Source of the DNA: Desulfobacteraceae bacterium
GTDB taxonomy: Bacteria; Desulfobacterota; Desulfobacteria; Desulfobacterales; Desulfosarcinaceae
DNA length: 64,000 nt
Reading direction: 5' to 3'
NCBI GenBank assembly: GCA_013003715.1
Contig: JABDIN010000030.1
Span: 1-64,000, forward strand
The position numbers and the translations under genes were made by a program. Every line of letters starts with the position of its first letter. Position 1 is the first letter of the stretch. This document shows positions 1-64,000 of the stretch, piece after piece. Under the pieces are notes generated by a model. The model was not told where the DNA came from. It did no database searches and saw nothing but the letters and a program-made list of their open reading frames with translations.

Positions 1-196
1 AACTGAGGAATTGGTGTTGAATTTTAAATTATAAATGAGAAATTTTAAATGAAATTATAATGATAAATTTTAAAACAATGCCCCAGGGAGATTAATACCA
101 AATTAAAAATGACAAATGCGGTTACCCTGGGTTTTAACATTTGAATTTCAGATTTGATTTAAAATTTGACCTTTAAAATTACCCCAAACGGCCCTA
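1..196. other. AT-rich gene-free end of window
   Basis: This stretch is strongly AT-rich, with repeated TTTTAAA/AAATTT words. It contains one possible stem (CCCAGGG near 83 and CCCTGGG near 126, about 35 bases apart). It lies downstream of the minus-strand response regulator, so the stem could be part of its 3' end, but there is no classical U-tract after it. I see no gene. Confidence 0.4.
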
Positions 197-787
197 TCAT
201 TCCTCAATCCCGTCCACTCTATTCATCTCTGCCTTGACCTTTGCCACACAGTCCGGGCAATAGGTGGAGGTGGGGGAGAGGCGCATTTTGGTCCAGACAA
301 AATCTTCGACGGAGATCCATGAACCGGTGCCGGGTTCTTTTCCGGCATCATCCCGTATTTTTTTGCATTCGCAGCAAATGGGCAGCATTTTCTCATATAC
401 TTTTATCTTTCGGGATTGTTCCAACTGCTCGAAACAACGGGACACACGATATCGAAATTCCTCGGAATCGCTGGGTTTGAGCATATAATCGTCCGCATGG
501 TGTCTTAGGGCGGATATGGCGGAGGCCATGTCGCCATAACCGGTCAGAATGATCACCATGGTCTCCGGGTTTTTGTCTTTTACCCGTTCCAGGACCTGGA
601 TGCCGTCGATATTGCCCATGACCAGATCGGTAATCACCAGATCGAAGTGCTGCCGGTTGATCAGCGCAAACGCCTTTTCACCGTTTATCGCCGTCGTGAC
701 CTTGTAGCCTTCGGTTTCAAGGTCTTTGGCTATGCCCGCAAGCAGGATGGGATCGTCGTCCACCAGTAGTATCTGATAATCACGCAT
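197..787 (-). CDS. Response regulator with Cys-rich C-terminal tail
   Basis: This is a single-domain receiver followed by a short Cys-rich tail, with no DNA-binding domain. The receiver (residues 1-120) has the acidic triad DDD at 10-12, phospho-acceptor Asp54 in the context VITDLVM, Thr82 and Lys104-Pro105. The tail (about 135-190) carries CCECKKIRDD and a later CPDC, a four-Cys arrangement typical of a putative metal-binding extension on many deltaproteobacterial receivers. The start is chosen at ATG 787: AGGAG stands 8 bases upstream, whereas a TTG at 793 would leave only 3. It overlaps the rsmA stop codon, so it is probably translated by coupling. The sensor partner is not in the window. 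The output of the tail is unknown. Confidence 0.85.
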   Translation of the reverse strand: MRDYQILLVDDDPILLAGIAKDLETEGYKVTTAINGEKAFALINRQHFDLVITDLVMGNIDGIQVLERVKDKNPETMVIILTGYGDMASAISALRHHADDYMLKPSDSEEFRYRVSRCFEQLEQSRKIKVYEKMLPICCECKKIRDDAGKEPGTGSWISVEDFVWTKMRLSPTSTYCPDCVAKVKAEMNRVDGIEE

Positions 788-1643
788 TTTCAATTCTCCT
801 GAGAGTTGTTCCGATGCTGTTGCTCAGCCGCACGAATTCCGCCACGGAGAGGGTTTCCGCCCGCCTGACCGGATCGATCCCCGCGGTTGTCAAAAGATCC
901 CGTACCGTGTTCGCGTCCAGGCCCAAATCACTACCGGCCAGTGCATTTTTGAGGGTTTTTCGCCGCTTGCCGAATGCCAGCCTGACCACTCGAACCAATA
1001 AAGCCTCATCGTCGGCCGCATGCGGGAGCTCTGATTTAAAACAAACTTCCAGAACCGTCGAATCCACTTTTGGTTTCGGAAAAAAATGGCTTGCTTTCAC
1101 GTCAAACAATACACCGGCATCGGCGCAGTATTGCAATATCACGCTTAACCGGCCGTATGTTCTGGATCCCGGAGCGGCCAGGACCCGTTCGGCCAGTTCT
1201 TTTTGAAACATGAGAATGGCCCGTTGAATGCCGGGCCGCTCGGTGATGAGCTTGATCAGAATCTGAGATGAAATACTATAGGGCAGATTTCCGATGACGA
1301 TGAGGGGGCGACCGACCTCTTTTGATATGGCCTGAAAGTCAAGGGACAATACATTGTCTTCGATCAAACGGACATTGTCGATCTTGTGTTCCAGCAGTTC
1401 CGTTTTCAACAGGGGGATAATGCGGGGATCACGCTCCACCGCGATCAGATGATCCACCTTGGCGGCTGCGGGAATGGTCAGGGCACCAAGTCCTGCGCCG
1501 ATTTCAAGGACCGCGTGCTCTCTTTTCAATTCCGCCCGGGCCAGAATATTTTCGGCAATGGTAAAATTGTTCAGGAAATTCTGCCCGAATTCTTTACGGG
1601 CGTGTACATTCCAGGCTTTTAAGATGGTTCTGGGCGAGGTCAT
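780..1643 (-). CDS. rsmA: 16S rRNA dimethyladenosine transferase
   Basis: RsmA (KsgA) dimethylates two adjacent adenines in the 3' terminal hairpin of 16S rRNA during small-subunit assembly. At 287 aa it has normal family length. The N-terminus has the family's HARKEFGQNFL, the SAM-binding motif VLEIGAGLGALT follows at about residues 45-56, and the catalytic NLPYSISSQIL motif lies near 118-128. The C-terminal helical RNA-binding domain is complete. It lies 7 bases below the DUF2062 gene and overlaps the response regulator start, so the three minus-strand genes look cotranscribed. The start M at 1643 has only a weak Shine-Dalgarno. Confidence 0.95.
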   Translation of the reverse strand: MTSPRTILKAWNVHARKEFGQNFLNNFTIAENILARAELKREHAVLEIGAGLGALTIPAAAKVDHLIAVERDPRIIPLLKTELLEHKIDNVRLIEDNVLSLDFQAISKEVGRPLIVIGNLPYSISSQILIKLITERPGIQRAILMFQKELAERVLAAPGSRTYGRLSVILQYCADAGVLFDVKASHFFPKPKVDSTVLEVCFKSELPHAADDEALLVRVVRLAFGKRRKTLKNALAGSDLGLDANTVRDLLTTAGIDPVRRAETLSVAEFVRLSNSIGTTLRRIENA

Positions 1644-1650
1644 GGCCGGT

Positions 1651-2169
1651 TCACGTATTGGATTTCGCTTTTTTTCTGGCCCTGCGCTTTATCCTTTTCT
1701 CCTGGATCTTTGTAAAAATAGAGCGGGCGCCGAAATAGGTTGCCACAGCCGGGGGGATAGCGAGCACAATTCCCCCGAGCATCAGGGATATGGTGACGTC
1801 AAACCCCACTTTCATCAATTCGGTGATGGACTCGAAAGAAGGGTCGAACGGCATGTTGTTCCCCAGGAACAATGATCCTAATTTGTAGCTGCCGATATAA
1901 AACATCGGAATGGTGACGGGATTTGAAAACCAGACGCCGATGACGGCAGCGGGTTTACTTCCCTTGAAGATGATGGCCAATGCAAGTGCAATGACCGTAT
2001 GAAAGGGTATGGTGGGGGTAACCGCCACAAAAACACCGATGGCGAGGCCGGTGGCGATATAATGGGGATCCCCGTTCAGGCGGCGCACCCGTTTCAGAAA
2101 AAACCGGAGCCGGATCTTCAGGCTCTCGGTGGTGGTCTTCGGTGGAATATTATTTCTTATCCGATTCAT
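1651..2169 (-). CDS. DUF2062 membrane protein
   Basis: A 172-aa protein with the DUF2062 signature: a basic N-terminal stretch, then the GDPHYIATGLAIGVFVAV region, FHTVIALALAIIF, and the conserved WFSNPVTIPMFYIGSYKLG. Two or three membrane segments lie at about residues 42-75, 80-105 and 125-150. The C-terminus is a strongly basic tail. The molecular function of DUF2062 proteins is not established. It is the first gene of a minus-strand group with rsmA. No clear Shine-Dalgarno precedes ATG 2169, so the start is less certain than the family call. Confidence 0.8.
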   Translation of the reverse strand: MNRIRNNIPPKTTTESLKIRLRFFLKRVRRLNGDPHYIATGLAIGVFVAVTPTIPFHTVIALALAIIFKGSKPAAVIGVWFSNPVTIPMFYIGSYKLGSLFLGNNMPFDPSFESITELMKVGFDVTISLMLGGIVLAIPPAVATYFGARSIFTKIQEKRIKRRARKKAKSNT

Positions 2170-2404
2170 ATCGTTGATATTAAGTGCGGCAACCCGGCTG
2201 TCAATAGCAGTTCATTCATATATGTTGGTGATGCATCCACTTGTCTTGTCCACCATTCGCAGACGCGGCACAATATCATTATTGTTTTTCAAATACAATA
2301 AACAGGGATCATTGACATTTATTTTTAATTATGGAATGTACACCGATGGGTTTTAAGGACGCCTTAACAGCCCGCTATTATTACATCTGTGAAGGAGACG
2401 CGTA

Positions 2405-2899
2405 ATGGCAAAAAGCCCTCACCCGGTTCATGAAGACATCACCCCGGAGATGTGGACGGGCATCGATCGGGTCATCGCTGAACACAAATCGGTATCCGGT
2501 GCTATCATCACCGTTTTACGGGAGTGCCAGGATATTGCCGGCTACCTTCCCGTGGAATTGCTGGATTATATTGCAAAAGGCCTGAATCTGCCGTCAAGTG
2601 AGGTGTTTGGGGTGGCATCCTTTTATTCACTTTTCTCATTGGTGCCGAAAGGCCGCCACACCATCAAGCTCTGCCTAGGTACGGCATGTTATGTCAAGGG
2701 GATCAAAGAGGTAATGAGCCGTGTCACCAATACCTTCAATCTTGAAGAGGGCCAGGTCACCGAAGACAAACGGTTCTCCCTGGAGGGGGTGCGATGCCTG
2801 GGCGCATGCGGTCTGGCGCCGGTGATGGTGGTCGGCCAGGACACCCATGGCGATGTGAGCCCGGATAAGATCCTCGGCATCCTGGACAATTACACCTAA
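2405..2899 (+). CDS. NuoE/HndA-like [2Fe-2S] subunit
   Basis: A 164-aa thioredoxin-fold [2Fe-2S] protein of the NuoE family, which passes electrons between the NuoF-type flavin subunit and partners. The helical N-terminus contains the family's ITVLRECQDIAGYLP and VFGVASFYSLFSLVPKG. The cluster ligands are the C-x4-C of LCLGTACYVKG and the C-x3-C of RCLGACGLAPVM. AAGGAG lies well placed before ATG 2405. It is the first gene of an operon with a DRTGG protein, a NuoF-like flavoprotein, an RnfB/GltD fusion and an RseC protein. A TTGACA at 2312-2317 could be the -35 of its promoter, but the matching -10 is poor. The complex I membrane arm genes are absent, so this is not complex I. Confidence 0.9.
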   Translation: MAKSPHPVHEDITPEMWTGIDRVIAEHKSVSGAIITVLRECQDIAGYLPVELLDYIAKGLNLPSSEVFGVASFYSLFSLVPKGRHTIKLCLGTACYVKGIKEVMSRVTNTFNLEEGQVTEDKRFSLEGVRCLGACGLAPVMVVGQDTHGDVSPDKILGILDNYT

Positions 2900-2966
2900 G
2901 GATAGTGACGATATACGACCCGCGTTTAATTGAGTTCCCAATGCCAATGCAGGTTACGGAAAAACA

Positions 2967-3320
2967 ATGAAAATATCCGAAGTCCAATCGATATTAAAGG
3001 CAAACGTGCTCTGCGGAGAAGACCAATTGGATAAGATCGTGGTCGCCGCCGGCGCTGCAGACCTGATGGACGATGTGCTCGCGGCAGCGGCCAAGGGATG
3101 CGTCCTGCTGACCGGTGTTACCACGGATCATGTCATCCGCACCGCGAAGATCGTTGGCGTTGGGGCGATAGTCATTGTCAGGGGAAAAGAGCCGCCTGAA
3201 GAATTTATCAATATGGCGAAAAGCTATGACATACCGTGTCTGTTGAGCAAATATTCGCTTTTTGTGGCCTGCGGCAGGCTTTACATGAACGGTATACGGG
3301 GATTGGACGGCTCCTGGTAA
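2967..3320 (+). CDS. DRTGG-domain protein
   Basis: A 117-aa stand-alone DRTGG domain, a small alpha/beta fold of unknown ligand found in CBS/PTA-type regulators and, as a single-domain protein, in operons for NADH-linked hydrogenases and formate dehydrogenases. Visible features are the KGCVLLTGVTTDHVIRTA segment at about residues 44-61, the hydrophobic IVGVGAIVIVRGK strand, and the C-terminal PCLLSKYSLFVACGRLY. It sits between the NuoE-like and NuoF-like genes, 19 bases before the latter, so it is certainly cotranscribed. A regulatory or assembly role for the flavoprotein module is inferred from this recurrent position. No catalytic residues are evident. Confidence 0.8.
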   Translation: MKISEVQSILKANVLCGEDQLDKIVVAAGAADLMDDVLAAAAKGCVLLTGVTTDHVIRTAKIVGVGAIVIVRGKEPPEEFINMAKSYDIPCLLSKYSLFVACGRLYMNGIRGLDGSW

Positions 3321-3339
3321 CGGATCAAAGAGAGGGATT

Positions 3340-5187
3340 ATGGCGCACGAAACCGTTGAACAACTCGGTCGGATTCGAGAAAAATATGCAGCAAAATTTG
3401 CTTTCACGGATAAAACCTATCTGCTCATATGCGGGGGTACCGGATGCCACGCAACCGGTAGCATCAAGGTAAAGGAAGCCCTGGAACAACAGCTGGCCGA
3501 ACATGATCTTTCGGATAAGGCGGAAGTCGTCGAAACCGGATGCAACGGATTCTGCGCCATGGGTCCGCTGTTGGTGGTTCAGCCCGGCGATGTTTTCTAT
3601 CAGAAACTGACCATCGCGGATATGGAAACCATCGTCAAGGAACATATTATCGGAAAAAAACCGGTGGAACGGCTATTGTACAAGGATCCGGTCACCAGAA
3701 AACGCATTGCCTCCCAAAAGGAAATTCCCTTTTTTGCCCATCAGGAGCCCGTCGTACTGCGGAACAAAGGTCTTATCAACCCTGAATCCATTGACGACTA
3801 CATCGCCAGGGACGGCTACAGCGGTGCCGCCAAAGCGTTATTGGAGATGGACGGTGAAGAGATCATCGAACAGATGAAAATCAGCGGAATCCGCGGCCGG
3901 GGCGGCGCCGGTTTCCCGACGGGCCTCAAGTGGGAATTTGCGAGCAAAAGCCCCGGAGAGACCAAATATGTGTTGTGCAACGCCGATGAAGGCGACCCCG
4001 GCGCTTTCATGGACAGGAGTATCCTCGAGGCCGATCCCCACGCAGTGATCGAGGGGATGATCATCGCCGCAAGGGCCATTAACGCCGGCAAGGGGTATGT
4101 GTACGCACGTACCGAATATCCCCTGGCCATCAGCCGGTTGACCAAAGCGATCGAGCAGGCCACGGCTTACGGATTGCTGGGTGAAAACATCTTCGGGTCC
4201 GGTTTCGGATTCGCCATCGAAATCTACCAGGGAGCCGGTGCCTTTGTCTGTGGCGAAGAGACCGCCTTGATGCGATCCATTGAAGGAAAGCGCGGCATGC
4301 CGCGCCCCCGGCCACCTTTCCCCGCCCATAAGGGCTTATGGGAAAAACCGACCGTTCTGAACAATGTGGAAACCCTGGCCAGCGTCGCTCAGATTATCCG
4401 CCATGGCGGCAGCTGGTACTCGGCCATGGGCACCGAGAGCAGCAAGGGAACGAAGGTTTTTGCGGTTTCCGGTGATGTGAACAATATCGGACTGGTGGAA
4501 GTGCCCATGGGAACAAGCCTGCGTACGATTATCTACGATATCGGCGGCGGCATCCCCAAAAAGAAAAAGTTCAAAGCGGTCCAGCTGGGCGGCCCTTCCG
4601 GCGGCTGCATCCCCGATGCTTATCTGGACACACCGGTGGACTATGAGGCCATTGCCAAGGTGGGTGCGATCATGGGATCGGGCGGTGTTATCGTAATGGA
4701 TGAGAACACCTGCATGGTGGATATGGCCCGGTTTTTCATGGAATTCATCCAGGACGAATCCTGCGGCAAATGCACGCCCTGTCGTGAGGGTACCCGGCGG
4801 CTTCTGCAGATACTGGAGAAGATCTGCGAGGGTCGCGGCAAACCTGAAGACATTGACAAGATGAGGGAATTGTCGGCCACCATCAGCCAGACGGCATTGT
4901 GCGGACTGGGTCAGACAGGACCGAATCCGGTGTTGTCCACATTGCGCTACTTTATGGATGAATACGAAGCCCACATCCATGATAAAAGATGCCCCGCCAA
5001 ACGATGCGTAGCCCTGTTGAAATTCGAAATCGACCGGGATATATGCACTAAATGCGGATTGTGTTTCAAGCATTGTCCGTCCGACGCCATTATCTGGAAA
5101 AAGAAAGAGGTGGCCAGGATAGAAAAGGATAAATGCATCAAATGCCTGACATGTTATGACAAATGTAAATTCGGCGCGATATTTTAA
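3340..5187 (+). CDS. NuoF/HydB/HndC-like NADH-binding iron-sulfur flavoprotein
   Basis: A 615-aa flavoprotein expected to bind FMN, NAD(H) and several iron-sulfur clusters. In order: an N-terminal thioredoxin-like [2Fe-2S] domain (CGGTGC near 30, GCNGFCAMGP near 67); the NADH/FMN fold with GRGGAGFPTGLKWEFA near 187 and NADEGDPGAF near 213; an SLBB region; the N3-type [4Fe-4S] site (SCGKCTPCREG near 473, plus LCGLGQTGPNP near 518); and a C-terminal two-cluster ferredoxin (CTKCGLCFKHCP and CIKCLTCYDKC). This is the domain order of HydB/HndC of bifurcating hydrogenases. No [FeFe]-hydrogenase or formate dehydrogenase gene is nearby. The next gene is an RnfB/GltD fusion, which may take that place. 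The NADH site is intact by motif. Confidence 0.93.
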   Translation: MAHETVEQLGRIREKYAAKFAFTDKTYLLICGGTGCHATGSIKVKEALEQQLAEHDLSDKAEVVETGCNGFCAMGPLLVVQPGDVFYQKLTIADMETIVKEHIIGKKPVERLLYKDPVTRKRIASQKEIPFFAHQEPVVLRNKGLINPESIDDYIARDGYSGAAKALLEMDGEEIIEQMKISGIRGRGGAGFPTGLKWEFASKSPGETKYVLCNADEGDPGAFMDRSILEADPHAVIEGMIIAARAINAGKGYVYARTEYPLAISRLTKAIEQATAYGLLGENIFGSGFGFAIEIYQGAGAFVCGEETALMRSIEGKRGMPRPRPPFPAHKGLWEKPTVLNNVETLASVAQIIRHGGSWYSAMGTESSKGTKVFAVSGDVNNIGLVEVPMGTSLRTIIYDIGGGIPKKKKFKAVQLGGPSGGCIPDAYLDTPVDYEAIAKVGAIMGSGGVIVMDENTCMVDMARFFMEFIQDESCGKCTPCREGTRRLLQILEKICEGRGKPEDIDKMRELSATISQTALCGLGQTGPNPVLSTLRYFMDEYEAHIHDKRCPAKRCVALLKFEIDRDICTKCGLCFKHCPSDAIIWKKKEVARIEKDKCIKCLTCYDKCKFGAIF

Positions 5188-5264
5188 TATCCCGGGATCG
5201 GGAACGGCCTGCTCGCAGCCTGAGTGATGTCGCGATCCTCTTTGCCTAACAGGAGCCAAGCAAC

Positions 5265-7340
5265 ATGTACACTGCCATAATGATAATGGGTGGTTTGGGA
5301 ATAATCGTCGGCATCGGGCTGGCATTAGCCTCTAAAATATTTTATGTATACGTGGATCCGCTGGTATTGAAAGTAGACGAGGAATTACCGGGTGCCAATT
5401 GCGGCGGATGCGGGCTGCCCGGCTGTTCGGCCAATGCGGAAGCCATCGTGGCCGGTAAAGCCGCACCCAACTCATGTGTGGCGGCGGGCCCGGAGACAGC
5501 GGAGGCCATAGCGGCGATTCTGGGTGTCAGTGTCGAAGCCAGAGAACCGGATATCGCACTGCCCGGATGCACTTACGGTGTGGCGGATGCCGATGTCAAA
5601 TTCGCTTATGACGGCATGACCGACTGCCGGGCGGTGTCCATGCTCGGTGGCGGTATGAAAGTGTGCAACATCGGGTGCATCGGATTGGGCACCTGCGAAC
5701 GCACCTGTCTCTTTGACGCCATCACCATGGGGCCCAATGGTCTGCCGGTTGTCAATGAAAAGCGTTGCACCGGTTGCGGCGCTTGTGAAAGGGTGTGCCC
5801 GAAACACATCATCACACTGTCGTCGGTTACCCGCCGTATCATCAGGGAATATACCACGGAGATCTGCACCACCCCCTGCCAGCGGACCTGTCCGGCCGGT
5901 ATCGATATCTGTGAATACATCCGGCAGATCGACAATGGCGATTACCATCGCGCGGTCCAGGTCATCAAGGAACGGAATCCGTTTCCGGCAGTAATCGGCA
6001 GAATATGCCCGAGACCCTGTGAAAATGAATGCCGCCGCAAATTTGTGGATGAACCGGTGGCCATCAATTTTCTCAAACGATTTGCAGCGGATTACGAACG
6101 AAAGCAGGGCAAACGCATTTTACCCTACAAGGCACCGGAAACAGGCCATAGAATAGCCGTGGTTGGTGGCGGTGTCCAGGGACTCTCCACCGCCTTTTTC
6201 TCGGCGAGATTGGGCCACTCGGTGACCGTCTTTGAAGCAACGGATCGATTGGGCGGCCTTCTGCGTACAGCGATATCCGCACAACGGCTGCCCCGGGAAG
6301 TCCTGGATTGGGATATTGACGGTGTGCTGGAAATGGGTGTCAAAGCGGAAACCGGACAAATGATGGGCCGTGATTTCACCATCGACGCCCTTCTTGAAAA
6401 AGGATTCAGCAGCGTATTCCTGGCCGGTGGGGGCTGGGACAGCAGGCTAACCAGAGGCGTGCGCGCCGAAGCTCCGCCCATTCCCGGCACCCGGCTTCTG
6501 GTGGATTATTGGCGATCGGACGACCGGGAAAAACCACCCCATGGCGATGATACGGCCTATCTGATTGTCGGTGGCGGCACATTGGCCGTCGAGACCGCTT
6601 CGGATTTGATTAAATCCGGTGCAAGGTCGGTCACACTGATGTTCAGAGAGGCTCCGCATAAACTGGAAGTCTCTCCGGAAACCATTGACGCCCTTGAGCA
6701 GATGGGTGCCACCATGCTTACCAATTGCGGCATCACCCGGTTTTTCGGTAAAAAAAACAAGCTCAAGTCTGTGGAGTATCTGGACCTCGGCACCAATGAT
6801 CGAAACCGGATGCCGGCCGACGTGCTCCTGTTTGCTGCGGGAAGATATCCCGAGATGATATTCACAGCGGCCGATGATGTGTCCGGTTCCGGAGAGGACA
6901 CAACCGGCGGACCGATGCAATGGGAGGCCTTTTTACCTTATAAAGCACCTGCCCATGCAACGGAGACCGGCATATTTGCCGATGGAGACGTACTCACCGA
7001 CTACAGCGGCGCCATCGTTGCCATTGCCGCCGGCAGAAGAGCGGCGGCCTCAATTCATAAATCCATTTATGATATCAACCTGGATCTTCCGGACACCCTG
7101 CTGACGCCCACCTCGGTGGTTCAGGATGTGGACGCTGTAGCGGATGTCAGTCCCTCATCCCGCAATATCATGCCGCTTGCCGACACGGCGCCGCTTCTCA
7201 AGGAAGAAGAGTTGGAAAAGGGATTCTCCGAAGAAACGGCCAGGATAGAGGCCAAACGGTGCCTCAAGTGCGGACTCATATGCTACCAGCGCACCGGGGA
7301 GGAAACCGGTGTACAGATCCGGTCAACGGTGAACGCCTGA
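5265..7340 (+). CDS. RnfB-like ferredoxin fused to GltD/NfnB-like oxidoreductase (copy 1)
   Basis: A 691-aa fusion. Residues 1-25 form a membrane segment as in RnfB. Cys46, 49, 54 and 71 match the RnfB [4Fe-4S] domain, and two ferredoxin clusters follow near residues 130-180 (CNIGCIGLGTCERTC, CTGCGACERVCP). From about 200 it is GltD/NfnB-like: CQRTCPAGIDICEYI, CPRPCENEC, an FAD fold VVGGGVQGLS, a second nucleotide fold IVGGGTLAVETAS, and the FAD-closing FADGDVLTDYSGAIVAIAAG. A CLKCGLIC pair ends the protein. The second fold has MFREAPHKLEV where the Rnf copy (48026-50095) has the usual YRRTRKEMPA, so NADPH specificity is doubtful. CAGGAG precedes the ATG. It is in an operon with the NuoEF-like genes. 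Confidence 0.88.
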   Translation: MYTAIMIMGGLGIIVGIGLALASKIFYVYVDPLVLKVDEELPGANCGGCGLPGCSANAEAIVAGKAAPNSCVAAGPETAEAIAAILGVSVEAREPDIALPGCTYGVADADVKFAYDGMTDCRAVSMLGGGMKVCNIGCIGLGTCERTCLFDAITMGPNGLPVVNEKRCTGCGACERVCPKHIITLSSVTRRIIREYTTEICTTPCQRTCPAGIDICEYIRQIDNGDYHRAVQVIKERNPFPAVIGRICPRPCENECRRKFVDEPVAINFLKRFAADYERKQGKRILPYKAPETGHRIAVVGGGVQGLSTAFFSARLGHSVTVFEATDRLGGLLRTAISAQRLPREVLDWDIDGVLEMGVKAETGQMMGRDFTIDALLEKGFSSVFLAGGGWDSRLTRGVRAEAPPIPGTRLLVDYWRSDDREKPPHGDDTAYLIVGGGTLAVETASDLIKSGARSVTLMFREAPHKLEVSPETIDALEQMGATMLTNCGITRFFGKKNKLKSVEYLDLGTNDRNRMPADVLLFAAGRYPEMIFTAADDVSGSGEDTTGGPMQWEAFLPYKAPAHATETGIFADGDVLTDYSGAIVAIAAGRRAAASIHKSIYDINLDLPDTLLTPTSVVQDVDAVADVSPSSRNIMPLADTAPLLKEEELEKGFSEETARIEAKRCLKCGLICYQRTGEETGVQIRSTVNA

Positions 7341-7383
7341 ATGAAAGGCGGGGACATTTTCCATAGCGGAATAATCGAAAACC

Positions 7384-7860
7384 ATGGCCACTGAAGAAGG
7401 TATCGTTATTAAACCCGGGCGTTTAGACGGGTCTACCATGTGGGTCAGGACGACTCGTTCAAGCGCATGCAAGGCATGTTCTGCGCGCAATTCCTGCAAA
7501 CCGGAAGAGAACACCGAAGAGATGGAAGTGGAAGCCGTCAATGCCGCCAATGCCGTTGTGGGTGACCGAATCGTGCTCAGTTTTAAAACCACATCCCTCT
7601 TGAAAGCCACCTTTTTATTATATATATTTCCGGTACTGTGCATGATCGGTGGGGCATTCATCGGGCAGATGCTGGCTGAGATGAACGATTACAATGCCTC
7701 GATCGGATCAGCGGTGACCGCATTCCTCTTTTTCGGACTATCGTTCCGTTATATCCGGGTGAAAGGGAACAAATTAGCCGAGCATGCGGATTACAAACCC
7801 CGGATCACAAGGATTATGCACAAGGTGTCGTCAAAACCACCGATCTCTTCAGGCGCATAA
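7384..7860 (+). CDS. RseC/MucC-family membrane protein
   Basis: A 158-aa protein of the RseC/MucC (SoxR-reducing system) family. The N-terminal half has three clustered Cys (ACKACSARNSC near residues 29-39), followed by a small beta-rich region. Two membrane segments follow at about 76-98 and 104-122, then a basic tail. RseC proteins are often encoded with Rnf/Rsx genes and help the Rsx complex keep SoxR reduced in enteric bacteria. Here it ends the NuoEF-RnfB/GltD operon, 43 bases after the fusion gene, which ties that operon to Rnf-type membrane chemistry. The Shine-Dalgarno is weak. Confidence 0.8.
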   Translation: MATEEGIVIKPGRLDGSTMWVRTTRSSACKACSARNSCKPEENTEEMEVEAVNAANAVVGDRIVLSFKTTSLLKATFLLYIFPVLCMIGGAFIGQMLAEMNDYNASIGSAVTAFLFFGLSFRYIRVKGNKLAEHADYKPRITRIMHKVSSKPPISSGA

Positions 7861-8048
7861 GGCGCCCATGAATACTACAGCGACCGCAGGTGTTGCCCTT
7901 TCAAGCTGAATCCCGACATGATTGTTCATGACTAATATCGACGCCGGCTGTTCAAGGAAGAGAAGTTCGTGTATGGTTGTCGCTGCGGCTGTTGTGCAAC
8001 AACCGGAAAAACTCAGACGTCTTTTTACAAAGGCGAAGGAAGAAATCA

Positions 8049-8525
8049 ATGACCCAAAAAATTTATATCACCCAACAAAACACGGCGACTTTCCTTTGCC
8101 CGGGATGCCAGCGGTCCACCACGGCGGACGTGACAAAATATGCGAATACAGATAAAAAAGTGGTCGTGAGTGTGAAATGCGCGTGTGGCCATGCCTTTCG
8201 TGTACAATTGGAAAAAAGACGCAAATACCGGAAAGGGACCGACTTGGCGGGCACATACACGCTTTTTCTGAGTGATAAAAATGTTGATAAAGGAAGTATG
8301 AAAGTTGTGGATATTTCCGCTACCGGGTTGAAACTGGTATTGAACGTGGACCGTAAAATGGCGGTTGGGGATAAAATGGATGTCCAGTTCCGTCTCAATG
8401 ATAAAAAGCGGACCTTGATCGAGAAAAGGGTCGAGGTCAGGAATATCATAAAAAATAAAATTGGTGTATCCTTTTCGGCCAACGATGTTGCGGACCCCGC
8501 CATCGGTTTCTACCTGCTGTCCTGA
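8049..8525 (+). CDS. PilZ-domain protein with N-terminal zinc-ribbon-like motif
   Basis: A 158-aa protein. The N-terminal third has CPGC near residue 16 and CACGH about 28 residues later, a two-knuckle pattern suggesting a metal ribbon. The rest is a PilZ-type beta barrel: the RRKYRKGTDL stretch supplies the basic RxxxR of the c-di-GMP motif and DISATGLKL supplies the (D/N)xSxxG motif. Binding of cyclic di-GMP is therefore likely. The start at 8049 is chosen because AAGGA lies 8 bases upstream and because the 24 extra residues from 7977 look non-conserved and arginine-rich. The output target is unknown. Confidence 0.8.
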   Translation: MTQKIYITQQNTATFLCPGCQRSTTADVTKYANTDKKVVVSVKCACGHAFRVQLEKRRKYRKGTDLAGTYTLFLSDKNVDKGSMKVVDISATGLKLVLNVDRKMAVGDKMDVQFRLNDKKRTLIEKRVEVRNIIKNKIGVSFSANDVADPAIGFYLLS

Positions 8526-8581
8526 CTGTTCGGGGGACCTTGTACGGCCGGACAACATCATACGGAGGCTTCAGATACCAC

Positions 8582-9151
8582 ATGGACAAATCAAAGACCC
8601 GGTGTGGGTGGCCCGGTGACGACCCGCTGTATATTCGGTATCACGATGTGGAATGGGGCGTACCGCAGTTTGACGACCGGAAATTGTTTGAGGCGCTCAT
8701 TCTCGACGGGGCTCAGGCCGGACTGAGTTGGCTCACCATACTGCGTAAAAGAGAAAATTACCGCGCCGCTTTTGATAACTTCGATCCGGTATCCATCAGC
8801 CGGTATAATGACGCGAAGATAAACCAGCTTCTTCAAAATGAAGGTATTATACGAAATCGCCTGAAAATCGAAACCACCGTGACCAATGCGCAATCATATT
8901 TGAAAGTGGTGGAAAAAGCCGGCAGCTTTGAAAAATATATCTGGCAATTCGTCGGTGGAGTCCCCATTATAAACCGGTGGCGCAATACGCAGGAAATTCC
9001 TGCCCAGACCGAATTATCCGCTGCCATGAGCAAAGATTTGAAACAAAAAGGCTTCCGGTTTGTGGGACCGACCATCTGCTATGCCTTCATGCAAGCGGTC
9101 GGAATGGTAAACGACCACATCACCTCCTGCTTTCGATACGATGAAGTATAG
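8582..9151 (+). CDS. tag: DNA-3-methyladenine glycosylase I
   Basis: Tag removes 3-methyladenine from alkylated DNA as the first step of base-excision repair. The 189-aa protein begins near the family's conserved RCGWPG, followed by YHDVEWG, and carries LILDGAQAGLSWLTIL and RENYRAAFDNFDP. The C-terminal half has FRFVGPTICYAFMQAVGMVNDH, whose His is part of the zinc site together with early Cys/His residues. The start is placed at ATG 8582 (GGAGG is 13 bases upstream, a little far); the TTG at 8540 would add 14 unconserved residues. It stands alone between the PilZ gene and the glycosyltransferase. Confidence 0.92.
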   Translation: MDKSKTRCGWPGDDPLYIRYHDVEWGVPQFDDRKLFEALILDGAQAGLSWLTILRKRENYRAAFDNFDPVSISRYNDAKINQLLQNEGIIRNRLKIETTVTNAQSYLKVVEKAGSFEKYIWQFVGGVPIINRWRNTQEIPAQTELSAAMSKDLKQKGFRFVGPTICYAFMQAVGMVNDHITSCFRYDEV

Positions 9152-9329
9152 GGCAGTTGGAATGAACGGCCGGACTGGTGACGGCGTCCAAGCGTTGATG
9201 ATCAGGATATGGCATCGTATTTGCCGCTCTTTCAAAATCCGCCTGAATGCTTATCATGCATCTGTTGATTATCGGTCCAATCGATCCTGGATCTTTTATG
9301 ACTCCTATTCCTGAACATGGTGGACACCA

Positions 9330-10622
9330 ATGGCATATTGCGAGTATTGTAAAAAACAACATAACGTCGGATTCGTATCCACCCGGTTTGCGGGTACCGA
9401 CGGTGTTTCTCTGGAAACGGAAAAATGGGCGCGGACATTCGAGAAGGAAGGTTTGACCTGTTTTTACTTTGCCGGTGAACTGGACCGCCCCGAAGACCGG
9501 TCCTATCTGGTGGCGGAAGCACACTTCACCCACCCTGAAATCCGGGAGGTCAATCAGCATTGTTTCGGTGCCACCAAACGCGGACGCTTTGTCACCCAAC
9601 AGGTTCACCAGCTAAAGGAAACCCTCAAGGATCATCTCTATCAATTTATAGACAAATACAAGATAGATATTCTGGTACCTGAAAATGCCCTGACCATTCC
9701 CATGAACATTCCCCTCGGATTGGCCATCACGGAGGTGATTACAGAAACCGGTATCAGCACCATTGCCCATCACCACGATTTTTACTGGGAACGGCAGCAA
9801 TTTTTATCCAATGCCTGCTGGGATTACCTGAACATGGCCTTCCCACCCCACATGCCTCAGATCCATCATGTGGTGATAAACACATCCGCGGACAACCAGT
9901 TGAGCCTGAGAACCGGTATCTCCAGCACGGTCATCCCCAATGTGATGGATTTTGAAAACCCGCCTTCGCCGCCCGATGAATATTCATCGGACGTCCGGGA
10001 AGCGTTGGGCTTGAAAAGCTATGAGTTGTTGATTCTGCAGCCCACGCGGGTGGTCAAGCGGAAAGGGATTGAACATGCCATCGAATTTGTTCACCGCCTC
10101 GGCGCCAGAGCCAAACTGGTGATCTCCCACGCATCCGGTGATGAGGGTCACGATTATGAGCATCGTGTGTGGGAGTATTCCCACCTGATGGGTGTTGACA
10201 CCTTGTTTGTATCGGATATCATCAACGATCGTCGCGGTAAAACCAAGGACGGCCGCAAGATATACACCCTCCAGGATATCTATCCGTTCGCGGACCTGGT
10301 CACCTACCCGTCAAATTATGAAGGATTCGGAAACGCCTTTGTGGAAGCTGTGTATTACAAAAAGCCCATCGTGGTGAACAATTACTCTATTTATGCCACC
10401 GATATCAGACCCAAGGGGTTTTCGGTGATCGAAATCGACGGATATGTTACCCGTTCAGCCGTAAGGTTGGCAAAGAAGGTATTGAGAGAGCCGGATTTTA
10501 CTGAAAAAATGGTGGCGCAGAACTATGAAATTGCCCTGCGCAACTACTCCTATAAAGTGCTCCGCCGCAAGCTGAGAACATTGATGGATGATTGCCTGCC
10601 CTGCCGATACGGCGTTCATTAA
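9330..10622 (+). CDS. Glycosyltransferase, GT4-like
   Basis: A 430-aa GT-B fold glycosyltransferase. The N-terminus starts with an unusual YCEYC pair and then VGFVSTRFAGTDGVSLETE, the glycine-rich loop of the acceptor domain. The C-terminal donor-binding domain has LQPTRVVKRKGIEHAIEF near 245 and the nucleotide-sugar motif YPSNYEGFGNAFVEA near 335, with the two Glu of an EX7E-type pattern. In-frame stops just upstream force ATG 9330, which is preceded by GGTGG. Donor and acceptor cannot be told from sequence. It is not in a polysaccharide cluster: tag precedes it and lipA, convergent, follows. Confidence 0.82.
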   Translation: MAYCEYCKKQHNVGFVSTRFAGTDGVSLETEKWARTFEKEGLTCFYFAGELDRPEDRSYLVAEAHFTHPEIREVNQHCFGATKRGRFVTQQVHQLKETLKDHLYQFIDKYKIDILVPENALTIPMNIPLGLAITEVITETGISTIAHHHDFYWERQQFLSNACWDYLNMAFPPHMPQIHHVVINTSADNQLSLRTGISSTVIPNVMDFENPPSPPDEYSSDVREALGLKSYELLILQPTRVVKRKGIEHAIEFVHRLGARAKLVISHASGDEGHDYEHRVWEYSHLMGVDTLFVSDIINDRRGKTKDGRKIYTLQDIYPFADLVTYPSNYEGFGNAFVEAVYYKKPIVVNNYSIYATDIRPKGFSVIEIDGYVTRSAVRLAKKVLREPDFTEKMVAQNYEIALRNYSYKVLRRKLRTLMDDCLPCRYGVH

Positions 10623-10712
10623 ATATCGGCCACCAGGGGGGGCGAATATGAGCGCCGGTCAGCGATCATTCCGGTTCATTGCCCGTTGAGTGTTACATTG
10701 AAAAATGGAAAA

Positions 10713-11594
10713 TCACCTGGAGCCATTGTCACAAAAAAGCTCTTTTGCATGATAAGAACTGCGAACAAACGGTCCACTGGCTACTTCCGTAAAGCCGATG
10801 CCCAGAGCACGCTCGTGCCATTTGTCGAACTCCTCGGGGGGGATGAAACGGGATACCGGCAAATGCGCCGGTGTGGGCTGGAGGTACTGGCCCAGGGTCA
10901 GCATCCGGCAACCGGTATCATGCAGGTCGGTCAATGTCTCCTCAACTTCCTGATCCGTCTCCCCCAAACCCAGCATCAGACCAGATTTCGCGGGAATGGT
11001 ATCATCGATGTCGGCAACACGCCTCAGCAGGGTCAGCGAGCGTTCATAGTCGGCTTGCGGCCGCACCACGGGATATAAGCGCGGGATGGTTTCAATATTA
11101 TGATTGAGCACGTCCGGCTTTGCGGCCAATACGGTTTTCAGCGCCTGTTTCACCCCTTGAAAATCAGGAATCAACACCTCGACCATCACCCCCGGAATCT
11201 TTTCTTTAAGCGCCGTGATGGTTTCGGCAAAAAGACCGGCACCGCCATCCGGGATATCGTCCCGTGTAACGGACGTCACCACAACATATTGAAGCGCCAT
11301 GAAGGCAGCCGCTTCAGCCACGCGCAACGGCTCATCCGGATCCGGCGGGCTGTCCGGACCGGCTTCGATATTACAGAACCTGCAATTCCGGGTGCACCGC
11401 GACCCCATGATCAGGAAGGTGGCGGTTTTCTGTGAAAAACATTCAAACTGATTCGGGCATTGGGCTTCCTGACACACCGTATGCAAACGGCCCTTGTTGA
11501 TCAGCGACCGGATTTTCTCATATGCCGGCCCGCTGGGCAATCTACGCCGCAACCATTTAGGTTTTCTGGTTTGGATTTTATTCGTTTGACTCAT
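10713..11594 (-). CDS. lipA: Lipoyl synthase
   Basis: LipA inserts two sulfur atoms into protein-bound octanoyl chains to make lipoyl groups. The 293-aa radical SAM enzyme carries all three expected motifs: the auxiliary cluster CQEAQCPNQFEC near residue 40, the radical SAM cluster CTRNCRFC near 67, and the C-terminal RSSY (RSSYHAKELF) that closes the auxiliary cluster. GGAG lies 7 bases before ATG 11594. It follows lipB by about 50 bases on the same strand. Together with lipB it supplies the lipoyl group of GcvH from the gcv genes just upstream. Confidence 0.96.
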   Translation of the reverse strand: MSQTNKIQTRKPKWLRRRLPSGPAYEKIRSLINKGRLHTVCQEAQCPNQFECFSQKTATFLIMGSRCTRNCRFCNIEAGPDSPPDPDEPLRVAEAAAFMALQYVVVTSVTRDDIPDGGAGLFAETITALKEKIPGVMVEVLIPDFQGVKQALKTVLAAKPDVLNHNIETIPRLYPVVRPQADYERSLTLLRRVADIDDTIPAKSGLMLGLGETDQEVEETLTDLHDTGCRMLTLGQYLQPTPAHLPVSRFIPPEEFDKWHERALGIGFTEVASGPFVRSSYHAKELFCDNGSR

Positions 11595-11643
11595 GGGTCA
11601 CTCCATTGCCGGAATGTGCAGCCGGAAAACCGATGTTGAACCG

Positions 11644-12375
11644 TCACTCGCTGGGCTGGGGGGCGTGGATTGCCGCCTTCAATTCATGCAGTTCCATCAG
11701 TTTTGTATTAAAATCAAAAACTCGAACCAAATGCCGGTGCAGGTGTCGTTTGACACGAACCATGGATATTTCACGGCCCAGTTCATTTTTAAGACTGGTG
11801 ATGGCGATCCCTGAAAGACCACATGGGTTCATCCAGGAAAAAGGTTCCAGATCAAGGTCGACATTAAATGCCAGGCCATGGAAACTGATGCCGCGACGCA
11901 CCGTAATTCCGATACTGCCCAGTTTCCTTGACCCCACCCATACACCCCGGTTGGTGGTGTCTCCGGCGGCATCTATGCCCCAGTCACCGGCGGTACGCGC
12001 CATGACCTCTTCCAGTCCTGCGACAAAATCCACAACCTTCAACCGGGTTTGTTTCAGATTGACAATCGGATAGACAACCAGTTGTCCGGGACCATGATAG
12101 GTAATATTTCCGCCCCGCTCCACCTGCATGATACGGATATTTTTTTGGTTTAAGAATGCTTCGGAAACCATGAGATTTTCGCGTCCGCCCCGGCGCCCCA
12201 GGGTATATACCGATGGATGTTCAAGGGCGAGGATGACCGAATGTTTCAGTCTTTTTTCGATCATTGCGCCGACAACCTTGTGTTGAAGGGTCAAGGCGGC
12301 CGAATAGTCCATCAACGGCAAATCAAGCCATCGGACACACTCCCTGCCCTGAAATGATGAACATTTTTCTGTCAT
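11644..12375 (-). CDS. lipB: Octanoyltransferase
   Basis: LipB transfers octanoyl groups from acyl carrier protein to lipoyl domains such as GcvH. Family motifs are LGRRGGRENL, the RGGNITYHGPGQLVVYP block, the Lys of GSRKLGSIGI, and the catalytic Cys in WMNPCGLSGIAI. The open frame reaches 12612, but the first 79 codons are unlike LipB and overlap the 3' end of gcvPB. The start is therefore set at ATG 12375 (243 aa), which has a modest GGAAAG upstream. A strong stem-loop at 12504-12536 separates it from gcvPB. Confidence 0.9.
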   Translation of the reverse strand: MTEKCSSFQGRECVRWLDLPLMDYSAALTLQHKVVGAMIEKRLKHSVILALEHPSVYTLGRRGGRENLMVSEAFLNQKNIRIMQVERGGNITYHGPGQLVVYPIVNLKQTRLKVVDFVAGLEEVMARTAGDWGIDAAGDTTNRGVWVGSRKLGSIGITVRRGISFHGLAFNVDLDLEPFSWMNPCGLSGIAITSLKNELGREISMVRVKRHLHRHLVRVFDFNTKLMELHELKAAIHAPQPSE

Positions 12376-12503
12376 GGGCTGCTTTCCACTTATGTCTCTT
12401 TCCAATAAAAGAGCCCGGATTTCTTTTTCTTTAAATGAGTGAATAAGCCCTCCGGCCTGACACCCCGGCCGGCGAGATGATTGTTCACGAACTGAAACAA
12501 TCA

Positions 12504-12536
12504 GGGCCGCAGCATAAGCGATATGCACTGCGGCCC
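12504..12536. other. Stem-loop between gcvPB and lipB
   Basis: A perfect 9-bp stem, GGGCCGCAG paired with CTGCGGCCC, encloses a 15-base loop in the 190-base gap between gcvPB and lipB. It is not followed by a U-tract in either direction, so it is not a standard intrinsic terminator. An RNA-processing or partial attenuation site that sets the lip/gcv ratio is possible. Confidence 0.5.
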
Positions 12537-12568
12537 CGACATGATTTATACCCAACGCTTCAGGAGAA

Positions 12569-14026
12569 CTATCCGGCAAGACACGGTTTTCGGGCCGCAG
12601 CTGCTTCGTCAAGTCGGCTCACCTTGGTTTTCTCAGGTGATTTGTGCAGCAGTTCGGGATTCTCCTTTGCCTCACCGGCAATATCACGCATCGCCTGTAT
12701 GAACTGATCGATATCGTCCTTGCATTCGGTTTCCGTGGGTTCGATCATAATGGCGCCACTGACCACCAGCGGGAAATATACGGTTGGTGGATGAAAGCCA
12801 TAATCCAGCAGCCGTTTGGCGATATCGAGTGTCGACACCTTGTTTCCGGACTGATGCTTGTCGGAAAACACACATTCGTGCATGCATGGCCGGTCAAAGG
12901 GCAAGTGATAAATATCTTTCAGTTTTTCTTTGATGTAATTGGCGTTGAGAACGGCAAGCTGACTTGCCTTCTTCAAACCATCCGGTCCCATGCTGAGAAT
13001 GTAACTGTATGCACGGACCATGATGCCGAAATGACCATGGAAAGTCATCAACCGGCCGATGGCATCAGGGCGGTTATATTGGAGTCTGAATTTTCCATCT
13101 TTCTTTTCCACCCGGGGTACGGGCAAAAACGGCTCCAATATCTTATTGACACAAACCGGTCCGGAACCGGGTCCACCGCCCCCATGGGGTGTGGAAAAGG
13201 TTTTATGAAGATTCAGGTGCAATACGTCGATACCGATCTCCTTCATATCAATGATGCCCATCACGGCGTTCATATTGGCGCCGTCACCGTACACCAGACC
13301 GCCTTTTGCGTGGACGATATCGGCCACCTCTTTCATATTTTCTTCAAACAGGCCGAGGGTATTGGGATTGGTGACCATGATGCCGGCCGTGTCATCATCC
13401 ATGACCGCAGCGATATCCTCTGTGGAGAGGACACCCCTTTCGTTGGACTTGACCGGCACCGGTGTATATCCGCAAAGCGCCGCACTGGCGGGATTCGTAC
13501 CGTGGGCCGTATCCGGGATAATGATTTTATGCCGTTGGTTGCCCTTGCTTTTATGATAGGCATATATCAACAGCATGCCGGCCAATTCACCATGGGCCCC
13601 CGCCGCCGGCTGAAGGCTGACAGCATCCATGCCGGTAATTTCGGCTAGATATCGCTCGAGGTTATACATCAACTCCAATGCCCCCTGGGACAAGCTCTCG
13701 GGCAGCAGCGGATGGGCGCCGGCGAAACCGGGCAGGGACGCTTGGCGCTCGTTGGTCTTTGGGTTGTATTTCATGGTACAGGAACCCAAAGGATACATAC
13801 CGGTGTCGACACCGAAATTCCAGGTGGACAACCGCGTAAAATGACGAATCACATCCACCTCACTGAGATCCGGAATATCCAGATCATCCCGGGCGAACTC
13901 AGGATCCATGGGGGTTTGATCAACGTCCTGACGCGGGAAGGAAAACCCTTCTCTACCGGTCTTGCCGCGCTCCCAGAGTAACTTCTCCTTTAATATCAGT
14001 CCTGTGGTACCCATTTTTTCAGTCAT
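12569..14026 (-). CDS. gcvPB: Glycine dehydrogenase (decarboxylating) subunit 2
   Basis: The PLP-bearing half of the two-subunit P-protein of the glycine cleavage system, which decarboxylates glycine and passes aminomethyl to GcvH. The 485-aa protein has SCTMKYNPKTNERQASLPGF near the N-terminus, LQPAAGAHGELAGML, the TNPNTLG segment, and the PLP lysine in LNLHKTFSTPHGGGGPGSGP. ATG 14026 overlaps the gcvPA stop as ATGA and is preceded by GGGAGGTGA, so the longer frame from 14086 is rejected. Tight coupling with gcvPA fits the one-to-one alpha/beta stoichiometry of this enzyme. Confidence 0.95.
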   Translation of the reverse strand: MTEKMGTTGLILKEKLLWERGKTGREGFSFPRQDVDQTPMDPEFARDDLDIPDLSEVDVIRHFTRLSTWNFGVDTGMYPLGSCTMKYNPKTNERQASLPGFAGAHPLLPESLSQGALELMYNLERYLAEITGMDAVSLQPAAGAHGELAGMLLIYAYHKSKGNQRHKIIIPDTAHGTNPASAALCGYTPVPVKSNERGVLSTEDIAAVMDDDTAGIMVTNPNTLGLFEENMKEVADIVHAKGGLVYGDGANMNAVMGIIDMKEIGIDVLHLNLHKTFSTPHGGGGPGSGPVCVNKILEPFLPVPRVEKKDGKFRLQYNRPDAIGRLMTFHGHFGIMVRAYSYILSMGPDGLKKASQLAVLNANYIKEKLKDIYHLPFDRPCMHECVFSDKHQSGNKVSTLDIAKRLLDYGFHPPTVYFPLVVSGAIMIEPTETECKDDIDQFIQAMRDIAGEAKENPELLHKSPEKTKVSRLDEAAAARKPCLAG

Positions 14027-15354
14027 ACGGTCACCTCCCGTACCAGCATGTCCATATCCTCTCTCGAGGCTGTTTCTGTTGCGCAAAGCAGATAATGATC
14101 TGCAAGCTCGGGATAGTAGGACGCCAGGGGTAAGCCCGCGACAATCTTTTTCTCGAGCAAACGGTCATATGAGCTCTTGAATCCGTCGGGAAATTTTACA
14201 ACAAATTCATTGAAGGTTTTTGCACTGAAGGGAATGGTCATTCCGGCTTTTTTGAGTTCGTTTTTCAGGTATTCGGCTTTTTGGTGATTCATCTCGGCCA
14301 GCCGCCGTAATCCACTGCCCCCCAGAGTGGCCATATAAATGGCAGCTGAAAGCGCACAAAGGCTGTTATTGGAACAAATATTGGAGGTGGCCTTTTCACG
14401 GCGAATATGCTGCTCGCGGGTGGACAGCGTCAGCACAAATCCGTCCTTACCGTTTACGTCCGTGGCCCGGCCGACCAGTCTGCCGGGCAGGCTGCGGACA
14501 TACTTGCTTTTACTGCCGAGCATACCCAAACCAGGTCCCCCGAATGAACGCGGCAGGCCAAGACTTTGTCCGTCACCGGCAACGATCTCCGCCCCCAGGC
14601 TTCCCGGACTTTTAAGCAACCCGTAGGCAATGGCCTCGGTAAACGAGGTGATAAACAGGGCTTTTTGAGCCCCTGCCTTTTCCGCGGCGATTTTCAAATC
14701 TTCGATACAGCCGAAAAAATTGGGGGATTGTATGGCCACCGCCGCAATATCATCCAATCCGTCAATGGCGGACAGATCGGTTCGCCCGTCCGGTCCGGCG
14801 GGTAATTCAATGATTTCAAATCCGGTGGGGCCAAAATAGGTCTTTATGACCTCGCGATGAAGCGGATGAACCAGACGGGATACGGCCACTTTCTGCTTGC
14901 GGGTTTTTCGAATCGCCATCAGTAAGGCTTCGGTCAGGGCGGTTGCCCCATCGTAGTGGGAAGCGGTGGCGACATCCATTCCCATGAGCCGGGCCGCCAG
15001 TGTCTGATATTCATATATTCCCTGGAGTGTCCCCTGACTCATCTCTGGCTGATACGGCGTGTATGAGGTAACAAATTCACTTCGGCTCCGGACATATGTG
15101 TTGCTGGCGGGAATGAAGTGATCATAGCTGCCGGCGCCCATAAAAACTTTATAGTCCGGGCTGACCGCCATATTGCCGGACAATTCATCCATGTGCCGGT
15201 TCAGATCCCATTCGCTAAGGGCCTCCGGAAGATCTATCGGAAGCCTGCAACAGCAGTTTGTGGGAACTGTTGAAAAAAGATCGTCAAGAGATTCGGCACC
15301 AACCACGCCGAGCATCTCGGATATCTCTTCATCAGTATGTGGTAAATAACGCAT
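14023..15354 (-). CDS. gcvPA: Glycine dehydrogenase (decarboxylating) subunit 1
   Basis: The N-terminal half of P-protein as a separate 443-aa polypeptide. It keeps the PLP fold with the family's MRYLPHTDEEISEML start, ASNTYVRSRSEFVTSYTPYQ, SHYDGATALTEALLMA and QSPNFFGCIEDL, and lacks the PLP lysine, which lies on PB. It starts 4 bases after the gcvH stop and ends by overlapping gcvPB, so gcvH-gcvPA-gcvPB are translated as a unit. Split P-protein is common in anaerobes and archaea, in contrast to the single long GcvP of enterics. Confidence 0.95.
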   Translation of the reverse strand: MRYLPHTDEEISEMLGVVGAESLDDLFSTVPTNCCCRLPIDLPEALSEWDLNRHMDELSGNMAVSPDYKVFMGAGSYDHFIPASNTYVRSRSEFVTSYTPYQPEMSQGTLQGIYEYQTLAARLMGMDVATASHYDGATALTEALLMAIRKTRKQKVAVSRLVHPLHREVIKTYFGPTGFEIIELPAGPDGRTDLSAIDGLDDIAAVAIQSPNFFGCIEDLKIAAEKAGAQKALFITSFTEAIAYGLLKSPGSLGAEIVAGDGQSLGLPRSFGGPGLGMLGSKSKYVRSLPGRLVGRATDVNGKDGFVLTLSTREQHIRREKATSNICSNNSLCALSAAIYMATLGGSGLRRLAEMNHQKAEYLKNELKKAGMTIPFSAKTFNEFVVKFPDGFKSSYDRLLEKKIVAGLPLASYYPELADHYLLCATETASREDMDMLVREVTV

Positions 15355-15358
15355 GATA

Positions 15359-15757
15359 TTATCCTTTCAACATGTCAAGGTAAGCCGCCTTGTCCATCAG
15401 TGCATCCAGCTCACCGGTATCGGAAGGTTTGACGCTGATCATCCAGCCACCGTCATATGGGTCCGAATTCACCTGCTCCGGCGCGTCCTCCAATCCCTCG
15501 TTGATGGCGACAATCTCGCCACAAATGGGCATAAATAATTCTGAAACCGCCTTTACGGATTCCACGGTGCCAAATTCATCACCTTTTTCATAAGTGGCGC
15601 CGACTTCGGGCATTTCGACAAATACGATGTCGCCGAGCTGGTCCTGGGCATAATCGGTGATGCCTATTTTCACATTGCCGCCTTCATCTTTTGCCCACTC
15701 ATGGTCATCGGTGTACTTCACATTGTCCGGTAATTTCATCTCACTGATTTCTTTCAT
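15359..15757 (-). CDS. gcvH: Glycine cleavage system H protein
   Basis: GcvH is the mobile lipoyl carrier that links P, T and L proteins. The 132-aa protein shows the hammerhead-domain landmarks VKYTDDHEWAK, GITDYAQDQLGDIVFVE, and the lipoyl lysine Lys69 in ESVKAVSE. The C-terminus has NSDPYDGGWM. ATG 15757 is chosen because a perfect AAGGAGG stands just upstream; the 22 residues above it are not GcvH-like. It follows gcvT after about 200 bases that contain a dispersed repeat. Confidence 0.96.
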   Translation of the reverse strand: MKEISEMKLPDNVKYTDDHEWAKDEGGNVKIGITDYAQDQLGDIVFVEMPEVGATYEKGDEFGTVESVKAVSELFMPICGEIVAINEGLEDAPEQVNSDPYDGGWMISVKPSDTGELDALMDKAAYLDMLKG

Positions 15758-15875
15758 GGTTTTCCTCCTTTTGTCCTGAATCGCATTTATTGGTATATGA
15801 TCATATGCATAAATACATTGCACTATATGCAGGGTCCGGATGGACCGGATTCACCAGACAATCACTAAACCGATA

Positions 15876-15947
15876 TCGTATTTTCGCAACGCCGCTGAAT
15901 GGGATGATTGGCCCTCGAAATTGTTAAGTTATTTTTTCGCGAGCCCT
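15876..15947. repeat. 72-bp dispersed intergenic repeat, copy 1
   Basis: This segment matches 57481-57552 without gaps: 65 of 72 bases agree by my count, with the first 30 identical. Both copies lie between two minus-strand genes (here gcvT and gcvH) and in the same orientation. Read on the plus strand both could encode YFRNAAEWD and end YFFASP, but neither lies in a plausible gene. It may be a miniature mobile element, a fossil of a coding repeat, or a small RNA module. Confidence 0.75.
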
Positions 15948-15956
15948 AAACACCCG

Positions 15957-17228
15957 TTAGAGCATATTTTTCAATGGTACGCGGGCGGTACGGTACGGCC
16001 GTACATCTTCGGTGGTGCGAACCTTGATACTGCGCCGATTATCCTTAAGCTGCAATAACTGCCCTGGCGAAAGCTCACGATCGACTTTCACAAATCCACA
16101 GCTCAATCCCTTGGCCTTGAAGGCCGCAGGTCTGTCAGGACTGGCTACACTGTATATCTTTCCGTCCACCATGCCCAGCGCCATGTCCGTCGCACAGGTC
16201 AACACGCTACCGATGGTCCGGCCATCGGCATCGAGGACCTGGGCCGGGTCTGTTGTGGAGACTTTGCGCAAATCATTACCGATGAAAGCGTAGGTATAAT
16301 CAGCATTTTCTGAGGATCGCAGTGCATCACTACCAATAAACGTTTTTGTAAAATCGGTCTTGTGTCCGTCGGTCGGTAACGCAAATAGCCAGGGGTGATT
16401 CATGAACGGCCAGTTACCGATATCCTGATGAGAAAGAGGTAAAACCGCGCCGGCTCTAAGGGAGTCTCTGGCGGCAAGACCGCAAGGGGTGATACCGAAT
16501 TCATCTCCTGCATCGAGTATGGTCTGCCATAGCGTCTCTATCATATTCGGATTCACAAAAATTTCAAAGCCAAATTCACCGGTGTATCCGGTTCTGGACA
16601 AAAGGATGGGTGTGCCGTCCGAAGTCCGGACGGCGTCGGCAAGCGGTGAAGCGGCATCAAAATGACCTTTAAACGAAAAATAGGGCATGGCTTCGAACAC
16701 GCGGTCGGGTTCAGCCAGAACTTTCGAAACAATTTTAGCGGCCATTGGTCCCTGCACATCCACCTTGCCGAGCATATCGGTCAGATCTTTTACCACTACG
16801 TCTTTACCGGCGGCATGGGCGTTGAGGTGCGCGGCGATGGAAGCACCCATACCGGCATTGATCACGATCATATAATCGGCCTTGGCCAATTGAAAAATGA
16901 TCGCATCATCGATGACATCGCCGTTTTCCTTTAGAAATGCACCATATACGCAACGTCCGGGGTAAAGCTCTTTTTTTTGGGGACCGATGCATGCGGAAAG
17001 GTCGTTGGTAAAGCAGGTTTGAAGCAGATCAAAGGCCTCAGGACCATCGACCAGGACAACGGCCATATGGCTGGTATCAAACAAGCCGGCATTGGTGATA
17101 ACCGCGAGGTGTTCATTTTTTACCGACGAATACCATAATGGCATTTCATAGCCGCCGAAATCCGCCATTTTAGCACCATGTTCACAATGCCAGGCGTGTA
17201 AGAGGGTTTTTTTTGATTCTGTTGACAT
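15957..17228 (-). CDS. gcvT: Aminomethyltransferase (glycine cleavage T protein)
   Basis: GcvT releases ammonia from the aminomethyl-lipoyl arm of GcvH and moves the one-carbon unit to tetrahydrofolate. The 423-aa protein is somewhat longer than E. coli GcvT (about 364 aa). Landmarks are MADFGGYEMPLWYSS near residue 21, FDTSHMAVVLVDGPEA, GRCVYGAFLKENGDVIDDAI, SRTGYTGEFGFEIF, and AARDSLRAGAVLPLSHQDI. It is the first gene of the gcv group, with a good promoter candidate at 17274-17301. The Shine-Dalgarno is AAAGGA, about 11 bases from the ATG. Confidence 0.94.
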   Translation of the reverse strand: MSTESKKTLLHAWHCEHGAKMADFGGYEMPLWYSSVKNEHLAVITNAGLFDTSHMAVVLVDGPEAFDLLQTCFTNDLSACIGPQKKELYPGRCVYGAFLKENGDVIDDAIIFQLAKADYMIVINAGMGASIAAHLNAHAAGKDVVVKDLTDMLGKVDVQGPMAAKIVSKVLAEPDRVFEAMPYFSFKGHFDAASPLADAVRTSDGTPILLSRTGYTGEFGFEIFVNPNMIETLWQTILDAGDEFGITPCGLAARDSLRAGAVLPLSHQDIGNWPFMNHPWLFALPTDGHKTDFTKTFIGSDALRSSENADYTYAFIGNDLRKVSTTDPAQVLDADGRTIGSVLTCATDMALGMVDGKIYSVASPDRPAAFKAKGLSCGFVKVDRELSPGQLLQLKDNRRSIKVRTTEDVRPYRTARVPLKNML

Positions 17229-17273
17229 TTTTTTTGGATCCTTTACGGGGTTAATATTGGTAACATTGTTGTC

Positions 17274-17301
17274 ACTATAAATGCCCGGCTCGTGTTTTCA
17301 A
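17274..17301 (-). promoter_or_regulatory. Sigma70-type promoter upstream of gcvT
   Basis: Read on the minus strand: TTGAAA (17301-17296), a 16-base spacer, then TATAGT (17279-17274). It lies about 45 bases above the gcvT start and is the best promoter match between gcvT and the upstream Lrp-family gene. It would drive gcvT-gcvH-gcvPA-gcvPB. Motif match only. Confidence 0.55.
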
Positions 17302-17393
17302 TTGGGCGTGAATTTCCGGCTGATTGGGCTGTATATGAATGAAATTGACAACACGCCGGTATGTTTTCCATCTTCGGCAGTAATACCGTTTTA

Positions 17394-17837
17394 CTATAGT
17401 ATATAAGGTACCCTCATGTTAAAACCTTTATACACAACGAAGGTTTCAACGGATTGTATCCCCTCTACGCGTGACATTTCATCGGTGAAGAATTCAAGCA
17501 ACCCGAAGCCTTCTTTCAAAAAAACCTGAACAATGACATCAAAACGACCGGTAACGACACTAGTGTAAACAACGCCGCTGAGCTCCGACAGCTCCTTTGC
17601 CTTGCGGATCAGTTCCATGGAGGTTACCGTTACACCGATAAAAACCATGGTGTGGCCCGGCAATCCTTCCGGGTCAACGACACCGGTGATCTTCAGAATG
17701 CCTTCGTCCTTGAGCTTGTTCACACGGTTACGGACCGTGTTTTCAGTGATGCCAAGGTCATCAGCTATGGACTTAAAGGATTTTCGGCCACGTTGAAGAT
17801 GCCTGAGTATCGCGATGGTCGTATCATCAATTTTCAT
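17394..17837 (-). CDS. Lrp/AsnC-family transcriptional regulator
   Basis: A 147-aa one-component regulator: an N-terminal winged helix (residues 1-55, with LGITENTVRNRVNKLKDEGIL as recognition region) and a C-terminal RAM ligand-sensing domain (FIGVTVTSMEL, GRFDVIVQVF, IQSVETFVVY). Members sense amino acids. Its place between gcvT and divergent lpdA suggests that it controls glycine cleavage, with glycine or another amino acid as effector (inference). Start: ATG 17837 gives the typical MKIDDTTIAIL opening with GGAG 13 bases upstream; ATG 17861 has no Shine-Dalgarno. Confidence 0.88.
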   Translation of the reverse strand: MKIDDTTIAILRHLQRGRKSFKSIADDLGITENTVRNRVNKLKDEGILKITGVVDPEGLPGHTMVFIGVTVTSMELIRKAKELSELSGVVYTSVVTGRFDVIVQVFLKEGFGLLEFFTDEMSRVEGIQSVETFVVYKGFNMRVPYIL

Positions 17838-17952
17838 TGTTTTAAGAATCTCCGGAATCATTTTGGTTTTTTGTGATGAAATCCATTTATTCTAAAGGAT
17901 AATTTTATGTATTTGTCAATAAAGAAATTGATTTTTTATGTTTTCACAAAAA

Positions 17953-18029
17953 TTGATGATATTTCGAACAATATATAAAATTTTTAGCTTTTCATCAACT
18001 TTATTCGATTTTTTTTCATTTTTCATCAA
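17953..18029. promoter_or_regulatory. Candidate Lrp-family operator repeats
   Basis: The very AT-rich divergent region holds TTTTCATCAA at 17989-17998 and again at 18020-18029, start-to-start distance 31 bases (about three helical turns). The inverted form TTGATGAT lies at 17953-17960. Phased AT-rich repeats between an Lrp-family gene and its divergent neighbour fit an autoregulatory operator. No binding data exist here. Confidence 0.45.
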
Positions 18030-18036
18030 ATATGTC

Positions 18037-18065
18037 TTGAAAAAAGACAATTCTTGTTTTAGATG
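18037..18065 (+). promoter_or_regulatory. Possible promoter upstream of lpdA
   Basis: TTGAAA (18037-18042), a 17-base spacer and TAGATG (18060-18065) lie about 90 bases above the lpdA start, just after the candidate operator repeats. The -10 is imperfect. Confidence 0.35.
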
Positions 18066-18152
18066 CGTTTAGCGATTAAGAAATAAGGGATCATCGATAA
18101 TCCAAACCAGAGCATTATCGAAAACCTAATCATAAGATTGGAGATTTTAAAG

Positions 18153-19586
18153 ATGAGTATAAAAATTTGTATCCTCGGGGCAGGACCGGGCGGATATGTG
18201 GCAGCGATCAGGGCAGCACAGCTGGGCGCGGACGTCACGGTGATCGAAAAAGAAAATCCAGGTGGTACCTGTCTGAACTGGGGATGCATTCCCTCAAAAA
18301 TCATGAAAACCACCGCCGAATTGTTGGAGCGTTTTAAAGACGCCGAACAATACGGCGTGCATGTGGACGGCGCCGTTTCTCCCGACATGACCGCATTGAT
18401 GCGTAGAAAGGAAAAAATCCTCAAGACGCAGATCAAAGGTATCCTTGGGCTTCTGGCACACCACAAGATTCGGTATATAAAAGGTACGGGCCGTATTCCC
18501 GGACAGGGTGTTGCGGAGGTTGAACTGCCGGATGGGACCAGTGAAAAGGTGGCATGGGACAAGTTGATCATCAGCACGGGCACAGTCCCTCTCAATATCC
18601 CGGACTTTCCATTCGATCATGAGCGCATTATTTCGAGTAACGACGCGCTATGCCTGGACAAGGTACCCTCATCCATGGTGATAGTCGGCGGCGGGGTCAT
18701 CGGTTGTGAATTTGCGTGCATATTGTCTGCGCTTGGGACAATGGTTACCGTCGTGGAAGCACTTCCGCGATTGTTGCCGCTGCCGTCCGTGGATGAAGAA
18801 TGCTCTACCGTGCTGCAGCGCGAAATGAAAAAACGAAAGATCAAATTCCATGTCGATAAAACCGTCGAAAAAGTGGACAGCTCCGGTGACCTGCTGAAGG
18901 TAAAGGTCATACCCTCCCCATTTGCCACAACCCTGAAAGAAAAAGACAAGGAACCCATTAAGATCGAAGCGGAAAAAGTACTGGTTTGTATCGGCAGAAA
19001 ACCAAATACCAAAGGACTGGGATTCACGGACCTTGGCATGGACATGGATGAAAAGGGCTGGATTACGGTTGATGACCACATGCAGACGTCGGTGCCCGGG
19101 GTTTATGCCATCGGCGATGTGCTTGGCCCCACGCATGTAATGCTGGCCCATGTGGCTTCCCATGAAGGCACTTTGGCGGCCGAAAACGCCTTGGGAGCGA
19201 CACGCAAAATGCAGTACAATGCCGTACCCGGGGCCATCTTCACCATGCCGGAAGTCAGTAATGTCGGTCTGACCGAGACCCAGGCCGGGGAACAGGATAT
19301 CGACTATCGTTCGGACACGGTCCTGTTCAGGACATTGGGCAAGGCGCAAGTCATCGGAGAGCTTGCCGGTATGGCAAAAATCGTTTCAGACAACAAAACC
19401 GGAAGGATTTTGGGGGTGCACATGATCGGCCCCCATGCAACGGATTTGATTGCGGAAGGCACACTCGCCGTGCAAACCGGTATTGATGTCAGCACGTTGG
19501 CCGATACCATCCATGCACATCCCACCCTGGCCGAAGTGATGATGGAAGCCGCCCATAAGGCCTGCGACAAAGCCATCCACGGTTAA
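18153..19586 (+). CDS. lpdA: Dihydrolipoyl dehydrogenase
   Basis: The L protein of glycine cleavage (E3) reoxidises dihydrolipoyl GcvH with NAD+. The 477-aa flavoprotein has FAD motif LGAGPGGYVAAIRAA at residues 8-22, the redox disulfide Cys40/Cys45 in GGTCLNWGCIPSK, the NAD fold VIVGGGVIGCEFA near 172, YAIGDVLGPTHVMLAH, and the C-terminal active-site HAHPTLAE. ATG 18153 has GGAG nine bases upstream; the TTG at 18138 is rejected. It is divergent from the Lrp-family regulator and ends before a large hairpin. No pyruvate or 2-oxoglutarate dehydrogenase genes are present, so GcvH is its likely partner. Confidence 0.95.
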   Translation: MSIKICILGAGPGGYVAAIRAAQLGADVTVIEKENPGGTCLNWGCIPSKIMKTTAELLERFKDAEQYGVHVDGAVSPDMTALMRRKEKILKTQIKGILGLLAHHKIRYIKGTGRIPGQGVAEVELPDGTSEKVAWDKLIISTGTVPLNIPDFPFDHERIISSNDALCLDKVPSSMVIVGGGVIGCEFACILSALGTMVTVVEALPRLLPLPSVDEECSTVLQREMKKRKIKFHVDKTVEKVDSSGDLLKVKVIPSPFATTLKEKDKEPIKIEAEKVLVCIGRKPNTKGLGFTDLGMDMDEKGWITVDDHMQTSVPGVYAIGDVLGPTHVMLAHVASHEGTLAAENALGATRKMQYNAVPGAIFTMPEVSNVGLTETQAGEQDIDYRSDTVLFRTLGKAQVIGELAGMAKIVSDNKTGRILGVHMIGPHATDLIAEGTLAVQTGIDVSTLADTIHAHPTLAEVMMEAAHKACDKAIHG

Positions 19587-19611
19587 CCGCCGCTCCACCT
19601 CCATGGACTAT

Positions 19612-19656
19612 TCAAGCTGATGTTGCCGGTCAATCCCGCCGGTAACATCAGCTTGA
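19612..19656. terminator. 18-bp hairpin after lpdA
   Basis: TCAAGCTGATGTTGCCGG pairs with CCGGTAACATCAGCTTGA (one G-U pair) around a 9-base loop, 25 bases after the lpdA stop. No U-tract follows, so termination would be non-canonical. mRNA 3'-end protection is an alternative. Confidence 0.5.
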
Positions 19657-19762
19657 TCAATCGCTTCTTCTGTCTTGACACCCTGAACCCACTGGGATAT
19701 CTCGATACGCCATATGCTTCAATACGATGCACCTCCCCTATTTCAGTGACGGACGGCGCGAT

Positions 19763-20743
19763 ATGAATACCCGGAAGACGATACCCCGGCCTGAATCCAA
19801 ATTCAAAAACACCCTGATCACCGGCCTGTTGAAGGGTTGGTCCGCCATGGTCTGGTTGTTGAAAATATTGATCCCCATATCCTTGTTGACCTTTCTCATT
19901 GAATTCAGCGGGTGGTTGACAAAAATCGATTTTTTATTGTCCCCGCTGATGAATCTGATGCATTTACCGCCCAACGCCGGTCTCCCCCTGGCCGTCGGCC
20001 TGCTTACCGGGGTTTACGGCGGAATCGCCTCCATGTCCACCCTCGCCTTAAGCCATACCGAGATGACCATCATTGCCGTATTCCTGCTGATCTCGCATAA
20101 TCTCATACAGGAGTCGATAATTCAGGGAAAATCCGGGTTTCATCCGGTCAAGGCAACCATCAGCCGACTCCTGGCCTCGGTTGTCACTGTAATGGTCATC
20201 TACCCCTTCTTACCTGAGAGCGAATCCACTGTCACCAACACCACGGTTGTGGGAGCGTCCGCAGCCTTCGGCCCATTGTTCCTGCAATGGTGTAATGATA
20301 TCCTCTTTTTGAGTATAAAGATATGCCTGATTATTATTCCATTGTTGACACTTATGGAATTTATGAAGAATTATAATATAATTCGTTTCTTTACGCTGCC
20401 CCTCACACCGTTTCTCCGGTTTTTGGGACTCAACCGAAATGTGGGTTTTTTATGGCTTACCGGGGCTTTTTTCGGACTGTCCTACGGCGGAGCAGCCATC
20501 GTAGAGGAAGCCAAAGAGGGTAACATCAGCCCAGCCGAGCTGAGCCGATTACAGATTTCCATCGGAATCAATCACTCGCTGATCGAAGATCCGGTTTTAT
20601 TTATCCCATTGGGTATCGGGATATTCTGGTTATGGATTCCGAGACTCCTTGCCGCTGTTATAATGGTGAATCTATACAATCTTCTGCGAAGAGTATACCC
20701 GGCAAAATCGCCAAAAAACAAGCACCGGACCAATGAAGTATAA
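19763..20743 (+). CDS. Gate-domain (nucleoside recognition) membrane protein
   Basis: A 326-aa integral membrane protein with two Gate/nucleoside-recognition-like halves, related to the SpmA/SpmB and YjiH-type families. About eight hydrophobic segments are visible, starting with MVWLLKILIPISLLTFLIEF. Conserved-looking parts are GLLTGVYGGIASMS and the second-half LTGAFFGLSYGGAAIVEEA, followed by SIGINHSLIEDPVLF. The substrate is unknown. The start is uncertain: ATG 19763 opens just before the basic stretch, and ATG 19727 would add 12 residues; neither has a clear Shine-Dalgarno. The next gene begins about 20 bases later. Confidence 0.7.
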   Translation: MNTRKTIPRPESKFKNTLITGLLKGWSAMVWLLKILIPISLLTFLIEFSGWLTKIDFLLSPLMNLMHLPPNAGLPLAVGLLTGVYGGIASMSTLALSHTEMTIIAVFLLISHNLIQESIIQGKSGFHPVKATISRLLASVVTVMVIYPFLPESESTVTNTTVVGASAAFGPLFLQWCNDILFLSIKICLIIIPLLTLMEFMKNYNIIRFFTLPLTPFLRFLGLNRNVGFLWLTGAFFGLSYGGAAIVEEAKEGNISPAELSRLQISIGINHSLIEDPVLFIPLGIGIFWLWIPRLLAAVIMVNLYNLLRRVYPAKSPKNKHRTNEV

Positions 20744-20765
20744 TGACAGAAAGAATGGAGAAGAT

Positions 20766-21461
20766 ATGACCGACGATAAGGAAGCCAACCTTAAGCTGGC
20801 CGGACTATCGGTGGACTCGGGAACAAAATATCAGACATGGTTATGGAAAAAAACAGGTCAGGCTACGGTCAAGAATCTGAATAAACATGAATTTGATGCG
20901 CATTTTGCCAACAACATCAAAGAAGCCCTGCACCTGGTCCTCCCAATGATTAAACCCTACGAAACCTTCGGTTTCGGCGGTTCGGACACGACCCGCAGAT
21001 TAGGCGTCCTCCCTTTGTTGATCAATGCCGGTATGTTGGTATACGACCATTGGCGGGAAAATCTCACTGCGCAGGAAGACCTTGAAATCAGAAAAAAACA
21101 GGGGCAGTGCGATTGCTATTTCACCAGTGCCAATGCGGTATCCATGACCGGAGAAATAATTAACGTGGATGGTGTGGGCAATAGAACCAACGCCATGAGT
21201 TTCGGTCCGGCCAAGGTGATTGTCATCGCCGGTATGAATAAAGTGACACCGGACATACCTTCCGCACTCAAGCGGATACGGGAAGTAGCGGCGCCCATGC
21301 GCGCAAAAAGCTTACAGATGGACACGCCCTGCGCAAAGACAGGGATTTGCAGCGACTGCAACTCACCACAACGTATCTGTAGAATTACAGCGATACTGCA
21401 CCGAAAGCCGTTGAAAACAGATATATCGGTAATTATGATCAATGAACATCTGGGGTTTTAA
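20766..21461 (+). CDS. LUD-domain protein
   Basis: A 231-aa LUD (LutB/LutC, DUF162-type) protein. It shows FGFGGSDTTRRLGVLPLL near residue 68, the CYFTSANAVSMTGEIINVDG strand, and GNRTNAMSFGPAKVIVIAG. The C-terminal part contains five Cys (CAKTGICSDCN, then ICR), so it may hold a metal centre. In lactate-utilisation complexes LutC-type proteins work with LutA/LutB, which are absent here; stand-alone copies are of unknown function. Start ATG 20766 with GGAG 6 bases upstream. It overlaps no other gene and follows the Gate protein closely. Confidence 0.82.
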   Translation: MTDDKEANLKLAGLSVDSGTKYQTWLWKKTGQATVKNLNKHEFDAHFANNIKEALHLVLPMIKPYETFGFGGSDTTRRLGVLPLLINAGMLVYDHWRENLTAQEDLEIRKKQGQCDCYFTSANAVSMTGEIINVDGVGNRTNAMSFGPAKVIVIAGMNKVTPDIPSALKRIREVAAPMRAKSLQMDTPCAKTGICSDCNSPQRICRITAILHRKPLKTDISVIMINEHLGF

Positions 21462-21496
21462 AAAATGATCCGGGAGCAAGAAAAGGACGGCCAAAC

Positions 21497-22468
21497 ATGA
21501 AGAATTTCAAATGGATTTCGTTCATTGTCCTGTTAACAACGATTTGTATTGGTGGTATCGGTTCAAAAACAGGTGCGGATCCTTCTGATCCGGTCGTTCG
21601 GATAAATGACAATGTCATCACCCGGGCCACACTGGATCGTGAAATAAGATTCCACAATCTGCAATCATACCAAAACCCTGTAAAATCGGGTAATTCGTCT
21701 CAACCCCATAACCTGAATCAGCTCTTGGAAACATTGATCGAGCGTGAATTGCTTGTTCAAAAAGCAATGGATAAGGAGATCTCCATAACAGCGTCCATGA
21801 TCCAGGTCAGACTGAATCGCTTGAAGAAGCGGTTTTCCAATACCAAATCCTTTGATACCGCTTTATTGAATAACGGATTTAATGAGGATGATATCCGCAC
21901 ATTCATCAAACAGGGGCTCATGGTTGAGTTCTTACTGGAAGACGAGGTTTTCCGGCGCATAGTTGTAACCGACCAGGAAGCCATGAACTATTATGAAGAA
22001 CATGGAGAGGAATTCATTCAGCCCGGGACGGCTAAAGTCCGGCACATTCTGATCCGGGTGCCGGAAGGTGCGGATGCAGACGCCAGAATGAATGCTATGG
22101 ATAAGGCGGCCATGATTAAACAGCGGATCGAAAACGGGGATCTGTTTTCGGTGCTTGCCATCGAATACTCAGACGGTCCCAACCGGTTTCTGGGCGGCGA
22201 TCTCGGCTATGTTGGCCGAGAGGATCTGATCGAGCCCCTGGCGGCAACCGCATTTTCACTCTCTTCCGGTGAGATCAGTCAAATCATAGAAACATCATTG
22301 GGTTTTCATCTGATTACGGTTGAGGACACGACCGGTTCGAAAGCTCTCTCCTTTGAAGATGTCCAGAAAAAAATCCGTAATATTCTTGAAAACCGAAAAC
22401 GGCAAGCAGCCGTGAGGCAATACATCAACACCCTTAAAAAAAGAGCTGAGATAGATAAATTAATGTAA
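21497..22468 (+). CDS. Exported PpiC/SurA-type peptidyl-prolyl isomerase
   Basis: A 323-aa periplasmic foldase candidate. A signal-type hydrophobic N-terminus (residues 5-22) is followed by a SurA-like helical chaperone region (about 35-155, with LLETLIERELLVQKAM) and one parvulin domain (about 175-275: KVRHILIRVP, FSVLAIEYSDGPN, GGDLGYVGR, ATAFSLSSGEIS, GFHLITVED). The C-terminal helix is lysine-rich. It probably assists outer-membrane or secreted protein folding. It stands alone after the LUD gene. AGCAAGAAAAGGACGG upstream gives an AAAGGA ribosome site. Confidence 0.9.
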   Translation: MKNFKWISFIVLLTTICIGGIGSKTGADPSDPVVRINDNVITRATLDREIRFHNLQSYQNPVKSGNSSQPHNLNQLLETLIERELLVQKAMDKEISITASMIQVRLNRLKKRFSNTKSFDTALLNNGFNEDDIRTFIKQGLMVEFLLEDEVFRRIVVTDQEAMNYYEEHGEEFIQPGTAKVRHILIRVPEGADADARMNAMDKAAMIKQRIENGDLFSVLAIEYSDGPNRFLGGDLGYVGREDLIEPLAATAFSLSSGEISQIIETSLGFHLITVEDTTGSKALSFEDVQKKIRNILENRKRQAAVRQYINTLKKRAEIDKLM

Positions 22469-22596
22469 TATATTCATATTGTTGTAAAGCAATATCTACA
22501 CGAACCAATGCCTGTTTACGGTTCCAGCCAAACGGATTCCCGCCTTGAGATATGTCCGATTTACCGGGGATAGGATATAATTTCAGAACTTCTCCC

Positions 22597-22644
22597 GCCA
22601 ACAAAAGAATCGGTAATGAAGCCAACAAAAGAATCGGCAATGAA
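22597..22644. repeat. 24-bp tandem duplication
   Basis: Two adjacent 24-base units starting GCCAACAAAAGAATCGG differ at one base (T/C at unit position 18). This is a simple local duplication in non-coding DNA. Confidence 0.85.
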
Positions 22645-22765
22645 TTACCCGGTTAATCGTAGCCCAACCCATAAACGATAAAAATGAGTAGTACCGGCAA
22701 GTTTCAGAGACAAGACCGGAGTTGGTATCTCTGCGAAAAAACCCGTAATTCAGGCTTTTTTTTCC

Positions 22766-22794
22766 TTGACCTTTCCAGAATCGCTGGCTATGGT
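22766..22794 (+). promoter_or_regulatory. Promoter candidate for csp
   Basis: TTGACC (22766-22771), a 17-base spacer, TATGGT (22789-22794). It would yield a leader of about 120 bases ahead of the cold-shock gene. Confidence 0.5.
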
Positions 22795-22919
22795 GAAAAT
22801 TGGATGATGGTTTGGCTGTGGACGGAGTTAAAATAAATTGCACAGAATACAGGTCGCCGAGGGATCGTCCAGAGGTTAGGGGACAACATGAGGAATATTA
22901 GGTAAAAGGAGGTCGAGCT

Positions 22920-23123
22920 TTGGCAAATGGTATTGTAAAATGGTTTAATGACAGAAAGGGTTACGGTTTCATCAATGAAGAAGAAGGCCGTGATATATTC
23001 GTTCACTTCTCATCCATTGATATGCAGGGTTTCAAGACACTTGCGGAAGGAGACAAGGTGGTTTTTGAAGTCGAAGAGAGCGATCGCGGTCCGGAAGCCA
23101 AGAAGGTGAAAAAAGACGCTTAA
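22920..23123 (+). CDS. Cold-shock domain protein
   Basis: A 67-aa CspA-type OB-fold protein that binds single-stranded RNA or DNA. RNP1 is KGYGFI and RNP2 is IFVHFSSI. It starts at a TTG (22920), with a perfect AAGGAGG seven bases upstream, giving the normal family opening MANGIVKWFN. A long leader and an intrinsic terminator make it a monocistronic unit. The C-terminal tail PEAKKVKKDA is slightly shorter than in E. coli CspA. Confidence 0.96.
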   Translation: MANGIVKWFNDRKGYGFINEEEGRDIFVHFSSIDMQGFKTLAEGDKVVFEVEESDRGPEAKKVKKDA

Positions 23124-23141
23124 CTACTTAATTTAATAATG

Positions 23142-23176
23142 AAAGGTGTCCGTTATACAGCGGATGCCTTTTTTTA
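23142..23176 (+). terminator. Intrinsic terminator of csp
   Basis: GGTGTCCG pairs with CGGATGCC (two G-U pairs) around an 8-base loop, and is followed by TTTTTTT. It begins about 20 bases after the csp stop. Confidence 0.85.
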
Positions 23177-23213
23177 TTTAATGGTCTTGCGTCCCGGTGT
23201 TCTTAGCCGGTGC

Positions 23214-23630
23214 CTACTCCCCGATGATTTTCACCAGGACCCTTTTTTTTCTTCTCCCGTCGAATTCTCCATAGAAAATCTGCTCCCAGGTGCCAAAATC
23301 CAGTTTGCCGCCCGAGATCGCCACGACGACCTCACGTCCCATGAGCTGCCTTTTCATATGGGCATCCGCGTTATCTTCTCCCACATTGTGGTGATACTGA
23401 GAAGGTGGAGAGTGTGGCGCCAATTTTTCAAGCCACGTCTCATAATCTTGATGAAGGCCCGATTCATCGTCGTTGATGAACACTGACGCTGTGATGTGCA
23501 TGGCGTTGACGAGTACGAAACCCTCGGTGACATTACTGTCCTCAAGGCATTGAACCACATCAGGAGTAATATTGATAAAGGCACGCCGGGTCGGCACTTC
23601 AAACCATAGTTCCTTTCTATAGCTTTTCAT
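23214..23630 (-). CDS. YjbQ-family (UPF0047) protein
   Basis: A 138-aa YjbQ/UPF0047 protein. The family is a small trimeric enzyme-like fold; some members show weak thiamine-phosphate synthase activity, but the true role is unsettled. Landmarks: [18 protein letters not shown], the His-rich [19 protein letters not shown], and the C-terminal [16 protein letters not shown], which carry the conserved His/Glu cluster. It is convergent with csp and stands alone. Confidence 0.88.
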
Positions 23631-24074
23631 ATGATCATTCTCCTCATTAATTATGCTTATTATTCTTCACCCCCCTGAAACAATGGGCTCTACACCAAAT
23701 AACGCACGAATTGTACGCCCGGCATTCTTTCATGTCAACACGACAAATACAGATTATTATGATAAAAATGTTGTTCCGGCACATGGATAAGAATCAGTTA
23801 TTGTACTGGTATTTCCGCAGTACCGATCTTGGCAACATGTGCCTAACCGCCGGATCCGTTGTACTGCACCGGCACCTGTATGGTCACTTGAAGGGCCGCC
23901 GGCCCGGTATCCCGGGATATGTAGCATGGGAACGGTTCAAACACCTATGAGCCTTTTATTTTATAGTAAAAATGTTGTATTAAAGAATCGGACAGTGCGC
24001 AGGCAATTTTCAGGTAGCGCCTCCGGAAGTTTGGTCACCATTCCGGATGCGACATAAATTACACTTTCAGACAC
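23631..24074. other. Gene-free region
   Basis: About 440 bases between divergent yjbQ and hrpA. The short open frames present have atypical composition and no ribosome site. I recognise no RNA gene or repeat. Confidence 0.5.
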
Positions 24075-27000
24075 GTGAGACAGGTCAGACCCGTGAACTC
24101 GTTTTCCACACAAATTAACGCCATCCACCGATTTCTGCCGGATATGTTGACCGCGGACCGTGTGGTGATAAAAAAAGAGATCTTTCGCCTCCGCCGGCTT
24201 ATGCGTCATGAGGGTGATGCAGGACAAATGGCGACCGCCATCAGGGAGCTGCGGGCACATGCCAAGAAATGCGTGAACCGCAAATCTAAACGAATACAGA
24301 ATCGTCCCCGGCCAACCTATCCTGAGGACTTACCGATTACAACCAAAGGTAACGACATCATAGAGTCCATCCGCGCAAACCAGGTGGTGATTATCTCCGG
24401 AGAAACCGGCTCCGGAAAAACCACTCAAATCCCCAAACTATGCCTTGCCGCCGGCCGTGGAATCGATGGTAAAATCGCGTGTACGCAACCCCGGCGTATT
24501 GCTGCAATCTCCGTCAGCCAACGCATCGCTGAAGAATTGGGGGAACCGCTGGGCCGGAGTGTCGGTTATAAAATACGATTTAAGGAGAAAGGTGGTCAAA
24601 ATGTGTACATCAAAATCATGACCGATGGGATGTTGCTGGCTGAGACCCAACATGATCGCTATCTGAACGAATACGACACGATTATCATCGATGAAGCCCA
24701 TGAACGAAGCTTGAACATCGATTTCTCCCTGGGTATCATCAAAACACTGCTCGCCAAAAGAATCGATCTCAAACTGATTATCACCTCTGCGACCATCGAT
24801 ACGGACAAATTTTCAAAAGCGTTTAACGGTGCGCCTGTCATCGAAGTATCCGGACGCATGTATCCTGTCGATACCCGATACGAATTCCCCGAGAACGGGT
24901 TCGATGAGATTAGTGACGCGACGCATGTGGAATGGGCGGTTACCGTATTGGACCGGCTGCACAAAAAAAATCCTTATGGGGATGTCCTGGTTTTTATGCC
25001 CACTGAGCAGGATATCCGTGAAACCTGCGACCTCATTGAAGGCCGTAAACATGACGGATTGGTGGTCATGCCGTTGTTTGCCCGTATGCCGGCCAATCTG
25101 CAAAAACGCGTATTCTCAAGTGTACCGGCAAGAAAAGTTGTTGTCGCCACAAACATTGCCGAGACCTCACTCACCATTCCGGGGATTAAATATGTAATCG
25201 ACACCGGTCTTGCACGCATATCCCAATACCTGCCGCGGACCCGCACGACTTCACTACCGGTGGTGCCCGTTTCAAAAAGCAGCGCAGACCAACGACAGGG
25301 AAGATGCGGCCGCGTCGAGAACGGGGTGTGCATCCGCCTCTATCCGGAGAGTGATTACAATAACAGACCTCAATTTACACAACCCGAGATATTGCGATCC
25401 AACCTCGCCGAGGTCATACTGCGGATGATCGCCCTGAAACTCGGAGATATCTCGGTGTTTCCGTTCATCGACAACCCGGCGGAAAAAAGCATCCGGGACG
25501 GATTCAATCTATTGCTTGAATTGGGTGCGATTACCACCCCGGCCCGGTCAAACCGGAAAAAACAGGGTACGCGCCGGGGAGAAGAAAAGACCGGCCCACG
25601 GTTTGTTCTGACATCCTACGGACAGCTAATGGCAAAAATCCCCCTGGATCCCCGTTTGAGCCGTATCATCATCGAAGCCCGGCAACAGGAATGTCTTAAT
25701 GAAATAATGATTATCACAGCCGCCCTGAGCATCATGGATCCCCGGGAACGGCCGCCCGAAAAACAGGCCGAAGCAGACCGGGCGCACGCCGGTTTCTCGG
25801 ACGCCAACTCGGATTTCATCTCACTGCTCAATATATGGAATGATTATCATAATAGCCGTTCCGGGAAGATGGGTCTCGGCCACTTGAAAAAGTACTGCAA
25901 ATCGAACTTTCTGTCATTCAACCGCATGCGGGAGTGGCGCGACATACATCACCAGATCCAGGTCCTGCTGAAAGAACACGATATTATCGACAACTCTGCG
26001 AAACAGGCAAGGACCAGCATTGAGCCCTTCTCGGAAACGTATGTGGCCGTCCACAAATCCATACTTTCCGGATTTTTATCGAATATCGCCATGCGGGCGG
26101 AGAAACCATATTTTAAAGGAGCGATGGGCAAGGAGATCATGATCTTTCCGGGATCGGGGTTGTTTAAAAGTCCGGGGAAATGGGTCGTCGCGGCCGAAAT
26201 TGTCGAAACCTCCCGGGTGTTTGCACGCGGGGTTGCCAATATTGATAACCGGTGGATAGAGCCTTTTGCCCGGAACCAATGCAAGTACACGTATCTTAAT
26301 CCTCACTGGGAAAAGAACCGGGGAGAAGTGAGAGCAACCAAACAGGTCAGCCTCTACGGTTTACTCATCGATTCGGGGACAACCGTATCTTTCGGTAAAA
26401 TCAATCCTGAAGAAGCCACCGGCATTTTTATTCAATCCGCCTTGATCCAGCAGGACGTTAAAAAGCCGGCACCGTTCATGGTTCACAATAGACGCCTGAT
26501 CGAAGAAATCGGATCCCTTGAGGATCGCATAAGACGGAGAGATTTACTGGTGGATGAATATAACCTGGTTCGCTTTTATGAACAGCGTCTCGAAGGTATC
26601 TATAGTATCGACACTCTTATGAAGCACATAAAAAACCGGGGTAGCGATGATTTCCTCAGGATGCGGAAAGAAGACCTGCAGCTATATACCCCGGCACATG
26701 ACGAGCTTAATCAATACCCGGATAAGGTGCGCGTCGGTGAGCAGGAATATATGGTGAGCTACCGATTCGATCCCGGCCGGGAAGATGATGGGGTGACCAT
26801 TGGTATTCCCGCTGACGCTGCGGCGTCCGTGGCCACCGAAGAGCTGGATTGGATTGTGCCGGGTTTGTTCGGAGAAAAAATCACGGAAATGCTGAAGGGG
26901 CTTCCCAAACAATTTCGCAAAAAACTTGTTCCCATCTCCACGTCGGTGGATATCATTGTTGCGGAAATGCCTTCAAAAAAGACGAGGTTGAAAACACAGC

Positions 27001-28100
27001 TGAGCCAGTTCATCCATGGCCGGTTCGGTGTGGATATACCGGCTACCGCATGGCCCGAGGAACAATTATCGGATCATTTAAAAATGCGCATTGCCCTGAC
27101 AGATCCCAAAGGCGATATCATTCGAGCAGGCAGAGATAAAAGTATTCTGAAAACAGCTGAAGGACTCGATGACATCGGCGCCGAATTTAAAAATGCCTGC
27201 GCGAAACGGGAACGTCGAATAACAAGCGATTGGGATATCGGCGATCTGCCGGATTCCATTCAATTGACCGGGCGGCGGGGCGGGAAATGGGTGGTTTATC
27301 CCGGACTATCGGTGGAGGATAAGGAGATATGGCTGCGATTATCCCAAAACCGTGCTAAAGCGAATATCTCACATGTCAAGGGGGTTGCGGCATTATTGTC
27401 CCGCTATTTTTCCAAAGATCTGAAATATCTAAAAAAAGATCTGATAGTACCGGTGCTGTCAATCGAAACCGTGGCGTTTTTCGGTGGCCCAAAGGTGTTT
27501 GAGAAATATTTATTTCAACGGATTGCCGGAGAGTTGTTCGAAAAGAATATCCGGACCGCCGAACAATATGCCACTTATCGAGACACCCTTTCCCACGCCA
27601 TCATACACCGGAAGGGAAAGGAAAAAATCGACCTTGTCGTCCCCCTGTTGAAGGTCTATCGCGCCACCCGCGACACCTTGCACGACCTGGAGAAAACCCA
27701 TCCATCAAATCCGGGAGTATTGGATATAGTCAGATCCATTCGAGAGGAACTCACAAAACTGATGCCCGAGAATTTCGTTTTATTATATCCCAATTCCCGT
27801 CTTGAAAAGATGGACCGGTACTTAAAATCAATGTCCATTCGGGCTCAGCGCGGCGCCGTGAATCCTGAAAAGGATCAGGTGAGAAGGGAACAGATCACGC
27901 CTTTCACCGAACAGCTATCCGAGATGATCAAGGGGTTGTCGCCGAACACATCACCTGAAAAACGATCGGCCATAGAAGGGTTATTCTGGATGATAGAGGA
28001 GTACAAGATCTCGGTGTTCGCCCAGGAAATCAAAACCGACGGACCAATATCCAAAAAACGGTTGTCAAAGCGTATTCGTGAAATGGAGCGGATGATTTAA
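24075..28100 (+). CDS. hrpA: ATP-dependent RNA helicase HrpA
   Basis: A 1341-aa DEAH-box helicase of normal HrpA length (E. coli 1300 aa). The helicase core carries Walker A GETGSGKTT near residue 114, TQPRRIAAISVSQRIAEE, DEAHERSLN near 205, SATIDTDKF, and motif VI QRQGRCGRV. It is followed by HA2 and OB-fold regions and a long C-terminal DUF3418 segment, which begins near 700. HrpA is linked to ribosome rescue and RNA remodelling. The start is uncertain: GTG 24075 is the longest, and GTG 24093 is possible. The gene ends 8 bases before the convergent glycosyltransferase. Confidence 0.93.
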   Translation: MRQVRPVNSFSTQINAIHRFLPDMLTADRVVIKKEIFRLRRLMRHEGDAGQMATAIRELRAHAKKCVNRKSKRIQNRPRPTYPEDLPITTKGNDIIESIRANQVVIISGETGSGKTTQIPKLCLAAGRGIDGKIACTQPRRIAAISVSQRIAEELGEPLGRSVGYKIRFKEKGGQNVYIKIMTDGMLLAETQHDRYLNEYDTIIIDEAHERSLNIDFSLGIIKTLLAKRIDLKLIITSATIDTDKFSKAFNGAPVIEVSGRMYPVDTRYEFPENGFDEISDATHVEWAVTVLDRLHKKNPYGDVLVFMPTEQDIRETCDLIEGRKHDGLVVMPLFARMPANLQKRVFSSVPARKVVVATNIAETSLTIPGIKYVIDTGLARISQYLPRTRTTSLPVVPVSKSSADQRQGRCGRVENGVCIRLYPESDYNNRPQFTQPEILRSNLAEVILRMIALKLGDISVFPFIDNPAEKSIRDGFNLLLELGAITTPARSNRKKQGTRRGEEKTGPRFVLTSYGQLMAKIPLDPRLSRIIIEARQQECLNEIMIITAALSIMDPRERPPEKQAEADRAHAGFSDANSDFISLLNIWNDYHNSRSGKMGLGHLKKYCKSNFLSFNRMREWRDIHHQIQVLLKEHDIIDNSAKQARTSIEPFSETYVAVHKSILSGFLSNIAMRAEKPYFKGAMGKEIMIFPGSGLFKSPGKWVVAAEIVETSRVFARGVANIDNRWIEPFARNQCKYTYLNPHWEKNRGEVRATKQVSLYGLLIDSGTTVSFGKINPEEATGIFIQSALIQQDVKKPAPFMVHNRRLIEEIGSLEDRIRRRDLLVDEYNLVRFYEQRLEGIYSIDTLMKHIKNRGSDDFLRMRKEDLQLYTPAHDELNQYPDKVRVGEQEYMVSYRFDPGREDDGVTIGIPADAAASVATEELDWIVPGLFGEKITEMLKGLPKQFRKKLVPISTSVDIIVAEMPSKKTRLKTQLSQFIHGRFGVDIPATAWPEEQLSDHLKMRIALTDPKGDIIRAGRDKSILKTAEGLDDIGAEFKNACAKRERRITSDWDIGDLPDSIQLTGRRGGKWVVYPGLSVEDKEIWLRLSQNRAKANISHVKGVAALLSRYFSKDLKYLKKDLIVPVLSIETVAFFGGPKVFEKYLFQRIAGELFEKNIRTAEQYATYRDTLSHAIIHRKGKEKIDLVVPLLKVYRATRDTLHDLEKTHPSNPGVLDIVRSIREELTKLMPENFVLLYPNSRLEKMDRYLKSMSIRAQRGAVNPEKDQVRREQITPFTEQLSEMIKGLSPNTSPEKRSAIEGLFWMIEEYKISVFAQEIKTDGPISKKRLSKRIREMERMI

Positions 28101-28107
28101 CCACCCG

Positions 28108-28950
28108 TCACGGCTTCATATACTTTTCGGCAAGGGAGAGGTAGCCGTCCGCCTGATCCGGGCGGCCGTGTTTCCGGCAACCGGCGGCGTATATTTTACA
28201 TTTTTCGGCCAGCACGGCGGCAGCGGCACGCGTCTGGCCGGCATCAAGGTTTGGGCTCTCCAACGCCTTGAGCAGAGCTTGTATCCTGAACTTATCCAAT
28301 TCCGGCATTCCCGAGAGCTGATCATCATGACCGCCGCGTTTTATGATCAACGGCGTTTCGATAAGGCCCACCGGGTATTTCCAGGTCGTGCGGAGCCATA
28401 AATCGTAGTCTTCACAGGCCGGCAGGGATTCATCAAATACACCTATGTCGTCGAAAAGGCTATGGCGCATCATCACGGCGGATGGACTGACCAGGCAAAG
28501 CGGCAGGCACTTTTCGAAAATCATACCCGATAGTTTTTTATGCCTTTTTTTCGGATTTACCCGGACACCCTTACGGATCCAGATCTCCTCAGTCTGGCAG
28601 ATATGATATTGCGGGTGATCGTTAAAATAAGCCAGTTGAACCGCCAGCTTTTCCGGCAACCACAGATCATCCGAGTCCAGAAATGCGATATATTCCCCGC
28701 GAGAGCTATGGATGCCCCTGTTTCGGGCCGCGCTTACCCCCCGGTTCTCCTGGTGAATGATACTTATGTCCGTTCCATAACCAGTGAGGATGCGCGCCGT
28801 ATCATCCGTCGAGCCGTCATCAACCACAATCAATTCAAACTCACGGCAGGTCTGATTCAGTACGGAGTCGACGGCCTCTGGTAAAATCCACCCCCGATTA
28901 TGGGTTGGAATAATCACGCTTACCATGGGAGGGGCTTCTTCTTTTTTCAT
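28108..28950 (-). CDS. Family 2 glycosyltransferase
   Basis: A 280-aa GT-A fold enzyme. Motifs are VSVIIPTHNRGWILPEAVDS at the N-terminus, VVDDGSTDDT (nucleotide binding), and the metal-binding DSDD in FLDSDDLWLPEKL; the later ACEDYDLWLRT provides the ED of the acceptor site. Residues 230-280 form a helical, repeat-like tail. It is a lone gene with no capsule or LPS neighbours, so its acceptor is unknown. ATG 28950 is preferred over 29025, since the extra 25 residues are non-conserved and neither site has a strong Shine-Dalgarno. Confidence 0.85.
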   Translation of the reverse strand: MKKEEAPPMVSVIIPTHNRGWILPEAVDSVLNQTCREFELIVVDDGSTDDTARILTGYGTDISIIHQENRGVSAARNRGIHSSRGEYIAFLDSDDLWLPEKLAVQLAYFNDHPQYHICQTEEIWIRKGVRVNPKKRHKKLSGMIFEKCLPLCLVSPSAVMMRHSLFDDIGVFDESLPACEDYDLWLRTTWKYPVGLIETPLIIKRGGHDDQLSGMPELDKFRIQALLKALESPNLDAGQTRAAAAVLAEKCKIYAAGCRKHGRPDQADGYLSLAEKYMKP

Positions 28951-29025
28951 AAATTCCGTCCGGCCATCGCCATCACTGTTGTTTTTGTCGGGCTTTCCGT
29001 CAAATCCACAGGCACGGATTGACAT

Positions 29026-29367
29026 CTGCGCCGGTTATGGTGTAAAAATTAGCGTATAGCATGCACCGGATTCAATATCTATTTTTATAATGCGCCTGAG
29101 ATCGGTATGGGGGGTGATTTCAGGTATCCTATTTAAATATTAAATTAAAAGACCTACTCTCTATCCATTATCGAAAGCACCCCACTCATAGAGAGCCAAT
29201 CCGGATTCATTATACTATCATCGGTCTGCTTCGGCTATTCCTTACCGTTGAAGTTACCAACATGATCTGTTTATCATTCAGATACGGGACACAACGTATC
29301 CGGGCGGTGAAGTTTTTGAATTTTAAAACCTGCACCTTAATTACTATCGATAAAGAGGAGGAGAAAC
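29026..29367. other. Gene-free region upstream of TRAP operon
   Basis: About 340 AT-rich bases between the divergent glycosyltransferase and the TRAP solute-binding gene. It presumably holds both promoters. I cannot assign a convincing -35/-10 pair; a TATAAT near 29090 lacks a matching -35. Confidence 0.4.
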
Positions 29368-30351
29368 ATGAAAAAACTTGTTGTATTGTCTGTTTGTTTA
29401 CTGGCTGTCTCATTGATGTTCATCGGATGCGGCAAAGAAGAGGCGAAGACGGCGTCAAAATTCGTCACCATCGGGACCGGCGGCATCACCGGTGTATACT
29501 ATCCCACCGGGGGCGCCATTGCCAAGATGGTCAATGCCAAACGCAAAGATTATGGTATCCGGGCTACCGTCGAATCCACCGGCGGTTCGGTGTTTAACAT
29601 CAATGCGATCCTGGCCGGAGATCTCGAATTCGGTGTGGCCCAGTCCGACCGCCAATATCAGGCGGTCAAGGGTATTGCCGACTGGTCGGACAAGGGTCCC
29701 CAGGAAGACCTGCGAGCTGTGTTTTCCATCCACGCCGAAACGGTTGACCTGATCGCCGCCGTCGATGCCGGCATCAACAGTATCCAGGACCTCAAGGGCA
29801 AACGCATCAATGTGGGCAACGTCGGTTCCGGTTACCGCCAAAACGCAATAGACGCCCTTGAAGCCAATGGCCTGAATTTCGAGTCCGATTTTCATGCCGA
29901 AAGTCTTAAGGCCGCCGAAGCTCCCGGACTCATCCAGGACGGCCGTATCGATGCAGCCTTCTACACCGTTGGACACCCCAGCGGTTACTATAAAGAAGCC
30001 ACCGCCGGTACCCGCAAGGTCAAATTTATCCCGATACCCAACGCGGAAGCCCTGGTGGAAAAATATCCCTATTACGCCGCGGCCAAAACCCTGATGTCCA
30101 ACTACCCGGGGGCGGAGAATACGGAAGAGGCGGTGGAAACCTTCGGTGTCAAGGCCACTTTCGTCACATCCGCCAAGGTCTCGGATGAGGTGGTTTACGC
30201 CATCGTCAAGGAAGTGTTTGAAAACTTCGAGACGTTCAAGAAACTGCACCCGGCCTATGCCGGTTTAACCAAAGAGAGCATGCTTGCCGGTCTCTCCGCG
30301 CCGATTCATCCCGGTGCCATGAAGTATTATAAGGAAGCCGGCCTGAAATAG
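29368..30351 (+). CDS. TAXI-family TRAP transporter solute-binding lipoprotein
   Basis: A 327-aa binding protein of the TAXI (TRAP-associated extracytoplasmic immunogenic) family. It has a lipoprotein signal with lipobox LMFIGC (Cys22), then VTIGTGGITGVYYPTGGAI, where the family binds its ligand, and AVFSIHAETVDLIAA, GKRINVGNVGSGYRQNAI and DAAFYTVGHPSGYY. Ligands of this family include glutamate-like acids and other carboxylates; here it is unknown. GAGGAGG lies before the ATG. The permease follows after a 200-base gap containing a stem-loop. Confidence 0.93.
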   Translation: MKKLVVLSVCLLAVSLMFIGCGKEEAKTASKFVTIGTGGITGVYYPTGGAIAKMVNAKRKDYGIRATVESTGGSVFNINAILAGDLEFGVAQSDRQYQAVKGIADWSDKGPQEDLRAVFSIHAETVDLIAAVDAGINSIQDLKGKRINVGNVGSGYRQNAIDALEANGLNFESDFHAESLKAAEAPGLIQDGRIDAAFYTVGHPSGYYKEATAGTRKVKFIPIPNAEALVEKYPYYAAAKTLMSNYPGAENTEEAVETFGVKATFVTSAKVSDEVVYAIVKEVFENFETFKKLHPAYAGLTKESMLAGLSAPIHPGAMKYYKEAGLK

Positions 30352-30367
30352 TCCGGTGTACAACAGG

Positions 30368-30405
30368 CGGCAGACCTTGCTTCTGGCGGAAACGGGGGTC
30401 TGCCG
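30368..30405. other. Stem-loop between TRAP binding protein and permease
   Basis: CGGCAGACC pairs with GGTCTGCCG (9 bp) around a 20-base loop, 16 bases after the binding-protein stop, with no U-tract. A structure here could stabilise the upstream mRNA, so that more binding protein than permease is made. Confidence 0.5.
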
Positions 30406-30553
30406 TCATACCGGTACCTGATCGACCACCCCTTGTTGTCGGGACACATGCGGGTCCGGTTACCGCCGGTGCCGGATGCTTAAAACAATGTTCAGCCCTC
30501 TCGCCTGATGCGGTAATGGCAGATTCCGACCCTTCCTTCCCATGGAGTAGATG

Positions 30554-32635
30554 ATGAGCATAATCAAAAAAGAAATCGACGATCACGATGACGGTTTAAA
30601 GCTGGCAAAACAGATGGCCGAGGAAGAGGAAGGCTTTGGAAGGCGGCCCAAAGGCCCGTCCAAATGGGTGATTCCCGTTATTTGCGTGACCTGGAGTGTT
30701 TTCCAACTCTCCATTGCGAGCTGGTTGATCCTGGACACCACCTTCATCCGCTCTATCCACCTGGGCTTCGCGCTCCTGGTGGTCTATCTCAACTACCCGC
30801 TGCTGAAAAAACCGTTTCTCGGTTTAAAATTCCTGTCAGCCAAAAACCGCATCCCCATCTTCGACTTTACCGTGGCCCTGGTGGCGGCTTTTGCGGCGCT
30901 TTACATCGCCATTGATTATGAAGGTATGACCCTGCGCTATGGGGATCCCATCGCAAGGGACATTGTCATCGGACTCGTTCTGGTATTTCTGCTGCTGGAG
31001 GCTTCCCGCCGGGTCATCGGACCCGCTCTGCCGGTGATCGCCGGGGCATTCATCGTCTATGCCTTTGCCGGCCCCTACATGCCGGACCTGATTGCCTTCA
31101 AGGGAACGTCCATGAACCGTTTCGTCGGTCAGATGACCATGTCCACCGAAGGCATCTATGGTATTCCATTGGATGTTTCGGCCACCATTGTATTTCTGTT
31201 CGTTCTTTTCGGGGCCATGCTCGATAAAGCGGGTGCCGGACAATATTTTATTCACCTGGCATTGAGTCTTTTGGGGGGGTTCAAAGGTGGTCCGGCCAAG
31301 GCAGCGGTCATGGGCAGCGGTTTAACCGGGCTGGTATCCGGATCCAGTATCGCCAATATCGTTACCACCGGCACATTCACCATCCCCTTGATGAAAAAAG
31401 TGGGTTACCCGGCGAAAAAAGCGGCGGCCGTCGAGGTGGCCGCCAGCACGGATGGGCAATTGGCACCACCGATCATGGGTGCCGCGGCTTTCATCATCGC
31501 CGAATACGTAAACGTCCCCTATGTGGAAGTGATCAAAGCGGCGGCCGTACCGGCATTTGCCTCTTATGCCGCCCTGTTCTACATCACCCACATCGAAGCA
31601 TCCAAACTGGGATTACAGGGGATACCGCGTGCTGAGTTGCCGCCGTTTTTCAAAACCTTCATGGGGGGGTTGCAATATATCTTTCCGATCCTGGTGCTGC
31701 TCTACGAATTGATCGTGGTTCGGCATTCGCCGGAGCTTGCCGCTTTCCACGCGATCTGGATCATGGCGGTGGTCATGCTGCTGCAACGGCCCGTCCAGGC
31801 GTATTTCCGGAAAGAACCCATGATTCCGGCTTTAAAGCACGGTATTACCGATATTTTTTCAGCCCTGGCGGCCGGTGCCCGCAACATGGTTTCCGTTGCG
31901 CTGGCCACGGCCGCGGCCGGCATCATCGTGGGCGTCGTTGCTCTGGGACTGGGCCAACTGATTACGGCCATCATCGACACTCTCTCGGGGGGTAACATCT
32001 ACCTGATGCTTGTTATTACGGCCATCGCCAGCCTGATTATCGGCATGGGCCTGCCCACAACGGCCACCTACATCGTCATGGCCTCCCTGACCGCTCCCGT
32101 CATCGTCGAAATCGGTATGCTCAACGATTTTATCGTACCGTTGATGGCAGCGCACCTGTTCTGTTTTTATTTCGGAATCCTGGCCGACGACACACCACCG
32201 GTGGGTCTGGCGGCATATGCAGCCGCGGCCATTGCCAAATCTCCCCCCATACCCACCGGTTTGCAGGGGTTCATGTATGATATACGAACTGCCATCCTGC
32301 CGTTCATGTTTATCTTCAATGCTGACCTGATCCTGCACAATATCAACAACTGGTTCCAGGGGATTTTGATTTTCCTGATGGCCTGCTTCGGCAACTTCGC
32401 CTTTGCGTCGGCCACCCAGGGATGGTTTGTGGCCCGAAACAAAATCTGGGAGTTGCCCCTGCTATTGACCGTAACCATCATGCTCATGCGGCCGGACATG
32501 ATCGCCGGATGGATGCGAATCCCCCATGACCAGCGCTATTGGGTATACCCCATGGGCCTTGCCCTCTTTGGTGTAATCTATCTGATGCAACGGCCCCGGA
32601 TCACCAAAACACAGGCGCTGCCTGAACTGTCATGA
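30554..32635 (+). CDS. TRAP transporter permease, fused 4TM/12TM
   Basis: A 693-aa permease in which the small (DctQ-like) and large (DctM-like) subunits are one chain, the form that partners with TAXI binding proteins. The N-terminal 60 residues are charged and cytoplasmic. About four membrane segments precede the DctM part, which has GSGLTGLVSGSSIANIVTTG, AAASTDGQLAPPIMGAAAF-like text at 290-312, and GMGLPTTATYIVMASL near 500. It uses an ion gradient for uptake. ATG 30554 is favoured over 30551 because GGAG then sits 6 bases upstream. A universal stress protein gene follows. Confidence 0.93.
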   Translation: MSIIKKEIDDHDDGLKLAKQMAEEEEGFGRRPKGPSKWVIPVICVTWSVFQLSIASWLILDTTFIRSIHLGFALLVVYLNYPLLKKPFLGLKFLSAKNRIPIFDFTVALVAAFAALYIAIDYEGMTLRYGDPIARDIVIGLVLVFLLLEASRRVIGPALPVIAGAFIVYAFAGPYMPDLIAFKGTSMNRFVGQMTMSTEGIYGIPLDVSATIVFLFVLFGAMLDKAGAGQYFIHLALSLLGGFKGGPAKAAVMGSGLTGLVSGSSIANIVTTGTFTIPLMKKVGYPAKKAAAVEVAASTDGQLAPPIMGAAAFIIAEYVNVPYVEVIKAAAVPAFASYAALFYITHIEASKLGLQGIPRAELPPFFKTFMGGLQYIFPILVLLYELIVVRHSPELAAFHAIWIMAVVMLLQRPVQAYFRKEPMIPALKHGITDIFSALAAGARNMVSVALATAAAGIIVGVVALGLGQLITAIIDTLSGGNIYLMLVITAIASLIIGMGLPTTATYIVMASLTAPVIVEIGMLNDFIVPLMAAHLFCFYFGILADDTPPVGLAAYAAAAIAKSPPIPTGLQGFMYDIRTAILPFMFIFNADLILHNINNWFQGILIFLMACFGNFAFASATQGWFVARNKIWELPLLLTVTIMLMRPDMIAGWMRIPHDQRYWVYPMGLALFGVIYLMQRPRITKTQALPELS

Positions 32636-32717
32636 GTTCTTTTGCTCACATTCAGGAAACGGCACGTAATTGGGATAAACAGACGATATCATCACAACTC
32701 AGGTGGGGAGACCGACA

Positions 32718-33212
32718 ATGCATAAAATAAAAAATATCATGGTGGCTATCGCATTCGCGGATTATTCAAAAGGTATCTTCAGCTATGCGGCGGACCTGGC
32801 TAACCAGACCGGTGCGAACTTGCTGGTGGCCAGCATCATCAACTCGAGGGATGTGGATGCCGTCACGAAAATCGAGTCCATGGGGTATGAGGTGGGGGGC
32901 AACCACTACGTGGATGATATTAAAAAGGAGCGTTCTGATCTACTCGACGCCTTTGTGAGCGACACCGGGTTTCCCCGGGACCGGATAAAAACCATTTTTA
33001 CTGTGGGTAATCCAGTGGCGGCACTACTCAAGATAACGGTTGAAAACGACGTTGACCTGGTGGTGATGGGTGTGAAGGGGCGAACGGACCTGGAGCATAT
33101 TTTCGTGGGTTCGGTTGCGGAAAAAATGTTCCGGAAATGCCCGGTGACCATTGTCTCCTACCGGGATGAAAAAACCGCCCAACGTCTGAGAAAGCGCATC
33201 CAGCAAACATAA
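32718..33212 (+). CDS. Universal stress protein (ATP-binding type)
   Basis: A 164-aa UspA-family protein. The C-terminal GVKGRTDLEHIFVGSVAEKM has the G-2x-G-9x-G(S) pattern of nucleotide-binding members, and KIKNIMVAIAFADYSKGIF is the first strand and loop. It follows the TRAP permease by about 80 bases. In Halomonas the TeaABC TRAP transporter is controlled by the ATP-binding UspA protein TeaD, so a role in tuning this transporter is a reasonable inference. GGGGAG supports ATG 32718; the GTG at 32703 is rejected. Confidence 0.9.
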   Translation: MHKIKNIMVAIAFADYSKGIFSYAADLANQTGANLLVASIINSRDVDAVTKIESMGYEVGGNHYVDDIKKERSDLLDAFVSDTGFPRDRIKTIFTVGNPVAALLKITVENDVDLVVMGVKGRTDLEHIFVGSVAEKMFRKCPVTIVSYRDEKTAQRLRKRIQQT

Positions 33213-33251
33213 CCGCCCTGAGTTTGTCCACAAACCACAGGAGGGTAAGCG

Positions 33252-33743
33252 ATGAAAAAGCGGCTGTTTTTTTCAATCCCGTTCGTCTTACTATTCCTTT
33301 TTGCGCTGATTCCCTTTTCCATTGCCGCCGACCGTTTTACGGACAATGGAGACGGCACGGTGACCGATCATGAATTGGGGGTGATGTGGGCCACCCATGA
33401 CAACAACGGCGATATCAATTGGCATCAGGCCGTGCAATGGTCCCTATATACCTTTCCCTATACCCTGACCACCTGGTACGACAATTGGCGTCTCCCCTCC
33501 CTTACGGAACTCCAAAGCCTCGCTATCGATGACAAACGCGCCAAGGGATATGAGACCAACTGCGGCCAGTGGGTGAAAATCGTTCCGTATATCCGGCTCA
33601 GTTGCGGGTGGATATGGACCTCCGAAACGGATCCGGTGGCTCCCACGGCCCGCGTATTCAATTTTAATAATGTTTACCACTACACCGTTCGCAAAGTTCA
33701 CCAGCGCGCCTACCGGGTGCTGCCGGTGCGGGATCTGGAGTAG
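33252..33743 (+). CDS. Exported DUF1566 (Lcl-domain) protein
   Basis: A 163-aa secreted protein. The signal peptide (residues 1-25, cut after SIAA) is followed by one Lcl/DUF1566 domain. Family features are RFTDNGDGTVTDHELGVMW, the WRLPSLTELQSL motif, WIWTSETD, and a C-terminal AYRVLPVRDLE. Such domains occur in surface proteins and phage tail-like adhesins, with no known enzymatic role. AGGAGG lies upstream of the ATG. It may be the last gene of the TRAP operon, since it begins 39 bases after the stress protein. Confidence 0.85.
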   Translation: MKKRLFFSIPFVLLFLFALIPFSIAADRFTDNGDGTVTDHELGVMWATHDNNGDINWHQAVQWSLYTFPYTLTTWYDNWRLPSLTELQSLAIDDKRAKGYETNCGQWVKIVPYIRLSCGWIWTSETDPVAPTARVFNFNNVYHYTVRKVHQRAYRVLPVRDLE

Positions 33744-33780
33744 ACCGAGCCGGCACATTGTTTTTAGCCTCAAGGCAGCG

Positions 33781-34953
33781 CTAGAAGTGGGCAACCAGGT
33801 TGGTATAGAATTCAAAAGCGCGGACGATTGCTGAAACCGGGCAATGCTCGTCCCTTGAATGGGCCAGTTTATCGTCCCCCGGTCCAAATCCGATTGTCGG
33901 GATACCGCGTTTGGAGGTGGCGACGCCATTGGTGCTGAAATCCCATGTCGTCATTCTGGGCTTGCAACCGTTCAGCTCTTCAAATGCAGACACACATGCC
34001 GTGGTCAGTTCGTGCGCTTCGTCGATTTCCCATGCCGGCAGGAAGGAATGCAGCACGATATCTTCGCCTTTCCAACTCTTTCCGGCGACACTATGGATTT
34101 CCCAGGTCGCATCGGTACCGTCCAACAGCAATTCCATTTCCTGAGCCAAACCCTGTTCATCTTCGCCCATGACCAGCCTTCTGTCGAGATATATTCGGCA
34201 ATGATCCGGTATCGCATTCAGCGATACGGCATCACTATCAATCTTTGTGAGCGCCAGCGATCCCCTATCGCCTTGAATGCCCATGAATTTCTGGCCGAGC
34301 GCTTCGACCCGTTTGATGATGGCGTTCATTTTGTAAACGGCATTGACGCCCTTTTCCGGCGCGCTGCCATGGGCGGATACACCTTGAACGTCCACTTTTA
34401 TGAGTGCTCTTCCTTTATGCCCCAAGGCCAATTGTGAATTACTCGGCTCACAGATGATCGCATAATCCGGACGAATACCGCTGTTTTCCAACAGGTAATG
34501 TACGGGCTCGCCGTCGTAATCCTCTTCCATGACGGAGGTGGAGATATAAATGGTTTTTCCCTTGTCCAGCCCCAGCTTCTTTATGGCATGCCCGGCATAG
34601 ACGCTTGCGGCGACGGCGCTTTTCATATCAACGGCTCCCCGGCCATAGAGTTTTCCATTGACAATGGCACCACTGAAAGCGCCCACCGACCATTGAACGG
34701 CATCATTCACTTCGACGGTATCGATATGGGAATCAAAAAGTATTTTTGTCGGACCATTGCCGATGACACCGAAGACGTTTCCCAACCCATCGACCTTTAC
34801 TTGGTCATATGCCAGTTGGGTCATCTTGTCTTTGATGAACATGGCAAGTTCTTTTTCCTGTCCGGTATAGCTCCTTAATTTTACCAGCTCCTGTGCAAAC
34901 CGTATCAGCTCCGCTTCGATAACGGTGGCCATTTCCTTTATTTTCTCTTTCAC
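33781..34953 (-). CDS. M20 metallohydrolase, YgeY-like
   Basis: A 390-aa M20 dipeptidase/deacylase. Zinc ligands and catalytic residues are visible: DSHIDTV (His and catalytic Asp), the Asp of GRGAVDMKSAV, the catalytic Glu pair in VMEEDYDGE, and Glu in IICEPSN; the dimerisation domain is at about 180-300. Its closest look is the YgeY group, once tagged as selenium-metabolism hydrolases, whose substrate is not proven. No selenium genes are nearby. It uses a GTG start with AGGAG 8 bases upstream. The remains of a GntR regulator precede it by 28 bases. Confidence 0.82.
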   Translation of the reverse strand: MKEKIKEMATVIEAELIRFAQELVKLRSYTGQEKELAMFIKDKMTQLAYDQVKVDGLGNVFGVIGNGPTKILFDSHIDTVEVNDAVQWSVGAFSGAIVNGKLYGRGAVDMKSAVAASVYAGHAIKKLGLDKGKTIYISTSVMEEDYDGEPVHYLLENSGIRPDYAIICEPSNSQLALGHKGRALIKVDVQGVSAHGSAPEKGVNAVYKMNAIIKRVEALGQKFMGIQGDRGSLALTKIDSDAVSLNAIPDHCRIYLDRRLVMGEDEQGLAQEMELLLDGTDATWEIHSVAGKSWKGEDIVLHSFLPAWEIDEAHELTTACVSAFEELNGCKPRMTTWDFSTNGVATSKRGIPTIGFGPGDDKLAHSRDEHCPVSAIVRAFEFYTNLVAHF

Positions 34954-34981
34954 GCTTTTTACTCCTGCAATTCGTTTATCG

Positions 34982-35264
34982 TTAAATACCGTCCGGGCCG
35001 GAACGCATGCGGTTCAGGGCCATTTGCCAGTTGGTTTCAATGAGATCCCGGGTTACGGAGAACTCACCGGCGGCAAGTGTTTTCACCATCCGTGCATGTT
35101 CCATAATAGAGGTTTCAGCGGAAAGGCAACCGCCGAAGTAGATCACTTCAAGTCTGCGATGACATAACTTCAGGCCCGTCAGCATCTCGGACAGATAATG
35201 GTTGTCCGCGGTATCCACCAAGATGGGGTGCAACCCGGCATCAATGGTAACAGGGGCATTCCCA
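34982..35264 (-). pseudogene. GntR/FadR regulator fragment (C-terminal FCD-like part)
   Basis: The reading frame ends with about 90 residues that resemble the end of a FadR-type ligand domain: TIDAGLHPILVDTADNHYL matches the family's FH-x-L-x-x-x-A-x-N-x-x-L helix, and GEFSVTRDLIETNWQMALNR matches the final metal-His helix region (here with Asn/Trp in place of the usual His). No DNA-binding winged helix is present; the frame runs into the 3' end of the SRAP gene. I read it as the remnant of a regulator of the adjacent hydrolase. The family call rests on pattern only. Confidence 0.5.
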
Positions 35265-35957
35265 TCAGGTATTGAAATCAAACTCGGTTTGAACAGGTGC
35301 GATATTGGCGGGACCATTATGCCGCACGATATTCACCCGCTTTGAGACAGATTCTATTTTAAATTCGGTTTGGGCTTTGGATTTCAAGACGTTTCCCAAC
35401 GCCACCGTATCCTGTTGAACCGGGTCAATCCAGGTCTCATAGCAATCCGGATTTAGAATCACCGGCATACGGTGATGAATGGGGCGTATGGCATCGCATG
35501 CCGCCGTGGTGATGATGGTACAGGATTGATAGCGCTCCTGGGAGTCTTTTTGCTGCCAGGTTTCCCAGAGTCCTGCGAATGCAAAGGGTTTATCATCGGG
35601 CAGGGTAATAAATACGGGTTGCTTGTCGCCTTTTTTGCCGGCCCATTCGTAAAATCCATCGGCCAGGATCAGACAGCGTTTTTTCCTGAATGCATTCCGG
35701 AAGCTGGGTTTCTCGGCGATGGTTTCCGAACGGGCGTTGATCAATTTATGACCGATGGTGGTATCTTTGGCCCAGAACGGCACGAGACCCCAATGAAACC
35801 GGTCCAGGACATTTTGGCCGTCCCTTTTAACAATGGCGAGCACCGGCTGGGACGGGGCCACATTGTAATTGGCCGCGACATCGCACACCGTTTGATCTAT
35901 TGGGAAATATACCTGTAATTCCTCCAATTTTCGGAACCCCACGAATCGGCCGCACAT
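35265..35957 (-). CDS. SOS response-associated peptidase (SRAP, YedK/HMCES family)
   Basis: A 230-aa SRAP protein that shields abasic sites in single-stranded DNA through a thiazolidine cross-link made by Cys2. The sequence starts MCGRF, so Cys2 becomes N-terminal after Met removal. Other active-site parts are NYNVAPSQPV, INARSETIAEKPSF, the Glu of DGFYEW and the His of HHRMPVIL. ATG 35957 is fixed by this rule and by AAAGGA upstream, although the frame is open to 36206. It partly follows the radical SAM gene on the same strand. Confidence 0.93.
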   Translation of the reverse strand: MCGRFVGFRKLEELQVYFPIDQTVCDVAANYNVAPSQPVLAIVKRDGQNVLDRFHWGLVPFWAKDTTIGHKLINARSETIAEKPSFRNAFRKKRCLILADGFYEWAGKKGDKQPVFITLPDDKPFAFAGLWETWQQKDSQERYQSCTIITTAACDAIRPIHHRMPVILNPDCYETWIDPVQQDTVALGNVLKSKAQTEFKIESVSKRVNIVRHNGPANIAPVQTEFDFNT

Positions 35958-36042
35958 TTTTTTCCTTTCCGGGGAAGGTGGTGTTTCCCCGATTACCCTG
36001 CCCGTTTCAAGATCGTCGCCGGCTGGCGCTTTGACCACATAT

Positions 36043-37056
36043 TTATAGCTCCACGCCATGGATCGCCACACCGCAATGACTGCATTTGGACGACCGGACC
36101 TTATTTTGGCGGACCTGGAATCCCCAGCGATCGATGAGGAGTTCACCGCAGTTGTAGCATACTGTATTCTCCCCCCCCTGACCGGGGATATTGCCGGTAT
36201 AGACATAACGCAATCCGGCGTCTATGCCGATCTTCCTTGCCGTCAACAGGGTCTCGACGGGTGTGGGGGGGTGGTCCGTGAGCTTATAGGTGGGATGGAA
36301 CCGGCTGACGTGCCATGGGGTTTCGGGCCCGAGTTCATTGGCAACGAATTTTGCCAGGCCACGCAGTTCACCGGGTGAATCGTTGAGGCCGGGAATCACC
36401 AGCGTCGTGACCTCCACCCATATTCCCAGGCGCTTCATTTTGATCAGCGTATTCTTCACCGGTGCAAGCTTGGCGCCGCATAGCTTCCGGTAATAGTCGT
36501 TGGTAAAGGCTTTCAGGTCCACATTGGCGGCATCCAGGTAGGGACTGATCATATCCAGGGCTTCCGGTGTCATGTATCCGTTGGAGACAAATACATTCCG
36601 GATGCCCTGTTCGTGAGCAAGCCGGGCGGTGTCATGGGCGAATTCAAAGAAGACGGTGGGTTCGGTGTAGGTATAGGCAATGGTGGTGCATTGTTTTCGC
36701 CGGGCATCGGCCACGACGGCTTCCGGTGCTACGGTTTCGCCGACAATCCTGCCCTTCTGATCCGCCGGCAGCTGGGCAATATCGGCATTCTGACAGAACT
36801 TGCATTTAAAGTTACATCCCACCGTGGCAATGGAGTAGGAGAGACTGCCGGGTTTCAGGTGATACAATGGTTTTTTTTCGATGGGATCGACATGTCCGGC
36901 GATGAGACGACCGTATACCAAAGTATGCAGCTCTGAATTCTGATTCTCCCGCACCCCGCAGATCCCCCGCTTTCCGGGCTTGATCTCACAGCGGTGATTG
37001 CACAGGTTGCAGCGAACCTTGTCATCGTCAAGACGCTCGAACAAATAGGCTTTCAT
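36043..37056 (-). CDS. AmmeMemoRadiSam-type radical SAM enzyme
   Basis: A 337-aa radical SAM protein related to pyruvate formate-lyase activases. It has an N-terminal CNLCNHRC and GICGVREN, the cluster motif CNFKCKFC near residue 80, YTYTEPTVFFEFAHD, NVDLKAFTNDYYRKLC, and VEVTTLVIPGLNDS. The C-terminus carries CYNCGE and CSHCG, a zinc-ribbon-like pair. The family is one of three partners of the AmmeMemoRadiSam system (with AMMECR1 and Memo proteins), whose function is unknown; the two partners are not in this window. Start ATG 37056 has GAGGG 10 bases upstream. Confidence 0.88.
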   Translation of the reverse strand: MKAYLFERLDDDKVRCNLCNHRCEIKPGKRGICGVRENQNSELHTLVYGRLIAGHVDPIEKKPLYHLKPGSLSYSIATVGCNFKCKFCQNADIAQLPADQKGRIVGETVAPEAVVADARRKQCTTIAYTYTEPTVFFEFAHDTARLAHEQGIRNVFVSNGYMTPEALDMISPYLDAANVDLKAFTNDYYRKLCGAKLAPVKNTLIKMKRLGIWVEVTTLVIPGLNDSPGELRGLAKFVANELGPETPWHVSRFHPTYKLTDHPPTPVETLLTARKIGIDAGLRYVYTGNIPGQGGENTVCYNCGELLIDRWGFQVRQNKVRSSKCSHCGVAIHGVEL

Positions 37057-37100
37057 GGTATCAAATCCCTCATCGGGTCGGCGCGAAACCCTCTCCGGTG

Positions 37101-37847
37101 CTATCCGTAGAGTTCACCGGGCGATTGTTTTGGCGAGTAACGCAGCGCCAGCGGACGGGTTCGAACCCGTGGCACAAGTGTAATCACCATGCCCGCAAAG
37201 CTGCCGAATGGACATCTCTGAACAATGCGTGATCGTTCAAAACTGGAGGCAAACTTCCCTGATGTATTGGGAAACTGGCAAATGGTCCGCCATCGAACCG
37301 GCATCGCTCCCCCCAAATCCCGGATAAGACCTTTCAATTCCCAAATACTGAAAAAACGGGCTTTTTCGTATACGGCTTCTATGGATGGGCTGGTGGCCCG
37401 GCGGTTTGCCCCCTGAATGGCATACCGGTTCAGGACACCGAGGAATACACGGTCTTTGGCCACACGAAAGGCCTCCGCCAACGCCTTGCGTGGATTGTCC
37501 ACAAATTCGAGTGTGGTGAAAATGCTGGCATGATTGAATGAATTGTCGTCGAAGGGCAGGTCTTCGGCGAACCCGCGATACAGGTCCACCCGGTTGCCCA
37601 CCACGGATTGGGAAATGTCGAGCATGTAGGGTGACGGATCCAGCCCGGTGACCTGTAAACCGGCATTCAACAGATGCATCAGACTATGGCCGATGCCGCA
37701 ACCGATATCGATAACGGACTCACCAGTCGCAGGCTTCAGCAGTTGGCGCATCAAATTAAACTCGAGTTCGGTGTCGAGCCGGCTCTTGAACTGATGGGCC
37801 CATTTTTCATAGGCTTTGGATTCTGTAAAGTCGAATACGAGTCCCAT
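37101..37847 (-). CDS. Class I SAM-dependent methyltransferase
   Basis: A 248-aa Rossmann-fold methyltransferase. Motif I is VIDIGCGIGHSL near residue 45, the acidic residue after strand 2 lies in VTGLDPSPYML, and motif post-II is EDLPFDDNSFNHASIFTTLE. The C-terminal 60 residues are less conserved and contain an arginine-rich end. The substrate cannot be told. It is the gene directly upstream of the radical SAM gene (45-base gap), possibly an operon. Confidence 0.82.
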   Translation of the reverse strand: MGLVFDFTESKAYEKWAHQFKSRLDTELEFNLMRQLLKPATGESVIDIGCGIGHSLMHLLNAGLQVTGLDPSPYMLDISQSVVGNRVDLYRGFAEDLPFDDNSFNHASIFTTLEFVDNPRKALAEAFRVAKDRVFLGVLNRYAIQGANRRATSPSIEAVYEKARFFSIWELKGLIRDLGGAMPVRWRTICQFPNTSGKFASSFERSRIVQRCPFGSFAGMVITLVPRVRTRPLALRYSPKQSPGELYG

Positions 37848-38160
37848 GGAAAAAACCTGCCGAGTGAATACCTTATCAGACTAATGTACAGCCCGGTGTG
37901 TCGACGTGAAAAGCAGTCGCGCATTCCGCCGACTGTTGGGTGATATCCTGTTAAAGCCCGTATGATGCCATGAATGAGATTCGCCGTCAATTTTTATTCA
38001 GTTACGGTATATCAAAAGCCTTGAAATCCGTGTCTTAAACTGTTTTTATGATTTTTCAGGTAGTTGGCCTTGAGCTGAACTTGCATCCTGTCATAGGTCT
38101 CGAAACTTTAAACCTGCGTATCGACGATTCCAAAAACAATACCCCTTATTTCTATCAGAA
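37848..38160. other. Gene-free divergent region
   Basis: About 310 bases between the methyltransferase (minus) and recD2 (plus). It should carry both promoters. I see no strong promoter match, repeat or RNA gene. Confidence 0.4.
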
Positions 38161-40413
38161 TTGAAGACACCGATGTCGATTCAAGACCATAATACAGACA
38201 CAGCCCCCCATGACATTGCCGAGCTTTCCGGGATGATCCACCGCATCACCTATGCGGATCAGGCATCCGGCTATACCGTGGCCCGGGTGAAGGTCAGCGG
38301 CCGCCGCGACCTGGTGACGGTAGTGGGCAACCTCATGTCACCGGCACGTGGAGAGACCCTGCATATGCGTGGTGTGTGGGTGATGAATCCCAAATTCGGC
38401 AGCCAGTTTAAAGTGAGCCACCACACCAAGGTTGTTCCGACCACCGTCCTCGGCATAAAAAAATACCTGGGATCGGGCCTGATTCGCGGCATCGGGCCTA
38501 AAATGGCCGACAGAATCGTGGACCGGTTCGGCACAAAGACCCTTGAGGTGATCGAAAATGAGATCGATCGTCTCACCGAAGTCGGGGGTTTCGGGCTGAA
38601 GCGGATCGACATGATCCGTTCGGCCTGGGATGAACAACGTGATATCCGTGATGTCATGGTGTTTCTGCAAAGCCATGGGGTCGGTTCCGGGTATGCGGCG
38701 AAAATATTCAAGACATACGGCCGGGACGCCATTTCCGTGGTGACGAAAAATCCATATGGTCTGACCAGAGACATCCGCGGTATCGGATTTATCACGGCGG
38801 ATCGCATTGCCGAAAAACTGGGGATTGCCCGGGAATCATCGTTTCGCATCCAGGCGGGAGTTATTTTCGTTCTGTCGCAATTGGCCGATGACGGCCATGT
38901 ATATGCACCGAGGGAGCTACTCATCAGCCGGGCGTGCGAAATGTTGGCGGTTGACGCCCATCTGGTGGCCCAGGCGCTCCCTGTCATTGAAAATGAACGG
39001 GAAATCGTGATCGAGGATATCGTCTCGAAACTCCCGTCTGAAGGCAACGCCGGCAAAGCCATATACCTCACCCAATTTTATCGATGTGAAACACAGATCG
39101 CCGGCCGACTGACAGCATTGATCCGCTCCCCAAAGTCCATCCGCCCCATTGACGCCGCAAAAGCCCTGGAGTGGTTGTCCCGCCGGCTTGATATTCAACT
39201 GGCGGACAAACAGATCCTGGCCATCAGGACCGCAGTGGAACAAAAGGTCATGGTGATTACTGGGGGGCCGGGCACCGGGAAAACAACCTTGATCAATGCC
39301 ATCCTCAGGATATATCAAAAACTGGGCATTAAAATCCTTATGGCCGCCCCCACGGGTCGAGCTGCCAAGCGGATGAGCGACGCCACGGGATTTCCGTCGG
39401 CCACGATTCACCGGCTCCTGGCGTTTTCTCCAGCCAACGGGGGTTTCCAAAAAAATGACCGCCATCCCTTAAAATGCGATTTGCTGGTCATCGACGAAGC
39501 GTCGATGGTGGACACCCCGCTCATGCATCATCTGCTCAAGGCGATACCGTCGCGGACGACACTGATTCTGGTTGGAGACGTTTTTCAATTGCCTTCGGTG
39601 GGTGCGGGAAATGTGCTGAATGATATCATTCGATCCGGTTCGGTGCCGGTGGTCACCCTCGACCGGATATTCCGGCAGGCCCAAAAAAGCCGCATCGTCA
39701 TCAACGCGCACCGGATCAACAGCGGGCGGATGCCGCTATGGGATCCCCCTGCAGCAGATGAACCGCCATCTGATTTTTACTTTATCAATCAGGAAGATCC
39801 GGAAAAGGTGCTGGATCTGATCCTGGAGCTGGCCACACACCGGATTCCGCAACGATTCGGATTTGATCCAATGCTGGACATCCAGGTGCTCACACCCATG
39901 CACCGCGGCATTGTGGGGTCCATGAACCTGAATCACCGACTACAGGAAAATTTGAATCCGGGAGACGGCGATCTGGTGAGGGGCGGGCGGCGCTTCCGTT
40001 GCGGCGACAAAGTGATGCAAATCATCAACAACTATGAAAAGGAGGTGTTCAACGGAGACATCGGCATTATCTGCGCCGTGGACCATGAACGCCACGATAT
40101 CGTCACACGGTTTGACGGCCGGGAAATAAGATATGAATCAGCGGATCTTGATGAACTTGCGCTGGCATATGCCATATCGGTTCATAAATCGCAGGGTTCC
40201 GAATATCCGGTGGTGATCCTGCCCATACTGACCCAGCATTACATGCTGCTTCAGCGCAACCTTATTTATACCGCCATCACCCGCGGTAAAAAGCTCGTGG
40301 TGGTCATCGGTACCCGCAAGGCCATGGCCATCGGTATAAAAAACGACCGGCCCCAACACCGGTTCACAGGTCTCGCCGAACGATTGGCCCCCACCGTGGG
40401 GACATATGGGTAG
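38161..40413 (+). CDS. recD2: RecD2-type ATP-dependent DNA helicase
   Basis: A 750-aa RecD2 helicase, the form that acts without RecB and RecC. The N-terminal region has an OB-like part (YTVARVKVSGRRDLVTVVGN) and helix-hairpin-helix repeats (GIGPKMADRIVDRFG, GFGLKRIDMI). The SF1B core follows: Walker A GGPGTGKTT near 372, APTGRAAKRM, DEASMVDTPL near 447, LVGDVFQLPSVGAGNVL, VLTPMHRG and the C-terminal AYAISVHKSQGSEYPVV. No recB/recC is in the window. The start is TTG 38161 or ATG 38173; neither has a good Shine-Dalgarno. Confidence 0.94.
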   Translation: MKTPMSIQDHNTDTAPHDIAELSGMIHRITYADQASGYTVARVKVSGRRDLVTVVGNLMSPARGETLHMRGVWVMNPKFGSQFKVSHHTKVVPTTVLGIKKYLGSGLIRGIGPKMADRIVDRFGTKTLEVIENEIDRLTEVGGFGLKRIDMIRSAWDEQRDIRDVMVFLQSHGVGSGYAAKIFKTYGRDAISVVTKNPYGLTRDIRGIGFITADRIAEKLGIARESSFRIQAGVIFVLSQLADDGHVYAPRELLISRACEMLAVDAHLVAQALPVIENEREIVIEDIVSKLPSEGNAGKAIYLTQFYRCETQIAGRLTALIRSPKSIRPIDAAKALEWLSRRLDIQLADKQILAIRTAVEQKVMVITGGPGTGKTTLINAILRIYQKLGIKILMAAPTGRAAKRMSDATGFPSATIHRLLAFSPANGGFQKNDRHPLKCDLLVIDEASMVDTPLMHHLLKAIPSRTTLILVGDVFQLPSVGAGNVLNDIIRSGSVPVVTLDRIFRQAQKSRIVINAHRINSGRMPLWDPPAADEPPSDFYFINQEDPEKVLDLILELATHRIPQRFGFDPMLDIQVLTPMHRGIVGSMNLNHRLQENLNPGDGDLVRGGRRFRCGDKVMQIINNYEKEVFNGDIGIICAVDHERHDIVTRFDGREIRYESADLDELALAYAISVHKSQGSEYPVVILPILTQHYMLLQRNLIYTAITRGKKLVVVIGTRKAMAIGIKNDRPQHRFTGLAERLAPTVGTYG

Positions 40414-40502
40414 AGATCACTCCGGTCCAGGTAACCGTAATGTCAAATTCCAACGCTTGCTCAAATATCAAATGAAGGTAATCTATCTATTTTTAAGATG
40501 TC

Positions 40503-40531
40503 TTGACACGCCAACCCGCCTTTTTTATATT
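40503..40531 (+). promoter_or_regulatory. Strong sigma70-type promoter for purB
   Basis: TTGACA (40503-40508), a 17-base spacer, TATATT (40526-40531), 65 bases above the purB ATG. This is the closest match to consensus that I found in the window. Confidence 0.7.
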
Positions 40532-40596
40532 CGGTGTGTCTGCGACCGGTTTTTCCCCACGAATAATAATATCATTACCCAAAAATGGATTAAAAA

Positions 40597-41949
40597 ATGG
40601 ACCTCACCCAATTGACGGCGGTATCACCGATTGACGGTCGATACCGGAAAACAGTGGCAGATCTCAGCCCATATTTCAGTGAAGGCGCACTCATTCGATA
40701 CCGCGTCAGGGTGGAAGTGGAATACTTCATCGCCCTGTGTGAATTACCGCTGCCGGCGCTGGCAACAATCAAACCGGCGATCTTCCCTTCCCTCAGGGCC
40801 ATATATGAAAATTTTACAGCCGACGACGCGTCGGCTGTAAAGGCGATCGAAAAAACCACCAACCACGATGTAAAAGCGGTGGAATACTTTCTCAAGCAGA
40901 AATTTAGCGACCTTGGTATAGACCCATACAAGGAGTTCATCCATTTCGGCCTCACCTCCCAGGATATCAATAACACGGCTGTTCCCCTGGCACTGAAGGA
41001 GGCCTGGATGGACGTGGTCAAACCCAAAATGGAAGAAGTGGTCCATCTGCTCACGAAGAAAGCGGTGGAGTGGAAACCGGTCGCCATGCTGGCCCGGACC
41101 CATGGACAACCCGCATCCCCGACCAGTCTCGGCAAGGAATTCTATGTATTCGTCAACCGGTTGAACCGGCAATTGGTCCATTTTGTAAAGATACCCTTTT
41201 CAGCAAAATTCGGCGGCGCCACCGGTAATTTCAATGCCCATCACGTGGCTTATCCTGAAATCAACTGGATCAAATTCGGGAACCACCTGGTCAACCAGGT
41301 GTTGGGACTGGACCGTTCGCCGGTGACCACACAAATCGAGCATTATGACAATATGGCGGCCTTCTTCGACGCCGTTCGCCGCGTCAACACGATTCTCCTG
41401 GACCTGAACAAGGATGTCTGGACGTACATATCAATGGATTATTTCAAGCAGCGGATCAAGGCTGGTGAGGTGGGATCATCCGCCATGCCGCATAAAGTCA
41501 ATCCCATAGATTTTGAAAATTCCGAAGGAAACCTCGGTATCGCCAATGCCGTATTTGAACACTTGTCCGCAAAATTACCCATTTCCCGGCTTCAACGCGA
41601 CTTGACCGATTCCACGGTTACCCGGAATATCGGCGTACCATTGGCCCATACACTGATCGGCCTGGTATCGCTGCTGAAAGGTCTGGGCAAACTTATCCTG
41701 AATCCCGAGGCAATACAAAAAGACCTCCACGACAATTGGGCTGTGGTGGCGGAGGCGATCCAGACGATACTGAGACGGGAGGGGTATCCCAAACCTTACG
41801 AGGCGCTAATGGGATTGACACGCACCCATGAAGTAATCGATCGCGAGAGTATAGCTAAATTTATCGGCACCTTATCGGTATCGGAGTCCGTGAAGGAGGA
41901 GCTGCTCGACATTACACCTGAAAACTACACGGGCGTCTACGATTTCTAG
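40597..41949 (+). CDS. purB: Adenylosuccinate lyase
   Basis: PurB acts twice in purine synthesis, cleaving SAICAR and adenylosuccinate to release fumarate. The 450-aa protein is of the E. coli-like subtype. Landmarks are SPIDGRYRKTVADLSPYFSE at the N-terminus, TNHDVKAVEYFL, HFGLTSQDINNTAVPLALK, ARTHGQPASPTSLGKE with the general-acid His, and the flexible signature loop GSSAMPHKVNPIDFENSEGN with the catalytic Ser. It has its own promoter at 40503-40531. A perfect hairpin lies inside its coding region (40813-40841). An RsbW-like gene follows by 17 bases. Confidence 0.96.
   Translation: MDLTQLTAVSPIDGRYRKTVADLSPYFSEGALIRYRVRVEVEYFIALCELPLPALATIKPAIFPSLRAIYENFTADDASAVKAIEKTTNHDVKAVEYFLKQKFSDLGIDPYKEFIHFGLTSQDINNTAVPLALKEAWMDVVKPKMEEVVHLLTKKAVEWKPVAMLARTHGQPASPTSLGKEFYVFVNRLNRQLVHFVKIPFSAKFGGATGNFNAHHVAYPEINWIKFGNHLVNQVLGLDRSPVTTQIEHYDNMAAFFDAVRRVNTILLDLNKDVWTYISMDYFKQRIKAGEVGSSAMPHKVNPIDFENSEGNLGIANAVFEHLSAKLPISRLQRDLTDSTVTRNIGVPLAHTLIGLVSLLKGLGKLILNPEAIQKDLHDNWAVVAEAIQTILRREGYPKPYEALMGLTRTHEVIDRESIAKFIGTLSVSESVKEELLDITPENYTGVYDF
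40813..40841. repeat. Perfect 13-bp inverted repeat inside purB
   Basis: TTTACAGCCGACG and CGTCGGCTGTAAA flank a 3-base ACG loop within the purB coding region, encoding TADDASAVK. It would fold as a very stable RNA hairpin or DNA cruciform. Confidence 0.85.
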
Positions 41950-41966
41950 ACGGGGAGGAGCGCGCT

Positions 41967-42380
41967 GTGGCCGAGGCCTTTACACGAACCATCAAAAATC
42001 AACGGGAGGAGATGCCGGCGCTATTGGAGGATATCAACTCCTTTTTAACCCCGCATCAACTGGACAAAAAAATTCTGAACAGCCTTAACCTGGTACTGGA
42101 AGAGGCCATGCTGAACATTATTCAACATGGGGAGGCCACGGCGGGCTCACACGACATTTCGGTAACCCTAAAGCTCGAAGCGGATCAGGTGGGCGTTGAG
42201 CTATTGGATAACGGGCGAGCATTCAATCCGCTGGCATTACCGCACACCCGGCCAAACGCCGCAGAGGTGGAGACTCAAAAAGCGGAATTGGGCATCCATC
42301 TCGTACGCAACATGATGCGTTCCATGGCATACCGGCGCGAAAACGACAAAAACATTTTTGAAATCTGGATCAAACGCTGA
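41967..42380 (+). CDS. RsbW-like histidine-kinase-fold ATPase
   Basis: A 137-aa GHKL-fold protein resembling anti-sigma serine kinases (RsbW/SpoIIAB). The N box is LNLVLEEAMLNIIQHG (conserved Glu and Asn), the G1 box is LLDNGRAFNPL, and the G2 region is LGIHLVRNMM. It uses a GTG start with GGGGAGGAG upstream, 17 bases after purB. No anti-sigma antagonist or sigma factor gene is nearby; in Desulfobacterota such proteins more often belong to partner-switching networks that act elsewhere in the genome. Confidence 0.87.
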   Translation: MAEAFTRTIKNQREEMPALLEDINSFLTPHQLDKKILNSLNLVLEEAMLNIIQHGEATAGSHDISVTLKLEADQVGVELLDNGRAFNPLALPHTRPNAAEVETQKAELGIHLVRNMMRSMAYRRENDKNIFEIWIKR

Positions 42381-42451
42381 CATGGTTTGATCTGTTGTCA
42401 TGGGCCGGAAACAGCGGTGATGCCGGCATCATCGTCCGGCGTGTATTAATC

Positions 42452-42485
42452 ACCTACCACCTACCACTTACCACTTGCCACTTTC
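42452..42485. repeat. 7-bp tandem repeat array
   Basis: Five consecutive heptamers with consensus ACYTACC (ACCTACC, ACCTACC, ACTTACC, ACTTGCC, then a partial ACTTTC) lie in the 276-base gap between the RsbW-like gene and the next gene. The rest of the gap shows no recognised feature. Confidence 0.8.
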
Positions 42486-42656
42486 ACAGCATGCATGCCC
42501 ATCGAAATTGGCACCACCTTGAAATTTTGGTTGCATTACTTATAATAAATGAATAATCAGGTAATGAATGATGGGGCCGGGCACCTTATATATATTGTGA
42601 AAATAAAATTAGAAACGACACGTGACATCAGTTGAATAGTGTTCAGGAGAGATAAT

Positions 42657-43247
42657 ATGGGGAACAATAAATTTCACATCACGTTTTCACTGCCGGAAAC
42701 CTCCAGGTCCGAATTGCTCGGCAAACAATCCGTGCGTGCCACTTTCAAACTGACTGAAAAAGCCATCGAAACCTTGAGCGTGGTGTCGATTCAATTGGGG
42801 GTTAAACAAAAATCCTTGTTCGATCATCTCATTGACGACTTGAGCGCGTTGGAAATGATCGCCAAAGATGTGGAGCCGTCCGGCTTCCAGCAGCTCAACC
42901 GGGTCCAGAAAACCTTTGTCCTCAGCAGAAAGACATTGTCATCCCTCGAAAAAGCGTCCCGTATCTTTGATGCGCCACGGGATGCGCTGGTGGAATATTC
43001 CATCCAGCGCCTGCGGCCGATTATCGAACAGGAAAGAAAAAAGCATGAGAAACGCAAAATGGTATTGGAAAAACTAACCACCCATCTTCAAGGCGGAGAG
43101 CAGCTTCTCGCGGAAGCCTGGAATATCCTGGGTGAAACTGATCCGTTAACCGTGCGCATCGCATCGGTGATCGCTTCGTACAAAAGCGCACACGATCAAA
43201 TCAGCAGCCATATCGAAAAAAGCAGGTGCATCGAGCAGTTCGAGTAA
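42657..43247 (+). CDS. Hypothetical protein, helical
   Basis: A 196-aa protein that I do not recognise. It is mostly predicted helix. Two similar segments, RATFKLTEKAIETLSVVSIQLG (near 25) and KTFVLSRKTLSSLEKASRIF (near 85), look like two copies of a ribbon-helix-helix-style unit. A Lys/Arg-rich coiled stretch EQERKKHEKRKMVLEKL follows near 130. AGGAG lies 7 bases before ATG 42657. There is no signal peptide or membrane segment. It stands alone between the RsbW-like gene and the cytochrome/Rnf operon. Confidence 0.75.
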   Translation: MGNNKFHITFSLPETSRSELLGKQSVRATFKLTEKAIETLSVVSIQLGVKQKSLFDHLIDDLSALEMIAKDVEPSGFQQLNRVQKTFVLSRKTLSSLEKASRIFDAPRDALVEYSIQRLRPIIEQERKKHEKRKMVLEKLTTHLQGGEQLLAEAWNILGETDPLTVRIASVIASYKSAHDQISSHIEKSRCIEQFE

Positions 43248-43437
43248 CCGTTATCCGGTTCACACCGCCTGTGATTTCCCATGAATCCAACCGACCTGGC
43301 CACCCGGTTTTCAATGCGCCCCCCGATCAACCCGCCGCGAATAAAAAACTTGAAAGCCGACTCGCATTATGGTAGTCGGACCTTTGGTTTAACTACGCCC
43401 GCACCTTCAACCCACTAGTGTAGATGAGGATTGTTCG

Positions 43438-43887
43438 ATGACGACAAAGAAACAGCTGAAACTTGCTGTCCTGGTGGCAATACATTTGCTGCTGATCGGT
43501 ATTGTGTGTTATGCGGCCTTCCCGGTAAAAGCGCCTGATGAACCCATCAGGATCATGCTCGAAAACAAGGGGGGCAAGGTCCTTTTTGACCACCAAACCC
43601 ACACCGCAGCCGATGGTTATGGTATCTCCTGTGACGATTGCCATCATCACGGAGAAGAAGACGAAGATGATAAACGGGCATGCAGATACTGCCACCAGGA
43701 GCCTCCCGAAGGCCAGGCCTATTCCGAAAACTGCCTGGAATGCCATGACGAAGAAGATATCGATGAAGATTTTGAAGAAATCGGCATAAAAAAAGCATTC
43801 CATCAGCAATGTGCCGGATGCCACGAGGAGTTTGAGGCCGGCCCTCTTACGAATGATTGTTCAAAGTGTCATGTTCTTTTGAATTGA
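43438..43887 (+). CDS. Membrane-anchored pentahaem c-type cytochrome (cytochrome c3 family)
   Basis: A 149-aa cytochrome with an N-terminal hydrophobic anchor or signal (residues 10-28) and five CxxCH haem sites: CDDCH, CRYCH, CLECH, CAGCH and CSKCH. FDHQTHT before the first site supplies His ligands as in class III cytochromes. Acidic patches (EEDEDD, DEEDIDEDFEE) stand between the haems. It is the gene immediately upstream of rnfC with a gap of 54 bases, the same place as the multihaem cytochrome of cytochrome-linked Rnf operons in Methanosarcina and some sulfate reducers. It likely exchanges electrons with the Rnf complex on the periplasmic side. Confidence 0.9.
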   Translation: MTTKKQLKLAVLVAIHLLLIGIVCYAAFPVKAPDEPIRIMLENKGGKVLFDHQTHTAADGYGISCDDCHHHGEEDEDDKRACRYCHQEPPEGQAYSENCLECHDEEDIDEDFEEIGIKKAFHQQCAGCHEEFEAGPLTNDCSKCHVLLN

Positions 43888-43941
43888 CTAGTCCGAAAGC
43901 ATTCATATTAATTCGCTGCAGCATGGATTAAAGGTTGAGTT

Positions 43942-45228
43942 ATGATACAACGACCCTTTTTCAACTTTTCAAAACCCCGATTCGACTACGAACTATTCAC
44001 CAAAGCATTACCCCAACTGGTCCCTGTTCCCCAACCGAAATTCGTCACCCTGCTCATCGACAGTCCATTGGGCAACCGGGATCCGAAATTTATCAAGGTC
44101 GGTGACAGCGTTAAAACCGGTCAGCGGCTTCTGCTGGCGGAAAACGATACAGCCGCCGCGGTATCGACGGTCACCGGTAAGATCGACGCCTTCTCGGAAT
44201 TTGCGGGTAACTATGGCAAAATGTTCACCGCCATCACCATTGCGGTGTCCGGCTCGGAAGAAACGGACGATCAGTTCGCGCAACTCGGCGGTGACCTGTC
44301 CATGGCCGACCTCTCCGCCTTCCTCTCCACAGCCCCGGGGCGGCCGCCATTCGAGCTGCTCATGGATCCGGAAAAAACCATTGAGACGATTGTCATCTAT
44401 GGGGGTGATACGGACGTTCTGATCGGCACCAATCAATACGCGCTTAAAACCCGGACAGGTGAATTGCAAAAGGGTATCTCCGCACTGAAAAAGGCAAGCG
44501 GGATCGAAAACGTCATCCTGGCCGTCCCCGGAGAAAGTTTCCAGAGTTATGACGCCCATTTTAACGCGGACGTCAGAAATGTGCCGGCCGAATATCCATA
44601 CGCCGGCTCGCAAATGATTCTTCATCATCTGCTGCAGAAACCGGCGGCGGACGGGAAAGCACCGGAGGACCACGGCGTCTGTTTTATGCGTGCCGAGGCG
44701 GTGATTTCCATCGGCAGGGCCGTTGCGGACAAGCGGATTCCCCTGGAAAAACTCGTGACCATTGTGGCGAAAAACGGTGAACAGAAGATTGTGTCGGCAA
44801 AAATCGGGACCCTCATGGGAGATGTGCTGAACGCCGTTAATATCACAGTCGACGATGGCGACCGGATCATTCTCGGCGGCCCCATGACCGGATTCGCCAT
44901 CTATACCGAAACACATCCCATAGAGCCCGATACCGATGCCATCATGATACAGGATGCATCGGATATCTCGTTCTCATCCGACTACCCCTGCATCAATTGC
45001 GGGGACTGCATCCGGATCTGCCCCGCAAACATCTCCGTCAACATGTTGGTGCGGTTTCTGGAAGCCGGGCAATATGATGATGCCGTCAACCTTTATGATC
45101 TTTATTCGTGCGTTGATTGCGGACTCTGCAGTTACGTCTGTGTATCCAGAATCCCAATTCTGCAGTATATAAAGCTGGCCAAACATGAACTCAGCCGGAT
45201 TAGCGAAGCGGAGGAAACGAATGTTTAA
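43942..45228 (+). CDS. rnfC: Rnf complex subunit C (divergent)
   Basis: RnfC is normally the cytoplasmic NADH dehydrogenase subunit of the Rnf ion pump. This 428-aa protein keeps the N-terminal barrel-sandwich (VTLLIDSPLGN, FIKVGDSVKTGQRLLL), the SLBB-type ending (TVDDGDRIILGGPMTGFAIY), and two [4Fe-4S] sites (CINCGDCIRICP and CVDCGLCSYVCVSRIP). In the NADH/FMN region, where other RnfC proteins have GLGGAGFPT and NGAECEPYL, it reads APGRPPFELL and IYGGDTDVLIGTNQY. The canonical glycine-rich and acidic motifs are therefore not recognisable. The N-terminal GG-x-HP motif is also missing. Gene order and neighbours leave no doubt that it is RnfC. Confidence 0.92.
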   Translation: MIQRPFFNFSKPRFDYELFTKALPQLVPVPQPKFVTLLIDSPLGNRDPKFIKVGDSVKTGQRLLLAENDTAAAVSTVTGKIDAFSEFAGNYGKMFTAITIAVSGSEETDDQFAQLGGDLSMADLSAFLSTAPGRPPFELLMDPEKTIETIVIYGGDTDVLIGTNQYALKTRTGELQKGISALKKASGIENVILAVPGESFQSYDAHFNADVRNVPAEYPYAGSQMILHHLLQKPAADGKAPEDHGVCFMRAEAVISIGRAVADKRIPLEKLVTIVAKNGEQKIVSAKIGTLMGDVLNAVNITVDDGDRIILGGPMTGFAIYTETHPIEPDTDAIMIQDASDISFSSDYPCINCGDCIRICPANISVNMLVRFLEAGQYDDAVNLYDLYSCVDCGLCSYVCVSRIPILQYIKLAKHELSRISEAEETNV

Positions 45229-46180
45229 ACAGAAAAAATTCATCGTTTCGCATGCCCCCTTTTGGCATATCGGCAGCGGCATCCCCGAACGGAACTACAA
45301 TATGATCATTGCCGCCCTGCCGGCAGTACTCATGGGCTTTACCGTATTCGGTATCCCCGCCGTCGGTGTTATCGCACTGTCTGTCGCCTTTGCCGTGCTC
45401 TGGGAGCTTGCGGTCAATTATGTGTCCAAACGTCCCTATACCGTCGCCGACGGCCATGCCATTTATATCGGGTTGATATTCGGAATGGTCATGCCCGCAA
45501 CCGTTCCCTGGTGGCTGATACTTGTGGGGACCTTTCTGGCCATCGTCATCGGCAAAGAGATATTCGGCGGTATCGGCAGCAATCCGTTCAACGCCGTTGC
45601 CCTGGCCTATGCCATACTACTGGTGTCCTGGGGCATCCACCTGGATTTCAACGCGAAGCTGGCCAACTACACTTTTGATTTTCCGGCAGCCTATCCAATT
45701 GCTGCCTTGCAGGCGTTCGGACCTTCGGCGACGGAACCCTTCAGCCTGCTCGGCATGTTCATGGGGCAACAAGTGGGAGGGATCGGCTCCGTTTGCGGTA
45801 TCGCCATTGTCCTCGGCGGTGTTTATCTGATTCTCAGGGGTTTTATCCGATGGGAAATTTCCGTATCCTTCGTCGTCGGCGTATTTGTCACAGCCTTCTT
45901 GTTTAACGTTTACAATCCGGCTGTCTATGGTGCCCCGCTCTTTCACCTGGTGACCGGTTACACGCTGATCGGGGCGTTTTTTCTGGCCACGGATGACGGT
46001 TCTTCCCCTGTAAATTTCATCCCCATGCTGATATACGGCGCTTTAGGGGGCGTACTGACTGTATTGATACGAAACATTGGATCATACGTGGACGGTGTAT
46101 TTTTTGCCATCCTGCTGATCAATGTCGTGAATCCCGTATTGGACAAGATCCGGCCAAAAGCATTGGGAAAGGTAGCTTAA
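45221..46180 (+). CDS. rnfD: Rnf complex subunit D
   Basis: A 319-aa membrane subunit that carries a covalently bound FMN. About ten hydrophobic segments are visible. The FMN-threonine region is near FGPSATEPFSLLGMF, matching the SGAT-like site of other RnfD proteins. The C-terminal FFLATDDGSSPVNF and YGALGGVLTVLIRNIG are typical. ATG 45221 is chosen: it overlaps the rnfC end by 8 bases and has GGAGG upstream, while the longer frame begins inside rnfC. Confidence 0.93.
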   Translation: MFKQKKFIVSHAPFWHIGSGIPERNYNMIIAALPAVLMGFTVFGIPAVGVIALSVAFAVLWELAVNYVSKRPYTVADGHAIYIGLIFGMVMPATVPWWLILVGTFLAIVIGKEIFGGIGSNPFNAVALAYAILLVSWGIHLDFNAKLANYTFDFPAAYPIAALQAFGPSATEPFSLLGMFMGQQVGGIGSVCGIAIVLGGVYLILRGFIRWEISVSFVVGVFVTAFLFNVYNPAVYGAPLFHLVTGYTLIGAFFLATDDGSSPVNFIPMLIYGALGGVLTVLIRNIGSYVDGVFFAILLINVVNPVLDKIRPKALGKVA

Positions 46181-46181
46181 G

Positions 46182-46775
46182 ATGAACGAAATGTTGAAAA
46201 TGGTGGTTGTTCTTACCGGCCTGAGCTTGGTCTCAGGCGGCGTGCTTTCCTACCTGGAAGGCAGCTTGAAAGAACGCATTGAAAATACGATCCTGGAAAA
46301 AGTTCAGGCACCGACGCTACGGCAACTTTTAGTCGGCAGCGAAAACGATCCGGTGGCGGACAGGTTTAAAATCGGCTCCGGCAAGGATGAGAAAAGTTTT
46401 TTTGTCGGAATTTTCGACGGAGCGCCCAATATAGTGGTTCTCGAGGCTTTTGGAAATGGCTATGGCGATAAAGTCGGACTCATGGTGGCCATCGATGTCA
46501 CTACGGATAAAATAATGAACGTCGGTGTCACCACCCATGCCGAAACCCCCGGAATTGGGGCCAATGCCAAGGATGATCCAGAGTTTGCCGCCTTGTTTGA
46601 AGGTTTACCCGTGGGTGAACCGATCCTTGTTAAAAACGATGGTGGTGAAATCAGTGCCATGAGTGGCGCGACAGTTACATCCAGGGCTGTCTGCGTGGCA
46701 GCGACCAGCGCCACCAAGACTTATGAAGCGCTTAAACCGCAAGTGTTGGAACAGATAAAAGGATTTTCCAAATAG
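46182..46775 (+). CDS. rnfG: Rnf complex subunit G
   Basis: A 197-aa periplasm-facing flavoprotein anchored by one N-terminal membrane helix (residues 5-25). The covalent FMN site is the Thr in SGATVTSRAVCV near residue 162, the S(T)GATxxT pattern. Other family features are GYGDKVGLMVAID, and VTTHAETPGIGA. It begins one base after the rnfD stop. It normally passes electrons toward RnfC or, in cytochrome-linked forms, the multihaem cytochrome. Confidence 0.94.
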   Translation: MNEMLKMVVVLTGLSLVSGGVLSYLEGSLKERIENTILEKVQAPTLRQLLVGSENDPVADRFKIGSGKDEKSFFVGIFDGAPNIVVLEAFGNGYGDKVGLMVAIDVTTDKIMNVGVTTHAETPGIGANAKDDPEFAALFEGLPVGEPILVKNDGGEISAMSGATVTSRAVCVAATSATKTYEALKPQVLEQIKGFSK

Positions 46776-46787
46776 GGAGTCGTTAAC

Positions 46788-47417
46788 ATGGCTAAATCGA
46801 TCGTTCAGGAGTTTACAAAGGGGCTATGGAAAGAGATACCCCCATTCCGGCTGGTGCTCGGCCTGTGCCCGATACTGGGTGTGACAACATCGCTTGAAAA
46901 TGGTTTGGGTATGGGGCTGGCCACAACATTTGTCCTGATTTGCTCCAACTTTCTGGTGTCGCTGCTACGGAAAATGATCCCCTCGAAGGTGAGGATCGCC
47001 TGCTTCATTATCATCATCGCCACATTTGTGATTGTTGTCGAAATCATGATGAAAGCATTTGCATACGATATTTTTCTCAAGCTTGGGGTTTTCATCCCGC
47101 TCATCGTGGTCAACTGCGTGATCCTGGGACGCGCCGAGGCATTTGCGGCGAAAAATGGCATCCTGCCGTCTCTTGCCGATGGATTGGGTATTGGTATCGG
47201 TTTTACGCTTTCATTGGCATCATTGGGCGGTATACGCGAAATCCTCGGGAAAGGGACATTGACGGTGTGGGGGGAACCATTCTTCACCGGTCCCATCTTC
47301 AGTATTGCCGACATCTTTCCTAAATTTGAACCCTTCGGATTTATGGTTCAAGCTCCCGGTGCCTTTGTTGCTCTTGGCTTGATGCTATGTCTTATGAACC
47401 TTATGGAATCCAAATAG
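46788..47417 (+). CDS. rnfE: Rnf complex subunit E
   Basis: A 209-aa integral membrane protein, one of the two pseudo-symmetric subunits (with RnfA) that hold a [2Fe-2S] cluster in the membrane. Family landmarks are LVLGLCPILGVTTS near residue 24, where the Cys is a cluster ligand, VNCVILGRAEAFA near 105 with the second ligand, and GIGFTLSLASLGGIREILG. Six membrane segments are expected. It follows rnfG by 12 bases. Confidence 0.94.
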   Translation: MAKSIVQEFTKGLWKEIPPFRLVLGLCPILGVTTSLENGLGMGLATTFVLICSNFLVSLLRKMIPSKVRIACFIIIIATFVIVVEIMMKAFAYDIFLKLGVFIPLIVVNCVILGRAEAFAAKNGILPSLADGLGIGIGFTLSLASLGGIREILGKGTLTVWGEPFFTGPIFSIADIFPKFEPFGFMVQAPGAFVALGLMLCLMNLMESK

Positions 47418-47430
47418 GAGAAACCAACCA

Positions 47431-48003
47431 ATGGGCTATTTCGAACTGATAATCTCCTGTATTTTCGTCAATAACATACTGCTGGCGCAGTTCCTGGGGA
47501 ACTGCCCGTTCCTTGGCACCTCCAAAAAAATGGAAACGGCGGTGGGTATGTCCATGGCGGTGGTATTTGTCATGGTCATGGCCGGCGTGATTACCTGGGT
47601 CATCTACAACTGGATACTTGTGCCGACAAATCTGACTTATCTCCGGACCATAGCCTTCATCCTGGTCATTGCGTCCCTGGTTCAATTTGTGGAAATGTTC
47701 CTGAAAAAGAGCATACCGGCCCTGTATGCGGGCTTGGGCATTTTCCTGCCGCTGATTACCACGAATTGTGCGGTAATGGGGGCTTGCGTGTTAAATATAG
47801 ACAAAGAATTCAATTTTCTGGAAGCATTGGTCGCCTCATTCGCCTATGCGGTGGGCTTTGGATTAGCGCTCGTACTATTTGCCGGTGTTCGTGAAAAAAC
47901 ATTATTGGCACGCGTGCCGAAACCCTTGCAGGATACATCAATTGCGCTGGTTACCGCCGGTGTGATCTCTTTATCCTTTTTTGCTTTCAAAGGCATGGTA
48001 TAG
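47431..48003 (+). CDS. rnfA: Rnf complex subunit A
   Basis: A 190-aa integral membrane protein, the partner of RnfE. Landmarks are NNILLAQFLGNCPFLGTSKK near residue 14, with the cluster Cys, LGIFLPLITTNCAVMGAC near 98, with the second Cys, and FGLALVLFAGVREK. Six membrane segments are expected. A gap of 13 bases separates it from rnfE; 22 bases follow to rnfB. It is normal in length. Confidence 0.94.
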   Translation: MGYFELIISCIFVNNILLAQFLGNCPFLGTSKKMETAVGMSMAVVFVMVMAGVITWVIYNWILVPTNLTYLRTIAFILVIASLVQFVEMFLKKSIPALYAGLGIFLPLITTNCAVMGACVLNIDKEFNFLEALVASFAYAVGFGLALVLFAGVREKTLLARVPKPLQDTSIALVTAGVISLSFFAFKGMV

Positions 48004-48025
48004 GTTTACCAAGGAGGTAATGATT

Positions 48026-50095
48026 GTGTTAACTGCGGTATTGATAATGCTGGCAATCGGCGCAACCTGCGGTATCGTGTTAAGTGTCGCATCAAAGGTT
48101 TTCTACGTCTGGGAAGATCCCAGAATTGCCGAAATTGAGTATCATATGGCCGGGGCCAACTGCGGTGGGTGCGGTTTTGCCGGGTGTTCCGCCGCGGCTG
48201 TTGCCGTTGTTGCCGGGAAAGCCCAACCCAGTGTCTGTATCGTCGCCGGAGTTGAATCCGCCTTGGGCATTGCCGCCGTAATGGGTGTGGACCCGGGCAG
48301 CGCCGAACCCATCAAATCCATCAACGAGTGCCTGGGCGGTGATCGCGCCGACGACAAGTTCGCCTATAATGGAGTTCAAAGCTGCCGTGCCATGGCGGCC
48401 CTGTTCGGCGGGAAAAGGGTCTGTACCGTCGGTTGCATCGGTTATGGGGATTGCATCAAATCCTGCCAGTTCGACGCCATTGACATGGGCCCCGACGGCT
48501 ATCCGGTGGTCAACGAAATCAAGTGTGTGGGGTGCGGCGCCTGTGAAAAGGCCTGCCCGAAAAACATCATTACCGTGCGTACCATGAGCGAACGTCTCCT
48601 GCATTTCAATGAAGAGGATGATGCCCTGGCGCCCTGCCGCCAGACCTGTCCGGCGGAGATCAATATCCCACAATACATCGCCCAGATCCGTGATGGCGAT
48701 TATGCCGAGGCCGTGAACACTATCCGGGAACGAAATCCGTTGCTCCTGGCTTGCGGCCGTGTCTGTCCCCACCCCTGTGAGGATTATTGCCGAAGAGGCA
48801 TAGAGGATGAACCGGTATCCATCAACCAGCTCAAACGGTTTGCCGCAGACTGGGAGATGAATTCAGGTAAACGGATACCCGTTGCCTGCGCACCGGACAC
48901 CGACAAGAAAATTGCCGTCGTCGGCGGCGGTCCCGCCGGTCTCAGCGCGGCTTTCTTCCTGCGCAGACTGGGCCATTCAGTGACCATTTTCGAGGCCATG
49001 CCCGAGCTGGGCGGCATCGTTCGCTATGGTATTCCTGAGTATCGATGCCCGCAAAAAACATTGGCGTGGGAAATCCAGGGCATCCTGGATTTGGGTATCG
49101 AAGCCCATCTGAATACACGTCTCGGCGTTGATTTTTCCATCGAGTCGCTTCAGGCCGATGGTTTTGACGCCATATTCCTGGGAATAGGGGCGTGGGATGA
49201 CTACAAACTCGGGGTGGACGGTGAAGATCTCGACGGTAGTTACAAGGGTATCCCCTTTCTCTCCAGCGTAGCTGCCGGCAAAGAGGTCAAGGTCGGAAAA
49301 AAAGCGGCGGTAATCGGCGGTGGGAACTCCGCCATCGACTGTGTGCGCACACTAGTGCGGCTTGGTGTGGAAGAGGTCTACATCGTTTACCGGCGAACCC
49401 GGAAGGAGATGCCGGCCAACGAAGTCGAAATCGTGGCTGCCGAACATGAGGGCATCAAATTCCAATTCCTGGCGGCGCCCACACGTGTGGTCGGTGACGA
49501 GAACGGGCGAGTGACCCACCTCGAATATCTACAAATGGAACTCGGAGAACCGGACGCCAGCGGACGGCGTCGGCCCGTACCCATCGAAGGCTCCGAAACC
49601 CTGCTTGAAATTGACAATCTGATCACCGCCATCGGCCAACGGCCCACAGTGGACTTTGTGGAAAAAGAGAAAATATTGGAAAATCTGGGAATTACCCGCT
49701 GGAACACCATTGATAACGATCCGGAAACCCTGCAATCGACGCTGCCGTTTATTTATACCGGCGGCGATTCAGCCACCGGCGCATCTCTTGTGGTCGAAGC
49801 CATCGGCGGCGGCCGCCGTGCTGCACGATCCATTCACCAGTTTTTAACCGGTGAAGAGGTCAAAGGCGCCGAAAAATCCCTCAGAAAACGGCATATACCC
49901 GTTTCTCTATTCACATCAGTTGATGGTGTGGTGCAGAAAAAGCGTACTGAAATGCCTGAGCTGCCGGTTGAAGAGCGTATCCGTTCCATGGTGGAAGTGG
50001 ATTTGGTGATCAGTGAAAAAGATGCCCGGTACGAATCCAACCGCTGCCTCTCCTGCTGCCGTATATGCTACAACAAAGACAAAGAAGCGGCCTGA
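48026..50095 (+). CDS. rnfB: Rnf subunit B fused to GltD/NfnB-like oxidoreductase (copy 2)
   Basis: A 689-aa protein; ordinary RnfB is only about 180-330 aa. Residues 1-25 form the RnfB membrane anchor, Cys46, 49, 54 and 71 bind the RnfB cluster, and Cys133-147 and Cys167-177 form two ferredoxin clusters. From about 200 it continues as a GltD/NfnB-like NADPH:flavin oxidoreductase: CRQTCPAEINIPQYIAQI, CGRVCPHPCEDYC, the FAD fold VVGGGPAGLSAAFF at about 298, the NADPH fold VIGGGNSAIDCVRTL, and YRRTRKEMPA for the NADPH phosphate. It ends CLSCCRIC. GTG 48026 is the likely start: AAGGAGG lies 8 bases upstream, against only 2 for ATG 48020. Confidence 0.9.
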   Translation: MLTAVLIMLAIGATCGIVLSVASKVFYVWEDPRIAEIEYHMAGANCGGCGFAGCSAAAVAVVAGKAQPSVCIVAGVESALGIAAVMGVDPGSAEPIKSINECLGGDRADDKFAYNGVQSCRAMAALFGGKRVCTVGCIGYGDCIKSCQFDAIDMGPDGYPVVNEIKCVGCGACEKACPKNIITVRTMSERLLHFNEEDDALAPCRQTCPAEINIPQYIAQIRDGDYAEAVNTIRERNPLLLACGRVCPHPCEDYCRRGIEDEPVSINQLKRFAADWEMNSGKRIPVACAPDTDKKIAVVGGGPAGLSAAFFLRRLGHSVTIFEAMPELGGIVRYGIPEYRCPQKTLAWEIQGILDLGIEAHLNTRLGVDFSIESLQADGFDAIFLGIGAWDDYKLGVDGEDLDGSYKGIPFLSSVAAGKEVKVGKKAAVIGGGNSAIDCVRTLVRLGVEEVYIVYRRTRKEMPANEVEIVAAEHEGIKFQFLAAPTRVVGDENGRVTHLEYLQMELGEPDASGRRRPVPIEGSETLLEIDNLITAIGQRPTVDFVEKEKILENLGITRWNTIDNDPETLQSTLPFIYTGGDSATGASLVVEAIGGGRRAARSIHQFLTGEEVKGAEKSLRKRHIPVSLFTSVDGVVQKKRTEMPELPVEERIRSMVEVDLVISEKDARYESNRCLSCCRICYNKDKEAA

Positions 50096-50122
50096 TCGGC
50101 AACGGATACCCCACGCATAAAA

Positions 50123-50170
50123 ACGAATCCGGCGTCTTGGCAGCCATAGACCGCCGGATTCGTTTTTTTA
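50123..50170 (+). terminator. Intrinsic terminator of the rnf operon
   Basis: ACGAATCCGGCG pairs perfectly with CGCCGGATTCGT (12 bp) around a 17-base loop, followed by TTTTTTT. It lies about 28 bases after the rnfB stop. On the minus strand it also ends with a short U-tract (TTTTT), so it may also stop transcription from the convergent pseudouridine synthase gene. Confidence 0.85.
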
Positions 50171-51166
50171 TTGAGAGTTCTCCGATGTCAGCGCCCTGAG
50201 CTGTTCGACGACGACTTGCATGTCTTCCGCCAAAGGTGCCTCAAAACGGCAGGGATCACCTGACCGGGGATGACGAAATTCCAGCCGGAACGCATGCAGC
50301 ATCTGCCGCCTCACCTCGTTCAAGGTCGATATCAACCGCCGGGACCCGTCGGACCCGGGTAGCGGTAATTGTTTTTCCCAGCGTCGATGATTGTAAACAC
50401 TGTCCCCTACCACCGGATGGTGCATGGACAGGCAGTGCACGCGTATCTGGTGGGTCCGGCCGGTCTCGATTTTCAATTCCAGAAGTGTAATGCCCGAATA
50501 CCTCTCCCTGACCCGCCATAAGGTGACGGCCACCCGGCTGTGTGCGCCGGACGTTGACATTTTTTTCCGATTCTGCGTGTGTCTGCCGATGGGCAGATTG
50601 ACTTGACCCGACTCCGACCGAGGGTCTCCATGAACCAGGGCAAGATATTTCTTTCCGGTTTCACGGGATTTAAATTGCGCAGCCAGATTCTGATGGGCAC
50701 GATCGTTTTTGGCCACCACCATCACACCCGATGTGTCCTTATCGAGCCGATGGACAATGCCAGGTCTGAGATCGCCACTAATGCCCTGCAAATCGCGGCA
50801 ATGGTAGAGAACCGCATTGACGAGGGTGCCGGAATAATGCCCCGGCGCCGGGTGAACCACCATACCGGCGGCTTTGTTCACCACAAGGATATCGCTGTCT
50901 TCAAACAGGATATCCAGCGGAATGGGTTCCGGATCAAGATCTATGGGACCGGGATCCGGGATCGAACCGGAAATATTATCCCCTTCCTTGACGCGATATC
51001 CCGGCTTTCCAGCATTGCCGTTGACCCGGATATGCCCTTCACGTATCAGCCTGCCGGCAAACGATCGCGAACAGGTTTCAAGCGTGTCGGCCACCACGGC
51101 ATCCAGGCGGATACCCATCGACATTTTATCTATTTTGAAAGTAAAGGTATTGGTCTGCATCATCAT
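50168..51166 (-). CDS. rluD: RluA-family 23S rRNA pseudouridine synthase (RluD-like)
   Basis: A 332-aa pseudouridine synthase with an N-terminal S4 RNA-binding domain (IREGHIRVNGNAGKPGYRVK) and a catalytic domain with HRLDKDTSGVMVVAK, whose Asp is the nucleophile. ILVVNKAAGMVVHPAPGHYSG precedes it, and KYLALVHGDP and GRTHQIRVH follow. RluD makes pseudouridines in helix 69 of 23S rRNA; the RluD assignment among RluA/C/D paralogues is by size and S4 domain. Three ATG codons in a row begin the frame, with no Shine-Dalgarno. The carD gene ends 18 bases upstream, so coupling is likely. Confidence 0.9.
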   Translation of the reverse strand: MMMQTNTFTFKIDKMSMGIRLDAVVADTLETCSRSFAGRLIREGHIRVNGNAGKPGYRVKEGDNISGSIPDPGPIDLDPEPIPLDILFEDSDILVVNKAAGMVVHPAPGHYSGTLVNAVLYHCRDLQGISGDLRPGIVHRLDKDTSGVMVVAKNDRAHQNLAAQFKSRETGKKYLALVHGDPRSESGQVNLPIGRHTQNRKKMSTSGAHSRVAVTLWRVRERYSGITLLELKIETGRTHQIRVHCLSMHHPVVGDSVYNHRRWEKQLPLPGSDGSRRLISTLNEVRRQMLHAFRLEFRHPRSGDPCRFEAPLAEDMQVVVEQLRALTSENSQ

Positions 51167-51184
51167 GCAGTAAGGGGAGGTGTT

Positions 51185-51742
51185 CTATTCAGGTTCGGGT
51201 TCGGGGACGAACAGCGAGTCGATCTCACCGGCAACGGTACCTTCATCGGTGTCTTTTGCAGTGGAAAGCTCTTTGATCAATAGATTTTGAGCGGTGTCGT
51301 ATAGTTTGCGCTCACCAAATGACAGATCCTTGGTCAGTTTAAGAAGGGAAAGGTCCCGGTATACTTCAGCCACTTCAAATAGAGAACCGGTCTTTATTTT
51401 TTCCATATATTCCCGGTAACGCCGGTTCCAGGTCTGGTTATCGATATTGATTTCAGGACGTTCCTTCATCACATCGATAATCTTGGGGATATCTTTCTCA
51501 TTGATGACATCCCGCAACCCCACGGAAGTCACATTCCAGGTCGGGATCATGATGACCATGCCGTTCTCGATGACCTTCATGATATAAAAATCATGCTCTT
51601 CTCCATTTACCACCCGAGTTTCAATTGCCTCGATGCGGCCGACGCCATGTGCGGGATAAACTGCGAGGTCTCCGACCTGAAACTTTTTCTGTTCAACCGC
51701 TTCAGATCCTTCATTGTTGTCACTAACGACTTTATCGGGCAT
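51185..51742 (-). CDS. carD: CarD/CdnL-family RNA polymerase-binding regulator
   Basis: A 185-aa CarD/CdnL protein that binds the RNA polymerase beta subunit and stabilises open complexes at rRNA and other promoters. The N-terminal Tudor-like domain has FQVGDLAVYPAHGVGRIEAI near residue 21. The helical C-terminal domain includes WNRRYREYMEKIKTG and LSFGERKLYDTAQ. The first 15 residues and the acidic tail (EPEPE) are non-conserved. It lies downstream of hppA after a terminator and shares the strand with rluD. Confidence 0.92.
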   Translation of the reverse strand: MPDKVVSDNNEGSEAVEQKKFQVGDLAVYPAHGVGRIEAIETRVVNGEEHDFYIMKVIENGMVIMIPTWNVTSVGLRDVINEKDIPKIIDVMKERPEINIDNQTWNRRYREYMEKIKTGSLFEVAEVYRDLSLLKLTKDLSFGERKLYDTAQNLLIKELSTAKDTDEGTVAGEIDSLFVPEPEPE

Positions 51743-51816
51743 TTCAACACCAGGAACTTCTATTATAGGTAAATGTCACTGAACGGTAACAATATCATTT
51801 GCGCCCTTACTAATCA

Positions 51817-51854
51817 ATAAAAAAAAGGATTGGCACATTTCTGCGCCAATCCTT
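51817..51854 (-). terminator. Intrinsic terminator after hppA
   Basis: Read on the minus strand, AAGGATTGGC pairs with GCCAATCCTT (10 bp) around a 10-base loop, followed by a run of U. It begins about 30 bases after the hppA stop. Confidence 0.85.
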
Positions 51855-51883
51855 ATTCTCAGCTGTACATTATTCTCTGATGA

Positions 51884-53917
51884 CTACATCAAAAATGGTA
51901 CCATCAACAAGGCAACAACATTCAGGATCTTAATCATCGGATTAATGGCGGGACCTGCGGTATCTTTGTAGGGGTCACCTACGGTATCGCCGGTAACCGC
52001 GGCTTTATGGGCATCGCTGCCCTTTCCGCCCAGATGACCGTCTTCGATGTATTTTTTGGCATTGTCCCAGGCCGCGCCACCGGTGGTCATGGACAGCGCG
52101 ACAAACACGCCGGTCACGATGGAACCGATCAACAACCCGCCAAGGGCGACTTTACCGAGAATGAATCCAACCAGAAGCGGTGCGATGACCGGCAGAAGTG
52201 CCGGCACCAGCATCTCCTTGAGGGCAAACTTGGTGACGATATCCACACATGCTCCATAGTCCGGTTTTGCAGTGCCTTCCATAATACCGGGGATTTCCCT
52301 GAACTGACGGCGTACTTCGTCAACAACAGCGCTGCCGGCGTTTCCAACCGCCTTCATGGCGATCGAGGCGAACAGGTAAGGCAACAGGCCGCCGATGAAC
52401 AGACCGATGATGACATTAACGTCGGAAAGATCGAATTTGATGCCTTCTGCGGCGCCATGGATGGTGAATTCCTGAACGTAGGCGGCAAACAGAACCAGGG
52501 CGGCCAGACCGGCGGAGCCGATGGCATATCCCTTGGTTACGGCTTTGGTGGTGTTACCCACGGCATCCAGCGGATCGGTCACGGCGCGGACACTCTCATC
52601 CATTTCGGCCATTTCGGCGATACCACCGGCATTATCGGTGATGGGGCCGTAGGCATCGATGGCGATGACCATACCGGTCATGGACAGCATGGACATGGCG
52701 GCCATGGCGATTCCGTAAAGACCGCCAAATGCGTAGGCCATATAGATGGCCAGGCAGATCACCAGAACCGGTGCGGCGGTGGCCTGCATCGATACGGCAA
52801 GGCCGGAAATGATGTTGGTACCGTGACCGGTGGTTGAAGCTTCGGCAATATTTTTTACCGGGGTGTATATGCCGGTATAATATTCGGTGATGACAACGAT
52901 CACGACCGTAAGCACAAGGCCGATAAGGGTGCAGTAGTAAATTTGCATCGCCGAAATACCGGCAATACCGCCCATGAACTGTTTGCTCGCATAGTAAAAT
53001 GCGATGGCGGCGATGATCGCTGATCCGAACATGCCTTTGTACAGGGCGCCCATGATGTATTCACTTTTGCCCAGGCGAACGAAAAATATGGCGATGATAG
53101 AGGCGATAATGGAGATGGCGCCCAGAATCAACGGGAATTCGACAACCATCGCGTTGTCGGGGTAAAGGAGATGACCGATAAGCATGGCGGCAACAGCGGT
53201 AACCGCATAGGTCTCGAACAGATCGGCTGCCATACCTGCGCAGTCGCCGACATTGTCGCCGACGTTGTCAGCAATGGTTGCCGGATTACGGGGATCATCT
53301 TCCGGGATGCCGGCTTCAACCTTACCCACCAGGTCGGCGCCCACATCGGCACCCTTGGTAAAGATACCGCCACCCAGACGGGCAAAAATGGAAATCAGGC
53401 TGCCGCCGAAGCCGAGGGCTACAAGTGCGATAACCGCATCTTTAGGATCAACACCGAATTTCAGTAAAATAGTGTAGTAACCGGCAACGGAAGTCAGGGC
53501 CAGCCCGGCAACGATCATACCGGTAACGGAACCACCACGGAAAGCCATGGCCAATCCTGCAGCCAGACCTTTTTTAGAGGCTTCAGCAGTACGGACATTG
53601 GCAAGAACGGAAACCCGCATGCCGATGTAACCGGCCAGAAACGAGGCAACCGCGCCGAGTAAGAAGCCAATGGCGGTTTTCGGGGTCATGGCGAAAAATA
53701 TCACCACAAAAATGACGGCACCGGTGATACCCATGCTTTTCATCTGTCGATTCAAATAAGCGATAGCGCCCTCTTTGATGGCGCCGGCAATGGATTGCAT
53801 CTTCTCATTTCCAGCAGGTGCGCCTTTCACGACTGCGGCAAGAATTACTGCAAACAGAACACCGACCACACCCACTAATGTGCAGATTAGCGGTATATTA
53901 TTCAATACAACGTCCAT
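51884..53917 (-). CDS. hppA: Membrane-bound pyrophosphatase (K+-independent type)
   Basis: A 677-aa ion-pumping pyrophosphatase with about 16 membrane helices that couples PPi hydrolysis to H+ export. The PPi/Mg site motifs are visible: [39 protein letters not shown], and the C-terminal [18 protein letters not shown]. The stretch [10 protein letters not shown] has Lys and Thr at the positions that mark K+-independent H+-pumping members; K+-dependent ones usually have Ala and Gly there. ATG 53917 with GGAGG five bases upstream is chosen over 53929. It ends before an intrinsic terminator. It conserves energy from PPi of biosynthesis and sulfate or fatty-acid activation. Confidence 0.95.
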
Positions 53918-53950
53918 TCTGTCCTCCATAATAAGTTAAAAACCTATAAT

Positions 53951-54532
53951 TCATAATTTTCGATTGAAATTGTTCATCCCATCAGCTGCGCCTTTGCAAA
54001 GGATGGTGACTACGGCATCTTTCGCCCTGTCCTGGATAGTGACCAATTCTGTTTTTTCGGCCGTGGAAAAGCCATTCAACACAAAATTGGCGACACCCGT
54101 TTGTGTGTCAGGACGCCCGACACCAATCCGGAGACGAACGAAGTCTCCGCTGCCAACGGCCCCTATGATGGACCGCACACCATTGTGCCCTCCATGTCCT
54201 CCTTTCTCTTTTATTTTTAATCTTCCAAAAGCAAGGTCTATGTCGTCATGAACGATCAACACATCCTCACATAATATCCTGTAATAACTTATTAAATTCT
54301 GTATTGGCGGCCCACTGCGGTTCATAAAGGCCATGGGTTTAGCCAGAATCACCTTCCGGTCCCCCATAACACCACGACCATAGTGGATACCGTTTAAAAC
54401 CTTGTCCAAAGGTATGGAAAAAGCATCGGAAATCGTATCAATCACCATGAAACCGACGTTATGCCGGGTGGCCGAATATTTTTTACCCGGATTGCCCAGT
54501 CCGGAAATGAGCGTAAGCTTTTGTTCCGACAT
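53951..54532 (-). CDS. pth: Peptidyl-tRNA hydrolase
   Basis: Pth frees tRNA from stalled peptidyl-tRNAs. The 193-aa protein has the family signature GLGNPGKKYSATRHNVGF (the catalytic His is in RHN), KPMAFMNRSG, VHDDIDLAFGRLKIKEKGG with the catalytic Asp, GHNGVRSII and FVRLRIGVGRP. It follows rplY by about 60 bases; prs-rplY-pth is a common conserved group. The start ATG 54532 has a weak upstream GGTT, but the N-terminus is family-like. Confidence 0.95.
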   Translation of the reverse strand: MSEQKLTLISGLGNPGKKYSATRHNVGFMVIDTISDAFSIPLDKVLNGIHYGRGVMGDRKVILAKPMAFMNRSGPPIQNLISYYRILCEDVLIVHDDIDLAFGRLKIKEKGGHGGHNGVRSIIGAVGSGDFVRLRIGVGRPDTQTGVANFVLNGFSTAEKTELVTIQDRAKDAVVTILCKGAADGMNNFNRKL

Positions 54533-54564
54533 GTAACCCTTTTATAAAGAGCAAATCGATCCAC

Positions 54565-54584
54565 AAAAAACAGCCGGTCCCGGC
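54565..54584 (-). terminator. Possible terminator between rplY and pth
   Basis: On the minus strand, GCCG-GGAC-CGGC is followed by TGTTTTTT. The stem is short, so read-through into pth is likely. Confidence 0.35.
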
Positions 54585-54594
54585 GTCGGGGGGC

Positions 54595-55266
54595 CTATGC
54601 GTTTTCAGCGGATTTGGTGTCCTCATCTGACTCTTCTTCACCCTCTGCACCTTCTTCGCCCTCTTCGCCCTCTTCAAGTTCTTCCTCTTCGGGCTCTTCC
54701 TCAGCCTTTGGTACAAGGACGGTGAGTACCGTGAAGTTCACATCGTAAGGAATTTCCACGTTGCCTTCCAGTGGGATGTCCTCCACATGAACACTGTCAC
54801 CAATATCCAATTCGGTGACATCAAGGGTTATGGCCTCGGGAATTTCATGGGGCAGGCAAAACACTTCCAGTTCCCGGCGAACGATCTGCAGCGTGCCACC
54901 GGCTTCAACACCCGCGGCGATACCTGTGGTGACCACAGGTACATTCACCTTGATTTTGCTTTCCAGATCCACTTCATAAAGGTCCAGATGGATAAAGCTT
55001 CTGGTCAACGGATGGGTTTGGAATTCCTTGATCATTACCGCTCGGGGCTTGTCATCATTACCATCGATGCTCAATCCAAACAGCGCACGATACGCCGACC
55101 CTTGCTTTAGAACCGCTTCCAGGTCCAACGACGAAATGGTTAACATGGCCGGTTCGGTTTTGGGACCGTATAAAACGGCGGGGATTTGCCCCTGCCGTCG
55201 CATTTGTTTTGCGGGTCCATCCCCTTTGGTGGTCCGCAGCTTCGCATTTAACTTAATTAAATCCAA
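54595..55266 (-). CDS. rplY: Ribosomal protein L25, general stress (Ctc) type
   Basis: A 223-aa L25/TL5/Ctc protein that binds 5S rRNA. The N-terminal L25 domain (1-90) starts with LIKLNAKLRTTKGDGPAKQM and includes IPAVLYGPKTEP; the C-terminal beta domain (95-185) has VPVVTTGIAAGVEAGG and the EITLDVTELDIGDSVHV-like IPEAITLDVTELDIGDSVHV. The last 35 residues are a highly acidic Glu-rich tail (EEEPEEEELEEGEEGEE), longer than usual. It lies between prs and pth. Confidence 0.94.
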   Translation of the reverse strand: MDLIKLNAKLRTTKGDGPAKQMRRQGQIPAVLYGPKTEPAMLTISSLDLEAVLKQGSAYRALFGLSIDGNDDKPRAVMIKEFQTHPLTRSFIHLDLYEVDLESKIKVNVPVVTTGIAAGVEAGGTLQIVRRELEVFCLPHEIPEAITLDVTELDIGDSVHVEDIPLEGNVEIPYDVNFTVLTVLVPKAEEEPEEEELEEGEEGEEGAEGEEESDEDTKSAENA

Positions 55267-55292
55267 GAGTTAGTCCTCCTTGAGACGAATTT

Positions 55293-56231
55293 CTAAATAA
55301 ATAGTGATGTAACTGAATCTCCCTTATAGCTGCGAATTATCGCTTCCCCAACAAGAGGTGAGATCGACAGTGTAACAATCTTGCCGCTCCGGGCGGCAGC
55401 CTCGGATAATGGGATGGTATCTGTGGCGACAAGGGTTTTGATGTCGGAAGATTCGATCCGATCAACGGCGGGGCCCGATAGGACGGGATGCGCGCAACAG
55501 GCATGAACTTCCTTGGCGCCGTGCTCGGCTAAAAATCCCGCCGCTTCAGTCAACGTACCGGCGGTATCGACCATATCATCGAGAATGACAGCAACTTTGC
55601 CCTTCACATCGCCAATAACCGCCATGGCTTTGGCTTTATTGGGTGCTGAACGCCGTTTATCGATGATGGCCAGGCCGGCGGACAATCGTTTTGCGAACGC
55701 TCTGGCACGTTCAACACCACCGGCATCCGGTGAAACAATGACGAGGTTGGAATTAAACTTTTCCTTGATATAGCTGATGAGAACCGGAGCGGCGAAGAGG
55801 TTGTCAACGGGAATGTTGAAAAAACCCTGGATCTGCCCGGTATGAAGATCCATGGTGATTACCCGGTTTGCGCCGGCCGTCGTCAGCAAGTCGGCCACCA
55901 GTTTGGCACTGATGGGAACCCGCGGCGCCACTTTTTTGTCCTGCCTCGCGTATCCATAGTAAGGGATGACCGCGGTGATTCGACGGGCGGATGCCCGCTT
56001 CATCGCGTCAATCATAAGCAATAGTTCAACCAGATTGTTATTGACCGGGTGGCAGGTGGATTGAATGATGAAGACATCCTTGGTACGGACATTCTCGTCA
56101 ATCTCGATCTGAACTTCCCCATCGCTGAACCGGTCGATCTTGGCACCGCCCAGGGAAATATTCAGATATTCACATATTTTTTCCGCAAGTGCCGGATTGG
56201 AATTTCCCGAAAACACAAAAAAATCGCTCAT
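55293..56231 (-). CDS. prs: Ribose-phosphate pyrophosphokinase
   Basis: Prs makes PRPP from ribose 5-phosphate and ATP for nucleotide, histidine and tryptophan synthesis. The 312-aa protein shows [37 protein letters not shown], the ATP-binding [23 protein letters not shown], and the PRPP-binding [19 protein letters not shown]. Length is normal. It is preceded by tRNA-Gln, 36 bases above, and followed by rplY. Confidence 0.96.
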
Positions 56232-56267
56232 TACATTAGATCCCCACTCCTACCTGAGCATAAAAGT

Positions 56268-56342
56268 TGGCTGGGGCGGGAGGATTCGAACCTCCGAATG
56301 CAGGAACCAAAATCCTGTGTCTTGCCACTTGACGACGCCCCA
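56268..56342 (-). tRNA. tRNA-Gln (UUG)
   Basis: On the minus strand, a 75-base tRNA. The acceptor stem is TGGGGCG paired with CGCCCCA, the anticodon stem-loop is CAGGA-TTTTGGT-TCCTG (anticodon TTG), and the T arm is GGAGG-TTCGAAT-CCTCC. The 3' GCCA includes an encoded CCA. It lies between ispE and prs on the same strand and may be processed out of their transcript. Confidence 0.95.
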
Positions 56343-56441
56343 CTATAAAAAATCGCCGAATTCAACATTAACCCCAGCCCATCGGCGGCCGTCGGATCCG
56401 CAATAGGATGAGTCTTTATTGAACACCGGCAATGTTAAAGT

Positions 56442-56586
56442 AGTGTCCATCCAGAGACAGCATCTTGTGGCCCATATCTGCGTTCTCGCGTTTTAGAAAT
56501 ACTCGACGTAAGCCCATTACGACTGCGTTTTCTAAAACAGTGCGGCCTTGATCTGAACCACAAGCTACTATCTCTGGATGGACACT
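56442..56586. mobile_element. 145-bp foldback MITE with AAAGT target duplication
   Basis: The ends AGTGTCCATCCAGAGA and its near-perfect inverse (starting TCTCTGGATGGACACT) extend inward as an imperfect stem through CTTGTGG and GTTTTAGAAA, so almost the whole element folds back on itself. A perfect 5-bp direct repeat AAAGT flanks it (56437-56441 and 56587-56591). There is no coding capacity. It sits on the ispE stop codon: excising it with one AAAGT would leave TAA, and with it the stop reads TAG, so the IspE protein is unchanged. Confidence 0.88.
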
Positions 56587-57454
56587 AAAGTAACAGATTG
56601 GCCAGAAATATTTTTTCATCAACACGGTCCGGATAATTCGCCTTGGCGTCAAGGGCTGTTTGACCATCAGAATACAATCCGAATACAGTCGGCCCGCTGC
56701 CGCTCATCAATGCACCATCAGCGCCGGATGAAATGAGATATTTTTTGATCCTGTCGATAATCTCGTATTTTTCGGCGGTTACGGCTTCCAGATCATTGTT
56801 AAGATGCCGTCCTGCCTGGAAAATCAGGCCATCAAAAGGTTGATAATTAAGTTGTTTTCGGGGTTTTGTCAATCCTAATTTCAGATTTTTATAGACCCAT
56901 GCCGTGGACACCGGGAAGCCGGGAAATATGAGCAACACGGTACAGGGACGAAGCCTGTCATAGGGCTGTAATTGTTCTCCGACCCCTGTGGCGATGGCTG
57001 GTTTTCCATGGATAAAAAAAGGAACATCAGCACCGATCTGCAGTCCCATGGCCATCAGGCGATCCGATGAAAACGGGTAATCGAACAATTGGTTCAGACC
57101 GGACAATACACCGGCTGCATTACTGCTGCCACCGCCCAATCCGGCACCCACGGGAATGTTTTTCACCAGCGTGATGGAAACACCCGGATGCCGGATGCCT
57201 TTTTCAATCTCCAGTTTTTCCAGAAACAGTTTGGCCGCACGTGCCGTCAGGTTCGTTTCATCTCCGGGGACATCGGGATGATTGCAGACCATACGCAATT
57301 TATCGGCATTCAGATCAAGCTGCAAGGTATCATACAAACCGATGGCGCACATGAGCGAACACAATTCATGATACCCGTCATCACGCTTTCCGGTTATATG
57401 TAAAAACAGGTTGATTTTGGCGGGAGTGGCTATTTCAAGTGTATTTTTGAGCAT
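56585..57454 (-). CDS. ispE: 4-diphosphocytidyl-2-C-methyl-D-erythritol kinase
   Basis: IspE is the fourth enzyme of the MEP isoprenoid pathway. The 289-aa GHMP kinase has the N-terminal ATPAKINLFLHITGKRDDGYH, the ATP-binding PVGAGLGGGSSNAAGVL near residue 96, and the C-terminal ALMSGSGPTVFGLYSD. Its stop codon lies on the edge of an inserted MITE, which rebuilds a stop without changing the last residues. It lies downstream of the DUF1844 gene and a dispersed repeat and upstream of tRNA-Gln. Confidence 0.95.
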   Translation of the reverse strand: MLKNTLEIATPAKINLFLHITGKRDDGYHELCSLMCAIGLYDTLQLDLNADKLRMVCNHPDVPGDETNLTARAAKLFLEKLEIEKGIRHPGVSITLVKNIPVGAGLGGGSSNAAGVLSGLNQLFDYPFSSDRLMAMGLQIGADVPFFIHGKPAIATGVGEQLQPYDRLRPCTVLLIFPGFPVSTAWVYKNLKLGLTKPRKQLNYQPFDGLIFQAGRHLNNDLEAVTAEKYEIIDRIKKYLISSGADGALMSGSGPTVFGLYSDGQTALDAKANYPDRVDEKIFLANLLL

Positions 57455-57480
57455 ATCGGCAGATGCCGTCCTGGCCTATT

Positions 57481-57552
57481 TCGTATTTTCGCAACGCCGC
57501 TGAATGGGATGTTTGGCTCTTGAAGATGTCACGTTATTTTTTCGCGAGCCCT
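57481..57552. repeat. 72-bp dispersed intergenic repeat, copy 2
   Basis: Gap-free match to 15876-15947, with 7 differences by my count. It lies in the 150-base space between the DUF1844 gene and ispE, both on the minus strand, as copy 1 lies between gcvT and gcvH. A few further matching bases on the left (CC-T/G-AT) suggest the unit may begin near 57475. Confidence 0.75.
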
Positions 57553-57604
57553 TAGTCCCCACGAGGCCGGCCTTATATTCGCCGGGCGAAACGGCGACGC
57601 GCTG

Positions 57605-57961
57605 CTATTCCTTTTCCTTGATGTACAGAATCCGCAGATCATAGAGGATGTTCTTTAACATTTGTTCCTCATCCATGGTCAGATTCCCTTTGCTTTTCTC
57701 TTCAAGAATGGCAAGGATATCGATAGTCTGTTTGGCCATGGGCAGATTTTTGACTTTTTTACCGATACTCGGGTCATCAACGATACCCAGGTGGACCAAT
57801 GCTGATGAGTTCAACGAAAAAATGAAGGTTGAAAAGTTGATTTTTGGGAGCAACATTTCCTGTTCGTCATCTTTTGCCTGTTCATTCCCTTTTGACGGGC
57901 CCGCCTCCACTGACGCTTGATCGTTCTCCGCGCCTGTCTTATCTTTCTCTTGATCAGTCAT
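57605..57961 (-). CDS. DUF1844-family protein
   Basis: A 118-aa protein with a variable, charged N-terminal 45 residues and a DUF1844 helical domain: LPKINFSTFIFSLNSSALVH, NLPMAKQTIDILAILEEK, and the final MLKNILYDLRILYIKEKE. The function of the family is unknown; members are widespread in Desulfobacterota and often precede ispE or other housekeeping genes. ATG 57961 has AGGAG 8 bases upstream; the frame open to 58051 adds non-conserved residues. Confidence 0.88.
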   Translation of the reverse strand: MTDQEKDKTGAENDQASVEAGPSKGNEQAKDDEQEMLLPKINFSTFIFSLNSSALVHLGIVDDPSIGKKVKNLPMAKQTIDILAILEEKSKGNLTMDEEQMLKNILYDLRILYIKEKE

Positions 57962-58114
57962 GGTCTCTCTCCTATATAAGGCATTATATTCCGAACCAAA
58001 TGATGTAAACATGAATACAATATGATACCAAATGGTTGAATGGTTCAGCAATATTAGTTAAAAAAACAAACATGTTCAAGTGATAATTACGATGGGAACG
58101 GAAAAGGTGACGTC

Positions 58115-59677
58115 ATGCTGATTACGGAAATACTGGCCAGGAATGCCAGGATGTATGGGGCCCATACGGCCTTGGTTGAAATTGATCCGGATGCAGGCCG
58201 GCAACGGCGGATGAGCTGGAAAAAATTCGATGATGACGCCAATCGTCTGGCCCAGGCCTTGATCTCTCAGGGCATACTCAAAGGCGACCCGGTGCTGCTG
58301 CTGCTGGAAAACTGTCTGGAATGGCTGCCCATATATTTTGGCATCCTGCGAACCGGTGCATGGGCGTCACCCGTGAATACGCGGTTTGAAATGGATACCG
58401 TCCTGAAATGCGCCGAAATATCAGCGGCCAAGGCGTTGATTTTTAGCGAGGCCTTCATTGATGAGATCACATCGGCGAAGCAGCTGTTTGAACAGAGTGT
58501 CGAATCTTTTATTTTTGTGGGCCCCGAACGCAGAACACCGGACTTCGCCCTTTCATACCGGCAGATAATGAATACTTACCCACCGGAAAATCCGGTTGTT
58601 CCCTTGCGCATCACCGACGATGCCGCGCTTTATTTTTCCGCGTGCATCGAATATCAGGCCAAAGCCGTTTTGTTGAATCACCGCAACCTTGAACACGCCG
58701 GGTATGTTGAAAATCACCATCACCAGCAGACCCATGACGACAACTTCCTGTGTGTGGCGCCCTTGTATTACGCCGGCGCCAAAATGCACTGGTTGGGCAA
58801 CTTTATGGTGGGCGCGCCGGCCGTTATTCTCAAAGCGACAACACCTCAGCAAATTCTACGGACAATAGCCGAAGAACAGGTAACCATCGCCTGGCTCCTG
58901 GTACCCATGATAATGGATATCCTGTTTGCCATCGACAGCGGTGAAATCAAGTTAAGCGAGTATGATCTTCGCCCCTGGCGGTTGATGCATACCGGCACCC
59001 AACCGGTACCATTGAAGGTCATTAAGGCATGGCAAAAACACTTCCCGTACCAGCAATACGATACGAACTATGGATTGGCCGAGGCCACCGGTCCGGGTTG
59101 CATCCACTTGGGCATGGAAAATACCCACAAAACCGGCGCGATCGGCATACCCGGTTTTGACTGGGAAATAAAAATTGTGGACGACTCGAATCATCCGGTT
59201 CCCGATGGTGAAGCCGGAGAGCTGGTGGTCAGCGGTCCCGGTATCATGAAAGAATATTATAAAAACCAAAAACTCACCAATGAAGTTATCGGTGATGGCT
59301 GGCTGTACACCGGGGATATCGTCCGCATGGATAAAGATGGATTCCTATGGTTTGTGGGACGTAAAAAAGAGGCCATTGTTACCGGTGGAGAGAACATTTG
59401 TCCCCTTGAAATCGAGGATTACCTTAAAGATCACGGAGACATTGAGCGGGTGGCGGTCATCGGTATTCCCAGCCTACGGCTCGGGGAAATCGCGGCGGCG
59501 GTGATTCAACCCAAAAAAAATGCCGCCCTCACGGAAACGGACATACGCGGCTATGTCGGCAGCCTGCCCAGGTACAAACAACCCCGGAAAATCATCTTTG
59601 GCGACATCCCCATGGATGCCGCCGGCAACATCGATAAACAAAAGCTTAAACAGATATACATACCGCACCGGAGCTGA
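58115..59677 (+). CDS. Acyl-CoA synthetase-like protein lacking the catalytic lysine
   Basis: A 520-aa member of the adenylate-forming (ANL) superfamily by fold. The A5 motif YDTNYGLAEATG and A7/A8 region GWLYTGDIVRMDKDGFLWFVG with GRKKEAIVTGGENICPLEIE are intact. The A3 P-loop, usually TSGTTGxPKG, reads SACIEYQAKAV. The A10 motif, usually GKI with the adenylation Lys, reads AAGNIDKQKL, with Asn505 in place of Lys. It may therefore be a pseudoenzyme, or it may catalyse only the thioester step. It follows a minus-strand operon and stands alone. A Shine-Dalgarno (AAAGG) lies 8 bases before ATG 58115. Confidence 0.85.
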   Translation: MLITEILARNARMYGAHTALVEIDPDAGRQRRMSWKKFDDDANRLAQALISQGILKGDPVLLLLENCLEWLPIYFGILRTGAWASPVNTRFEMDTVLKCAEISAAKALIFSEAFIDEITSAKQLFEQSVESFIFVGPERRTPDFALSYRQIMNTYPPENPVVPLRITDDAALYFSACIEYQAKAVLLNHRNLEHAGYVENHHHQQTHDDNFLCVAPLYYAGAKMHWLGNFMVGAPAVILKATTPQQILRTIAEEQVTIAWLLVPMIMDILFAIDSGEIKLSEYDLRPWRLMHTGTQPVPLKVIKAWQKHFPYQQYDTNYGLAEATGPGCIHLGMENTHKTGAIGIPGFDWEIKIVDDSNHPVPDGEAGELVVSGPGIMKEYYKNQKLTNEVIGDGWLYTGDIVRMDKDGFLWFVGRKKEAIVTGGENICPLEIEDYLKDHGDIERVAVIGIPSLRLGEIAAAVIQPKKNAALTETDIRGYVGSLPRYKQPRKIIFGDIPMDAAGNIDKQKLKQIYIPHRS

Positions 59678-59726
59678 AGCTTGGTTAGCGCCATGCCGGC
59701 ATAACACACGCCGGTAACGCTATTGC

Positions 59727-60995
59727 TCAAACACCGGTTGCAGATCTGGACATCACTTTTTTCCCGCGGTAAATTACGCCGAGACACGGATTAAACCCGA
59801 CACCATAGGCCAGTTCAGCGGGCGAGGCAATATCCCATACCGCCAGATCCGCCTGTTTCCCCACGGACAACGTGCCCTTTGAGTCCCCGATTCCCAGTGC
59901 CTTGGCGGCGTGTCGGGTGACACCGGCCAACGCCTCTTCAGGGGTCAGATCCAACAAGGTGCAGGCCATGTTCATAATGGTCAGGATACTGCCCACCGGA
60001 CTGGAACCGGGATTGCAATCCGTGGATATGGCGATGGGAATCCTCAGTTCACGTATCCGGTCCACCGGCGGTTTCCGGGTTTCCCCCAGATAGTAAAACG
60101 CACCGGGCAGCAATACGGCCACGGTACCGGCTGCAGCCATGGCCCGGGCGCCTTTTTCCGAAAGGTATTCCAGGTGATCCGCGGAACAGGCCCCAAACCG
60201 TGCCGCCAGTTCCGCCCCGCCCTGATCGGATAATTGTTCGGCATGGAGCTTTACCCCGAGCCCAAGTCGGCCGGCAGCGGTAAACACCCGGTGAGTTTGA
60301 TCCGCTGTAAACCCGATGGTTTCGCAAAAGGCATCCACGAATTCGGCCAGGTTCTTTTTCGCCACCACCGGCAGGACCTCCCGGCAGATAAAATCGATAT
60401 AGTCATCACTTCTCCCCTTATACTCCGGCGGCAAAGCATGGGCACCCAGAAATGTGGGAACCACATCAGCCTCCAGTTCAACTCCAAGGCGGTGTGCCAC
60501 TTCGAGCATCTTCACTTCGGTATTCAGGTCCAAGCCATATCCGGATTTTATTTCGACCGTTGTCACGCCTTCGGTCATGAGCGATGCCAATCGCCGGGAG
60601 GCGTCGGAGAACAGGTCATCCGGTGACGCCTTCCGGGTTGCCTTCACCGTGGACAGAATACCGCCCCCCTCGCGGGCGATCTGCGCGTAGGAGACACCTG
60701 TCAGTCTTTTTTCGAATTCGTCAGCCCGGGTCCCGCCCCAGACGATATGCGTGTGGCAATCTATCAGACCAGGGGTGATCCAGTGTCCATCCACATCCTC
60801 AACGGTTTTCGCTGCTGACAACAACGCCGGGGGTAGTCCTTTACTTTCTCCCAGCCAGACGATCTTGCCGCGTGAAACCGCCAGCGCTGCTTCGTGCATG
60901 CGTCCGTAGGGCTCTCGCCCGGCCATGGTGGCAAGGTTGGCATTGATGAACAAGGTATCGATGGCGCCGTCATATTCTACTGGCAAGGAGTTCAT
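59727..60995 (-). CDS. hutI: Imidazolonepropionase
   Basis: HutI opens the imidazolone ring in histidine degradation. The 422-aa amidohydrolase has the metal-binding LIDCHTHIVWGGTRADEFE, GGGILSTVKATRKAS, VTTVEIKSGYGLD, VVPTFLGAHALPPEY, VKLHAEQLSDQGG (His ligand), CSADHLEYLSE and AISTDCNPGSSP (Asp ligand). The normal partners hutH and hutU are absent from the window. GAGG lies 7 bases before ATG 60995. Confidence 0.95.
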   Translation of the reverse strand: MNSLPVEYDGAIDTLFINANLATMAGREPYGRMHEAALAVSRGKIVWLGESKGLPPALLSAAKTVEDVDGHWITPGLIDCHTHIVWGGTRADEFEKRLTGVSYAQIAREGGGILSTVKATRKASPDDLFSDASRRLASLMTEGVTTVEIKSGYGLDLNTEVKMLEVAHRLGVELEADVVPTFLGAHALPPEYKGRSDDYIDFICREVLPVVAKKNLAEFVDAFCETIGFTADQTHRVFTAAGRLGLGVKLHAEQLSDQGGAELAARFGACSADHLEYLSEKGARAMAAAGTVAVLLPGAFYYLGETRKPPVDRIRELRIPIAISTDCNPGSSPVGSILTIMNMACTLLDLTPEEALAGVTRHAAKALGIGDSKGTLSVGKQADLAVWDIASPAELAYGVGFNPCLGVIYRGKKVMSRSATGV

Positions 60996-61525
60996 TCATT
61001 AACCTCAGTTTCAATGATCGGAAATGGTGATAGCAGGGTAACCGCCCTTGACTTTTTCATGTATTTATTCAGATTAATTTTCATCTTTTCCATGTGGAAA
61101 TGCATACCATTTCTATACAACAGCTGAATCCATTTGTGAAGCATGCCGCCATTTGAAATTTGAGCTTTTTCATTTGACATTTCCTGTTTTCATCAGACAC
61201 AATTCCAGCCCTGTCATTTTTACATGCGTTAGCCCTGGCAAACGGGTCAAATATTCTCTCCACTCAGACAGGCATTGCCATGGCGTGATTAAAATGTATT
61301 GCGGGAGATGGTTGCTCAGCCCTGAGAAGTATCATTGACATGGAGAGAAATGGGATAAAAACGGAGTCCCCGGCAGATAATTTCAATCATAATATATGTG
61401 AACCGATTTGAAATAGAGTTGTCCTGTTGTCCCCACCAATCCCCTTGTTTCAGAATCCAATTGGTGTATAACTGTATCATCACCGCACCGACCCCGGAAA
61501 TCTTCAAGACGAGGAATAGCCGATT
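60996..61525. other. Gene-free divergent region
   Basis: About 530 bases between hutI (minus) and the primase-helicase-like gene (plus). It is AT-rich with several short repeats of TTTCAT/ATTTGA type. TTGACT at about 61050 is a possible -35, without a good -10. I see no reliable open frame or RNA gene. Confidence 0.4.
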
Positions 61526-63298
61526 ATGAGTCTACAGCATCGCATCCGGACATTTTACGAAGAGCACCTGCCCGAGGCAACCGTGGAAGGCAATTACCTG
61601 GTAGCGACTTGTCCGTTTTGCCCCGCATCTCCCGCGACCACACCCGGCAAACTCGCTGTCCTGGTGAATCCTGAGAGTTATTTTTTTGGATACTTCCGAT
61701 GCACCCGCGGCTGCATGCCCGGTGGGTTCGCGCTCTACTTCGGCCGGCGTATGGGGATGGATCTTGAGCGCGTTCCCGGATTTGATCCGGATGCCGAACC
61801 GTTTGTCGAGGAAGTCAAATTCCCCTCGGCCGATATGAACAAGCAGGTCGACAAATTTCAGACACTCATGGATGACGATCAGTATGCCTACTTCCGGCAG
61901 TTCGGTATCCATAAGGAGGTGGTCGACCACCTGCGTGTCGGTTATAACGGGCGGTATATCGTTTATCCGTATGTCCTGGAAAATGGCAATGTTTATGCGG
62001 TACGGTGCACCCTGCCCACACGGTCCGACGATCATTTCTGGCGGGGCGATGAAAACTTTTTTACCAGCCGGTTTCGTATCTTCAATGCCCGGGAGATAAA
62101 CCGCTGTGAAGGGGGTGCTGTCTTTGTCACTGAAAATGAACTGAATCTGCTGACGATCAAGGAATTGGGCTACCCCGGCATCGCAGTACCCTCGGCAGGA
62201 GATCTGGAGTCGATCGACCCGGCCAAATTCGCGGCCATTCGACACATCTATATCATGGTGTCCAATTCTCCTCAGCATCGACTCTCCGCCCGGGATCTTG
62301 CCCGGAAGATCGGTTTTAAGGCCAGGATAATGAATTGGCCGAGTTCAACGGTCCGCGATTATCAGCTTTCCGACCTGGCAAGGGACAAGGGAAAACAGTT
62401 CAAACAGGTTTTCGGAGCCATGGTTAAACAGGCCAAGGCATTTTCACCGTTTTCCTCTCCGGATCGTGAATACCGCCGGACCGTTCAGACCATCGACAGC
62501 AATAAGGGCAAGACCGTATTGGGATTTGCCACCGGCTTTCCAAAACTGGACCATGCCCTTGACGGCATACGCGGCATCAACATCATGGGCGGGCCGCCCA
62601 AGGCCGGAAAATCTTGCTTTTTCATGCAGATATCCACCCAAATGGCGGCGAATAAGACCCCCGTGATTTACTATGATTTTGAAAACGGCCGCCAGAAAAT
62701 TTATGTCCGGACCCTTTCCCGGATCAGCGGATTGGAAGAGAAAGCGTTCCGGGTCGATATTTCCGCCGCCACAAACGCCGGGGCGATCACGGACGCCTAT
62801 CACCGGTTTAAAAAAATGCTGGATTATTTTCGGGTGGTTACGGACAGAAAGCTGAGCCCGGAAATCATGCGGAGCCATATCGAATTCTTGAAACACGAAA
62901 CCCGGTCGGAGTCGGTCCTGATCGTCCTGGACAGTCTCCACAAACTGCCGTTCAAGGATCTCACCGAACGACGTACGGGCATTGACTGGTGGCTCAGAAA
63001 TATCGAAGCCATCAGGGATGAACAAAACGCCTCGTTCCTGGTTATCTCTGAATTGTCCCGCGACATGGAAGGTGGATACGAATCAACGCCCCATCTGGGT
63101 TCCTTCAAAGAGTCCGGGGATATCGAGTACAGCGCCGATAATGCCATGGTGCTTACCCCCAATTGGAATCCATTGGATCCCCTGACGGCTAACATCCGGA
63201 AAAGCACTCTGTGGATGGTCGCCAGCCGTGAAAACAGCCCGGGCAAGATTGCTGAATATGAACTCGATTATCCATACTGGCGCTTCAAGGAACTATAA
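61526..63298 (+). CDS. Primase-helicase-like protein with degenerate Toprim site
   Basis: A 590-aa protein with the domain order of phage T7 gp4 and Twinkle. The N-terminus has a zinc ribbon (CPFC near 31 and CTRGC near 61). A Toprim-like region at about 210-265 keeps the Glu of VFVTENELNLL but replaces the usual D (EGEID becomes ENELN) and DxD (here IMVSNSPQH). A linker leads to a DnaB-like ATPase from about 330: STGFPKLD-type ATGFPKLDHALDGI, Walker A GGPPKAGKSC near 356, Walker B VLIVLDSLHKLPF near 472, and the later LVISELSRD. The ATPase looks intact, the primase does not. It has no phage neighbours. Confidence 0.8.
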   Translation: MSLQHRIRTFYEEHLPEATVEGNYLVATCPFCPASPATTPGKLAVLVNPESYFFGYFRCTRGCMPGGFALYFGRRMGMDLERVPGFDPDAEPFVEEVKFPSADMNKQVDKFQTLMDDDQYAYFRQFGIHKEVVDHLRVGYNGRYIVYPYVLENGNVYAVRCTLPTRSDDHFWRGDENFFTSRFRIFNAREINRCEGGAVFVTENELNLLTIKELGYPGIAVPSAGDLESIDPAKFAAIRHIYIMVSNSPQHRLSARDLARKIGFKARIMNWPSSTVRDYQLSDLARDKGKQFKQVFGAMVKQAKAFSPFSSPDREYRRTVQTIDSNKGKTVLGFATGFPKLDHALDGIRGINIMGGPPKAGKSCFFMQISTQMAANKTPVIYYDFENGRQKIYVRTLSRISGLEEKAFRVDISAATNAGAITDAYHRFKKMLDYFRVVTDRKLSPEIMRSHIEFLKHETRSESVLIVLDSLHKLPFKDLTERRTGIDWWLRNIEAIRDEQNASFLVISELSRDMEGGYESTPHLGSFKESGDIEYSADNAMVLTPNWNPLDPLTANIRKSTLWMVASRENSPGKIAEYELDYPYWRFKEL

Positions 63299-63483
63299 CA
63301 AGTGGTTCTAAAAATTATTTTCCCCTCCCTTTATACGCATGCGGGTGTCTTATCAATCTAAAGAAATCATCCATAATCCCGATGTTATTGCTGTGATATC
63401 AGCTGGTGTCACGTGTTCGTCAATTTCCAGGATTCCTGTTGAAACGCTTCCATCATTTATATATGCAGATGAAGGGTGATATT

Positions 63484-64000
63484 ATGCGGCGAAGAGCGAT
63501 AGCGTTGTTCATGATAATTTCTGTGGTACTGATCATGGTTAATATCAATCCGGTACAGGGCCAGATATACAAATATCAGGATGAAAATGGCGTCTGGCAT
63601 TACACGGATACACCCGTGAATCTGCCGGAAGCGGACATCGCCGACGGGAACTCCCGGAACCGGGATACCGGGGCCGCCGGCAGCAAAACACCGGGCAATG
63701 ATTTCGATTTAAACGATCGTTTAATCCGATCGATTCAACCCGCCAATCTCATTGAGAAGGCCTGTGCCGGGACGGTTGTCGTCCACAGCGGATTCGGGAA
63801 AGGGACCGGTTTTTTCATCAATGACGCCGGATATATTCTCACCAACAAACACGTTATACGCGCTACGGATAAACAGGAAGCCTCCACTGAAAAAAAATTC
63901 GATTCCTATGATGAGCAATTCAGCATAGTTGAAGAACGGCTGGATAATGAAGAAAAAGACTTGAGCCACGCCAGAGATCGGGTCGATGCGCTCCAAAAAA
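63484..64000 (+). CDS. Exported trypsin-like protease with DUF4124 (3' end outside window)
   Basis: The reading frame runs from ATG 63484 off the window end (172 complete codons). A signal peptide (residues 1-26) is followed by a DUF4124 segment (IYKYQDENGVWHYTDTP at about 28-44), a low-complexity linker (50-75), and the start of a serine protease domain: AGTVVVHSGFGKGTGFFIND, then YILTNKHVI with the catalytic His. Directly after it comes a charged helical stretch (FDSYDEQFSIVEERLDNEEK) that looks like a coiled-coil insertion between the catalytic His and the Asp. The catalytic Ser lies beyond the window. Confidence 0.85.
   Translation, partial: MRRRAIALFMIISVVLIMVNINPVQGQIYKYQDENGVWHYTDTPVNLPEADIADGNSRNRDTGAAGSKTPGNDFDLNDRLIRSIQPANLIEKACAGTVVVHSGFGKGTGFFINDAGYILTNKHVIRATDKQEASTEKKFDSYDEQFSIVEERLDNEEKDLSHARDRVDALQK

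Follow-up and report, generated by a model that had tools for sequence, protein, structure and literature searches.

On balance, and with little more than even confidence, we read the rnf operon in the window, a stretch of 64,000 nucleotides from a Desulfobacteraceae bacterium (contig JABDIN010000030.1), as encoding a cytochrome-linked one-way Rnf ("half-Rnf") with an NADPH-oxidizing RnfB head. All six RnfABCDGE subunits lie within one operon, ordered cyt-rnfCDGEA-B, whose last gene is a fused rnfB. From the sequence features described below, electrons would probably pass to periplasmic cytochromes rather than to NAD. This type of fusion, an RnfC devoid of NADH domains and a cytochrome have been published as the Desulfobacula toluolica-type Rnf, or Rnf2 (PMC5109826, PMC11887813), and the window operon has the traits reported for it: an RnfB of about 700 amino acids with nucleotide sites, an RnfC without NADH domains and a clustered cytochrome. 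In those accounts, the genome also encodes a canonical Rnf1 (D. multivorans is an example), and PMC11887813 has Rnf2 connecting the pools of ferredoxin, NADH and NADP, which differs from a half-Rnf. The available text of the two papers holds no report of RnfD FMN-threonine loss, a core clade, a one-way association, an NADPH-less RnfB class with NuoEF or formate-dehydrogenase neighbors, or head exchange. In the wider literature, as far as its text was accessible, we found no description of RnfD threonine loss, NuoEF- or formate-dehydrogenase-coupled RnfB, or head exchange. We regard as new a core clade with RnfD threonine loss, together with a second, class-E RnfB and heads that appear exchangeable, their function being predicted from sequence.

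The fused gene (48026-50095, + strand) is an uninterrupted reading frame of 689 amino acids with a GTG start at 48026; an in-frame ATG at 48020 is a possible alternative, and AAGGAGG lies immediately upstream. Residues 1-190 form the RnfB part, and the remainder is a complete NfnB/GltD-type FAD/NADPH module. Pfam places the RnfB Fe-S domain (PF04060) at residues 43-72, a 2x[4Fe-4S] ferredoxin part at 137-181, Fer4_20 at 202-280 and Pyr_redox_2 at 295-595 (E 9e-29). A motif search located the RnfB [4Fe-4S] motif GANCGGCGFAGC at 48152-48187 (+), and the Fer4_20 cysteines (48629-48790, +) join the RnfB and FAD parts. The cluster cysteines of both RnfB and Fer4_20 are invariant in 35 of 35 aligned proteins. 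NCBIfam's rnfB model (TIGR01944) is barely passed, at 71.4 bits against a cut-off of 68.7; GltD-type NCBIfam models score up to 485 bits, yet stay under their own cut-offs. The RnfB part aligns with the first ~190 residues of the solved RnfB chains of 274 and 333 amino acids, and the GltD module occupies the place where those chains continue. A reading made from the sequence alone had called this part normal; it is, but in shortened form relative to the solved chains.

The nucleotide-binding motifs are intact, which places the fusion in class N. The FAD motif VVGGGPAGL (48917-48943, +; GGGPAGL, residues 300-306) is followed by the NADPH motifs IGGGNSAID (GGGNSAID, residues 431-438) and YRRTRKEMPA (residues 455-464), which together span 49313-49417 (+). 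YRRxxxEMPA is conserved in the aligned NfnABC and StnC chains, and a structure model of the fused protein (pLDDT 83) matches NfnABC, StnC and NfnI-L. Motifs and fold are those of a GltD/NfnB-type NADPH flavoprotein, and with the domains and the intact reading frame they bear out the sequence-only reading's claim that RnfB carries a complete oxidoreductase of this kind; motif and kinship suggest that it is specific for NADPH. The modules of NfnB/NfnL and StnC share Fer4_20, the FAD and NADPH fold and YRRxxxEMPA but belong to soluble transhydrogenases, whereas here the module is fused to a membrane-anchored RnfB. Because the best matches are subunits of the bifurcating NfnABC, StnABC and NfnI, the fused FAD might be thought to bifurcate electrons from NADPH as NfnB does. 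We consider this very improbable and rejected it: no NfnA/NfnS partner is found among the window ORFs from 43000 to 56000, leaving no NfnA-like gene beside the operon, and the GltD-type FAD of StnABC is reported as the non-bifurcating one (PMC10482914).

The collected loci hold 107 distinct proteins with RnfB and GltD parts, both window copies included. The RnfB head is in the same frame in 105 of them, the exceptions being a headless protein (L039) and one with an internal stop (L137). So many distinct head-bearing proteins rule out chance or an assembly artefact as the origin of the fusion. The survey threshold was E<=1e-125, which weaker fusions would escape, and the count leaves out L050 of genome G078, where the fusion is split and the contig short.

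The first gene of the operon encodes a small c-type cytochrome (43438-43887, +; Pfam Cytochrom_CIII, 6.8e-12) with five CxxCH motifs and an N-terminal hydrophobic anchor or signal; a TmcA-like c3 model matches it under its cut-off. RnfC (43942-45228, +) scores 185 bits against a cut-off of 246. By profile and alignment, its flavin/NADH motif GxGGAxFP is deleted and the NGxECEP stretch reads YGGDTDV, leaving no canonical FMN/NADH site. All eight Fe-S cysteines are retained, in the [4Fe-4S] motifs CINCGDCIRICP (44989-45024, +) and CVDCGLCSYVC (45109-45141, +), and they are invariant in 34 of 34 aligned RnfC. "Degenerate", the earlier description of this subunit, fits the deleted motif but not the rest, as the loss is specific. 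In RnfD (45185-46180, +; the ORF overlaps rnfC at its start, from which residues are numbered), the survey and alignments with 7zc6_D and 9eri_D set Tyr170 (45692-45694) opposite Thr153/Thr156, the residues reported to carry covalent FMN in C. tetanomorphum (T153) and A. woodii (T156). The residues aligned to the riboflavin ligands N123 and D249 are retained.

The remaining subunits keep their signatures. RnfG (46182-46775, +) exceeds the RnfG_DVU2794 cut-off and carries the flavinylation motif SGATVT (46662-46679). RnfE (46788-47417, +) has its cluster cysteines and, at positions counted by hand in the alignment, the residues corresponding to R67 and E115 of the proposed Na+ path, which have been mutated in A. 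woodii studies. RnfA (47431-48003, +) has the cysteine motifs GNCP and TTNCAV.

In the proposed half-Rnf, NADPH would be oxidized at the FAD of the GltD module on RnfB, with reduced ferredoxin as a possible second input at RnfB. From there, electrons would pass by way of the Fer4_20 and RnfB clusters to the [2Fe-2S] cluster of RnfA/E, the proposed coupling point of ion pumping, and then reach RnfG with its periplasmic FMN; the final acceptor would be the operon's multiheme cytochrome c or another periplasmic cytochrome. Because the RnfD FMN anchor and the RnfC FMN/NADH site are both gone, no electrons should return to cytosolic NAD. The complex might also run in reverse, making NADPH or ferredoxin. 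Several points temper this proposal. RnfC keeps its [4Fe-4S] motifs and RnfD its riboflavin-ligand residues, which may leave some of the return branch able to conduct electrons; moreover, FMN could bind RnfD non-covalently. Also counting against a half-Rnf, the accessible text of PMC4215793 and PMC11887813 ties these complexes to the NADH pool. In favor of it, attempts at Fd:NAD+ coupled ion transport in D. alaskensis vesicles are reported to have failed (PMC4841214).

Across genomes, RnfB type and RnfC type are associated in one direction. RnfC lacks GxGGAxFP in all 69 fused-RnfB operons, among which we found none with a canonical RnfC of its own, and canonical RnfC whose own RnfB is visible is paired with plain RnfB in 39 of 39 cases. 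The reverse does not hold, as 17 operons combine a motif-less RnfC with a complete plain RnfB; 11 of these fall in the core clade described below, among them operons with a decaheme cytochrome in the arrangement published for D. alaskensis. The 17 remain from 21 listed rows after removal of three broken or cut fusions (L137, L161, L222) and one row cut by a contig end (L247). For two canonical RnfC rows (L130, L132), the nearest RnfB is the fused one of an adjoining divergent operon and was not taken as their own. Eleven solitary RnfC-like rows (L233, L234, L237, L252, L254-L256, L258, L260, L261, L263) and two Nqr-type rows (L191, L192) were excluded before counting. All RnfC places below 380 bits were read but only 38 of the 63 above it, with 25 left out, so the canonical rows are a sample.

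These pairings bear on the proposal of the sequence-only reading that the nucleotide site had moved from RnfC to RnfB, leaving complementary subunits in a full circuit of ferredoxin, NADPH and perhaps cytochrome c. In the window, RnfB does carry a site of NADPH type and RnfC lacks an NADH/FMN motif, the predicted co-occurrence holds from fused RnfB to motif-less RnfC, and Na+-NQR supplies a precedent in which NqrA, a relative of RnfC, is described as having lost its sites while the NADH site lies on NqrF (PMC4014512). Nevertheless, the 17 plain-RnfB cases led us to reject strict complementarity and speak against a swap: they show that RnfC can lose its site without a fused RnfB. Some of the motif-less RnfC with plain RnfB were seen in complexes lacking any further nucleotide module. 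The missing FMN threonine of RnfD also shows that more than one site was lost, and if nucleotide and ferredoxin both enter at RnfB, a second terminus in the cytosol is not apparent. We therefore think a moved site unlikely; a dismantled return branch with a new input head fits better than one site shifted between two subunits.

A tree of RnfD, RnfE and RnfA places 91 of 133 operons in one clade (support 1.0), in which RnfC is motif-less throughout (91/91). We located the RnfD threonine column by the ATPL block and checked it against PDB chains and by pairwise alignment. Threonine occupies it in all 36 canonical operons and in all six motif-less operons outside the core clade. Within the clade, it occurs in only four of 91 operons by MAFFT, with tyrosine in 46, and in six or eight by pairwise alignment to two references. 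An SGAT-like motif is found at the RnfG position in 87 of the 91; a crude RnfG motif test failed in 5/6 motif-less operons outside the clade, 4/91 inside and 5/36 canonical. A same-strand gene with at least three CxxCH motifs lies within 9 kb in 73 core-clade operons, none was found nearby in the other 18, and none lies within 9 kb in 41 canonical rows. The clade spans Desulfobacterota and also includes Spirochaetes, Aminicenantes and Poribacteria MAGs. One genome (G210) has the core with no RnfB head over the cut-off.

The retained parts of RnfC and RnfD could alternatively belong to a full circuit with another cytosolic acceptor at RnfC, in which electrons return via the RnfD riboflavin and a cytochrome or free FMN replaces the RnfD FMN. 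The invariant RnfC cysteines and the riboflavin ligands kept in the window RnfD agree with this, and according to PMC5109826 an RnfC partner other than NAD is to be identified. The FMN anchor, however, is gone in nearly the whole clade, and the genes beside orphan class-N RnfB are common only to near relatives. We find such a circuit improbable.

Canonical Rnf complexes (A. woodii, C. tetanomorphum, A. vinelandii) share with the window operon the six subunits, the RnfE cysteines with R67/E115, and the RnfG flavin motif; they differ in having plain RnfB, RnfC with FMN/NADH sites, covalent FMN on RnfD and no multiheme gene nearby. The Rnf of Methanosarcina acetivorans has a ferredoxin-fed RnfB that is not known to carry a GltD module, and in its genome, used as a control, the RnfC match exceeds the TIGR01945 cut-off. 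Like the window operon, it has a multiheme cytochrome c; there NAD(P) is not used, and RnfG has been proposed to feed the cytochrome (PMC4023990). Na+-NQR likewise has an RnfC-type subunit without an NADH site and its nucleotide input on the RnfB side, but that input is NqrF rather than an RnfB fusion, and NqrB is described as retaining covalent FMN and reducing ubiquinone (PMC4014512). No NqrF (NADH/FAD/2Fe-2S) is present among the operon ORFs. The NQR/RNF-like single-path clusters likewise have only one of the two transmembrane electron paths, with proposed one-way flow to an extracytosolic flavin, but what they retain is a protein of NqrB/RnfD type joined to an NqrF-like domain (PMC8238504); here the RnfB-RnfA/E-RnfG arm is kept.

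The window holds a second fusion (5265-7340, +), of class E, in which the RnfB head is intact and the NADPH motif eroded. It adjoins genes for a NuoE-like [2Fe-2S] protein (2405-2899, +; PF01257, 5.1e-47), a DRTGG-domain protein (2967-3320, +; PF07085) and a NuoF/HydB-like NADH dehydrogenase subunit with GRGGAGFP and NADEGDPG intact (3340-5187, +), and is followed by an RseC/MucC-family gene (7384-7860, +; PF04246, 5.1e-32). Its relatives elsewhere are the operon's RnfB, and it falls in a 13-row set (96*) with RnfB sited inside rnf operons. Of 29 class-E genes, 14 have NuoF no more than 8.5 kb away; none of 78 class-N genes does. Core and head have separate histories. In the GltD-domain tree, all 24 class-E rows fall together in a single clade (support 1.0), whereas the 15 class-E cores fail to group (AU p 0.0015). 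As a point against our reading, the RnfB head taken by itself calls for two changes to class E rather than one. The larger GltD clade (0.999) has 108 rows, comprising 98 named fused proteins, three fused RnfB with AANCG-type heads (L109, L114, L138), L137 with its internal stop, L050 split at a contig end, and the headless L031-L035.

The heads look exchangeable because 11 genomes hold both classes with one motif-less core. G184 mirrors the window, with class E inside the operon and class N elsewhere. In G254, residues 78-601 are missing from the N-type rnfB of the operon, class E and NuoEF are intact, and class E is the only RnfB head over the cut-off. RnfB may thus be an exchangeable head, with class N supplying an NADPH site and class E adapting the core to NuoEF (NADH) or to a module resembling formate dehydrogenase. 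Tentatively, and with somewhat less than even confidence, we extend this to the whole clade as half-Rnfs with only the RnfB, RnfA/E and RnfG arm, a cytochrome c end, and interchangeable NADPH, NADH and formate-dehydrogenase heads.

Fused RnfB also occurs as an orphan in seven genomes, with no rnf gene in the fetched stretch, and a headless derivative of ~600 amino acids (L031-L035) occurs in five genomes, three of which have a plain-B Rnf. Such genes would suit a GltD module that does not supply the pump with electrons but acts as a ferredoxin:NADP+ reductase on RnfB, or extends RnfB in a regulatory or structural role. This seems quite doubtful given the invariant cluster cysteines, and in six of the seven orphan class-N genomes the motif-less core shows no rnfB (for G233, the visible sequence ends 761 bases past rnfA).

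The ion-pumping site of Rnf and Nqr is disputed between RnfA/E and RnfD/NqrB; PMC11889175 favors RnfA/E and cites earlier RnfD/NqrB proposals. A naturally occurring Rnf that lacks the FMN anchor of RnfD yet retains the proposed Na+ residues of RnfE makes this dispute directly testable: pumping by Rnf2 would mean that flavin chemistry in RnfD is dispensable. Rnf2 is described as a core-genome, constitutive complex of sulfate reducers, still drawn within a ferredoxin-NADH link (PMC11887813), and a half-Rnf would bear on their energetics. It could explain the failed D. alaskensis vesicle experiments, if RnfC there is motif-less as in look-alike operons (L268-L270). If the proposal is true, one ion-pumping core would accept several fuels, and some strains would keep two heads per core.

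The gene at 48026-50095 (+ strand) is a single open frame of 689 aa in which an RnfB head precedes a GltD-type oxidoreductase. Residues 1-190 form the head, with the PF04060 Fe-S motif and two [4Fe-4S] sites, and Fer4_20 (residues 202-280) and Pyr_redox_2 (295-595) follow. Among solved chains, residues 3-191 come closest to the RnfB subunits from C. tetanomorphum and A. woodii, and residues 178-680 to the GltD-type subunits of NfnABC and StnABC and to NfnI-L. An AlphaFold model (mean pLDDT 83; linker 92-136 poor) places the first helix at residues 2-25 and recovers the same GltD-type matches. Domains and structural matches thus bear out the sequence-only reading of a complete GltD module on RnfB. 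Judged by motif and kinship, the fused RnfB is predicted to use NADPH.

The operon runs cytochrome (43438), rnfC, rnfD, rnfG, rnfE, rnfA, rnfB-gltD. Its RnfC lacks the GxGGAxFP flavin/NADH motif, yet all eight cluster cysteines are present and the fold is that of RnfC. The genome (G000; 5.5 Mb in 115 contigs) also holds a canonical Rnf, with GxGGAxFP and an RnfB free of GltD (plain RnfB), on contig C21 (locus L066), and an Nqr-like cluster on contig C104 (L235). The nearest named cores belong to Desulfosarcina and other Desulfobacterales. PMC5109826 describes a D. toluolica type with an RnfB of ~700 aa bearing NAD+-binding sites, an RnfC without NADH domains, and an rnf2 cluster that includes a cytochrome, most of its proteins being detected. 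PMC11887813 places a constitutive Rnf2, whose RnfB and RnfC are unlike those of Rnf1, in the Desulfobacteraceae core genome, and PMC4046663 notes a putative cytochrome c adjoining rnf in Desulfotignum. The fusion, and half of the earlier idea that the pyridine-nucleotide site moved from RnfC to RnfB, were therefore already in print.

We surveyed 297 genomes of the phylum. Matches to fused RnfB at E<=1e-125 occurred in 90, mostly GltD proteins without an RnfB head; reading the listed places left true fusions in 33, and one scan of genome contigs supplied 80 loci. Among 107 distinct fused proteins, 78 keep GGGNxAxD and YRR (class N), while 29 have lost both, and part of the second FAD motif (class E). 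Class N occurs in 23 of the 33 genomes, class E in 21 and both in 11. RnfC (TIGR01945, E<=1e-30) matched in 110 genomes; we inspected all places below 380 bits and 38 of the 63 above. Dereplication and removal of 13 solitary or Nqr-type proteins left 145 RnfC rows, 41 with GxGGAxFP and 104 without. The 41 comprise 39 with plain RnfB and two whose own RnfB is out of view. The 104 motif-less rows divide into 53 class N, 16 class E, 21 listed as plain and 14 with no RnfB in reach (rnfA visible in nine, with sequence beyond it in eight of these). No fused RnfB accompanies its own canonical RnfC among the 145 rows, as the sequence-only reading anticipated. The reverse pairing does not hold: 17 motif-less RnfC have a complete plain RnfB, once L137, L161, L222 and L247 are taken out of the 21.

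A tree of RnfD+RnfE+RnfA (133 operons, 706 columns) unites 91 motif-less operons in a single clade with support 1.0. By RnfB, this core clade contains 53 class N, 15 class E, 12 plain (including L247, which a contig end truncates), eight without RnfB in reach and three broken or cut. A gene with at least three CxxCH lies within 9 kb in 73/91 of these operons vs 0/41 canonical rows. Six motif-less operons fall outside the clade, suggesting repeated loss of the RnfC motif; these operons (L248, L249, L257, L259, L266 and L267) retain the RnfD FMN threonine.

That threonine, reported as Thr153 in C. tetanomorphum and Thr156 in A. woodii, is replaced in the window by Tyr170 (positions counted by hand on the alignment). 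Threonine occupies the site in 36/36 canonical and 6/6 outlying motif-less operons. Inside the core clade it does so in 4/91 by MAFFT, or 8/91 and 6/91 by pairwise alignment to two references, and tyrosine is commonest. Loss of the RnfC motif, loss of the RnfD FMN anchor and a cytochrome gene thus coincide in the core clade, though not in each member. A crude test for an SGAT-like motif at the RnfG position was positive in 87/91 core-clade, 31/36 canonical and 1/6 outlying motif-less operons. RnfE of the window retains both cysteines and the residues aligned to R67 and E115. Work on A. woodii (PMC11889175) assigns ion coupling to RnfA/E and electron transfer only to RnfD.

The two fusion classes differ in their neighbours: NuoF lies near 14/29 class-E vs 0/78 class-N genes. 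The window holds a class-E fusion of its own, rnfB2 (5265-7340; NADPH motif eroded), in a nuoE-DRTGG-nuoF-rnfB2-rseC cluster (2405-7860) 36 kb from the rnf operon, and the adjacent NuoF keeps GRGGAGFP and NADEGDPG. NADEGDPG is present in all 14 such NuoF; three (L144, L147, L149) do not match the GRGGAGFP pattern. Spirochaetes and Aminicenantes MAGs show the order cytochrome-rnfC-D-G-E-A-rnfB2-nuoE-nuoF, as does a Neomarinimicrobiota MAG whose contig starts inside rnfC; in locus L148 a NuoG/formate-dehydrogenase-like gene intervenes in the rnfB2-nuoE-nuoF order. At L056:9123-19464 the rnf operon runs on, by domain scan, into two fusions, one of a molybdopterin (NuoG/formate-dehydrogenase-like) protein with NuoE, the other of NuoF with a second GltD module. 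The operon at L060:508-11064 has proteins alike in size and match (domains were scanned in L056 only). At L063:11348-14101 a formate-dehydrogenase-like gene directly follows the class-E rnfB of an rnf operon. Its frame reads on through one in-frame TGA, likely selenocysteine as in selenocysteine formate dehydrogenases; L061 resembles it, by first residues only.

Heads and cores have separate histories, since class E forms one clade by GltD domain and its cores do not. On the GltD-domain tree all fusions share one clade (0.999), joined by fragments and the headless L031-L035, and 24 class-E rows group with support 1.0; a single clade of the 15 class-E cores is rejected (AU p 0.0015), the group having been set by motif, yet after a first tree was seen. 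By RnfB head alone, class E requires two changes, not one. On that head tree the window's second RnfB falls in a starred 13-row set with L044, L047, L049, L056 and L060, whose RnfB sit within rnf operons. L031-L035 themselves are GltD proteins of about 600 aa, related to the fusion and without the RnfB membrane head, that look like products of its fission; 3/5 of their genomes have Rnf with plain RnfB.

In 11 genomes (G000, G015, G036, G134, G161, G172, G184, G196, G232, G275 and G282) both classes occur and the motif-less core is present once; G000 and G161 additionally hold canonical Rnf. On this pattern the heads look exchangeable. Seven genomes carry a class-N gene whose retrieved surroundings contain no rnf gene. 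No rnfB was seen at the motif-less core in six of them, where the sequence beyond rnfA extends for at least 8 kb in four genomes, for 2.3 kb in G252 and for 0.8 kb in G233; in the seventh, G184, the core has class E. The class-N rnfB of the G254 operon (L222:11890-12392) has an internal deletion leaving only residues 1-77 and 602-689, and rnfCDGEA is intact; a class-E gene adjoining NuoEF carries the only RnfB head over the cut-off in that genome. Separately, the 99% complete genome G210 has a cytochrome-linked rnf core (L264) and no RnfB head over the cut-off.

We infer a one-way pump for the core clade, ending at a periplasmic cytochrome. Against this, RnfC has kept its clusters, for which no partner is known, 18/91 core-clade operons have no multiheme gene nearby, and in D. 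alaskensis, according to PMC4215793, dhcA is nearly neutral and Rnf is needed. L268-L270, whose RnfC is motif-less, resemble the D. alaskensis operon in its published arrangement (10 CxxCH, CDGEAB, plain RnfB of ~300 aa). In such a pump, class N would feed electrons from NADPH to the cytochrome and class E those from NADH or formate, with ferredoxin probably another input.
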